DNA of 37,891 nt from Bacillota bacterium. GTDB lineage: Bacteria > Bacillota > Bacilli > Alicyclobacillales > SLC66. Shown here piece after piece: positions 1 through 37,891 of this stretch; the first letter of the stretch is position 1, and every line of letters begins with the position of its first letter. The notes beneath the pieces were generated by a model. It ran no database searches, was not told the DNA's origin, and saw nothing but the letters and a program-made list of their open reading frames with translations. A program made the translations under genes and the position numbers. Where the stretch lies: NCBI GenBank assembly GCA_021846285.1, contig JAJZCB010000029.1:1-37891 (forward strand), written 5' to 3'.

Positions 1-112
1 TCTTGTTGCGGCCCTGGTTCACGCTGGTGTAAAGGTGTCCGGGGTCCGCACAGTCACCAGGACCCTGGAAGAATCGTTCCTTGAGATGACAGGAGAGGTG
101 CGCCATGCTTAA
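1..112 (+). CDS. ABC transporter ATP-binding protein, C-terminal end (partial)
   Basis: An open frame enters from the left edge (codons begin at base 2) and stops with TAA at 110-112, giving 36 residues that end ...TRTLEESFLEMTGEVRHA. The LEESFLEMTGE pattern is the usual end of ABC-2 type exporter ATPases (compare LEEVFLELTG). The next gene, a membrane permease, starts inside it at 105 with an 8-base overlap, which is typical of a translationally coupled ATPase-permease pair. The ATP-binding motifs lie outside the window, so the assignment rests on the tail motif and on the neighbour. Confidence 0.75.
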   Translation, partial: LVAALVHAGVKVSGVRTVTRTLEESFLEMTGEVRHA

Positions 113-1046
113 ACTCATTCAAAATGAATCCATCAAGATCGCCTTGCGTTTGCGGACCTGGATCATGGCGGCGCTGATCGTCGTGATCGTGTTGGTCGCC
201 GCGATCGTGATCAATGCCCATCTCAAACCAAACGCAAACTGGAAACAGACACTGTTGAACCAAAACGCCCAAGCTGAGGCGACGCTCTCCAATCCGCGCG
301 TATACATGCCTCCGATTGACCGCTTGCGACTCAAAGCACAAGTAGCCATAAACACGTATGACATCGCTCACAATCTTCCTCCCGGACACCAGGACGCATG
401 GGTATTCACCACTGGCGCGCTAAGCGTAGGCCAAATCGGAATCGTGTTCGTAACGGTCGTGGCAGGGGATATCGTGGCAGGCGAATTTGCAAGCGGAACG
501 ATCAAAGCCTTGCTGACGCAACCTGTGAATCGAACGCGCATCATTCTGTCAAAATACGTGTCCGTGATGCTCGTTACGTTAATGATGTTTGCACTGGTGC
601 TCGTTTCGTCGATTGTCATCGGAGGAATCTTCTTTGGTTTCAACGGCATCGGTGAACCGCTCGTTTTCGTGAACGCCAAACAGGTGGTCACGCAGATGAC
701 GACGGGATCTTTCATAACTCTTGGGTATGCGTTTGCGCTGATCTCAGGCGTCATGATCGTGACGATCGCCTTCATGATCTCCGCCGTCTTTCGGAGCAGC
801 GCCCTAGCGATCGCCCTTTCGATCATAACCCTGTTTGTCGGTGTCTCCTTGGTACAGTTGCTGAGCAGCTTCACATGGGACAAGTACATTCTTTTCGCCA
901 ATACGGATCTTATGCAATACATCACGGGCGGGCCGCCCGTCACCGGTATGACGATGGGCTTCTCAATCGTTGTGCTGGCGGTCTATTTTATCGTGTTGAA
1001 CGCCGTCTCGTGGCGGGTGTTTGTGCAGCGCGACGTGTCTTCGTAG
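105..1046 (+). CDS. ABC-2 type transporter permease
   Basis: A 313-residue integral membrane protein, the membrane half of an ABC exporter whose ATPase ends just upstream. A first membrane helix lies at about residues 19-36, followed by a long outside loop (about 37-105) and further helices near 108-122, 150-178, 203-228, 234-254 and 283-301. Residues 127-151 (EFASGTIKALLTQP, then NRTRIILSKY) match the conserved cytoplasmic stretch of ABC-2 permeases, where the protein touches the ATPase. The ATG has GGAGAGG upstream. The substrate cannot be read from the sequence; drug, bacteriocin or lipid export are all possible. Confidence 0.88.
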   Translation: MLKLIQNESIKIALRLRTWIMAALIVVIVLVAAIVINAHLKPNANWKQTLLNQNAQAEATLSNPRVYMPPIDRLRLKAQVAINTYDIAHNLPPGHQDAWVFTTGALSVGQIGIVFVTVVAGDIVAGEFASGTIKALLTQPVNRTRIILSKYVSVMLVTLMMFALVLVSSIVIGGIFFGFNGIGEPLVFVNAKQVVTQMTTGSFITLGYAFALISGVMIVTIAFMISAVFRSSALAIALSIITLFVGVSLVQLLSSFTWDKYILFANTDLMQYITGGPPVTGMTMGFSIVVLAVYFIVLNAVSWRVFVQRDVSS

Positions 1047-1128
1047 GGGGGGAATCTCGGGCGGATGGCAGGCAGCGGCGGATTTCCCTCAAATCCTTGG
1101 AAGGGGTATTCCTGCTGCTTGACATTCT

Positions 1129-1278
1129 CTACATTCTCTTTAGTTTACGGTACACATCATCATCGTTGCGCTTTCCTATTACAACGACGCGAACACTCTG
1201 AGCATCGGAATCATAGATAATGCGATACTCCCCCACATCCACGAGGTTGAAATTGGATGACAGAATACCCTTTGTGAT
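1129..1278 (-). pseudogene. RelE/ParE-family toxin remnant, C-terminal part only
   Basis: The reverse strand is open from just after an in-frame TAG (1279-1281) to a TAG at 1129-1131 and encodes about 50 residues. These include NLVDVGEYRIIYDSD, then VRVVVIGKRNDDDVYRKLKR, the well-known C-terminal half of RelE-type mRNA interferases (VGEYRIIY ... VLVIGKRNDDDVYRKL). The N-terminal half and any antitoxin gene are missing, and there is no start codon with a ribosome binding site. It lies between an ABC exporter and the DUF3990 pair, so it is most likely the scar of an old toxin-antitoxin locus. Confidence 0.7.
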
Positions 1279-1288
1279 CTATGGCCAT

Positions 1289-1573
1289 TTAACGATGTTG
1301 CATCATGTATTCTTCATACTTTTCAATCCAAGGACCTGTCTCTTGGAACAACACCGCAAACGCGTGATATGCCGGTGGTTCATGCAAGAACATCTCATTT
1401 TCTTGAAGTTTTTTAGCTACATGTTTTTTCTCCATCAATTTTTCAGCTTCCTGCATGGACAGATGACCGATTTTCATTAACTCTGATCGAACTTCGGCCA
1501 AAAATTGCATCCGAATCGGATCCAAAGGGATTTCAGCTTGTCTGATTACCTTGCGATTCATCAAATTGGACAC
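1289..1573 (-). CDS. Hypothetical protein, 94 aa, overlapping the DUF3990-like gene
   Basis: A 94-residue charged, helical protein that I do not recognise. It starts at GTG (1571-1573) with GAGGGTGA just upstream, and its first 13 bases overlap the end of the DUF3990-like gene, so the two are probably translated together. The middle (residues 24-62) is rich in Lys, Glu and Met and looks alpha-helical; the end carries aromatic residues (WIEKYEEYMM). No signal peptide or membrane segment is present. Genes paired this closely with ADP-ribosyltransferase-like proteins are often antidotes or accessory factors, but that role is only inferred from position. Confidence 0.6.
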   Translation of the reverse strand: MSNLMNRKVIRQAEIPLDPIRMQFLAEVRSELMKIGHLSMQEAEKLMEKKHVAKKLQENEMFLHEPPAYHAFAVLFQETGPWIEKYEEYMMQHR

Positions 1574-2025
1574 TTCACCCTCACCACCCGAATCGGTTTA
1601 GACAACCTGTCAAGCACTTGCTCTGTATTGAGAGACAATTGATCAAATGTTCGATGAAACTGAATTTCCTCTGGCATACCATAAGCATTCCCATCTGCAA
1701 CAGGTCCGTACACATAATCGTATGTGTGCGAATTCTGACGGCGACACTTTTGGATGAGTGCCCGAGCCTCCATTTGCCGCCCGTTCCAGTTTGTTTCCTT
1801 CGGTAACGGAAATTCAACACCAAATGCGGTTGACCGCAACTCGACGACATTTAATGTATACTGACTATAATCCTGAGTCAGATAAAAACCTTGGCCAAAA
1901 TCCGTGCTTCGCCGTTGGACACTCAGCCAGACACCATTCCCACGTAACACGTCCGCAAAAAATAGGGTTGTTCCATGATACAGAGTAATGATTCCGGAAG
2001 CAGGCAACAACAATATCGACCTCAT
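1561..2025 (-). CDS. DUF3990-like protein with ADP-ribosyltransferase-type motifs
   Basis: About 154 residues. The N-terminal ITLYHGTT followed by DFGQGFYLT about 28 residues later is the signature of DUF3990, a family grouped with ADP-ribosyltransferase folds. The His of YHGT and the Tyr of GFYLT would match the H-Y nicotinamide-binding pair of diphtheria-toxin/PARP-type enzymes. The ATG at 2025 lies only a few bases after a predicted transcription start (promoter 2035-2063), so either it is used nearly leaderless or the TTG at 2013, behind GAGG, is used. A longer GTG-started form (to 2142) has no ribosome binding site and would begin upstream of the promoter. Overlaps the next 94-residue gene. 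Target and toxicity unknown. Confidence 0.68.
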   Translation of the reverse strand: MRSILLLPASGIITLYHGTTLFFADVLRGNGVWLSVQRRSTDFGQGFYLTQDYSQYTLNVVELRSTAFGVEFPLPKETNWNGRQMEARALIQKCRRQNSHTYDYVYGPVADGNAYGMPEEIQFHRTFDQLSLNTEQVLDRLSKPIRVVRVKCPI

Positions 2026-2034
2026 TCTAATCCC

Positions 2035-2063
2035 AGTATAACAGCGTGCAGACGTGGTGTCGA
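2035..2063 (-). promoter_or_regulatory. Predicted sigma-A promoter of the DUF3990-like gene
   Basis: On the reverse strand TCGACA (2058-2063), a 17-base spacer and TATACT (2035-2040) make a good promoter. Transcription would start near 2028, about 3 bases before the ATG at 2025. Confidence 0.45.
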
Positions 2064-2216
2064 TATGAAATGGAAGAAAAGGAACCCATCGGGTATCTGG
2101 CACGCCGATGAATTTGTGCAGTCGCGCTTCACAACCATTCACTGGTGACGCGTTTCAAATTTATATATTGGTATATGTCACAATGATTCTTTGAGGCCGC
2201 GACGATTGGATCAAGC

Positions 2217-3050
2217 TTATACGTGATATCCGGTTGCCGGAAAGCCGGAAAATAATGGGTTTGCCCATGTCGTAAATTGGCGAATCGCCCTTATGGATTC
2301 AAGCGTCGTGTGCACATCCTGCCATTCGCCGTCTTCGCTGACCCAGCGTCCATCTCCGTGTTGCAAAGTTTGCAATTTGTCTATCGCGTCCGATATCAAC
2401 GGATGATCCGGGGTGATACCCATAATACACAGGGCATTAACCAACCACGCCAGATTGCTCGCTTCCAGCATCGCTAACTTGGGGTGCAAGTATGTAAGTA
2501 TTGATTGTGCTTCATTGTGTTTCCCCAATGAATGCAGCAGACCCGCAGCCAACCAGTTCGCATGCAGGAACCCGGGCAAGTAGCCTTTATTGAGGTTCGA
2601 GGCAAGGAACTCTCCGATCATGGCTAGACAGGGGTCTGAGCTCCGGAAATGAGAAATCCAGCAGCCTGCGTTCGCCGTTATGTATAGTTTTGCCGACGCG
2701 TCGCCGGGCATCGCCCAAGGTGGGGCAACAGGCGCCAGCGCGGCGTCCTCTTCAAATGAACCATCCGTGTTTTGCCGTCCGATCAGAAAGGATATTGCTT
2801 GATCAATAAACTCTTCCGATCTCAATCCCAGTTGCTCACACTGCGCCAACCGGTAACAGGTGGCATCGATTGAACTTGCGTCTGGCGCCCAGAAGGGCGC
2901 CCAACTGCCATCTTCCCGTTGCATCATCTTCAGATCATCGACTGCCTCCCGAACCAATGCCTGATCTTGAAGCAAAACATGCAAACGCGCCTGTTCCACT
3001 GTGTTTCCGTGGTCCTGTACAAATTTGATCGCCGAGTGAATATCTGCCAA
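2217..3050 (-). CDS. Prenyltransferase/squalene-oxidase repeat (alpha-alpha toroid) protein
   Basis: About 277 residues with several degenerate helix-turn repeats that end in the Q-x-x-D-G-x-W/F pattern: MQREDGSWAPF, RQNTDGSFEED and LQHGDGRWVSEDGEW. This is the mark of the terpenoid-cyclase/prenyltransferase alpha-alpha barrel. The protein is much shorter than squalene-hopene cyclase (about 630 residues), and the cyclase DxDD acid motif is not visible, so cyclase activity is not claimed. The frame is open to a TTG at 3092, but the TTG at 3050 has AAGGGGTGG at good spacing and is preferred. It stands alone, with its 3' end towards the DUF3990 pair. Confidence 0.68.
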   Translation of the reverse strand: MADIHSAIKFVQDHGNTVEQARLHVLLQDQALVREAVDDLKMMQREDGSWAPFWAPDASSIDATCYRLAQCEQLGLRSEEFIDQAISFLIGRQNTDGSFEEDAALAPVAPPWAMPGDASAKLYITANAGCWISHFRSSDPCLAMIGEFLASNLNKGYLPGFLHANWLAAGLLHSLGKHNEAQSILTYLHPKLAMLEASNLAWLVNALCIMGITPDHPLISDAIDKLQTLQHGDGRWVSEDGEWQDVHTTLESIRAIRQFTTWANPLFSGFPATGYHV

Positions 3051-3313
3051 GGTTCCACCCCTTATCGTCGTCCATACAGAAAAGTCAGTCAATACTAATT
3101 GTGATTATGACGCTTTAGCTGTGCAGAGGTCAATGTGGTTCTGCAAGAGCGGGCAACTTCATTGAATCCGAAGCAACTTCAGGTGCAAGCGCCATCGAAG
3201 AAACCTCCCAGATTGACAGTGGCGGGCCTGAAAAAGAAACTTCGGACTCTTCGCAGCAGGAACTGGTTTAATTGATCGCGGAATCCTTTGCGTCAAGCAG
3301 ACAGGCACAACAG

Positions 3314-3760
3314 TCACGACCACATATCAGGCAAGAGCAAGCTCACGCACCGAAACAGCGTGTGATTGTCTTCGATCTTTAGAAGGGCTTTCCAAACTGG
3401 AGAATAATAGTCGTGTTTCTTGCTGTTTTGATGGAGCGCGCGGATGAACTTTCTCACCGCGCGAGCAACCCGTTTCTCTTGCGCTGTTTCATAGGCTTCA
3501 AGAAGAAAGTCGGCCAATGCTTTTCTCCGCGCCTCATCGATCGCCTCATTGCGTTGATGGACGGCATCCCAATAGGCGCATATCGCGGGATCTTCAAGTT
3601 CTGGAAAGGACACCTCGAAGTTTCCGTCATCCATCGGTGTCCAGACCATTTCCAATTCCGGTTGCGGCCCAACCCCTGACCACTCGACTTCTGGCGGTTC
3701 TGTCACGATGATATCAAAGGCATCAAACAACTCTTCCCAGTCCGCTCCCTTGAATCGCAT
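3314..3760 (-). CDS. Hypothetical protein, 148 aa
   Basis: An acidic 148-residue soluble protein with a strong ribosome binding site (AAGGGGGAG, about 6 bases before the ATG). The N-terminal half is rich in Trp, Glu and Pro (EPPEVEWSGVGPQPELEMVWTP), while residues 70-130 look helical (EAIDEARRKALADFLLEAYETAQ). I do not recognise the family. It is codirectional with the AAA ATPase upstream, 144 bases apart, and may share its transcript. The 3093-3313 interval downstream holds no gene I can support. Confidence 0.6.
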   Translation of the reverse strand: MRFKGADWEELFDAFDIIVTEPPEVEWSGVGPQPELEMVWTPMDDGNFEVSFPELEDPAICAYWDAVHQRNEAIDEARRKALADFLLEAYETAQEKRVARAVRKFIRALHQNSKKHDYYSPVWKALLKIEDNHTLFRCVSLLLPDMWS

Positions 3761-3904
3761 GTTTCTCCCCCTTCGCCGATCTACCGTTCACAGCGGTTCA
3801 ACCCAATTTTCCTCGAACAGCCCGCCAATTGGCTTGCCACAGTTGTCACTCACAGGCGCGAGGGGGACAAAAACCGCCCTGAAGGGTGCTCATTTTTCGG
3901 AGGC

Positions 3905-5068
3905 TCAATCTTCAAAATCGACTTGCTGTATATACTCTCCAAACAGCGGATGATACAAGGTGTACATACCGCGCCCTTTCCGTATCACCAGATTTTTTTG
4001 TACCAATCGGCTCAATAGACCACTGTTCTGCACATCTTTTGCCGGACAATCACCCGGTGCAGCCGCGGCGATTTGGCGCAAAATCATCCGCTCTCCCGGC
4101 GGAACGGATGACCAATCCACATCAAAACGCTCCGCATAGATCAAACGTAAAATCTCCGGCCACTTGCTTTCACAATACGAAACATCCAAATTGACCCGCC
4201 GTTCACTGTGTGCATTCATCAGCATAACGCGCATGATAAAAGTCACAAAATACGGATGACCGTTTGTTTTACTCTGTATCCAATCCAACGTTTCGTCCGG
4301 TATGGTGATTCCCGCCTGCACTCGCTCCACGGGATATCGTATTGCATCTGCCAAATCTTCGCGATCAAAGGGTTTGAGGTTCATTTTATTAAAAAAACGA
4401 ACGACTGGCTCCGATTCCAAGCGAATATCTTCAAATAGTTCCGAGGGGCCGGTGATCACCAACCCATATCGAGCACCCAGTAAATGTAGATCCTGTATCA
4501 CTGCTCGCAGGATCAGAAATGCCTGTTTGTCCAATGACAAAAGCAGATGCGCATCATCTAATATCAACAAAATCCCACACTCGCGATCAGCCAAAAACCT
4601 TTCCCACAAATCCCTTAATTGACGACGCAGAATATCTGCCGCTCCAGCGGTCGCCATATCTGGACGTTGCCTTTTTGTCACCGTAAGCCCCAACGCGTGA
4701 ATGGATAACTGCCAGTCACGCAATTGTTCCATCGCCTTTTCAGACCACCCTTTGTGTTTGGATAACTCATCCGCGACAAATGAAACCAGCATGGAAAAAA
4801 AACCATAGAGAGAGTCGTATCCCCGGGAACAACTGATGAACACAGGAAAGATATCAAACGGCGCCTGACGGCAACTGTGCATAAATCGATTTGCCAAGCT
4901 GGTTTTGCCAATTCCCCACGGCCCGAGAATCGCGATGTTCCACGGGCCGGAACTTGATGGGTGCAAGCTGGGGATAACCCCCTCTTCAAACCACGCCAGT
5001 TCTCTCTTGCGGTTCGCAAAGTATCGAATGTCAGCCGGATAATTGGGATTGAATGGATTGAGAAACAT
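3905..5068 (-). CDS. AAA family ATPase (AAA_16/Orc-like), orphan
   Basis: 387 residues. A Walker A motif, GPWGIGKTS, lies at residues 49-57 and a Walker B, ILLILDDAHLL, at about 166-176. YGLVITGPSELFEDIR, near 217, fits a sensor-1 strand. A winged-helix-like C-terminus follows (GLLSRLVQKNLVIRKGRGMYTLYHPLFGEYIQ, residues 350-380). This layout is that of AAA_16/Orc1-Cdc6-like STAND-type ATPases, which act as switches in signalling, plasmid or defence contexts. GGAGGG stands 8 bases before the ATG, and a near-consensus promoter lies at 5115-5143. No effector domain is fused and no obvious partner is adjacent, so the function is open. Confidence 0.82.
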   Translation of the reverse strand: MFLNPFNPNYPADIRYFANRKRELAWFEEGVIPSLHPSSSGPWNIAILGPWGIGKTSLANRFMHSCRQAPFDIFPVFISCSRGYDSLYGFFSMLVSFVADELSKHKGWSEKAMEQLRDWQLSIHALGLTVTKRQRPDMATAGAADILRRQLRDLWERFLADRECGILLILDDAHLLLSLDKQAFLILRAVIQDLHLLGARYGLVITGPSELFEDIRLESEPVVRFFNKMNLKPFDREDLADAIRYPVERVQAGITIPDETLDWIQSKTNGHPYFVTFIMRVMLMNAHSERRVNLDVSYCESKWPEILRLIYAERFDVDWSSVPPGERMILRQIAAAAPGDCPAKDVQNSGLLSRLVQKNLVIRKGRGMYTLYHPLFGEYIQQVDFED

Positions 5069-5114
5069 ATGTCAACCCTCCAAAAGAGGCGTTTTTCGTG
5101 TAGGAAGTGAATAC

Positions 5115-5143
5115 ATTGTATTATTTGTAGTTTTACCTGTCAA
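5115..5143 (-). promoter_or_regulatory. Strong sigma-A promoter for the AAA ATPase gene
   Basis: Reverse strand TTGACA (5138-5143), 17-base spacer, TACAAT (5115-5120). The -10 lies inside a small palindrome (ATACA-T-TGTAT) that could be an operator. Confidence 0.65.
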
Positions 5144-5194
5144 TATACGGTACTCCACATCACGGGGCTCGCTTTCGGACGATCGCGCGCTTAA

Positions 5195-5539
5195 CACGCA
5201 GGCGGTTTCGGAAAGCTGCGATTGGGTGAGGCAGACAAAGCGATCAAAGAATTTGAACAGATCACCAGCAGCAAAAAGTACACATTGGAACTGATGTTGC
5301 TGTATGTGGAGATGGGCGTGGACTTTACGAACACCTATGGTGATATAGACGCCCATTTTTACGAAAGCATCGAAGACATGTATGTAAACGTGATCAATAT
5401 GGTGAATGAGGACGATGGACATGAACTTTTCGAGGAGTGTGAAGAAAGAATCGCCAACGTTGTTGAAGAGGCAGACGGGGTCGGCTGGGGCTTCTACGAT
5501 ACTTTCCAAAATATAAATTCCCGGATAAGATGGATGTAG
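5195..5539 (+). pseudogene. DUF6155-family gene, 5'-truncated
   Basis: The open frame begins immediately after a TAA at 5192-5194 and reads GKLRLGEADKAIKEFEQI ... ELMLLYVEMGVDFTNTYGDID ... FYESIEDM ... EADGVGWGFYDTF, which I recognise as the C-terminal two thirds of DUF6155 proteins. Family members normally carry some 60 more residues before KLR, and these are absent. The only start, a TTG at 5222, has no clear ribosome binding site. The sequence upstream belongs to the divergent promoter of the AAA ATPase, so the gene has probably lost its front end by rearrangement. It might still yield a short protein. Confidence 0.6.
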
Positions 5540-5614
5540 GGTGATATGGCGTTCGGAAGGGGCGCCCTCGTTTGGCATGCCCCCCGATGAAGCGACGACA
5601 GGAGGCGCACGACG

Positions 5615-6169
5615 ATGGCCATTCGCAAGGCAGTACCCACCGATGCGCGGGAACTCGCCATCGTGCATGTTGACAGTTGGCGTTCCACCTACCGCGGAAT
5701 CGTAGCCGACAACTTTCTCGAAAGTATGAGCTATGACGACCGCGAAGCGCGATGGCGGAGCACACTTGACGCGCTTAGCGACGAGAACGCGAAGCGCGTT
5801 GTCTTCGCGGCGGCGGACCATGACGGACGCATCGTCGGTTTCGCCATGGGCGGACCTCATCGCGACCCAGACCCGGAATACACGGGCGAGTTGTACGCGA
5901 TCTACCTGCTCGCGGAACACCAGGGGAAGGGTCTCGGACGCGCGCTAGTGAAATCCGTTGCGCACGGTCTCGCCGCACAAGGCTTTCAGTCCATGCTGGT
6001 CTGGGTGTTGGCGCAAAACCCCTCCCGGTATTTCTATGAGAGGCTCGGAGGCGTGCACATCCGGTCAAAGCAAGCGGAGATCGGTTCGCAATCCTTGCCG
6101 GAACTGGCGTATGGATGGCGCGGTGAGAACTTCACCCGCATCCTTGCAAAAGAACAATCGATCTCGTAA
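5615..6169 (+). CDS. GNAT family N-acetyltransferase
   Basis: 184 residues. The N-terminus IRKAVPTDARELAIVHVDSWRSTYRGIV is the typical first strand and helix of GNAT enzymes. The acetyl-CoA pyrophosphate loop is EHQGKGLGRALV (residues 101-112, matching Q/R-x-x-G-x-G/A), preceded by the strand ELYAIYLLAEHQ. YFYERLGG near residue 145 is the usual end motif. The ATG follows GGAGG at 10 bases. It transfers an acetyl group from acetyl-CoA to an amine; the substrate cannot be told. It is convergent with the GntR gene across a 64-base gap that holds no clear terminator. Confidence 0.88.
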   Translation: MAIRKAVPTDARELAIVHVDSWRSTYRGIVADNFLESMSYDDREARWRSTLDALSDENAKRVVFAAADHDGRIVGFAMGGPHRDPDPEYTGELYAIYLLAEHQGKGLGRALVKSVAHGLAAQGFQSMLVWVLAQNPSRYFYERLGGVHIRSKQAEIGSQSLPELAYGWRGENFTRILAKEQSIS

Positions 6170-6233
6170 GTCGCTGGGATGCACCCGCCCGCCTGGACAA
6201 TGGCGATCTCTATCTACCGGCGACATGTCTCCA

Positions 6234-6917
6234 TCATCGCCTCTCCCCGTCCTCGCTCGTATGATGGATGCGATGCGATTCATCCGTCGCACCAGCCATC
6301 TGTTCGAGCAGCGACTCCATGCCAGTACGCCAGTTGTTTTCCAGTGATTGCACAGCCGCGTGAAGGTCGCCCTTGGCCAGAGCCTCCGAGACTTCCTGGT
6401 GTTGTTCCACCGATCTGCCAATTAAGCCTGCACCCCACATGAACGCGTACTCATACCGCCGGATAGCCAGTTTTAAGTCCGAAATCATGGTGTGCAGCCT
6501 CCTGTTTTGGCATCCTGCGAGCAAAACTGCATGCCAGCGCGAATCGAGTTCAAGCGCTCTCCCTGGATTGCCCTTTGCTCCGGCAAGCTCGCCATTGATG
6601 ACCTCCAGCTCATTGATATCTGGAACCCTCTCCGCCGTTCGCAGCGCCAAATCCTCGAGCGTCCACACAATCGGGTATATCTCCCGAATTTCGCCTGCCG
6701 TGAGCGCGCGCACGGTGAATCCCCGCGCAGCATCCGACCGCACAAATCCTTCCCGTCGCAGATCCAGCAGCGCTTCTCGAAGCGGCGTACGGCTGACTCC
6801 AAGGTCCGTCGCGAGAGTCGTTTCATTGATTCGGCTTCCAGGAGGAAACTCCCCTCGAAGCAGGCGTTCAAGAACCTGCTGCCGCACATCGTCTCGCAAA
6901 GGACGTTTGGGACTCAT
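6234..6917 (-). CDS. GntR family transcriptional regulator, FCD (FadR/VanR) subfamily
   Basis: 227 residues. A winged helix-turn-helix occupies about residues 5-70 (QQVLERLLRGEFPPGSRINETTLATDLGVSRTPLREALLDLRREG, the GntR hallmark). An all-helical FCD ligand domain follows (about 78-215) with the metal-site pattern D-x-x-x-H (LDSRWHAVLL) and a later HQEVSEAL. It is the third gene of an operon whose first two genes encode a PLP enzyme and a deformylase-like protein, and its ATG overlaps the stop of the latter by 4 bases. A GTATAC-centred palindrome over the operon promoter (8649-8660) is a likely autoregulatory target. The effector is probably an organic or amino acid. Confidence 0.9.
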   Translation of the reverse strand: MSPKRPLRDDVRQQVLERLLRGEFPPGSRINETTLATDLGVSRTPLREALLDLRREGFVRSDAARGFTVRALTAGEIREIYPIVWTLEDLALRTAERVPDINELEVINGELAGAKGNPGRALELDSRWHAVLLAGCQNRRLHTMISDLKLAIRRYEYAFMWGAGLIGRSVEQHQEVSEALAKGDLHAAVQSLENNWRTGMESLLEQMAGATDESHRIHHTSEDGERR

Positions 6918-7438
6918 ACCGCATACGGACTCTGCGTCCGGTATCGCTTCTCAAATTCTTCACGGGTGCAAAGTGTCCTTATGTCAGTGATACGGTCCAC
7001 AGCGAGAATCCCGTCGAGATGGTCAATCTCATGCTGAAGCAATTCAGCCAGATCGCCCTCCGCCGTGATCTCATGCCATTTTTCAGAGGTGTCCTGATAA
7101 CGGACCCTCACCCGGCGGTTACGAGTTACTTGAAAGAAGATGCACAAAAAACTTAGACACGCGTCCCACACCACCATGGTTTCCGGACTGCGTTCGACGA
7201 TCTCCGGATTGATGAGCGACCAGGGTTCATCCACGTTCATAAATACAATCCGCTTCATGACGCCGATTTGCGGTGCAGCAATTCCCCGGCCGTATGTGGT
7301 TGCAGTGCGCCAATACGCCAGGGTATCCTGCAAATCGATGAGGGTGAAACGCACCTCCTCGGAAGCTGGATATTCGACAGGAGAGCACACCTCCCTCAAG
7401 CGTGGATCCCCCAATTGCAGCACATCGCATATCGCCAT
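6914..7438 (-). CDS. Peptide deformylase-like protein, divergent
   Basis: 174 residues with the three deformylase motifs. Motif 1 is GRGIAAPQIG (residues 50-59), motif 2 is DACLS (92-96) in place of EGCLS, and motif 3 is QHEIDH (135-140). The metal ligands Cys94, His136 and His140 and the catalytic Glu137 are kept, so hydrolysis of an N-formyl group is plausible. The E-G to D-A change in motif 2, and the location in a regulated operon rather than beside fmt, suggest a specialised enzyme and not the housekeeping deformylase. AGGAGG lies 8 bases before the ATG. Its stop overlaps the gntR start. Confidence 0.85.
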   Translation of the reverse strand: MAICDVLQLGDPRLREVCSPVEYPASEEVRFTLIDLQDTLAYWRTATTYGRGIAAPQIGVMKRIVFMNVDEPWSLINPEIVERSPETMVVWDACLSFLCIFFQVTRNRRVRVRYQDTSEKWHEITAEGDLAELLQHEIDHLDGILAVDRITDIRTLCTREEFEKRYRTQSPYAV

Positions 7439-7450
7439 AGGTGTCGCCTC

Positions 7451-8635
7451 CTAAAAATCCGAATCGAGCCTTCCGCCCGTGATGACCAGAACCGCTGTCT
7501 TCCCTGCCAAAGATTCTGACTGCGTCAACTGTAATATGCCAGCCACGGCGCTGGCGCTGGTAAATTCGGCGATTACTCCGGCTTCTTGCGCCAACAGCCT
7601 CTGCGCTGAGGCGATCTGCTCATCCGAAACGGCAACCATGCTTCCATCGCTGACTGCGAGTTCCGCCAACAGCCGAAGCGCATTTCGGGGGCGTCGCACC
7701 GCAATCGAGGCCGCCTGCGTCACTCCATCGCCACCGTTCGAACCCTCTCCCCGAAAACGCCGCACCAATGGCTGGACAGCTTCTGCCTGCACGCCCATAA
7801 GCCTAGGCAAATGATCCGTCAACCCGAGCGCCCTCAGTTCTCGAAACCCTTTCCCGATTGCACCCAGGGTGCAACCATCACCAACTGGGGCCACGACCAA
7901 GTCCGGCACATTCCATCCCAATTGTTCGCCGATTTCAAGGGCAACGGTTTTCTTTCCCTCGACCAGGAACGGATTGAAGGCACAGTTCCTGCTGTACCAT
8001 CCATTATCCGCCCCAGCCTGTTCCGCTTCGTCATAAGCCTGATCGTAGTTGCCGGTGGACACGTGAATGTCCGCGTCGTATCTTCGCAACCAATTGAGTC
8101 GAGTCTCTGACGACTCCCTGGGAACAAACACATGACCGCGGAGTCCCGAGTGAGCACAGAAACCCGCAAGCGAAATGGCAGCATTCCCGGCGGATGCACA
8201 GTAAAGGTCGTGGAAGCCATTCGCCTGCGCCATCGCAATGGCAATCGACGTGGCACGATCCTTCAGGCAGCGAGTCGGATTTCGGGTTTCGTCTTTGACG
8301 AACAGGCCTTTCAGGCCGAGACGGGCCGCCAGTCGGGGAACAGCGACGAGGGGGGTGTTCCCTGCCTGAAGGACCACAGGCGGTTCTTCCACGGGCAATA
8401 CTGGCAGATAACGGAACACATCCGAGCGTGTGCTCCTCACTCTTCCCCTCTGCCGCCACAGGGCTTTGCCCGCCGCTTCATAGTCGTATTCGACATCAAG
8501 GATTCCGAAATCGGCGTGTTCGCCATGCGCAGCACAAGTCGGGCAGGTATATGCGATGGGATTCATGGAATGAATGCCGCCGCATCGTAAACATCGAAGA
8601 TGAGTCGCAAACAGAGACGGCCACCTCGCTCTCAA
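7451..8635 (-). CDS. Threonine synthase-like PLP-dependent lyase
   Basis: About 394 residues of the fold-type II PLP family. It has an N-terminal zinc ribbon (CLRC ... CPTC), then GNTPL, the PLP-binding lysine in NPTRCLKDRA (about residue 125), SAGNAAISLAGF as substrate loop, and the phosphate cradle GDGCTLGAIGKG. This is the plan of threonine synthases with an N-terminal ribbon, but related ammonia-lyases look alike. The frame runs open to a TTG at 8677, but that codon is the -35 box of a near-perfect promoter. The TTG at 8635, or a CTG at 8614 behind GAGGTGG, is more likely. It is 12 bases upstream of the deformylase-like gene. Confidence 0.85.
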   Translation of the reverse strand: MRARWPSLFATHLRCLRCGGIHSMNPIAYTCPTCAAHGEHADFGILDVEYDYEAAGKALWRQRGRVRSTRSDVFRYLPVLPVEEPPVVLQAGNTPLVAVPRLAARLGLKGLFVKDETRNPTRCLKDRATSIAIAMAQANGFHDLYCASAGNAAISLAGFCAHSGLRGHVFVPRESSETRLNWLRRYDADIHVSTGNYDQAYDEAEQAGADNGWYSRNCAFNPFLVEGKKTVALEIGEQLGWNVPDLVVAPVGDGCTLGAIGKGFRELRALGLTDHLPRLMGVQAEAVQPLVRRFRGEGSNGGDGVTQAASIAVRRPRNALRLLAELAVSDGSMVAVSDEQIASAQRLLAQEAGVIAEFTSASAVAGILQLTQSESLAGKTAVLVITGGRLDSDF

Positions 8636-8648
8636 GCTTTCGATTGTT

Positions 8649-8677
8649 ATTGTATACGATGCAGATAATTCCGTCAA
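8649..8677 (-). promoter_or_regulatory. Promoter plus palindromic GntR-type operator of the PLP enzyme-deformylase-gntR operon
   Basis: Reverse strand TTGACG (8672-8677), 17-base spacer, TACAAT (8649-8654). The -10 overlaps the palindrome ATTGTATACGAT (8649-8660), whose GTATAC core fits the known GntR-family consensus (yGTM-KACr). Binding of the operon's own GntR protein would block RNA polymerase. Confidence 0.6.
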
Positions 8678-8689
8678 TGTCTATCGGCC

Positions 8690-8996
8690 AAAATTGGCGT
8701 GATCATGAAATCAAAGCAACGAGACATTTCGGCATAATCTTCAGGGGCGAAATACCAACGTCTTAATTTGATGCGGTCTACACGAAGGACATCTTGGTGA
8801 AGTCTAACTCGGTTTGGGGCAACAGGCCTATCGGCGATACGGCTTTCTGTGGCCTTTCCACACAAAGACGGAGGCATTACGTTCGATCAGGTTGCGTCCG
8901 GATTCCCTGCAGGCGGTGAGCGTGACACTGATCCGGGCGCATTCTGGCATGCGATTTGTGATGCCTCCATAGATTCTGGTGCAAACCAAAAAGAGA
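8690..8996 (-). other. Unassigned interval; possible decayed coding sequence
   Basis: About 300 bases between the PLP-enzyme promoter and the thiC stop. Two reverse-strand frames look protein-like in succession. One runs from an ATG at about 8950 (ARISVTLTACRESG, later SVFVWKGHRKPYR) to TAG. The other (8674-8877) reads RVRLHQDVLRVDRIKLRRWYFAPEDYAEM to a TGA. Joined by one frameshift they would give a single short protein of roughly 80-90 residues. I do not recognise the family and see no ribosome binding site, so this is recorded as a possible remnant only. No thiC terminator is evident here. Confidence 0.25.
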
Positions 8997-10793
<1,797 letters not shown>

Positions 10794-10818
10794 TTACTCT
10801 CATCTCTTTGCGAACAAC

Positions 10819-10845
10819 AAAAAACCACTTGGGAATGCCAAGCGG
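10819..10845 (-). terminator. Riboswitch-controlled terminator upstream of thiC
   Basis: On the reverse strand CCGCTTGG (10838-10845), a 5-base loop CATTC, CCAAGTGG (10825-10832) and six U (10819-10824). The 8-bp stem has a single G-U pair. The loop and adjacent bases CATTCCC are complementary to GGGAATG of the riboswitch P1 stem. Confidence 0.85.
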
Positions 10846-10869
10846 CTGTGCGCACACAATGATTGTGCC

Positions 10870-10961
10870 CATTCCCTCCGCTGGCATTACCCAGATCAGG
10901 TGATCGGTCGGCAGTAGTCGCGACTGCCCTCTCAGCCTGGCTCAACCAAGCTCCCGGAAAT
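10870..10961 (-). ncRNA. TPP riboswitch (THI element) controlling thiC
   Basis: The reverse strand carries the conserved blocks of the THI box: GGCTGAGAGG near 10930, then CACCTGATCTGGGTAATG and CCAGCGGAGGGAATG. The P1 stem is formed by ATTTCC (10956-10961) and GGGAAT (10871-10876). When TPP is bound P1 closes and the downstream terminator folds. Without ligand GGGAATG is free to pair with CATTCCC in the terminator, allowing read-through into thiC. Confidence 0.96.
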
Positions 10962-10978
10962 CTATGAAATTCAAAGAC

Positions 10979-11007
10979 AACATACCACTACTATCGGAAG
11001 AACACAA
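10979..11007 (-). promoter_or_regulatory. Promoter of the thiC riboswitch transcript
   Basis: Reverse strand TTGTGT (11002-11007), 17-base spacer, extended -10 TGG-TATGTT (TATGTT at 10979-10984). The start would fall near 10972, about 11 bases before the P1 stem, which fits the riboswitch geometry. Confidence 0.5.
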
Positions 11008-11073
11008 CAACTCTCTGCGCGGCCGCGCGGCGCCTTGCGCAATCTTTCCCCGACATCGCCCCTCGTTTCCCTG

Positions 11074-11856
11074 TCACTTGTCGCCGACCCGACCCACTGT
11101 AGGACTGCTTGGAGACGCGACAGTGGATTTTTCCATCCTCCTCGCCTGATAGGCCATCCGTCCCGCCTCGACACCCACCGCCATAGCTCTGGCCATCTGC
11201 ACCGGATCACCCGCCCTGGCGATTGCCGTGTTGATGAGTACCGCATCGGCGCCCAGTTCCATCGCCAATGCCGCGTCGGAGGGCGCCCCGATGCCTGCGT
11301 CGACGACCACTGGCACTTGTCCGCCTATGACCTCGATGATTCGCTGCAGACGATCTGGAGAGGTCAGCCCAAGGCCGGTTCCGATTGCCGAACCGAATGG
11401 CATGACCGTTGCACAGCCGACATCGAGCAGACGTTTGGCCACCGTGTGATCGTCTGTCGTGTACGGCAGCACCACAAACCCTTCTGCCACCAGGGTCTTC
11501 GCGGCTTCCACCGTCGCTATCGGATCAGGCAAAAGCGTGTTGTCCGCAGGAATAACCTCCAGTTTGACCCAATCGGACAACCCAGCAGCGCGCGCCAAAC
11601 GGGCTGTGCGAATAGCTTCTTCTGCCGTCTGGCAACCTGCGGTGTTGGGTAACAGGAAATAGCGGTTGAGGTCGATATAGTCAAGCAGCGACTCCTCCTT
11701 GCGGTCGAGATTCACTCTCCTTACCGCCACCGTCACAATCTCGGCGCCGGATGCCTCAAGCGCTTCGCGCATCTGCTGAAACGTTGCGTACTTCCCCGTT
11801 CCAATCATCAGGCGGGAACGAAATGTACGGCCCGCAATCGTCAATAAATCTGTCAT
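11074..11856 (-). CDS. thiG: Thiazole synthase ThiG
   Basis: 260 residues. ThiG condenses deoxyxylulose phosphate, dehydroglycine and the ThiS thiocarboxylate into the thiazole phosphate. Visible landmarks are RLMIGTGKY (residues 15-23), LPNTAGC (69-75), the Schiff-base lysine in DWVKLEVI (Lys98), [33 protein letters not shown] and LINTAIA. The ATG at 11854-11856 has AAGGGGAG upstream. The frame continues open to 11979, but that extension overlaps the end of thiS. It is the last gene of tenI-thiO-thiS-thiG; the thiC promoter follows. The ~85 bases between its stop and that promoter hold nothing I can name. Confidence 0.97.
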
Positions 11857-11914
11857 GCCGCTCTCCCCTTCTTGAAGATGGACTGTGCCTCGCCACTTGC
11901 AATCGTCAAAGAAC

Positions 11915-12115
11915 TCAACCGCCGCCCACGAAGCGGACAATCTCGATGACATCCCCAGCGGCGAGTGTGCAGGCCGCAAATGTCTGTCGATTCATGACCT
12001 CTCCGTTTCGTTCTACCGCGATTCGCTCTGCCGCCAGGTCAAGATCCTCCAGCAACTTCACTCCTGTACAGCCAGCGGTGATATCGCGCTGCCTTCCGTT
12101 GACCACGATGGTCAT
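11915..12115 (-). CDS. thiS: Sulfur carrier protein ThiS
   Basis: 66 residues, a ubiquitin-like sulfur carrier. It starts [11 protein letters not shown] and ends [12 protein letters not shown], with the C-terminal Gly-Gly that is adenylated by ThiF and converted to a thiocarboxylate for Thi[11 protein letters not shown] (about residues 33-42) is the usual central loop. GAGGGG lies 9 bases before the ATG. It sits between thiO and thiG in the usual order. No thiF is present in the window, so sulfur loading must be done by an enzyme encoded elsewhere. Confidence 0.95.
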
Positions 12116-12129
12116 AGATCATCCCCTCC

Positions 12130-13260
12130 TCAGTTGATCGCTGGCGCATCTTGCGTCACACCCGGCCTAAAAGCCCGCCAGTGTTCTGGCCACGATCCGC
12201 CATCCACTGCCTCTGCTATCATTTTGCCGGTCACGGGTGTCAGGAGAATACCATTGCGATAATGTCCAACTGCATAGATCAATTGCGGGTACACAGGATC
12301 CGGCCCGGTCAGCGGCAAAGAATTTGGCGTCGTCGGCCGAAATCCCAGCCACGCCCTCTCAAATGCCGCGTTGGCCAGCCCCGGAGCAACAGCGCGCGCG
12401 GCCTTCAGCAGGCTGAACACGGCCTCCACCGTCACGTCGTTCTGAAAACGGGCGTCATGTTCTTGCGTCGCCCCGGCGATGATGCTCCCGTCGCGCTTGG
12501 GCACCAGATAGATACCCTCGGCAAAAGCGGTTCGCTGAAGGCGGAGGGAACCCGCAGGTCGAATGGATAACAACTGCCCCTTGACCGGCCCCACTCGGGT
12601 AGGCAGCGACGGTGTTCCGGCGATGCCCCCAGTCCAGGCGCCCGCCGCAAGAATCAAAAATTCGGCCTGAAAGGCAGTATCCAGCGTGTTCACTACCACG
12701 CCTTTACCGTCAACACGGTAAGACAAGACCTCCGCGCCTTCCATTACGTCTGTCCGAATCCTGGCGGCAGCGGCAAGCGCCTGAGACAGGAGCGGAGCGG
12801 CAACGTTGCCATCGTCGGGCAGATGCAAAGCGCCGTAAGTCGGCCCGAGAAGGGGCTCCAGCCGGGCCGTTTCGGCGGGCGTCAGCCACTGCGCGCGAGC
12901 GCCGGCCTCCGTCTGCCACACGCCGCGCAAGCGCAGACGTTCCGCCTCCTCTTCGCCATGCGCAAGGCGGAGTGTGCCATTGTCCGCCATTTGAATATCG
13001 ATCCCCGTTTCCTCAAACAGTTCATCCGCAAACGCGCGATACATGGATCGACTCTCCAGGCCCAAGCGGTACAAGGGGCCCGGTTTGTCCATCTCCAGTT
13101 GCGCGCCCAGCATGCCGGCTGCGGCGCTGGAAGCGCCCATTCCGATCTTCCCTCTCTCCAGGAGAAGAACACGACGCCCCGCCTGGCCAAGCCGCCACGC
13201 GATGCAGGCGCCGATGACACCCCCTCCCGCCACGATGACGTCATATGTTGTGGTTTTCAC
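12130..13260 (-). CDS. thiO: Glycine oxidase ThiO
   Basis: About 376 residues, an FAD-dependent D-amino-acid-oxidase-type enzyme that turns glycine into dehydroglycine for ThiG. The N-terminal dinucleotide fold is YDVIVAGGGVIGACIAWRL followed by VLLLERG. Further landmarks are SSAAAGMLGAQ, GPVKGQLLSI, YLVPKRDGSIIAGATQE and the C-terminal YAVGHYRNGILLTPVTG. The GTG at 13258-13260 is chosen as the start because GAGGAGG stands upstream at the right distance; this gives a 20-base overlap with the end of tenI. It is followed by thiS after 14 bases. Confidence 0.95.
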   Translation of the reverse strand: MKTTTYDVIVAGGGVIGACIAWRLGQAGRRVLLLERGKIGMGASSAAAGMLGAQLEMDKPGPLYRLGLESRSMYRAFADELFEETGIDIQMADNGTLRLAHGEEEAERLRLRGVWQTEAGARAQWLTPAETARLEPLLGPTYGALHLPDDGNVAAPLLSQALAAAARIRTDVMEGAEVLSYRVDGKGVVVNTLDTAFQAEFLILAAGAWTGGIAGTPSLPTRVGPVKGQLLSIRPAGSLRLQRTAFAEGIYLVPKRDGSIIAGATQEHDARFQNDVTVEAVFSLLKAARAVAPGLANAAFERAWLGFRPTTPNSLPLTGPDPVYPQLIYAVGHYRNGILLTPVTGKMIAEAVDGGSWPEHWRAFRPGVTQDAPAIN

Positions 13261-13939
13261 CTCTGCCGCCTCCTCTAGCGATTGTGGGAAAAGGAACCCG
13301 GGGCACAGCACGCGATCGGGCGATCCGATCGAGCAGAGACTGCGCAGCCCTGCGCGGATTCTCGCTCTCCAGGATGGCGCCGATGACAGCTATGCCGCTG
13401 CACCCCGTTTGCAGTACCTCTTCCACATTCTCTTCCATGATGCCACCGATCGCGATCACTGGAATCGACAGCCCCTGGACGATCTCTGCCAAGGTCTGTG
13501 TTCCCCGAGGCGGAACACCCGCATGGGAACTGGTGGCAAATACATGCCCGAACGTCACATAATCCGCGCCGCGCGTCTCCGCCTCAGCGGCCTCATCCAG
13601 CGAGTGCACCGAACAACCGATCAATCCGCTCCATCCGGTCTCCTGCCGCAGAAATCGAACAGCCTCCAGCGGCAGCGACTTCGCCGCCAGATGAACGCCC
13701 GCTGCCCCGGCGGCAATGGCCACATCGACACGATCATTGATGAACAGCCGGGTATCCACACGCGCCTCGCGACATTGGAACGACAGTCTTCTGAGAAATG
13801 CGTACGTTTCAGCCGCTGGGGCTCTCTTCTGGCGAATTTGCACGACATCCGCCCCTCCGAGCGCACCTTGCAGCAACGCTTCCTCAAGCGGGAGACGGTG
13901 ACGCTGCTGATCACTGATGATATGGAGAGCCGCCCTCAT
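13241..13939 (-). CDS. tenI: Thiazole tautomerase TenI (ThiE-like)
   Basis: About 232 residues of the TIM-barrel ThiE/TenI family. The stretch GCSVHSLDEA followed by GADYVTFGHVFATSSHAG and IPVIAIGGI resembles Bacillus TenI (SVHSLEEA, DADYVLFGHVFET) more than ThiE, and the FGHVF histidine fits the tautomerase. The ThiE-like LFINDRVDVA is also present, so thiamine-phosphate synthase activity is not excluded. The ATG at 13937-13939 has AAGGGTGG 6 bases upstream; a longer open frame to 14176 would pass through a terminator hairpin. First gene of the thiazole operon. Confidence 0.88.
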   Translation of the reverse strand: MRAALHIISDQQRHRLPLEEALLQGALGGADVVQIRQKRAPAAETYAFLRRLSFQCREARVDTRLFINDRVDVAIAAGAAGVHLAAKSLPLEAVRFLRQETGWSGLIGCSVHSLDEAAEAETRGADYVTFGHVFATSSHAGVPPRGTQTLAEIVQGLSIPVIAIGGIMEENVEEVLQTGCSGIAVIGAILESENPRRAAQSLLDRIARSRAVPRVPFPTIARGGGRGENHNI

Positions 13940-13955
13940 GATTCCACCCTTTCTC

Positions 13956-13990
13956 AAAAAGCAAAAACCGCACCCAAAAAACGGATACGG
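13956..13990 (-). terminator. Rho-independent terminator hairpin just before tenI
   Basis: Reverse strand CCGTATCC (13983-13990), loop GTTTTTT, GGGTGCGG (13968-13975), then TTTTT-GC-TTTTT (13956-13967). The 8-bp stem includes two G-U pairs. It ends 17 bases before the tenI ATG. It may end transcripts from the GH130 operon, or act as an attenuator of a tenI transcript started at about 14020. Confidence 0.6.
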
Positions 13991-14027
13991 CGGGCTTCCA
14001 ATTTGAACCCTGCAAACGCGATCAGTT

Positions 14028-14033
14028 ATTATA
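14028..14033 (-). promoter_or_regulatory. Candidate -10 box of a tenI operon promoter
   Basis: A perfect TATAAT on the reverse strand with an AT-rich flank. The best -35 at 17 bases (GCTTTC) is poor, so confidence is limited. A start near 14020 would place the terminator at 13956-13990 in the leader. Confidence 0.35.
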
Positions 14034-14118
14034 CTATCATAATTTGCATCGAAAGCACATAAGCGTTGTTCCCCGCGCCAATCAAGTTGAGTCATAGCTA
14101 CAGTGTTCCCGTACTGGC

Positions 14119-15186
14119 CTACGCCACAACCGCCCGCAATTCGTTCAGCACATCCTGCATCCGCAACTCCATGCACGCCATGGAATCATCCGCAGCGCCG
14201 TAGTAGATCCGCAGCCTGTCGTTCACAACAACTGCCCCGCATGAGAACACGACATTGGAAAAAAATCCCGAGGTCTCATACTGTTCTTCCGGAATCAGAA
14301 TCGGACGATCCGTACGCGCCAGCACTGCAGAGGGATCGTGAAGATCCAGAAGAACCGCTCCCAGGCAATATCGATCTCTCTCATCCACGGCATGATAGAT
14401 CTCCAGCCAACCGTCCGGCGTACGAATCGGCACCGCACCGGCCCCAATTCGCTTGCAGTCCCAGAAGTTCCTGCGCAAGCCAAGCAAAAATCGATGGTTC
14501 CCCCAATGAATCAGGTCCCTGGATTCCGCAATCCACATCTCAGGCGCGCCAATCCCGCTTGGCACCGGTCGGTGGATGGCATAGTACCGCCCATTAATCA
14601 TCTCAGGGAACAGGACGACGTCTTTATTTTCGGGAGGAAATATGATCCCGTGTCGGACTGCGCTTGTAAAATCCTGAGTGGATGCCAGACCCACACTGGC
14701 TCCCAGTCTTGAAACGGCCGTGTACGCAATATAGTATTGATCGCCTACCTTTGAACACCGCGGATCCTCAATCCCGTAAGCGTCCAATTCGTTGTGCGGA
14801 AACAGAAAAGCCCTATCCTCAACGGTAAAATGGTGGCCATCCTGGCTTCGCGCCAACCGGAGGTAGGATATGGACGTCAGGAATGACGAAGTGGACGGTT
14901 CGCATCCCCTTATCACACGCGGGTCCGAAAAATCGTAGCGAACATCGTCTGCGTCCAGCCGCACGAACACAACATCGCGGACCGCCGGATCATACACCGG
15001 CGCCACAATCTGGCCTCGCTCTGACACAACGGCGCTCTCCGCGACACGGAGAATCAGAATGATTTCCTCTTCAAACACTGCCGTAGCTGCATTAAACACC
15101 CCCACCACTTCACAACCTGGTATAATCGGCGTTACGTCCTCGGGAGTAATCAGTGGGTTAGCATGGTAACGATCGATTTGAACCAC
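14119..15186 (-). CDS. Glycoside hydrolase family 130 enzyme (mannoside phosphorylase-type)
   Basis: 355 residues forming a five-bladed beta-propeller typical of GH130. Family landmarks are GVFNAATAVFEEEIILILRVAE (residues 29-50), the acid in YGIEDPR (Asp141), VVLFPEMINGRYYAIHRP with the phosphate-binding His-Arg, and DCKRIGAGAVPIRTPDGWLEIYHAVDE. GH130 enzymes mostly phosphorolyse beta-1,2- or beta-1,4-linked mannosides in the cytoplasm; the retained HRP and K-R residues favour a phosphorylase over a hydrolase. Start is GTG behind AAAGGAAG. It is the last gene of a transporter operon, which fits breakdown of imported oligosaccharides. The exact linkage cannot be read. Confidence 0.88.
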   Translation of the reverse strand: MVQIDRYHANPLITPEDVTPIIPGCEVVGVFNAATAVFEEEIILILRVAESAVVSERGQIVAPVYDPAVRDVVFVRLDADDVRYDFSDPRVIRGCEPSTSSFLTSISYLRLARSQDGHHFTVEDRAFLFPHNELDAYGIEDPRCSKVGDQYYIAYTAVSRLGASVGLASTQDFTSAVRHGIIFPPENKDVVLFPEMINGRYYAIHRPVPSGIGAPEMWIAESRDLIHWGNHRFLLGLRRNFWDCKRIGAGAVPIRTPDGWLEIYHAVDERDRYCLGAVLLDLHDPSAVLARTDRPILIPEEQYETSGFFSNVVFSCGAVVVNDRLRIYYGAADDSMACMELRMQDVLNELRAVVA

Positions 15187-15222
15187 GATGTTCTTCCTTT
15201 CAGTACCTCGAATGTGATGGTC

Positions 15223-16713
15223 TCATAGCGACACATGATTCTCGGCTCGTTCTTTGACGTGGAAATCAAGGGGCGCATCACCCGCGTACAGGATGCCGTC
15301 CTTTTCGTAGATGCGTTCCCCGCTCGGCGTCAGCGCCACCACTGCGGTTCCCTGCGCGGGCACAGCCAGCAACGCCTGATGCTGCGCCTCTCGAAGCACG
15401 AAGCGATGCGCTGCAACATCGTACACATCGAATTTCCCCTCGCTGAGGTAGAGCACCGCCTCACGTTCCTCGTCATGAGGATTATAGTAGAGAAATGTAG
15501 GGCAACAGGATGTCGCCAGAAAATCGGTCTTGTTCAAATCGATCTGCAGCACGTACTCGTCTTCCGTAGGACGGATGATTTCCCCCAGCCACAAGCTCAA
15601 GGCGCCGCCGTACACGGATTTATGCCCGTGAAAATCGCCGCAAGCGTAGAGAGCCCGTCCCTGCTCATTCCGACGAATCGATTCATACGGCACAGCCTCG
15701 GTCAGGTCCGGTCGCGACTGATCGTCAGCCGGCAGGCAGTCGGAGAAATACCAGCGCAGGTTTGCGGCCAGATGCAACGCATAGCGACCAATGACTGGCG
15801 CGTACCGAGGATGATATTTCACCAACGGCGCGAGAAAAGGCAACGCGACCATGGACTCCAGACTGTACGCTCTGCTGGCTGCCTCTTCCCGCGTATAGCC
15901 CCGCCAGCCGTATAGCAACCCATTGATCTCCTTGTCGCCCCAGCTACCAGTGTGCAGGCATCCTTCCTGCGGATCCAACGCAAAACGGACAATGCGATCA
16001 AGGTCAATCTCACGATTTTCGAGGCTCCATTTGGAGGCCGCCAGCACCGCCATCGCGCCACTGGGGATTTCATACCAGGGGTTGCTCGAAAACATTTGGT
16101 AGGAAGTGAGCGCGCGCCGTGCCTCGCCGCGGTATTTCTCCTCCCCGAACACTTCAAACGCAGCCGCCATCAGGTAGGCGTATCCGCCGATGGCATCGGG
16201 CTGTCGGTAGGCGTCGTTGCGAGTAAACGGTCGATTGGCCGCAAAGTCATAGCCCTGATCATTAAAGTCGTAGTTCACGGCTTGCCCCAACTCGATCAAC
16301 CGCTCCATAGCGCGGCGGAGACGGGCGACCCCCACCGGATCGTGCAGGAGACAGCGCTTCACGATCTCGCACGCCAGCGCATTGACATACATCAGATACC
16401 AGTATTCGCACAGAGTGTCTCCCGGACCGTTCAAGAACACACCGAACGCCTCGCTATAATAGTCCTCAAGGGACGGAAGCAACGCGCTTACATCCTCCCC
16501 GCGCATGTGCATGCCTACAACAATGGCCCCGTATGTGATCAGCTCACTCCCGAATCCCTCCAAAAATGCGGTGAAGTGCTGTCGACCGCTGTCATTTGTC
16601 CTGAGGACCCCATTGTTCGGATCCATCACAAACTGAATGAATGCATTCGCCCTTTGCCTCAGGTCCAGCGGTTTCTCCTGCGGGCGAACGGGAAACAGGT
16701 TCTCTTCGATCAC
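15223..16713 (-). CDS. Unassigned 496-aa protein, probable intracellular carbohydrate-active enzyme
   Basis: 496 residues without a signal peptide. Residues 20-330 are a run of amphipathic helices with aromatic, Gly-rich turns (NGPGDTLCEYWYLMYVNA, SSNPWYEIPSGAMAVLAAS, DGCLHTGSWGD-like EGCLHTGSWGDKEINGLLYGW), which looks like an (alpha/alpha)6 barrel. Residues 390-490 look like a beta-sandwich (SCCPTFLYYNPHDEEREAVLYLSEG, then VPAQGTAVVALTPSG). That two-domain plan is common in glycosidases and polysaccharide lyases, but I cannot name the family. GTG start behind GAGGAG. It stands between the transporter genes and GH130, 36 bases from the latter, so the two enzymes probably act on the same imported sugar. 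Confidence 0.75.
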   Translation of the reverse strand: MIEENLFPVRPQEKPLDLRQRANAFIQFVMDPNNGVLRTNDSGRQHFTAFLEGFGSELITYGAIVVGMHMRGEDVSALLPSLEDYYSEAFGVFLNGPGDTLCEYWYLMYVNALACEIVKRCLLHDPVGVARLRRAMERLIELGQAVNYDFNDQGYDFAANRPFTRNDAYRQPDAIGGYAYLMAAAFEVFGEEKYRGEARRALTSYQMFSSNPWYEIPSGAMAVLAASKWSLENREIDLDRIVRFALDPQEGCLHTGSWGDKEINGLLYGWRGYTREEAASRAYSLESMVALPFLAPLVKYHPRYAPVIGRYALHLAANLRWYFSDCLPADDQSRPDLTEAVPYESIRRNEQGRALYACGDFHGHKSVYGGALSLWLGEIIRPTEDEYVLQIDLNKTDFLATSCCPTFLYYNPHDEEREAVLYLSEGKFDVYDVAAHRFVLREAQHQALLAVPAQGTAVVALTPSGERIYEKDGILYAGDAPLDFHVKERAENHVSL

Positions 16714-16755
16714 ATTCGCATCTCCTCTGGCTGCCGGCTTATCGATTTCGATATA

Positions 16756-16923
16756 TTACAAACAGACAAACAGACCCAATACCACAAGAATGCTGCTCAG
16801 AGCTATCCCAAGCGTATTCACGACGATACTGGCCTGGTTCAGCCCATACCATCTGGCCAGAAGGGATAGGATGATCAAAAATCCGCCAATTTGCGCCAGC
16901 AATTTCCCGACTTTACGTCGCAT
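16756..16923 (-). CDS. Small two-helix membrane protein, 55 aa
   Basis: MRRKVGKLLAQIGG followed by two hydrophobic stretches (about residues 12-26 and 33-55) joined by a short polar turn. The positively charged N-terminus would stay inside. The ATG at 16921-16923 has GGAG 8 bases upstream and overlaps the end of the OppF-like gene by 11 bases, which indicates translational coupling. An open frame extends further up to 17055, but only by running inside the ATPase gene. I do not recognise the family. Its place at the end of the transporter genes suggests a transporter accessory peptide or a chance small membrane protein. Confidence 0.6.
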   Translation of the reverse strand: MRRKVGKLLAQIGGFLIILSLLARWYGLNQASIVVNTLGIALSSILVVLGLFVCL

Positions 16924-17905
16924 AAGAAGCACTCCGCAAATTAGACGGAATTCTGTCTGGATGGAAACAGGCCGACTTATGTTGGCCATCGAAAGAACGC
17001 AAAGGCGGAGTTTCTTCACGACAATGTTGGTCGGAAAAAGGACATCGTTGAACAAACGGACACCCTTGCGCAGGCATGGCCGTATCGTCCAGGTTTCTTA
17101 ACACGACCGGTGTCCGACTTCTGTTCCATCTGGGGTCTGGAATGGGAACAGCACTTAGTAACGTGTATGTGTAGGGATGAAGCGGTCGTTCAATCAACTC
17201 TGCACAACTACCCTCCTCGACTAAAGCGCCAAAGTACAGTACCCCAATGCGATAGCCTTCAGCAAAGTACCTTACGACTCCAAAATCGTGAGTGATAAAC
17301 AGATAGGAGAGTCCTCTGTCTTCCTTCAATTGCAACAACAGATCGAGAATTGAAACCCGCATTGACACATCCAGCATGCTCACCGCTTCATCGGCGACGA
17401 TGAGTTGGGGCTGTACAACCAATGCACGCGCCACCCCGACTCGCTGGCGCTGACCACCACTTAACTGATGGGGATAGCGATGAAGGAAATCATCCGTAGG
17501 ATCAAGTCCTACAGTCTTGAGAAAGTCTTTCACCCGATCGCGCCTGTCTCTTCGCGAGCAAAGCTTATGACGAATAAGTCCCGCGCTCAAGGTTTCGTAA
17601 ATTGATTGTGTTGGATTAAGCGAGGCATAAGGATCCTGATGCACCAATTGTACGCCGCGTCGATAGTTGTGATAGCCAGAACCCTTGAGTCCACTGATGT
17701 CGCTTCCTTTGAAACTTACAACGCCTTCACTCGGCTTCACAAGGCCCACAGCAATTTTTCCGAGTGTAGTCTTGCCGCAACCACTTTCCCCAACTAAGGC
17801 CAAGATGTCGTTTTGTTCAATGGATACGCTCACATTGTTTAAAACGTTTTGACTCGACTTTTTGTCATAACGATGTCGGATGTGATCTAGGGATAGCAGG
17901 CTCAT
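16913..17905 (-). CDS. Opp/Dpp-type ABC transporter ATP-binding protein (OppF-like)
   Basis: 330 residues. Walker A is GESGCGKTT (39-47), the signature LSGGQRQRVGVARAL lies near 146-160 and the Walker B region is LIVADEAVSMLDVS, where the usual DEPTSALD is replaced by DEAVSMLD. The C-terminal oligopeptide/dipeptide extension is present, with CPFVQRCPFSDQHC and a later Cys that form the Fe-S or metal-binding motif of this subfamily. The ATG overlaps the stop of the OppD-like gene by 4 bases. It powers import together with the OppD-like subunit. Given the GH130 neighbour the cargo is probably an oligosaccharide, as in the Opp-type sugar importers of Thermotoga. Confidence 0.92.
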   Translation of the reverse strand: MSLLSLDHIRHRYDKKSSQNVLNNVSVSIEQNDILALVGESGCGKTTLGKIAVGLVKPSEGVVSFKGSDISGLKGSGYHNYRRGVQLVHQDPYASLNPTQSIYETLSAGLIRHKLCSRRDRRDRVKDFLKTVGLDPTDDFLHRYPHQLSGGQRQRVGVARALVVQPQLIVADEAVSMLDVSMRVSILDLLLQLKEDRGLSYLFITHDFGVVRYFAEGYRIGVLYFGALVEEGSCAELIERPLHPYTYTLLSAVPIPDPRWNRSRTPVVLRNLDDTAMPAQGCPFVQRCPFSDQHCREETPPLRSFDGQHKSACFHPDRIPSNLRSASYAT

Positions 17906-18897
17906 TGCACCATTACCTCCTTAGCTTCCATTCGAGACATGACATGACAACTCACAACATGGCCAGAGCTGTGGACGACGAGTTCAGGTTCACTAACGCG
18001 ACACATCGATTCAGCCAAGTCACACCGGGGAGCGAATCGACAACCGGGTTGAAGCTCCAGTAAATTTGGAACAGATCCTGGTATCGGCCTCGCTCTTACG
18101 GCCTGAAACGCCGATGGCGCTGCATGAAGCAATCCTGTCACATAGGGATGCCTCGCAGGATCGTAGAAAACCTGTTCCAACGTTCCCACATCGACCAGTT
18201 TTCCGGCATACATCACGCCAACACGGTCCGCAATGTCCGCAACCACTCCGAGATCGTGCGTAACAAACACTACCGTTAACCCTAGCCTGGAATGGAGATC
18301 ACGTAAAATGTCCAGCACCAATCGCTGATTCAAAACATCAAGAGCAGTGGTAGGTTCATCAAGGATTAACATAGTGGGTCTTAGCAAGAGGCTGATCGCT
18401 ATCGCCACCCGTTGCTTCATGCCTCCGCTCAATTCATGAGGAAATGACTTCAGAACCTGATCCGGTGACAGCCTCACCAACGTCAATAGTTCACTGAAGT
18501 AGGCATACCCCTCAGACCGTTTGGGCCAAACTTCAGGGTGGGCGTCAAAGATATGATCAACCTGGTTTTTAAAACGCAATACTGGATTGAAACTATTCAT
18601 CGAAGCCTGAAATACCATTGAGATCAATTTCCCTCGCAGGTTGCGGAGTTCCCGATACTTCGCTTGTACAATGTCTATTCCTTGAAACACAATGCCTCCC
18701 GTCTCAAAAAAACCAGGTTCAGGGATTAAATTAAGCAGAGAATAGGCCAATGTGGATTTACCACAACCGCTCTCGCCGACCAAAGCAAATATTTCTCCCG
18801 ATCGCAGACGAAGGGTAACTTGGTCTACTGCGCGGAGCAATCCTCTCGCAGTACGAAACGATACGGTCAGATTCTTGATGTGGATGAAATCCTCCAA
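17902..18897 (-). CDS. Opp/Dpp-type ABC transporter ATP-binding protein (OppD-like)
   Basis: 331 residues. Walker A GESGCGKST is at 41-49, the Q-loop is in SMVFQASMNSFNP, the signature is LSGGMKQRVAIAISLL and Walker B is MLILDEPTTALD, followed by the switch VFVTHDLG. The C-terminal oligopeptide-type tail has CRFAPRCDLAESMC. The start is a TTG (18895-18897) with AAGGAGGATG upstream. It forms the ATPase heterodimer with the OppF-like protein. It is 24 bases downstream of the second permease. Confidence 0.92.
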   Translation of the reverse strand: MEDFIHIKNLTVSFRTARGLLRAVDQVTLRLRSGEIFALVGESGCGKSTLAYSLLNLIPEPGFFETGGIVFQGIDIVQAKYRELRNLRGKLISMVFQASMNSFNPVLRFKNQVDHIFDAHPEVWPKRSEGYAYFSELLTLVRLSPDQVLKSFPHELSGGMKQRVAIAISLLLRPTMLILDEPTTALDVLNQRLVLDILRDLHSRLGLTVVFVTHDLGVVADIADRVGVMYAGKLVDVGTLEQVFYDPARHPYVTGLLHAAPSAFQAVRARPIPGSVPNLLELQPGCRFAPRCDLAESMCRVSEPELVVHSSGHVVSCHVMSRMEAKEVMVQ

Positions 18898-18921
18898 CTT
18901 AAATCATCCTCCTTCACTGGT

Positions 18922-19776
18922 CTATTGCGTACGCAAGCGCGGGTTAAACAGTTGGTCTAGTGCCCTAGTGAACAGGACAAAACCAACTTGCAAGAGGACA
19001 ATCGCTACCATCGGAGAAAAAAGATATAACATGCTTTGACTGGTATAAATTGAACCCGCTTGATTGATCGCAAAGTTCAACATGACACCCCAATTGGAAG
19101 CGGTAAAGGGGGCGATTCCCAACAAGAACAGCCCTACTTCGGCATAAATCGCACCGGAGATGCCCAGCAGGAAATTCATGGCCACATAGGAACCGATGTT
19201 GGGCAATAACTGCCGTATAAGAATATTATACAGAGACAGCCCCTGAACCTGAGCGGCCTCTACAAAGTCGCGTTTGGCCAAAGACAGTGCCTGAGCACGA
19301 ACGGAGCGGGATAAGCCAGCCCACCCGGTAACCGCAATAACAGCCGCAAGAACAAATGGGCTGCTGGACTGGATAAACGTGACGATTACAATAACGAGCG
19401 GCAGCGATGGGATGGTCAGAAATATATCTGCAATGCGCATGAGAATGTTATCGCCGACGCCCCCTAAAAACCCTGCGACCAGTCCAATTATCACGCCGAT
19501 TACCACGGAAAAGGTGGATGCAATCACGGCCACGATAAGTACTGGGGTGGATCCGTCAACAATCTCAGCCAAGGTGTCTCTACCCGCATAATCCGTACCC
19601 AACAAATGTGCCCACGAGGCCGGTTCGTACGCTGCCAACGGATTTTCAATGTTCGAAACGTGTACAAATAACGGTCCAATCGACGCCATCAACAAATAAA
19701 AAACGATAATACCAAATCCTAACATAGCCGATGGATTCCTACGCAATATCCGCCACAGTTCGCGAAAGCCACTCAT
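18922..19776 (-). CDS. Opp/Dpp-type ABC transporter permease (OppC-like)
   Basis: About 284 residues with six predicted membrane helices. It opens with SGFRELWRILRRNPSAMLGFGIIVFYLLMASIGPLF, the usual OppC N-terminus, and contains the HLLGTDYAGRDTLAEIVDGS block. The EAA loop is residues ~180-199 (RDFVEAAQVQGLSLYNILIRQLLPN), which docks onto the ATPases. The ATG at 19774-19776 is preferred over a TTG at 19785 because AAGGAAGGG sits at a more usual distance from it. It follows the OppB-like gene after 28 bases. Confidence 0.9.
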   Translation of the reverse strand: MSGFRELWRILRRNPSAMLGFGIIVFYLLMASIGPLFVHVSNIENPLAAYEPASWAHLLGTDYAGRDTLAEIVDGSTPVLIVAVIASTFSVVIGVIIGLVAGFLGGVGDNILMRIADIFLTIPSLPLVIVIVTFIQSSSPFVLAAVIAVTGWAGLSRSVRAQALSLAKRDFVEAAQVQGLSLYNILIRQLLPNIGSYVAMNFLLGISGAIYAEVGLFLLGIAPFTASNWGVMLNFAINQAGSIYTSQSMLYLFSPMVAIVLLQVGFVLFTRALDQLFNPRLRTQ

Positions 19777-19804
19777 ATGCCTCAATCCCTTCCTTGTATC
19801 TCGC

Positions 19805-20794
19805 CTATTTTTGCATAGTGCGCGGATCTAGACGTTGATTTATCAGGTCTGTCAAGAAATTCGCAAGGACCACCGCCGATGTTACGATAATAAAGGCGCC
19901 CATCATGAGGGGATAATCCCTTCCATTCACGGCTGTAATGAGGAAGAAACCGATACCAGGATAGTTAAACAGAGTTTCGATGAAAACCGACCCGCCCACC
20001 ATGAACCCAATGGATAGTCCCAGCGATGTGACGAGGGGGAGAATGGCATTTCGCCCAACATAGGACTGGATGATACGCCTGCTCCCAATGCCGTGGGAAT
20101 GGGCCGATGTGATATATTCCTCCCCTAGAGCACTGACCACGCTGCTCTTCATACCGAGCGACCACCCTCCGACCTGAGTGATGATAAATACGATCACGGG
20201 TAGTGCAGCATGCCGGGCTACACTAAATAGAAAGGGAATATTCCATCCGGGTGCCACTTCTGGTGAATAAGCACCGCCAGTCGGAAAGATATGATGAATG
20301 TCAGCAAGCAAATAGAGCAGAATAATAGCCACGATATAATTGGGTATGGCGCTCAGCACTGTCATAATGGTGGAAACAAGCACAGCAAATTTGGATTTTC
20401 GAAAATATGCGATAAGAGTTCCGATAGAAATGCCGATAAAAAAACTGATGATCAGTGAGGTAGACACGATCAAAATCGTCCAAGGCAAGGCGTTCATCAA
20501 AATGTGCAGAACAGACGTACCTGGATATAGGATAGAATTACCCAAACTTCCGTGAATCATATTCCAAATGTACTGGACATATTGGAGAAGGAGAGGCTCC
20601 TTCATGTTGACACCGTACAGTGACTGTACCTGTTGAAGAGCTTGCTGCGGTGAAACAGTATGTGACGCCAATAGTTGAAAGTATAGGAAATCCACTGCAT
20701 TGCCGGGCATCAGTCGAATTAGGAAGAAGCTAATCGTGATCACCACGTAAATGATAAACAGCGAAACGCCAAACCGTCTGGCGATATAGGCCAT
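19805..20794 (-). CDS. Opp/Dpp-type ABC transporter permease (OppB-like)
   Basis: 329 residues starting MAYIARRFGVSLFIIYVVITISFFLIRLMPGNAV, the typical OppB/DppB beginning. Six helices follow, with the EAA loop EYITSAHSHGIGSRRIIQSYVGRNAILPLVTSLG and the end motif FNYPGIGFFLITAVNGRDYPLMMGAFII. The ATG at 20792-20794 has GGGAGGAC upstream; a longer frame to 20827 lacks such a site. It partners the OppC-like permease to form the translocation channel. A stable hairpin (20857-20884) lies between it and the binding-protein gene. Confidence 0.92.
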   Translation of the reverse strand: MAYIARRFGVSLFIIYVVITISFFLIRLMPGNAVDFLYFQLLASHTVSPQQALQQVQSLYGVNMKEPLLLQYVQYIWNMIHGSLGNSILYPGTSVLHILMNALPWTILIVSTSLIISFFIGISIGTLIAYFRKSKFAVLVSTIMTVLSAIPNYIVAIILLYLLADIHHIFPTGGAYSPEVAPGWNIPFLFSVARHAALPVIVFIITQVGGWSLGMKSSVVSALGEEYITSAHSHGIGSRRIIQSYVGRNAILPLVTSLGLSIGFMVGGSVFIETLFNYPGIGFFLITAVNGRDYPLMMGAFIIVTSAVVLANFLTDLINQRLDPRTMQK

Positions 20795-20856
20795 TGTTTC
20801 GTCCTCCCAAACTACATCTGCCCTCAAATCATCCGCGTTGTTTAAAACGCCTCGAT

Positions 20857-20884
20857 GCGGGCGTAACCTTCAGGCAACACCCGC
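20857..20884 (-). promoter_or_regulatory. Intercistronic hairpin between binding protein and permease genes
   Basis: Arms 20857-20869 and 20872-20884 pair over 13 positions (reverse strand GCGGGTGTTGCCT / AGGTTACGCCCGC, one mismatch, two G-U) around a 2-base loop. No U-run follows directly. Such hairpins commonly protect the binding-protein mRNA and lower expression of downstream permeases. Confidence 0.5.
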
Positions 20885-20914
20885 ACCACTCTTGGCTGAT
20901 GACTGGCGGGAATC

Positions 20915-22660
20915 TTACTTGGCGTGAATATACCCCGACATCAGCATCAAAGCCAATCCGCCATTTGCATTACCACCCAACTGCTGCCACAAATAACTAG
21001 TGGGGGCCGGCCAACCCACATAAGTCTGCGTGGAGTAGAAGACCTGCATTCTCTTGTCGGCGTAGGGGAGAAACGGAAGCTGCTCATTGACGAGTTTCGC
21101 GTATGCAATGGCTGCAGCTTCGATCGCCGTCGGCGAAGTCAATGATTGATCTGTTTTCAAGTTAGTGGCAAGATTCACGTGCCCGACACCCGGCAACGTT
21201 ACGTTAGGACCAAATCCAAGTCCATAGTACCCGGGTTGGCCAGGCGTATAGTTTTCGTTGACCAGTACGGCCGCAAAAGCATTGATGGGATTCATATGCC
21301 ACCAGCTTCCCCAGCCCCAGGAGATATCGTACTGGCCCTTGTTCTGTTGAACCCAATACCCCGGTTGCTCGATAGCGCTGGCGCTTGACTTGATGCCAAA
21401 GTTCGTCAGCTCTGAGGCTAACTCTTCACCACTTAACTCCTGACCGTTGTACCCTGCGGGAGTGATGATAGACAAAGTAAACGGCTTACCATTTGGCATG
21501 ATCCAGCCATTTGCCGTCTTTTTGAAGTGTAGGCCCACCAATAGACGCGCTGCTTTGGCTAGATTGTATGCATACTGATGAAATCCTTGCAGGGCGCTCT
21601 GCGGAATCCACTGGTTTTGCACTCCAAATTGCAACCCAGTGATGGTGGTGACGGGATGGTTTTTCATGAACCCGTTCCCAATTTCCGTAATCAGATTACG
21701 ATTGATGGCATAGGCCAGAGCTTGACGTACACCTGGGATCGTAAACGGATACCGTCTTGAATTAAAGTACCACGTCTCTTGCGACCAGTCCCATGGCAGA
21801 TTCACATGATGTGCCGGGTTGGATAACCAAGCGGTCTGAACGGTCTTAGGTGATCCCGTCCAGGAAAAGTCCGTTTTTCCAGCAGCCATATCCGCCCAAC
21901 CGGTCGAATTGTTGGCCACATTATAGGCGACGATCTGCGAAACATGAACCGAAGAGGCCTTAAAAAATCCCGCAAATTTATTGAGATCCGCCTGATTGCT
22001 GGTCATAGCGGTTAACTGGAATGGACCATTACCCACGTATGACGTCGGATTAAATTTCAAAATCTCACTTTTAACCGCCGTCAAAATTTTCGTGTTATTG
22101 TCCAGATTGGCCTTTAAGAGATTGGGCACTACAAAGCGTCCGTATTGACCGGAAGAAACGAGAGATTGCACCAGGATATCATGCAGGATCTGCGGAGCAA
22201 TGGCGCCTTTGGTCAGTTCAAAGACAACCTGATGAGCATTTGGAGCGTACATGTTGGCAATATTCCACATCACGCCCCAGCCCATTGTCTGGTCAAGCAG
22301 GAATGTATCGATCACGTCTTTGCTACTTACCAATTGTCCATCTTGCCATTTTACACCTTGGCGCAGATTGATTGTAATTTTGCTCGGTGTCATCGTCCAG
22401 GATGCCGCCAATTCCGGAACATACTGATCACCTGGGTGCAACTGGTATGCGAGCGGCAAATTGGTTAGAGTCGAGAAATTCATAAAATCCGGTGCATACA
22501 TGTTGTAGGACCAAGCCGGATTCCATCCCTCATTCAACTGAAAAGGGGCGGTACTTGCCGCCACGGGTTTGATCGCCGCAGCCGCTGAGGAAACACCAAA
22601 CAGAAGTGGAAGTGAACTGAGAACTGCTGCAAACGAAAGCAGTGATTTTGACTTTTTCAT
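20915..22660 (-). CDS. Extracellular solute-binding protein family 5 (Opp/Dpp type)
   Basis: About 581 residues. A secretory signal (MKKSKSLLSFAAVLSSLPLLFGVSSAAAA) is followed by the family-5 pattern: ASWTMTPSKITINLRQGVKWQDGQLVSSKDVIDTF (near 105-140), GNGPFQLTAMTSNQ, YPFTIPGVRQALAYAINRN and KAARLLVGLHF. It captures the transporter's ligand outside the cell. No cysteine is present at the end of the signal, so there is no visible lipobox, which is unusual for a Gram-positive binding protein. The ATG at 22658-22660 has AAAGGGG upstream; the frame extends to 22774 without another good site. First gene of the operon, from the promoter at 22837-22865. Confidence 0.9.
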   Translation of the reverse strand: MKKSKSLLSFAAVLSSLPLLFGVSSAAAAIKPVAASTAPFQLNEGWNPAWSYNMYAPDFMNFSTLTNLPLAYQLHPGDQYVPELAASWTMTPSKITINLRQGVKWQDGQLVSSKDVIDTFLLDQTMGWGVMWNIANMYAPNAHQVVFELTKGAIAPQILHDILVQSLVSSGQYGRFVVPNLLKANLDNNTKILTAVKSEILKFNPTSYVGNGPFQLTAMTSNQADLNKFAGFFKASSVHVSQIVAYNVANNSTGWADMAAGKTDFSWTGSPKTVQTAWLSNPAHHVNLPWDWSQETWYFNSRRYPFTIPGVRQALAYAINRNLITEIGNGFMKNHPVTTITGLQFGVQNQWIPQSALQGFHQYAYNLAKAARLLVGLHFKKTANGWIMPNGKPFTLSIITPAGYNGQELSGEELASELTNFGIKSSASAIEQPGYWVQQNKGQYDISWGWGSWWHMNPINAFAAVLVNENYTPGQPGYYGLGFGPNVTLPGVGHVNLATNLKTDQSLTSPTAIEAAAIAYAKLVNEQLPFLPYADKRMQVFYSTQTYVGWPAPTSYLWQQLGGNANGGLALMLMSGYIHAK

Positions 22661-22836
22661 TTGTAGGATTCGCCCCTTTTTGGTAGTTACATAGACCACA
22701 ATCGAAACATCACGCCTTGACCAGCTCTTCTCAACAACCGCCGAAATCGGGTTAAGCGCTTCCATACCCATCACCGAGACCCCCAGGCATACACCCCTTA
22801 GAAACTAGTCGAAAAATTTCTTTCAGTCTGTACATA

Positions 22837-22865
22837 AGTATATGGTTGATAAATTATGCTGTCAA
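22837..22865 (-). promoter_or_regulatory. Strong sigma-A promoter of the binding protein-transporter-GH130 operon
   Basis: Reverse strand TTGACA (22860-22865), 17-base spacer, TATACT (22837-22842). The spacer contains ATCAACC, which is also found in the DUF1861 promoter spacer and is a candidate operator for the ROK regulator encoded just upstream. The leader to the ATG is about 170 bases. Confidence 0.7.
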
Positions 22866-22873
22866 CAGTTTTT

Positions 22874-24040
22874 CTAGCCAATGAGTTGAGTATGGTCGTA
22901 CACATGTTGAAGCACCAGCGCAGCCGCCCCGATGGCCACAGCGCTGATGCCAAAGCTTGTAGGGATGACGTCCACCCCGCTGTTGTAGCAAAGCTTTCGG
23001 ACCCGCTCCTGGATCTCCCGAACCATATACTCTGCAGAAAGAAGGGTTCGTCCGCCTAAAATCACTATGTCGGGATTGAATATCTGCATGAAATTAAAAA
23101 TGCCGACGCTAAGATATGAGAGCCCTCGATCGACCACTTCGCGTTCCGGACTCCTGCCTTCAATTGCTTGCTGAATGATCGTGAGTATGTTCTCCCCCTG
23201 CTCGACGTGACGCGCCTCGCGAACGGCGGCCATCATCGCATACGCGGACGCCGCCGTATTGACACACCCTCTCCGTCCACAGCTGCAAATTGCCCCATTC
23301 ATATCGACGATGGTGTGACTGAATTCGCCAGCCTGGTTTTTCGCGCCGCAATAGATCGAACGATGAATAGCCATGCCCGCGCCCACGCCCGCATCCGCGA
23401 GCACAAACAGGATATGGTGAAAGTCGTTTCCCAGCCCAAACCACGTCTCTCCCAGCGCCGCCGCGTCAGCGTCATTGGCCAAAAAAGCCGGTATACCGAG
23501 TTGACTCTGGAAGAGTTCCACGAGTTGCACCTCGTGCCACTGCACACCGATATCGTCGGTCGCAAGCAACTGCCCCTTTACCGGGTCGAGCGGTCCCGGC
23601 GCCGCAACGCCGACACCGATTACGGCAGCCAGGTCGAGTCCGGAACGAACGATAAAACGACCGACAAATTCGACCAGTTGACTGGCATTCGTAAGGGTGG
23701 CGACTTCAATCTCTTCCTCATGAATGACCTCACATAGTAAATTCACGCATACGAAACGAGCGTAGACCCGCCCCAGTTCAATCCCGATCGCCCCCGCCGC
23801 GTGCGCGCGAATCTGCAAGAGTATGGCGGGACGACCACCGGTTGAATCGTCCGGGCCTAGCTCTTCCAGCCACCCCTTTTGCAGCAACGTGTCCACAATG
23901 CGCATCACCGTTGGCGTAGCAATGCGAATCTCTCGACCCAAATTGGATCGCGAGATTTTCTTGTGCAGTCTAACCGTGTTGAGAATTCTTCTTTCGTTCA
24001 ACTGACGCAACAAAGGGGATCGAGTTTCCAGTTCGGACAT
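22874..24040 (-). CDS. ROK family transcriptional regulator
   Basis: 388 residues. A winged helix-turn-helix (about residues 10-75: LNERRILNTVRLHKKISRSNLGREIRIATPTVMRIVDTLLQKGWL) precedes a sugar-kinase-like ROK domain with GVGVAAPGPLD, LANDADAAALGE, GVGAGMAI, the EFSHTIVD histidine and the zinc motif CSCGRRGC (near residue 260). This is the XylR/NagC type that binds a sugar or sugar phosphate and releases DNA. It lies 23 bases after the DUF1861 gene and directly before the transporter promoter, so it is probably the local repressor. Confidence 0.92.
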   Translation of the reverse strand: MSELETRSPLLRQLNERRILNTVRLHKKISRSNLGREIRIATPTVMRIVDTLLQKGWLEELGPDDSTGGRPAILLQIRAHAAGAIGIELGRVYARFVCVNLLCEVIHEEEIEVATLTNASQLVEFVGRFIVRSGLDLAAVIGVGVAAPGPLDPVKGQLLATDDIGVQWHEVQLVELFQSQLGIPAFLANDADAAALGETWFGLGNDFHHILFVLADAGVGAGMAIHRSIYCGAKNQAGEFSHTIVDMNGAICSCGRRGCVNTAASAYAMMAAVREARHVEQGENILTIIQQAIEGRSPEREVVDRGLSYLSVGIFNFMQIFNPDIVILGGRTLLSAEYMVREIQERVRKLCYNSGVDVIPTSFGISAVAIGAAALVLQHVYDHTQLIG

Positions 24041-24063
24041 AGGAGCACCTGTCTTTCAGCGGA

Positions 24064-25011
24064 TTAGTCTTCATAGTCCAAAAAGGGATCGTGAATGCGC
24101 AGTTTGTACGCCTCACAGTCATTGACCCCTGCGTAAAGATCCGCACGACCGTCGCCCCAGCGCACCAATCCTCCTGGAAAGATGACATCCCGCAGGTCGG
24201 GCCGCTTATAGTTTTGCACATTGATGAAGCTGCTGCTTGCAGCAATGACCTTGATAGAGGTTGCATGTTCTGTAGTTGAATCCCATACAAATGACATCGC
24301 ATAATAGTGTCGCAGATGGTCCTCGGTGAAATGCGCAATGTGCCCCAAAATGCCAATTCTGCCATTGCGAAGAACATGCAGTTCATTGACTCCGCCCCAT
24401 TCTTCAGGAAGGAAACGACGCGGAATCTTCTTCGCTTGCACAATTACACTCGGCGTCAGATCATCCAAACAATCAATGACTGCAAACCCAATCTCCGCCT
24501 TGCCGCCAAAACCCCTGCCTTTCGGCCTTGTAAAGACACCGATGCGCTTGTCCGTCAGTTCCACCAGCCGGATGTCTTTCATCCCTTGCAGCCCAACAGC
24601 ACACAAGCGCAGATCGCGAATGTTTTTCCCGCGATAAAACAGCGTTCGAAACTCGAGCTTGTGCGGGTCAGTAAACCGTCTCCAGATCTCCACGCCGCCA
24701 AACACCAATTCTCCCTGAATGACGGCAACGAACGGATCCTGTAACAAGGGAAACCGTCTCGTTCCCGTTCGGGGGAACCACACCCCGCCGCGTTGTACAA
24801 AGAATACCACCTCAGAATCCTCGCTGTCACGCGCCTCCACCCTGCCCGCAATGACAGTGTCGCCTTCATCCATGAACGGAGCCGAGATATTATAAACATC
24901 CTTGCCTTCTACACCCGCAAAGTTGATCCGTTCCCCACCCTGCTCCCATCGATGAGCAGCAAACTCGGCAAACAAATCCCCAGCGCTTCGGGCTTCCGAA
25001 GCAGGTTTCAT
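24064..25011 (-). CDS. DUF1861 family protein (beta-propeller, GH130-like)
   Basis: About 315 residues. Motifs of DUF1861 are clear: FAGVEGKDVYNISAPF, IAGRVEARDSEDSEV, LQDPFVAVIQGELVFGGVEI, GMKDIRLVELTDKRIGVFTRP, PEEWGGVNELHVL, GHIAHF, RPDLRDVIFPGGLVR and HDPFLDYED. The family is a five-bladed propeller resembling GH43/GH130 enzymes, but its activity is not established to my knowledge. The ATG at 25009-25011 has AGGG upstream. An ATG at 25060-25062 is also possible but would be within a few bases of the transcription start. It forms an operon with the ROK gene. Confidence 0.85.
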   Translation of the reverse strand: MKPASEARSAGDLFAEFAAHRWEQGGERINFAGVEGKDVYNISAPFMDEGDTVIAGRVEARDSEDSEVVFFVQRGGVWFPRTGTRRFPLLQDPFVAVIQGELVFGGVEIWRRFTDPHKLEFRTLFYRGKNIRDLRLCAVGLQGMKDIRLVELTDKRIGVFTRPKGRGFGGKAEIGFAVIDCLDDLTPSVIVQAKKIPRRFLPEEWGGVNELHVLRNGRIGILGHIAHFTEDHLRHYYAMSFVWDSTTEHATSIKVIAASSSFINVQNYKRPDLRDVIFPGGLVRWGDGRADLYAGVNDCEAYKLRIHDPFLDYED

Positions 25012-25072
25012 GTACGCCCTGTTCAACGCAACCCAGCCTCTCCCAAATTCACTTATTTCCATACTGTTTAAA

Positions 25073-25100
25073 AGTATATACTCGGTTGATTGTATGTCAA
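25073..25100 (-). promoter_or_regulatory. Strong sigma-A promoter of the DUF1861-ROK operon
   Basis: Reverse strand TTGACA (25095-25100), 16-base spacer, TATACT (25073-25078). The -35 lies in a small inverted repeat (GATTG-ACATA-CAATC), the -10 in the palindrome AGTATATACT, and the spacer carries ATCAACC, shared with the transporter promoter. Confidence 0.7.
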
Positions 25101-25145
25101 TCCCCCGTGAATTCACTTCCATGGGGCGCCTCAGCGCCAAGATAT

Positions 25146-25181
25146 AGACATAGAGACATAGAGACATAGAGACATAGAGAC
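25146..25181. repeat. Octamer tandem repeat, 4.5 copies of AGACATAG
   Basis: Perfect tandem array of an 8-base unit 45 bases upstream of the DUF1861 promoter. A GC-rich hairpin (GGCGC-CTCA-GCGCC, about 25125-25139) lies between the array and the promoter. The unit length and perfect identity make copy-number slippage likely. Confidence 0.85.
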
Positions 25182-25277
25182 TTCCCTCGTCAATGCAGGT
25201 CTTCTTAAGGCCATATACTGTTGTCGAACACGCATGGTTGCGACAGCCGAATCTCCATCCCATTCGCCCTTCCGAGG

Positions 25278-26747
25278 TCAGGCAGTCGTCGCCTTGAGCA
25301 TCTGCATGGGGGAGTTGATCACCCTTTCCTCCAACGTATACCGATCACAAACGGCCGCACCACACGCCGCCACTTGCGCCAACACATCCTCCCGCGCTTT
25401 CCACGGTATCCGGGCCAATTCCTCCTGACCCCATCCGACGCCCAAGAACATCTGATTGATCATCACGGGATCCCAGTACAACGCTCGACTGTTCACAGTA
25501 AGGAATTGCCTCTGCCCCAATCCCGCCTGTTCCCAGGCTCGCGCCATCTCCGTAGCGGAAATCAAAAAATCGTCCGGTTTCTCTCGGCGATCTTGCGTCG
25601 CCAACGCTAACAGCGGCGCGAACCACTCCTTGAAAAAGGGAATATCGAGAGACATCGGCAACGGATAAAAGCTCGCTACGATTCCACCCGGCTTCACCAC
25701 CCGACGCATCTCCGCCAATGCTTGCGGCAGATCCGTAAAGTGCAAAAAGGCGACACCCACAACGGCATCGAAGGTGCCATCCGGAAATGGCAACTGTTCC
25801 GCACCTGTTTGAACAAACTCGACCCAGTGCGTCCCTCTTTCCCGGCCCTTGGCCATCGCTTTGGCGAGCATGCCCCCGGCCGGTTCTGTCGCGACCAACC
25901 GTCCAGATGGGCCCACACGTTCCGCCAGTCCGCCGTCAAACGTGAACAGGCCGTCTCCGCATCCCAGTTCCAGTACCGTCATCCCCGGCTCTATCCCCGT
26001 CCATGCGCAGAACTCCTGGCGCTGCGAAACCCAGTCCGGCAATACGGCCTTGGCTAACTGCTCAAAATTAGGCAACAGATTGAAGTTTGACAGGTGAAGT
26101 TGCCGCACCCGATGGGCCAGATAGCCCGTCTCTGTAAGAAACTGCTCGGTCTCCCGAAAGGTGTCCATCCCTTTGGCGGTCAGCATGACCATCCGCTGCC
26201 CATCCACCACCTGCACCAGATAATTGCCGAGCAGCACTCCGATGGTCAATTCATCACTGAGGGAATAATCCACCCACGGTCGATGCCAGTGTCCAAGAAC
26301 AAAGATCCGTTCGGACATGTGACCATAATGCGCCAGCGCCTGGTGATTCTCATATTGGGTCGCCAAGCCATACAGTTGCACCAAAGTCGCGAGATCATAA
26401 TCGCGGCAAAACTGCTGAACCAGCGCGATGGCCCGTTGCGCCAGTTCTTCAGTCACCTCCGCTTGCCCCATCTCGCCGTGCGCGAGCCACACCGCCGTTG
26501 AGGCGCATATTTCATACAATGCTGTTCTGGATAGACGGGGCATTACGGGGAGTTCTCCAAAAGCCTTGGTTTGCATCTCTTCCGTCCAGTCCGAATCGGT
26601 ATAGTCTTGCGCCGCTTCATCGATGAGAAAGAAGATCTGCTCATCAAACCGTCGATTCTCATCGATGCCCGTCAACCAAGGGCTGATCACCAACCCGCGC
26701 TGGAGAAAATCGAGCATGATCGGTTGCCATTCCGCCAGTGTCATCAT
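25278..26747 (-). CDS. Class I SAM-dependent methyltransferase with N-terminal extra domain
   Basis: About 489 residues. The C-terminal half is a Rossmann methyltransferase of the UbiE/Methyltransf_11 type: VLELGCGDGLFTFDGGLA (motif I), VATEPAGGMLAKA, FVQTGAEQLPFPDGTFDAVVGVAFLHFTD (motifs II-III) and EMRRVVKPGGIV. The N-terminal ~230 residues are helical and include a winged-helix-like block (DYSLSDELTIGVLLGNYLVQVVDGQRMVMLTAKGMDTF). I do not recognise that domain. The ATG at 26745-26747 has GGGAGGGG; a longer form from 26792 has only a poor site. The right end of an IS607 element ends about 60 bases upstream, so its original promoter may have been displaced. Confidence 0.85.
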   Translation of the reverse strand: MMTLAEWQPIMLDFLQRGLVISPWLTGIDENRRFDEQIFFLIDEAAQDYTDSDWTEEMQTKAFGELPVMPRLSRTALYEICASTAVWLAHGEMGQAEVTEELAQRAIALVQQFCRDYDLATLVQLYGLATQYENHQALAHYGHMSERIFVLGHWHRPWVDYSLSDELTIGVLLGNYLVQVVDGQRMVMLTAKGMDTFRETEQFLTETGYLAHRVRQLHLSNFNLLPNFEQLAKAVLPDWVSQRQEFCAWTGIEPGMTVLELGCGDGLFTFDGGLAERVGPSGRLVATEPAGGMLAKAMAKGRERGTHWVEFVQTGAEQLPFPDGTFDAVVGVAFLHFTDLPQALAEMRRVVKPGGIVASFYPLPMSLDIPFFKEWFAPLLALATQDRREKPDDFLISATEMARAWEQAGLGQRQFLTVNSRALYWDPVMINQMFLGVGWGQEELARIPWKAREDVLAQVAACGAAVCDRYTLEERVINSPMQMLKATTA

Positions 26748-26809
26748 CCGAAAATTCCCCTCCCGATGAACCGTTTTATCAAACAGCGACATGTTCCAAA
26801 TTGATTATT

Positions 26810-26871
26810 CTGCTATCCAAAATGTACGCAAAAGTGCGCAGCATTCTGTTCCTGCCCCGAAGCCCCTTGAA
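26810..26871 (-). repeat. IS607 element right end (copy 1), likely omega-RNA 3' region
   Basis: Sixty-two bases matching 30224-30285 at 57 positions. It covers the last codons of tnpB, including its TAG, and ends GGATAGCAG. In TnpB systems the guide RNA scaffold comes from this end and the guide is the flanking DNA, here AATAATCAATTTGGAACATG (26790-26809, reverse strand). Confidence 0.65.
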
Positions 26872-28156
26872 GGCCCGCTTCGTATCTGACAGGCGTGACT
26901 TTCCCGCCATTTGCCGGTCTTGCTCTGACACCGGCGCCTGTATCCGACGTTGCCGTCTGATTCGCCACGGGTAGCGCAGATGGTTCATTGGCAAAGCCAA
27001 TCGAACAGGTTGCGAGCCTCTTGAGATTCTGCGCCGCATTCACGTCACGATCATGATTCGTGCCGCACTGCGGGCAGTTCCACTCGCGAATGGACAACGG
27101 AAGCTCCGGCAGGATGTACCCACAGCATGAGCACCGTTTGGAGGATGGGAAAAAGCGATCGGCCATCACCACTGTCGTGCCGTATAACACGGATTTGTAC
27201 TCCAATTGCCGACGTATCTCGCCGAATCCGACATCGGATAGGGCCAGCGCCAATCGGTGATTCTTGATCATTCCTTGCACGCACAGGTCCTCGATGCCGA
27301 TGGCTTGGTTTTTGCGCACCAGCCGTGTTGTCAACTTGTGCGTGAAGTCGGAACGGATATTCGCGATGCGGGCGTGGAGTCTTGCCAAGGCCGCCGCATC
27401 TTGTCGCCGGTTGTTTGATACGGACAGTTTTGCGCCTTTGGGAATTTCGCCTTCTATCTTTGCCTTTCGCTTTGCCGCTTCCAGCTTCCGACTCAGTCGT
27501 CGTTGCCGAATTCTAAAGCGACGCAGCGCTTTCTTCAGTGGCCTGGGGGAGTCGATCCCTTCGCCCGTAGAGAGAACCACGGCGGTCTTCACGCCGAGAT
27601 CTACACCCTCCACATGATGTGAAATCCGCTTTCTCTTCGCCGCTCCCTTCGGTACATCCACCTGAATCGACACAAACCACCGATCGGCTGTCCGCGACAC
27701 CGTCGCACTCAGAATCTTCCCCGTAAATCGCAGCGATTCCGTCATGTCCACCCAACCGATTTTGGGTAACTGGATGCGTGCTCCCTTCACGACAAACTTG
27801 TCATTGGCCACATAGAACGAATCCAGGCACTGGCCTTTCTTCTTGAACTGAGGCTTGTGCACGTTCTTGCCCGCCAACATGTCCGAGAAGAACTGCTTGG
27901 CCGTTTTGCCGAGGTTGGCGAAGGGCTGCGCATGGGCGTCTCGATGCACCCCTTTCATCCATGGAAAGGCTTCATACTTGATCGCGTTGAACCGCTTCTT
28001 CAATTGCGACCATGTGGGCGCATGACCCGCCTCGAAGTCCTCTGTCCAATGCGCCACCGCCCAATTCCGTGTGAACCTGGCGCATCCGGCCGCCTGACGA
28101 AAATACGCCTCCTGCGGAGCGGTCGGACGAAGCTGGATCTTGTGCGCCAGTTCCAT
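26813..28156 (-). CDS. tnpB: RNA-guided endonuclease TnpB (IS607/IS605 OrfB family)
   Basis: 447 residues. The RuvC-like nuclease residues are all present: Asp186 in VEGVDLGVKT, Glu289 in AIGIEDL and the HDRDVNAAQN motif (Asp369/Asp371). The zinc ribbon has Cys342, Cys345, Cys361 and Cys364. The N-terminal helix-turn-helix-like segment (PTAPQEAYFRQAAGCARFTRNWAVAHW) is typical. TnpB is a DNA nuclease guided by an RNA from the element's own right end and helps keep the element in place. AGGAGG lies 8 bases before the ATG. The last 70 residues form an extended tail whose coding sequence doubles as the element's right end. Confidence 0.95.
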   Translation of the reverse strand: MELAHKIQLRPTAPQEAYFRQAAGCARFTRNWAVAHWTEDFEAGHAPTWSQLKKRFNAIKYEAFPWMKGVHRDAHAQPFANLGKTAKQFFSDMLAGKNVHKPQFKKKGQCLDSFYVANDKFVVKGARIQLPKIGWVDMTESLRFTGKILSATVSRTADRWFVSIQVDVPKGAAKRKRISHHVEGVDLGVKTAVVLSTGEGIDSPRPLKKALRRFRIRQRRLSRKLEAAKRKAKIEGEIPKGAKLSVSNNRRQDAAALARLHARIANIRSDFTHKLTTRLVRKNQAIGIEDLCVQGMIKNHRLALALSDVGFGEIRRQLEYKSVLYGTTVVMADRFFPSSKRCSCCGYILPELPLSIREWNCPQCGTNHDRDVNAAQNLKRLATCSIGFANEPSALPVANQTATSDTGAGVRARPANGGKVTPVRYEAGLQGASGQEQNAAHFCVHFG

Positions 28157-28229
28157 TCACCGCATCCTCCTTTTGTGCTTCATCGAGCTTGTTTCAGATC
28201 GGGATGCTTGTGAAAAGGGTCTTGATATC

Positions 28230-28258
28230 AGTATATCGAACATGAGTTCTGATTACAA
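28230..28258 (-). promoter_or_regulatory. Predicted promoter of tnpB
   Basis: Reverse strand TTGTAA (28253-28258), 17-base spacer, TATACT (28230-28235), between the tnpA remnant and tnpB. It would give tnpB its own transcript with a leader of about 65 bases. Confidence 0.5.
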
Positions 28259-28282
28259 TACCAAGCTGTGCGAAAGAGATAG

Positions 28283-28501
28283 TCACAGGGCGTCATGTCC
28301 AAACCACCCGAAGCCAAGGCGCGTGAGCCGATCCTTCCCGCGACGCTGGTTCTGCGAATCGAGCCTTTGCGCCGCGCTGGATATACGACAATAGGCGAGC
28401 TGTCTGGTTGCAATCTCGGACGCGTCGTCCTCTTGATCCCGCCGTTGCATCGTCTTGACCGCCACGTCCAGCATCTTTGCTGCCCTGCTCATGCCAAACA
28501 C
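28283..28501 (-). pseudogene. tnpA: IS607 TnpA serine recombinase, internally deleted
   Basis: Seventy-two residues that join three pieces of an IS607 transposase. The MerR-like helix-turn-helix start is MSRAAKMLDVAVKTMQRRDQE. The resolvase strand follows as RQLAYCRISSAAQRLDSQNQR, with the catalytic Ser in RISS. The later GKDRLTRLGFGWF corresponds to HKDRLVRFGFEWF. A normal TnpA has about 200 residues: the segments between the helix-turn-helix and the resolvase strand, and between QNQR and KDRL, are missing, and the protein ends just after. The reading frame survives the deletions, but the protein cannot be an active recombinase. Confidence 0.8.
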
Positions 28502-28741
28502 TATGATGCATCATTGGGTATCTATTTTATGACCGGGGTCTAGCTCCATCAAATCCAACTATCCTCTTTCGCCATTGATCCAAGTCACTGATTGAAGTCT
28601 CACACTTCGAACACCCGCAACCGCTGCTCTTCCGTACGATTCCGCTGCCATCATGGGGTGCCACGTGGTGTTTGTCTCGAACTAATTTCCTCCTGCTTTC
28701 GTAATATGTCCTATCGCACAATACGAAGGGAGGTTAGACTC

Positions 28742-28939
28742 ATGGCTGCTCCTTTGCCATCGCCAACGCTGATCAACCACGTTGTGTTTTTCTTGTTGAA
28801 GTCGGGGGTCACAGTCACTGGCCGGTTATGTGCCATTCATCCTACACTGGGAACGATAACGGTCAGAACCTTGACGGGTAAGAAATCATACGCTTTAGCC
28901 AACATCGTTGGAAAAGTGAAGAGATTCCCAGCGTGCTGA
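28742..28939 (+). CDS. Hypothetical small protein, 65 aa, beta-rich
   Basis: MAAPLPSPTLINHVVFFLLKSGVTVTGRLCAIHPTLGTITVRTLTGKKSYALANIVGKVKRFPAC in outline: a hydrophobic start then alternating short strands, resembling a small SH3/Sm-like barrel, though I cannot assign a family. The ATG at 28742 has GGGAGG at 8 bases, which outweighs a longer frame from 28592 without such a site. A strong terminator at 29064-29104 follows, so it is a single-gene transcript. The 28502-28741 stretch upstream holds the outer end of the IS element and nothing else I can name. Confidence 0.6.
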   Translation: MAAPLPSPTLINHVVFFLLKSGVTVTGRLCAIHPTLGTITVRTLTGKKSYALANIVGKVKRFPAC

Positions 28940-29063
28940 CCCACAGACGCGGCACTCACAGACCTGTGGATATGGCAACAGCATCCGGGTTCAGACGAAT
29001 TTTGCTTGAAAAGCCTGCGTCATGGATTTAATTGGCGCAAAGTTCCACAAACTCCACGGTGAT

Positions 29064-29104
29064 CAACAAACGGTGACGGTTACTAATACCGTCACTTTTT
29101 GTTG
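29064..29104. terminator. Bidirectional rho-independent terminator
   Basis: GGTGACGGT (29072-29080), loop TACTAAT, ACCGTCACT (29088-29096), with an outer CAACAAA/TTTTGTTG extension. A T-run follows on the + strand and AACAAA precedes, so it can end both the 65-residue gene (+) and the Fic gene (-). Confidence 0.85.
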
Positions 29105-29156
29105 AGTATCGCTGCAAAAGGCGCATATCGCCATTAGGAGACGCCCCTCATCTCGT

Positions 29157-29882
29157 TCATACCAACTGCAAGTTGAAATCAAGTGTACGATCTACCAGTG
29201 TCGCAACCAGCGACACAAACGCCGACACGTCTCCAGTTGTATGTGAGCGGTCCAGGGCCGAATAGTATTCGGCCCTGCTCTCTTTCTCAATCACAATGGG
29301 AGGGTAACCACTCTTCATTAACTCAAAATTAAGCAACAGACGCGCCGTCCTGCCATTGCCGTCGATGAAGGGATGAATGTTCACGAAATCGCTGTGCAGA
29401 GCCGCTGCTCGTTCAATCGGATGCCGCTTCAGTCCATCCGTCTCATACCACTTTACGAATCGCTCCATCTCACTCTCAACATGCAAGGCATCAGGCGGGA
29501 TATGCTGCGCACCGCTGATTACAATGTTTTCCTTGCGATATATACCAGCGTGGTCATCGTCAATACCTCTCAGAATCAGACGGTGAATACTTCTTATTTG
29601 CCACTCCGACAACCGCGCCTCCTTTTGAACGATCTCCAGAACGTACAGGATCGCTTCCCTGTGATTGATCGCTTCCAGGTGTTCTTTGATCGTCTTCCCG
29701 CCAACGGTAATGCCCTCAAGGGCAACCTTGGTTTCGGACAACGTTAACGTATTGCCCTCAATCGCGTTGGAGTGATACGTCCAGTTAACGATGAGATGCT
29801 CCTCAAGACTGCGCAGAGTGTGGACAGGCAAGGGCCTCTTTTGATCGAGCAGTTTTTTCTTCTCGTCTATACTCTCAAACAT
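29157..29882 (-). CDS. Fic family protein (AMP transferase)
   Basis: 241 residues. The Fic motif HPFIDGNGRTAR (about residues 170-181) is complete, including the catalytic His and the anion-binding GNGR. An N-terminal inhibitory helix motif, SNAIEGN (about 38-44), matches S/T-x-x-x-E-G/N of class II Fic proteins, whose Glu blocks ATP until relieved. Fic enzymes transfer AMP, or sometimes other nucleotides, to hydroxyl groups of target proteins. The ATG at 29880-29882 has GGAG 10 bases before. No antitoxin gene is needed because the inhibitory helix is built in. The target is unknown. It stands alone between a terminator and an S41 remnant. Confidence 0.92.
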   Translation of the reverse strand: MFESIDEKKKLLDQKRPLPVHTLRSLEEHLIVNWTYHSNAIEGNTLTLSETKVALEGITVGGKTIKEHLEAINHREAILYVLEIVQKEARLSEWQIRSIHRLILRGIDDDHAGIYRKENIVISGAQHIPPDALHVESEMERFVKWYETDGLKRHPIERAAALHSDFVNIHPFIDGNGRTARLLLNFELMKSGYPPIVIEKESRAEYYSALDRSHTTGDVSAFVSLVATLVDRTLDFNLQLV

Positions 29883-29950
29883 CAAGCAACCACTCCGACG
29901 ATCTCATTTATTTACAGATAGTATACTACAGCTTCGTTGCCCTGTGGTGA

Positions 29951-30223
29951 GCCGAATTGCAAACCAGAATCGCAGGTATACCCCGCTCTTTCTGCGCCGA
30001 GAACATCTGCCTCGCAATTGTCGTCGACCATTCATACGAACAACTGATCCTCGGTGATGCGATCATGTCGATCAATGGATTGACGAAGGACAAGTTGCCT
30101 ATATACGTATGCCGGGATTTGACCAGCCCGCCTATGCGGAGCGGAGTCGATTTCGTCAAACAGTTCCCATCCGCAAAATCCATCATCATGGACATTCGCA
30201 GAAATGGTGGTGGGGCTTCGCCA
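29951..30223 (+). pseudogene. S41-type peptidase fragment cut by an IS end
   Basis: The + frame, open right after a TGA at 29948-29950, reads ...EQLILGDAIMSINGL (a PDZ-like GDxIxxING motif) and FVKQFPSAKSIIMDIRRNGGG, the strand and DxRxNGGG loop that precede the catalytic region of S41 (tail-specific/IRBP-type) peptidases. Immediately after NGGG the sequence changes to the right end of an IS607 element at 30224, and no catalytic Ser/Lys region follows. The start of the gene is missing too. The 50 residues between the two motifs are fewer than usual, so internal loss may also have occurred. Confidence 0.65.
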
Positions 30224-30285
30224 TTCAAGAGGCTTCGGGGCAGGAACAGAATGATGTGCACTCTTGCGTGCATTTTGGATAGCAG
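30224..30285 (+). mobile_element. Solo IS607 right-end remnant (copy 2)
   Basis: Matches 26810-26871 (reverse complement) at 57 of 62 bases and encodes the same TnpB tail (ASGQEQN ... CVHFG, stop). The rest of tnpB is absent. The junction with the S41 fragment is direct. The bases after the end (GGTGACAACGGTTTCTCTTG) differ from those of copy 1, as expected for an independent insertion. Confidence 0.8.
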
Positions 30286-30539
30286 GGTGACAACGGTTTC
30301 TCTTGGCCGACGCGGTCTCTGTAACAGCAAATACCGTTTCTGCCGCAGGGAACTCCAGCAACATGAGCTTGAACCCTTTGAGCAATTTAAGAAATTTTAA
30401 TAAATGGAAATTCGTCAGCTTGACATGATACATTATGGTTGCGGTTGGTTTGTGATTACACTTGGCGCCTGCGCCGCCGCAAGCTCTTGCACCTGAAGGC
30501 CATGTTTTTTGAAGATTCGTCAGGAAGAGGAGAGTGGCG
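30286..30539. other. Non-coding or decayed interval after the IS remnant
   Basis: No gene can be supported. On the reverse strand a short frame from about 30430 (MYHVKLTNFHLLKFLKLLKGF, then ETVFAVTETASAKRN) runs into the IS end, but it has no ribosome binding site. The + strand holds the ribosome binding site of the next gene at 30524-30533. Confidence 0.3.
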
Positions 30540-31379
30540 ATGGATTTGACGCGTTTTCTGAAGGGGAAAGGGCTTCTGCATAAAGTGTGGATTACCGTTC
30601 CGGCTGTCTGTCTGATGCTGGTCGGAACGGTTTCCGGCACACACGCTCAGGCGAAATCCCCAGCATCCTTTCTCGAATCCTTTACTTTTGCTGGCGTACC
30701 AAAAGGATATCGCCTCACGCACATCGCGTGGGAGACGACGCCTTCCAACGGATCGATGAACACGACGTTTCCTCAAGGCATCCCTATCGTAAGCCCTGCC
30801 GCTGCAAGAAAGGGAGTCTATATAGGTCCGCTCGTGGCGCCGGGTGGGAAGCTGTGGTATCTCGGCGAGACGCTTGGCGCAGGGGGACAAGTGGTTTGGG
30901 AATTTACGGGCCTGGATGGCGCAGAACTTTGCGCCACGAGTCTGCCACTGAACGTTCCGCACACCGGTTCCTGGCATTTGGTGCGCATCCCCATGCTCCT
31001 GGGGGCTAAACACAGGATCACCTTGGCCCACTACCACTGGTTTCACAGTAAGGACGGTCGCTGGACGATGCAAGCGCCCAAGATCATCGCCTCATCGACG
31101 CCTAATCAGACGGGATATTCGATTGCGTTTTCCTATTTGCCGCTCGACTGGCAATTGCAAGCGTTCCGATACGTCTCAGGCCGTCGCGTGCTCGGGGCCT
31201 CTGTTGCGCAGGCTGTTGGCCAAAGAGCCTCAAGCCCCTTTTTCTCGGAGTCGTCCTTGGGATGGTCGTTCTCGTATCCGACACTAGCCGCCTCATGGAA
31301 AGGACGTCTGGAGGCCGCTTTTTCGGACGGACACGGACATCTGACCTGGCTCGGTATGCCGTTGACACTACGGGGCTAA
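30540..31379 (+). CDS. Predicted secreted protein, unknown function
   Basis: 279 residues. A signal peptide (about 1-36: basic start, hydrophobic VWITVPAVCLMLVGTVSG, then THAQA as an AxA-type cleavage site) marks it as exported. The mature part is rich in Trp, Gly, Ser and beta-strand patterns (GKLWYLGETLGAGGQVVWEFTG, LDWQLQAFRYVSGRRVLG, LGWSFSYPTLAASW). No catalytic motif is recognised. AGGAG lies about 8 bases before the ATG at 30540, which is favoured over an in-frame GTG at 30534. It could be a cell-envelope or spore-associated protein; this is a guess. Confidence 0.7.
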   Translation: MDLTRFLKGKGLLHKVWITVPAVCLMLVGTVSGTHAQAKSPASFLESFTFAGVPKGYRLTHIAWETTPSNGSMNTTFPQGIPIVSPAAARKGVYIGPLVAPGGKLWYLGETLGAGGQVVWEFTGLDGAELCATSLPLNVPHTGSWHLVRIPMLLGAKHRITLAHYHWFHSKDGRWTMQAPKIIASSTPNQTGYSIAFSYLPLDWQLQAFRYVSGRRVLGASVAQAVGQRASSPFFSESSLGWSFSYPTLAASWKGRLEAAFSDGHGHLTWLGMPLTLRG

Positions 31380-31381
31380 CC

Positions 31382-31412
31382 ACGGTCACCTCGATTTTGA
31401 CGAGATGACCGT
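31382..31412. repeat. Inverted repeat after the secreted protein gene
   Basis: ACGGTCACCTCG (31382-31393), 7-base spacer, CGAGATGACCGT (31401-31412): 12-base arms with one mismatch, starting 2 bases after the stop. No T-run follows on either strand, so it is a hairpin but not a standard terminator. Confidence 0.6.
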
Positions 31413-31574
31413 CACGAGTTCTGGCTTTTGCCATGAGTGTGATGGTCTACTCGTTTTTGCCTTTTCACCTTTCACCCTAACCAGGCAGGACGGAAATCGG
31501 ACTCGGGAGAAGATCTCGTGGTCAGTATCCAGGCGTAGGGTCAACATCCGAGCATGTTCGCGTTGTCCGCCCAT

Positions 31575-33521
31575 TCACCGAGTGCTGCGGTTCTGTTCGA
31601 TCTCCTCGACACGCACGCTGAGATACGTCCAGCGTTCCAGCAGCTCATTCAGCCGGGCTTCGACAGCCTGCTGATCAGCGAAGAGCGCCTGCACTCGCTC
31701 GTAGTCGCCCCCCGCACGCTCCATCTGCTCGGCGATCTCCCGTCGCGACTGTTCTGCCTCCGCGATTCGATCCTCTATCTCCTCGTATTCCTTTTGCTCC
31801 TTGAATGTAAGCTTGAGAGGCGTTCGCTTCTGCGATGGCGCGCCGCGCTCCTCAACGCCCTGCTCCCGCTGCGCGAAGGAGCGCGGCTCACGGGGTTCAC
31901 CTTGAGACGAAGGGGCCGTCGATGCTGTCGCGGATTGGATTGAGTAATCGGAGAAGTTCCCCAAGAACCGCGCTATGACCCCCTCGCCTTCAAACGCAAA
32001 CACATTCTCCACGACGCGATCCAAAAAATAGCGATCATGTGAGACCACAATCACAGCACCCGGAAAGTCATCAAGATACGATTCGAGCACCGAAAGGGTG
32101 GGGATGTCCAAGTCATTGGTCAATTCATCCAGCAAGAGAACATTCGGCGCGGACATCAGCATGCGCAGGAGCGCCAGCCGACGTTTCTCGCCGCCTGACA
32201 ATCTGCCAATCGGCGTCCACTGCACGGACCCGGGGAAGAGAAACCGCTCCAGCATCTGCGCCGCAGAAATGCTCTGTCCGTCGGCGGTTTCCACATAGTG
32301 AGCCTTTTCCCGAATGTACTCGATGACGCGCTGGTTCCCGCCCAGTTCTTCGTGGTCTTGCGAAAAATAACCGATCTTCACGGTGGCGCCAATCACGACC
32401 GACCCGCGATCCGGCGTTTCAATTCCGGCCAACAGCTTGAGCAGCGTCGACTTGCCACTCCCGTTAGGTCCGACGACTCCGATGCGGTCGCGCCTTTTCA
32501 CGAGGTAACTGAAGTCACGAATGAGTACGCGCTCCCCGTACGCTTTGGTCACATTCTCCAGTTCGATGACGGTGTTGCCCAACCGCGACGCTGCGGCCGA
32601 CCACTCCAACACCCCGCTTTCGGCAACCGGCGTCTGTTCGAGGATGTCGTAGTACCTGTCTGTCCGCGCCTTCTGTTTGGTTCCACGCGCTTTGGGACCG
32701 CGTTTGATCCATTCAACCTCATTGCGCAAGAAATTCTGGCGCTTTTCTTCGGAGGCCCTTTCCTGTGCCTCGCGCGCCAGTTTACCCTCCAGAAACGCCT
32801 GGTAATTTCCCGGATATTGATACAGCCTGCCGCGATCCAGTTCGAAGATGCGATTGACCACCCTGTCCAAAAAATAGCGGTCATGCGTGACCATGAAGAG
32901 CGCGCCCTTGCGCTTTTGCAGAAGCGTCTCCAACCAAAGCACGGTCTCATCGTCAATATGGTTTGTCGGTTCATCCAGGATCAACAAGTCCGACGGTTGA
33001 ATCAGCGCCCGCGCCAGGGCAATTCGCTTTCGTTGCCCACCCGACAAGGCCCCGACGGTCGCCTGAAAGTCCGTGATGCCGAGTCTCGTCAAGATCCCCT
33101 TGGCTTCGTGCTCAAGTTGCCACCCGTCCATGGCCTCCAGTTGCGACTGCAAACGGAGGAGTCTCGCCTGCTGTTCGTCCGCCAGCGGCGACTGCGACGA
33201 AACTTCCAGCATATCCTCATACTGCCGGAGCACACGCATAACAGGCGCGTCGCCGTAGAAAACCTGATCCAGGACCGTGGCCGTTTGGTCGAAGACCGGT
33301 TCCTGCGGCAAGTACTGGACGTTCACGCTCCCGCCCAATGTAACCGTGCCCGCCTCCGCCCACTCCACGCCCGCGACCAGTTTGAGCAAGGTCGACTTGC
33401 CGGCCCCATTCACGCCAATCAGACCGATCCGGTCTCCCTCATCCATTCCAAAGGAAACGCTGTCCAGCAGCACCTTGTCACCGTAGCTTTTGCAGAGTTT
33501 ATCAGCAGAAAGAATGCTCAT
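31575..33521 (-). CDS. uup: ABC-F family ATPase, Uup/YfmR type
   Basis: 648 residues with two ABC domains and no membrane part. Domain 1 has GVNGAGKST (residues 36-44), LSGGQRKRIALARAL and LLILDEPTNHIDD. Domain 2 has GPNGSGKST, LSGGEKRRLALLRML and LLLDELTNDLD, where the usual Pro after DE is Leu. The linker WIKRGPKARGTKQKARTDRYYDIL is the Uup hallmark, and a C-terminal coiled coil (about 570-640) is present. Uup/YfmR proteins bind the ribosome and rescue stalled translation; related ABC-F proteins protect from antibiotics. The ATG at 33521 has only a weak ribosome binding site. The ~420 bases upstream hold a structured element but no gene. Confidence 0.93.
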   Translation of the reverse strand: MSILSADKLCKSYGDKVLLDSVSFGMDEGDRIGLIGVNGAGKSTLLKLVAGVEWAEAGTVTLGGSVNVQYLPQEPVFDQTATVLDQVFYGDAPVMRVLRQYEDMLEVSSQSPLADEQQARLLRLQSQLEAMDGWQLEHEAKGILTRLGITDFQATVGALSGGQRKRIALARALIQPSDLLILDEPTNHIDDETVLWLETLLQKRKGALFMVTHDRYFLDRVVNRIFELDRGRLYQYPGNYQAFLEGKLAREAQERASEEKRQNFLRNEVEWIKRGPKARGTKQKARTDRYYDILEQTPVAESGVLEWSAAASRLGNTVIELENVTKAYGERVLIRDFSYLVKRRDRIGVVGPNGSGKSTLLKLLAGIETPDRGSVVIGATVKIGYFSQDHEELGGNQRVIEYIREKAHYVETADGQSISAAQMLERFLFPGSVQWTPIGRLSGGEKRRLALLRMLMSAPNVLLLDELTNDLDIPTLSVLESYLDDFPGAVIVVSHDRYFLDRVVENVFAFEGEGVIARFLGNFSDYSIQSATASTAPSSQGEPREPRSFAQREQGVEERGAPSQKRTPLKLTFKEQKEYEEIEDRIAEAEQSRREIAEQMERAGGDYERVQALFADQQAVEARLNELLERWTYLSVRVEEIEQNRSTR

Positions 33522-33643
33522 GGACTCGCGCCCGGCGGTTTCCGCAGTATCGGCTCAGCAAAGCGCCGCGCTCCATTTGTCCTCGAAACTGGGCGTGGCG
33601 AACGAGATTTTTCTAGTGACAGTGCTGGATGTTCCTTACTGCC

Positions 33644-33711
33644 TCCGGTATATCCCGGAACTGCGTGGATGAGACCACGCCACTCCGCAAAAGGTTTGAC
33701 TATATACCGGA
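33644..33711. other. Nested inverted-repeat structure, possible RNA element
   Basis: Outer arms TCCGGTATAT (33644-33653) and ATATACCGGA (33702-33711) pair perfectly over 10 bases. Inside, GCGTGG (33663-33668) and CCACGC (33675-33680) form a hairpin with loop ATGAGA, extendable to about 13 bp with three mismatches. It lies 120-190 bases upstream of the ABC-F gene on the same (reverse) strand. It does not match a riboswitch I know. A TATAGT on the reverse strand overlaps the right arm, so part of it could be promoter sequence. Confidence 0.4.
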
Positions 33712-33945
33712 CGTATCCCCTTACCGATGCCCCGTGTCGGTATCGGTCACCGTTGATGCGATTCATCGCTATCCTCCCGCCTGAGACGTCATGTCTTATC
33801 AGTGTATCATGGCATGAACGCTTTCCCATGAAGATGCATCGCTGCGCTGTAGACACTCCTGATACGAATTCACTCCATATTCCATAGAATGTCCACTGTG
33901 CTACAATGACCCAAAGAGTGACTAATGACAAGGAGGTCGCACCGT

Positions 33946-34782
33946 ATGGGGTTTTATTCTCGACATTTGAAACGTGATCTAGCCTTGCCTGAGTTTAGGA
34001 AAAACTTGTTGGATGCCGCGATCTCCGACCTGACCGGTGATGGAGATGTCCTCGCAGTCTACCTTGGCGGCTCTCTAGCCACGGGGGATGTTGATCTTTA
34101 TTCGGATATTGACCTTCGCATCGTTGTAGATCCAGAAAAACACTCGACTTTTATTGCAGACAAATTGAACCGTCCGAGCCGCTGGGGCAACGTCCTGTTT
34201 TTTGAGGATCTAGGCGCAACTGTCGCGCATACAGTTGCCCACTTTGATTGTTTCATAAAGACAGACGTTTTTTATTATAGACCCGAAGATCTCCGTCCAT
34301 CTATTTTTATGCAGGAAACCAAAATACTCCATGACCCTCTTGGACTCGTGGAGCAAGCCTACGAAGATTCCCTGTCACTGAGTTACAAGCCGACTCACGA
34401 TGAGTTTGAACGCTGGCGAGGCAAAGTGTTCGCTTATCTTCACGAAATCTATCGCAGAGTCATGCGGCAGGAAATGTATTATGCTTTGAAAATGATGAAC
34501 GGACTTGCTGGATTCATCCTGCAGGCTTGGCATATGGAATCGGGCAGATTCCCCGGTCTTTGGGCAGATTGGTCGAAGGTCGAAGGTCAACGCACCGTCT
34601 TGGACGATTGGCAATTATCCCTGCTTGCCAGTTGGCACTGCGAGCCAAACCAAAGTGACATAATGAAGACGATGCAGAGCATGCTGCCTGAATTGTCGCG
34701 TTTGAACAGGACCTTAAGCCGGTTCCTTGGCTGCGACGAACGAACGGATTTATGGGAACAGGTTCTTCGTATGATCATTTAA
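33946..34782 (+). CDS. Nucleotidyltransferase-domain protein (aminoglycoside nucleotidyltransferase-like)
   Basis: About 278 residues. The N-terminal domain has the polymerase-beta type signature GGSLATGDVDLYSDIDLRIVV (near residues 41-61), with the metal-binding Asp pair DID, and a later acidic strand in HFDCFIKTDVFYY. A helical C-terminal domain follows (about 145-278). This matches the NTP_transf_2 family that includes streptomycin and lincosamide adenylyltransferases; the substrate is unknown. The ATG at 33946 has AGGAGG 8 bases upstream; an earlier start at 33925 would sit before that site. Its last 40 bases, and a section from 34492, are repeated further right. Confidence 0.85.
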   Translation: MGFYSRHLKRDLALPEFRKNLLDAAISDLTGDGDVLAVYLGGSLATGDVDLYSDIDLRIVVDPEKHSTFIADKLNRPSRWGNVLFFEDLGATVAHTVAHFDCFIKTDVFYYRPEDLRPSIFMQETKILHDPLGLVEQAYEDSLSLSYKPTHDEFERWRGKVFAYLHEIYRRVMRQEMYYALKMMNGLAGFILQAWHMESGRFPGLWADWSKVEGQRTVLDDWQLSLLASWHCEPNQSDIMKTMQSMLPELSRLNRTLSRFLGCDERTDLWEQVLRMII

Positions 34783-34936
34783 AGAACCTGAACTACGACG
34801 AATGCCTCTTCACGCGGCTCACAGACCCGCCTTGCGGAGTTCATCCTGAAGAGCGGAATAACGAGCAAACTCGGACTTCAGGTTGTGAATGTACGACGTC
34901 CACCAGCCCATCCGGTCGGCCGAACGGCACGCATGG
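34743..34936. repeat. Duplicated junction of nucleotidyltransferase end and SWIM gene end (copy 1)
   Basis: A 194-base block repeated at 35813-36006 with the same length and about 16 differences by eye. It contains the last 40 bases of the nucleotidyltransferase gene followed by the 3' tail of the SWIM gene in reverse orientation. Here the SWIM part is a fragment with no gene body attached. Confidence 0.85.
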
Positions 34937-35088
34937 TGAACGGCCTTGCGGGATTCATCCTGCAGGGTTGGCATATGGAATCAGGACGATTCCCCGGTCT
35001 TTGGGCAGATGGGTCGAGAGTCGAAGGTCAACGCACCGTCTTGGACGATGGGTAATTATCTCTTCTCGCCAGTTGGCACTGTGAGCCA
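34933..35088 (+). pseudogene. Nucleotidyltransferase internal fragment (second copy)
   Basis: A 156-base stretch matching 34492-34647 of the intact nucleotidyltransferase gene without gaps, about 16 substitutions by eye. The frame reads MVNGLAGFILQGWHMESGRF, then reaches a TAA where the intact gene has CAA (after the change GATTGG to GATGGG). It joins the end of the 34743-34936 block at a shared ATGG and ends 16 bases before the toxin gene stop. Confidence 0.85.
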
Positions 35089-35104
35089 TAATACCCCTTA
35101 TACA

Positions 35105-35404
35105 CTACCGCACTTTTAATGATTGGAACCGCCTTGTTACCAGATCATAGAAGTTTTCATGCGGTCCGATCGCAAAAACGATGCAGGTTCGACCCTCTAT
35201 AAAATAAGTGGCTCGATAGGCTTTCCCCGGAGCAGAAAATTCCAGAGAACGGACTTTCTTCAGCGATCCGGATAAGAGATGGCCAGCTTGAGGATCTCTT
35301 TTTAAGAGCTGCAGAACCTCTCGCGCCTTGGCGGCAGCCGTGCGATCCATCTTTTTGAGGTCTTTCTCGGCATGGCTTGTCATCTGGACATCATAGGTCG
35401 TCAT
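35105..35404 (-). CDS. RelE/ParE-family toxin
   Basis: 99 residues with the RelE fold pattern: TYDVQMTSHAEKDLKKMDRTAAAKAREVLQLLKRDPQAGHLLSGSLKKVRSLEFSAPGKAYRATYFIEGRTCIVFAIGPHENFYD in order, i.e. a first strand, two helices, then the sheet with YRATYFI and IVFAIGPHENFY. RelE toxins cut mRNA on the ribosome. Its first base coincides with the last base of the antitoxin stop codon, so the pair is coupled. The usual KRND motif is replaced by GPHENFYD, which places it in the phage-derived/HigB-like branch. Confidence 0.85.
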   Translation of the reverse strand: MTTYDVQMTSHAEKDLKKMDRTAAAKAREVLQLLKRDPQAGHLLSGSLKKVRSLEFSAPGKAYRATYFIEGRTCIVFAIGPHENFYDLVTRRFQSLKVR

Positions 35405-35661
35405 TAACTCTCCATTTCTCTCAAAACCTCATCAAGCGATTTCGTTTTCCCTTGCCGAAATTCCTTTAATGCGTGCTCCGCCAGATGATCTAACACTTGC
35501 GCCTCCGACTGAAGTTCCTTTTGGATCGAAATCGATCCGTCCTGCTGTTGTTCGATCCGCAATATATCACCGGGCGCCGCATGCCAGCGCTCCCGAATCT
35601 CTTTGGGCAAGGCCAGCCGGCCGGCCGCATCCAATTTCGCAAACAGGGCCTTTTTTCTCAT
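35404..35661 (-). CDS. AbrB/SpoVT-type antitoxin
   Basis: 85 residues. The N-terminal half is a swapped-hairpin AbrB DNA-binding domain (ALFAKLDAAGRLALPKEIRERWHAAPGDILRIEQQ). The C-terminal half (VLDHLAEHALKEFRQGKTKSLDEVLREME) is a helix of the kind that wraps RelE toxins. GGGAGGAGG lies 8 bases before the ATG, with a TATAAT and a palindrome just upstream, so the module is probably autoregulated. The AbrB-RelE combination is like PrlF-YhaV. Confidence 0.85.
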   Translation of the reverse strand: MRKKALFAKLDAAGRLALPKEIRERWHAAPGDILRIEQQQDGSISIQKELQSEAQVLDHLAEHALKEFRQGKTKSLDEVLREMES

Positions 35662-35680
35662 GGGTATCCCTCCTCCCTGT

Positions 35681-35703
35681 ATTATATCCGAGACTTAATC
35701 TCG
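35681..35703 (-). promoter_or_regulatory. Promoter -10 and palindromic operator of the toxin-antitoxin module
   Basis: TATAAT on the reverse strand (35681-35686) with the inverted repeat CGAGA-CTTAA-TCTCG (35689-35703) directly upstream in the spacer region, a good place for binding by the AbrB-type antitoxin. No clear -35 was seen. Confidence 0.5.
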
Positions 35704-35812
35704 ACGCGCGGGCCAGGAAAGACCCCGATCCGCGATATGAGCATGCGAAGCAGCTCCCGGCGTTCCAGTATCTCGGCGGCCTCCCAGGTTTCCGAAAAGG
35801 TGGGGAGAATCA

Positions 35813-36006
35813 AACGGATTTATGGGAACAGGTTCTTCGTATGATCATTTAAAGAACCCGAACTACGATGAATGCCTCCTCGCGCGGCTCACAGACCCGC
35901 CTTGCGAAGTTCATCCTGCAGGGCGGAATACCGCGCAAACCCGGACTTCAGTTTGCGAATGTACGACGTCCACCAGCCCATCTGGTCGGCTAAGCGGCAC
36001 GCATGG
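35813..36006. repeat. Duplicated junction of nucleotidyltransferase end and SWIM gene end (copy 2)
   Basis: Same block as 34743-34936, shifted by 1070 bases. Here the SWIM part is the true end of the complete gene, and the nucleotidyltransferase part (35813-35852) is an orphan tail reading TDLWEQVLRMII and stop. The interval 35704-35812 between the toxin-antitoxin operator and this block matches nothing else in the window. Confidence 0.85.
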
Positions 36007-37874
36007 GACGCCCTTTGCAGATGAGCGGCCGCTGTTTGGTAATCGCCGCGATTTTTCTTCGCGATCGCCGCCTCCGCAGAACCGGTGTGAATGGGGATGA
36101 CTCGTGCAGGTTCTTCCGTCTCCACGGTCTCCAGAAGCTTGTTCGCGTCGGCATCCCAGCGAAGGTCCATCGGCAGATGCGCTGCAAACAATCGCCACGA
36201 ATCGTCTCGATCGCCGATCGTCCAGAGCATCAGAGCAGCAAGCGAGTACCGATGCTTATCCTGTGCTTCGGCGGCCCACGCGCGGGCAGCGCGGAGTCGC
36301 TCCGTTTCATCGGGCATGTCGTTCAGGCACCCCTTGAAGCGATCAAATGACGGTCCCGCGGCAAACGCTTTGCGGCGCCCGGCGGCTGCATCGCCCATCG
36401 CCCCTGTCCGTTCGCACCAGAGAATCAGCCTGTCGTAATCTTCCGCGCGCGACCTCCCGATCTGCTCGAACTCCTCGACGGCCATTCGTTCGTAGTCCAG
36501 CGCCTTCTGCCACTGTTCGCGCGCCGCGTAGTAATCGGCATAGCCGCGCGCGGTCCCTCCTGGAAGGCATGGGAACAACGACGCCGCAGACACAGCTTCC
36601 TCCTCCCAGTCGTAGCGCAGGCACGTCTGTGTCCACCAGTGATGCAGGTAACGTCCGATCTCATTGGGATCCGATCCGATCGTCAGAAGCGGGTCAGTCA
36701 GGAATTCTGGCCATTTGCCCGCGATCGCTCGACGAATGGCCTGCAGATGTTTGCGGTCGATGATGGCCGTAGAGAGTGCGCGCGTCCAACCGGACAGATT
36801 CACCACACTCTCACACTGGGACAGAACCCATTCCGCGAACTGGTAGAGCACATCACGGTAACCGGAGTTTGTGGCGGCTCGTTCGATCACGAGGTCAAAC
36901 GCGTGGTCGTGTACGCGCAGGCACTCTTCAAGAAACGTGTCACGTTCGTAGCCTTCCAGCATGTCCGTATCCGCCACCCAGTCTTCGGCCGCAAGTTGGG
37001 TCATCGCAAGCCCTGCGAGTCCGGGTATCGGGCGCCCGCCCCTGACGAGCTCCGCCAAGAAGTCATACCAGTGCAGCAGATGTTCCTGCGCTTCGCTGTA
37101 GTCCCATTCTCCCGTCTCCTCGTCATCCTGATCCCAGCCACGCCAATCATACGAATCACGCTCGTACTCGCGGCGCTTGAACAGATCCATGCATTCGCTC
37201 AACCGTTCTTCGATTTGCGGACCAAAGTAAATCGCTGCAGCCTGACAGTCCGGGAGTTCAGCAGCGTCTGAAGCGATTGCGCCTTCGATCGCGTCTCGGC
37301 TCGCATCTCCGTTCGCGCCGTCGATCGTGTCTCCCTGCCGCCATGCCAGAAATGCGCGAAGCAGGGCGCCTTTGACTTCTGGATCGCGTTCGATGGCTAG
37401 GGTCAAAATCTCCAGCACGGACTCTCTGGGCAGACCACTCAGTCTGCTCATCAGACTGCCTGGCGCCGTGTCGTCAGGCGATGCCACTTTCGAATGGACG
37501 CCCGCATCGCGCCGCCAGTCGCTGAGGCCCGCACGATGGTCAATGTTGTCATCGTCAATGCCAGAGTCGCGATCATGGTCAGGGTCATCGTCATCACCAG
37601 AGTCTGGCGCGTTCTCCAGCGCGTACACGACTGCGACAATATGCTTGCATAAATGCTCATACGGACAGTCGCACTCACTTTCGGCCAATATCCGCCGGTT
37701 CACGCGGACGGTATATCTGCCGCCGTCTCCAGCCACGCGGGCAACGATCCAGTCGCCCCCGATGTCTCCCAGACCCACGCGGCTTTCCTCAAAGTAGGCG
37801 TACCCACGATTTACGATGAAATCGGGAATGTACTGCATCATTTGGCTAAACAGGGAGATTCGCTCATCCGCCAA
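35889..37874 (-). CDS. SWIM zinc-finger domain protein
   Basis: 661 residues. The SWIM motif C-x-C-x5-C-x-H is CDCPYEHLCKH (Cys68, Cys70, Cys76, His78), preceded by the usual beta-strands (YTVRVNRRILAESE). An acidic linker (DSGDDDDPDHDRDSG) follows at about 93-110, and the remainder (from 210) is helical, resembling TPR-like repeats (YADYYAAREQWQKALDYERMAVEEFEQIGR). SWIM domains bind DNA or proteins; many bacterial members stand next to SNF2 helicases, but none is in the window. TTG start (37872-37874) behind GGAGGAAAG. The 3' end is convergent with the nucleotidyltransferase and has been duplicated. Confidence 0.88.
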   Translation of the reverse strand: MADERISLFSQMMQYIPDFIVNRGYAYFEESRVGLGDIGGDWIVARVAGDGGRYTVRVNRRILAESECDCPYEHLCKHIVAVVYALENAPDSGDDDDPDHDRDSGIDDDNIDHRAGLSDWRRDAGVHSKVASPDDTAPGSLMSRLSGLPRESVLEILTLAIERDPEVKGALLRAFLAWRQGDTIDGANGDASRDAIEGAIASDAAELPDCQAAAIYFGPQIEERLSECMDLFKRREYERDSYDWRGWDQDDEETGEWDYSEAQEHLLHWYDFLAELVRGGRPIPGLAGLAMTQLAAEDWVADTDMLEGYERDTFLEECLRVHDHAFDLVIERAATNSGYRDVLYQFAEWVLSQCESVVNLSGWTRALSTAIIDRKHLQAIRRAIAGKWPEFLTDPLLTIGSDPNEIGRYLHHWWTQTCLRYDWEEEAVSAASLFPCLPGGTARGYADYYAAREQWQKALDYERMAVEEFEQIGRSRAEDYDRLILWCERTGAMGDAAAGRRKAFAAGPSFDRFKGCLNDMPDETERLRAARAWAAEAQDKHRYSLAALMLWTIGDRDDSWRLFAAHLPMDLRWDADANKLLETVETEEPARVIPIHTGSAEAAIAKKNRGDYQTAAAHLQRASHACRLADQMGWWTSYIRKLKSGFARYSALQDELRKAGL

Positions 37875-37891
37875 GTTCTTTCCTCCGCTCA

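What the first reader, a model, noticed from the sequence alone, without database searches (positions are those of the whole stretch)
14119..25011. Oligosaccharide uptake and phosphorolysis locus with an unassigned enzyme and DUF1861
Nine codirectional genes read as one system: DUF1861, ROK regulator, binding protein, two permeases, two ATPases, a 55-residue membrane protein, a 496-residue unassigned protein and GH130. GH130 enzymes act on beta-mannosides inside the cell, and Opp-type importers for manno- and cello-oligosaccharides are known in Thermotoga. DUF1861 is a GH130-like propeller without an established activity to my knowledge. The combination suggests a complete pathway with two steps still unnamed.
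Basis: partly seen in the sequence, partly recalled or inferred. Interest (0 to 1): 0.6.

Follow-up and report, generated by a model that had tools for sequence, protein, structure and literature searches.

The report
Beta-1,2-mannoside import and phosphorolysis operon
A bacterial operon that probably imports short beta-1,2-linked mannose sugars and splits them with phosphate; it carries a widespread enzyme family that has no name yet, and its sugar importer was exchanged, in this species, for one of a different class.

Summary
The gene set is real, at the stated coordinates, on the minus strand (ten genes, not nine). The likely substrates are beta-1,2-mannosides, not beta-1,4. GH130 is closest to the beta-1,2-mannobiose phosphorylase Lin0857 and keeps the beta-1,2 lysine and phosphorylase-type basic residues. 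DUF1861 does have a known activity in its family: it belongs with Leishmania GT108 beta-1,2-mannosyltransferase/phosphorylases (35% identity, fold Z about 40, catalytic Asp kept) and accompanies GH130 in 10 of 20 other Bacilli loci. The 496-residue protein (P496) is an unnamed (alpha/alpha)6-barrel family found in three phyla; GH130 or DUF1861 lies within 10 kb in 69 of 79 loci, and secreted versions carry glycan-binding modules. It is probably a glycosidase of the same glycan; its bond is unknown. Unexpectedly, two congeneric genomes have a CUT1 sugar importer where this one has an Opp-type importer. The old binding protein is gone except for its signal peptide, which now starts the new one. 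No activity was measured. It is a new variant of the known Thermoanaerobacter/Listeria type of beta-1,2-mannoside phosphorolysis.

The parts
24064..25011 (-). DUF1861 protein, GT108-like (315 aa from ATG 25011); predicted beta-1,2-mannoside phosphorylase
   Evidence: PF08950 365.7 bits; Leishmania MPT-4 E=1.8e-45; model pLDDT 80, Z 38-40 to MPT entries against 20-26.5 for GH130; catalytic Asp D92 (MPT-2 D94)
25073..25100 (-). sigma-70 promoter TTGACA-16-TATACT before DUF1861
   Evidence: conserved in G002
22874..24040 (-). ROK-family transcriptional regulator (388 aa)
   Evidence: PF00480 170.8 bits with N-terminal wHTH hits; 98% and 87% identical in G001 and G002
22837..22865 (-). sigma-70 promoter TTGACA-17-TATACT before the importer genes
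   Evidence: same promoter before the CUT1 importer in G001 and G002
22752..22764 (-). conserved TGGAAGCGCTTAA, cre- or operator-like
   Evidence: upstream of the importer in window, G001 and G002 only among fetched loci; function inferred
20915..22660 (-). SBP_bac_5 binding protein (581 aa) with the signal peptide of the former CUT1 binding protein
   Evidence: residues 1-51 match the CUT1 SBP of G001 (57%), the rest does not
19805..20794 (-). OppB-type permease
18922..19785 (-). OppC-type permease
17902..18897 (-). OppD-type ATPase
16913..17905 (-). OppF-type ATPase
16756..16923 (-). 55-aa membrane ORF, start overlapping the OppF stop; doubtful gene
   Evidence: no family match, not found in relatives
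16743..22660 (-). exchanged importer cassette (SBP5-OppBCDF-55aa), GC 0.487
   Evidence: flanks 95-96% identical to G001, inside not homologous; CUT1 SBP absent from this genome; GC and GC3 shift
15223..16713 (-). P496: unnamed (alpha/alpha)6-barrel plus beta-sandwich enzyme
14119..15186 (-). GH130, predicted beta-1,2-mannobiose phosphorylase
   Evidence: Lin0857 E=3.7e-114; NF050092 525 bits, cut-off 550; D141, K188, H205/R206, R246

Best explanation
The operon takes up and breaks down short beta-1,2-mannosides. The ABC importer (binding protein, two permeases, two ATPases) brings an oligosaccharide in. P496 cleaves it inside the cell, most likely as a glycoside hydrolase acting on the beta-1,2-mannan chain or on the bond that joins it to another sugar. 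DUF1861, a bacterial GT108, then removes mannose from longer chains with phosphate, and GH130 splits the final beta-1,2-mannobiose, giving alpha-mannose 1-phosphate and mannose without spending ATP. The ROK repressor controls both promoters. In this species the importer is an exchange: an Opp-class cassette replaced the CUT1 importer of its relatives, behind the old promoter and with the old signal peptide. Shown by sequence: gene set, promoters, family relations, catalytic residues, co-occurrence, importer exchange. Inferred: substrate, order of steps, repressor role. Not shown: any activity, and which bond P496 cuts.
For: GH130 is nearest to Lin0857 (E=3.7e-114). It keeps K188, equivalent by counting to BT3780 Lys199, the beta-1,2 determinant of PMC4599007, and has H205/R206 and R246 where the hydrolase has Glu227 and Glu268. 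DUF1861 aligns at 35% to Leishmania MPT enzymes, with Z about 40 against 20-26.5 for GH130, and keeps the catalytic Asp. DUF1861 lies in 10 of 20 other GH130 loci of Bacilli, mostly next to GH130. Relatives carry in the same loci a second GH130 of the BT3780 beta-1,2-mannosidase type and a GH2 beta-mannosidase-like protein. P496 has GH130 or DUF1861 within 10 kb in 69 of 79 loci from three phyla, and secreted forms with LamG, F5/8-type-C, SLH or type IX sorting modules. Two congeneric genomes have a CUT1 sugar importer in the slot. A five-component ABC importer with two beta-1,2-mannoside phosphorylases is described in Thermoanaerobacter (PMC4264767).
Against: No activity or ligand was measured. 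GH130 scores 25 bits under the NCBIfam cut-off for beta-1,2-mannobiose phosphorylase. P496 is absent from G002 and from most Bacilli with this GH130 (at most 7 of 399 genomes have P496, 53 have the GH130), so it is not a core step. GH13 alpha-glucosidases recur near P496, so the natural glycan may not be a pure beta-1,2-mannan. DUF1861 is broken in G001. The NCBIfam models nearest to the binding protein are nickel and peptide binders.
Confidence: 0.68

Rival explanations
1. P496 does not cut beta-1,2-mannan itself but an alpha bond (alpha-mannosyl or alpha-glucosyl) of a mixed glycan that carries beta-1,2-mannose; GH130 and DUF1861 then use the freed beta-mannosides.
For: The best structural neighbours are GH76 endo-alpha-1,6-mannanases (Z 20.4-23.1); GH13 alpha-glucosidases recur at P496 loci; BT3780-type beta-1,2-mannosidases are known from alpha-mannan loci (PMC4599007).
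Against: Identity to GH76 is 7-12% and many unrelated (alpha/alpha)6 enzymes score Z 19-20; GH76 is not among the Pfam families matched by 53 members.
Confidence: 0.3
2. P496 is a sugar epimerase or isomerase acting before GH130, as cellobiose 2-epimerase does in the beta-1,4-mannan pathway of Bacteroides.
For: Same barrel class (cellobiose 2-epimerases Z 19-19.5) and a similar neighbourhood (GH130-MFS-P496 in Bacteroidota).
Against: No conserved histidine column in 53 sequences, whereas the invariant acids are E215, E344 and D360; secreted forms with glycan-binding modules; no epimerase Pfam hit.
Confidence: 0.08
3. The Opp cassette is unrelated to sugars (peptide importer inserted by chance), or the junction is an assembly artefact of the MAG.
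For: Cassette absent from two sister genomes; lower GC; draft genome in 164 contigs.
Against: It replaces exactly the sugar importer behind its promoter; the join lies in a signal-peptide region of 77% identity to both sisters, not at a shared identical stretch; the old CUT1 binding protein is missing from the whole genome; the best solved relatives include chitin- and mannoside-binding SBP5 proteins.
Confidence: 0.13
4. The operon works mainly in the synthetic direction, making a beta-1,2-mannan reserve like Leishmania mannogen.
For: Leishmania members of the DUF1861 family include GDP-mannose transferases, and phosphorylases are reversible.
Against: No GDP-mannose gene in the operon; an importer is part of it; other family members sit in uptake loci with SusCD or CUT1 importers.
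Confidence: 0.08

Closest known systems
Thermoanaerobacter sp. X-514 cluster Teth514_1785-1796 (PMC4264767)
   Same: Binding protein, two permeases and two ATPases next to beta-1,2-mannoside phosphorylases; proposed import then phosphorolysis.
   Different: That cluster has two GH130 enzymes, a GH5 and GDP-mannose genes; here there is one GH130, a GT108-like DUF1861, P496 and a ROK regulator.
Lin0857 of Listeria innocua, beta-1,2-mannobiose phosphorylase (5B0P)
   Same: Nearest solved relative of the GH130 (E=3.7e-114).
   Different: Clearly diverged in sequence; the neighbourhood of Lin0857 was not examined here.
Leishmania MPT enzymes, CAZy GT108 (6Q4X, 6Q50)
   Same: Same Pfam family, fold and catalytic Asp as the DUF1861 protein.
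   Different: Bacterial, in an uptake operon; mannosyl donor (mannose 1-phosphate or GDP-mannose) untested.
Bacteroides cellobiose 2-epimerase-MFS-GH130 pathway for beta-1,4-mannan (own knowledge)
   Same: An (alpha/alpha)6 enzyme, a transporter and a GH130 together.
   Different: P496 has no epimerase family match and no conserved histidine; the GH130 is of the beta-1,2 type.
GH76 endo-alpha-1,6-mannanases
   Same: Best structural neighbours of P496 (Z up to 23.1).
   Different: 7-12% identity, extra C-terminal beta-sandwich, no family hit.

Membership tests
GH130 (beta-1,2-mannobiose phosphorylase type) | GH130 profile match above cut-off | tested here: met
   191.8 bits, cut-off 26
GH130 (beta-1,2-mannobiose phosphorylase type) | invariant catalytic Asp | tested here: met
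   D141 in GIEDPR, aligned with Lin0857; BT3780 Asp142 per PMC4599007
GH130 (beta-1,2-mannobiose phosphorylase type) | beta-1,2 specificity lysine (BT3780 Lys199) | tested here: met
   K188, by counting on printed alignments
GH130 (beta-1,2-mannobiose phosphorylase type) | basic residues instead of hydrolase Glu227/Glu268 | tested here: met
   H205/R206 and R246
GH130 (beta-1,2-mannobiose phosphorylase type) | NCBIfam equivalog cut-off of NF050092 | tested here: not met
   525 bits, cut-off 550; so the exact equivalog name is not claimed
GT108 (DUF1861) | sequence and fold of Leishmania MPT enzymes | tested here: met
   E=1.8e-45; Z 38-40 over 281-299 residues
GT108 (DUF1861) | catalytic Asp (MPT-2 D94) | tested here: met
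   D92, invariant in 7 bacterial sequences
GT108 (DUF1861) | transferase or phosphorylase activity on beta-1,2-mannan | not testable with these tools
   needs an enzyme assay
Opp/PepT-class ABC importer | SBP5, two permeases, two ATPases with oligo_HPY | tested here: met
Opp/PepT-class ABC importer | sugar rather than peptide ligand | tested here: inconclusive
   solved relatives include sugar binders, NCBIfam neighbours do not
AGE / cellobiose 2-epimerase (for P496) | conserved catalytic histidines | tested here: not met
   no column with 70% His among 53 members
AGE / cellobiose 2-epimerase (for P496) | family profile match | tested here: not met
   not among the Pfam families matched by members
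GH76 (for P496) | family profile match | tested here: not met
   not among the Pfam families matched
GH76 (for P496) | barrel fold | tested here: inconclusive
   Z up to 23.1, but many (alpha/alpha)6 families reach 19-20

The most novel reading that the evidence does not exclude
P496 is the founding member of a new glycosidase family, an endo- or exo-acting beta-1,2-mannan hydrolase, that runs with GH130 and GT108 phosphorylases across three phyla; in Bacteroidota one copy is secreted to cut the polymer and a second, cytoplasmic copy finishes the imported pieces.
Probability: 0.35. Interest if true: 0.75.

Novelty: new variant of a known kind. Interest (0 to 1): 0.52.

Why it matters
Beta-1,2-mannans are reserve or surface sugars of Leishmania and Candida, and the environmental bacteria that eat such glycans are poorly known. 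The locus links an unnamed enzyme family with at least 381 encoded relatives to that chemistry, gives bacterial DUF1861 proteins a testable role, and documents an importer of one class replacing another inside an operon while the promoter and signal peptide stayed.

Tried and rejected
Pfam, NCBIfam and PDB sequence searches of P496 alone, and a PDB search with its 53-sequence profile, gave nothing credible; weak C5-epim_C hits in 24 of 53 members (best E 1.3e-4) fit only the barrel class. Paper searches for DUF1861, endo-acting beta-1,2-mannanases, lmo0862-lmo0864 and mannoside synthase found no description of P496. The Sernee 2019 paper is not held, so GT108 facts come from the review PMC8950772. 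A formal cre pattern search missed the conserved TGGAAGCGCTTAA. Mutual exclusion of DUF1861 and the second GH130 in Bacilli loci was seen, but the loci are few and related. Model coordinates are not released, so pocket distances could not be measured.
Full report
Observation. The genes lie on the minus strand from 25011 to 14119 (translations). Order: DUF1861, ROK, SBP_bac_5, OppB, OppC, OppD, OppF, a 55-aa membrane ORF, P496, GH130. Pfam confirms all named families far above cut-off; the 55-aa ORF and P496 match nothing, and NCBIfam adds no name for P496. Two promoters of the form TTGACA-16/17-TATACT stand before DUF1861 and before the binding protein; both are conserved in sister genome G002 and the second in G001. 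The two promoter regions also share elements around the -10 box, which would suit one repressor for both, presumably the ROK protein (inference). The ATG at 25011 is the most likely DUF1861 start because the promoter ends at 25073.

GH130. The nearest solved protein is Lin0857, beta-1,2-mannobiose phosphorylase (E=3.7e-114), then Uhgb_MS and Teth514_1789. PMC4599007 names Lys199 of BT3780 as the beta-1,2 determinant and Glu227/Glu268 as candidates for the hydrolase base. Counting along the printed alignments, the window GH130 has K188 at the lysine, H205/R206 and R246 at the two glutamates, and D141 as catalytic Asp. This predicts a phosphorylase of beta-1,2-mannosides. It falls 25 bits below the NCBIfam equivalog cut-off. 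It is the only GH130 found in the genome.

DUF1861. Leishmania members are dual glycosyltransferase-phosphorylases of mannogen, a beta-1,2-mannan, CAZy GT108 (PMC8950772). Solved Leishmania MPT proteins match with E of 1e-45 to 1e-41. The predicted model (pLDDT 80, four sequences) matches MPT-1, -2 and -4 at Z 38-40 and GH130 at 20-26.5. The catalytic Asp (D94 of MPT-2) is D92. Among 20 other Bacilli loci fetched around close GH130 relatives, DUF1861 lies in 10, mostly next to GH130. Whether the bacterial protein uses phosphate or GDP-mannose is untested.

P496. It is a real protein family. GH130 lies within about 10 kb in 66 of the 79 loci kept, DUF1861 in 3 more; of the 10 without either, several are cut by contig ends. 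In Bacilli close relatives of this GH130 occur 61 times in 399 genomes, so chance would give well under one in 79. The loci include many related Bacteroidota, so they are not 79 independent events, but the link holds in three phyla and in two separate loci of genome G360. In Bacteroidota the usual order is SusC-SusD-GH130-MFS-P496, often with a GH13. Other forms are secreted: signal peptide, LamG and type IX sorting domain, or giant SLH-anchored proteins with F5/8-type-C modules; an Acidobacteria copy begins with a Tat-like signal. RefSeq-derived plasmid records call it hypothetical. The model (pLDDT 94.3) is an (alpha/alpha)6 barrel with a C-terminal beta-sandwich; the best neighbours are GH76 (Z 23.1, 7% identity) among many barrel enzymes. 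Invariant in 53 sequences are W105, Y106, Y214, E215, W258, G265, E344, G359, D360, Y368, N411; no histidine is conserved. This fits a glycosidase and speaks against an epimerase of the AGE type. The bond it cuts is not known.

Importer exchange. In congeneric G001 and G002 the operon reads DUF1861-ROK-SBP_bac_1-permease-permease-(P496)-GH130; in G001 it is split over two contigs. Flanks are 95-96% identical to G001, but 16743-22660 is unrelated. The CUT1 binding protein (93% between sisters) is absent from the window genome (next best 27%), except that residues 1-51 match at 22505-22660, the signal peptide of the new binding protein. The Opp genes are absent from the sisters apart from permease paralogues of at most 44%, and the binding protein has no match in them. 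The cassette has GC 0.487 (genome sample 0.552; 1.6% of windows as low) and GC3 0.46-0.57, against 0.65-0.71 for the native importer genes measured. Other relatives also have CUT1 importers. The simplest reading is replacement of the importer class with the promoter and signal peptide kept. Because the new importer fills the slot of a sugar importer, and because a five-component importer is described with beta-1,2-mannoside phosphorylases in Thermoanaerobacter (PMC4264767), sugar import is likely, though unmeasured. Assembly error is unlikely since the join lies in a region only 77% identical to the sisters, but long reads are needed. P496 is absent in G002 and DUF1861 is broken in G001, so parts of the set are dispensable.

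Verdict. A new variant of a known kind of pathway, with one unnamed enzyme family of wide spread and an unusual importer exchange.

Noticed in passing
window 26812-28543: A 1,732-base TnpB-type (IS605 OrfB / Cas12f1-like) element sits here; sister genome G001 has an empty site joining 26811 to 28544.
   Followed up: partly
window 26810-26871 and 30224-30285: 62-nt inverted repeat, 92% complementary: a second copy of the element's end lies 3.4 kb away near the Fic-domain gene.
   Followed up: no
window 22594-22660: The lipobox cysteine of the binding protein (LLAGC in G002) is lost in the window (LLFGV) and in G001 (LLAGY), so membrane anchoring is unclear.
   Followed up: no
L181 3029-3769 (G001:C119): The DUF1861 gene of sister genome G001 is broken into pieces while the ROK gene beside it is intact (98% identical).
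   Followed up: partly
L135-L137 (G360): One Bacilli genome has several P496 domains, some in SLH-anchored secreted proteins of 2061 and 2541 residues with glycan-binding modules.
   Followed up: partly
L027-L029: Termite-gut Firmicutes have P496 with DUF1861 and CUT1-type permeases but no GH130 within 10 kb.
   Followed up: no
L026 2-3862: A second Bacillota P496-GH130 locus has Opp-type permease and ATPase genes (36-40% identical to the window's) next to it, besides CUT1-type genes.
   Followed up: no
window 1561-2142: DUF3990 protein, near a squalene-hopene-cyclase-like repeat protein (2217-3092) and an AAA ATPase (3905-5068).
   Followed up: no
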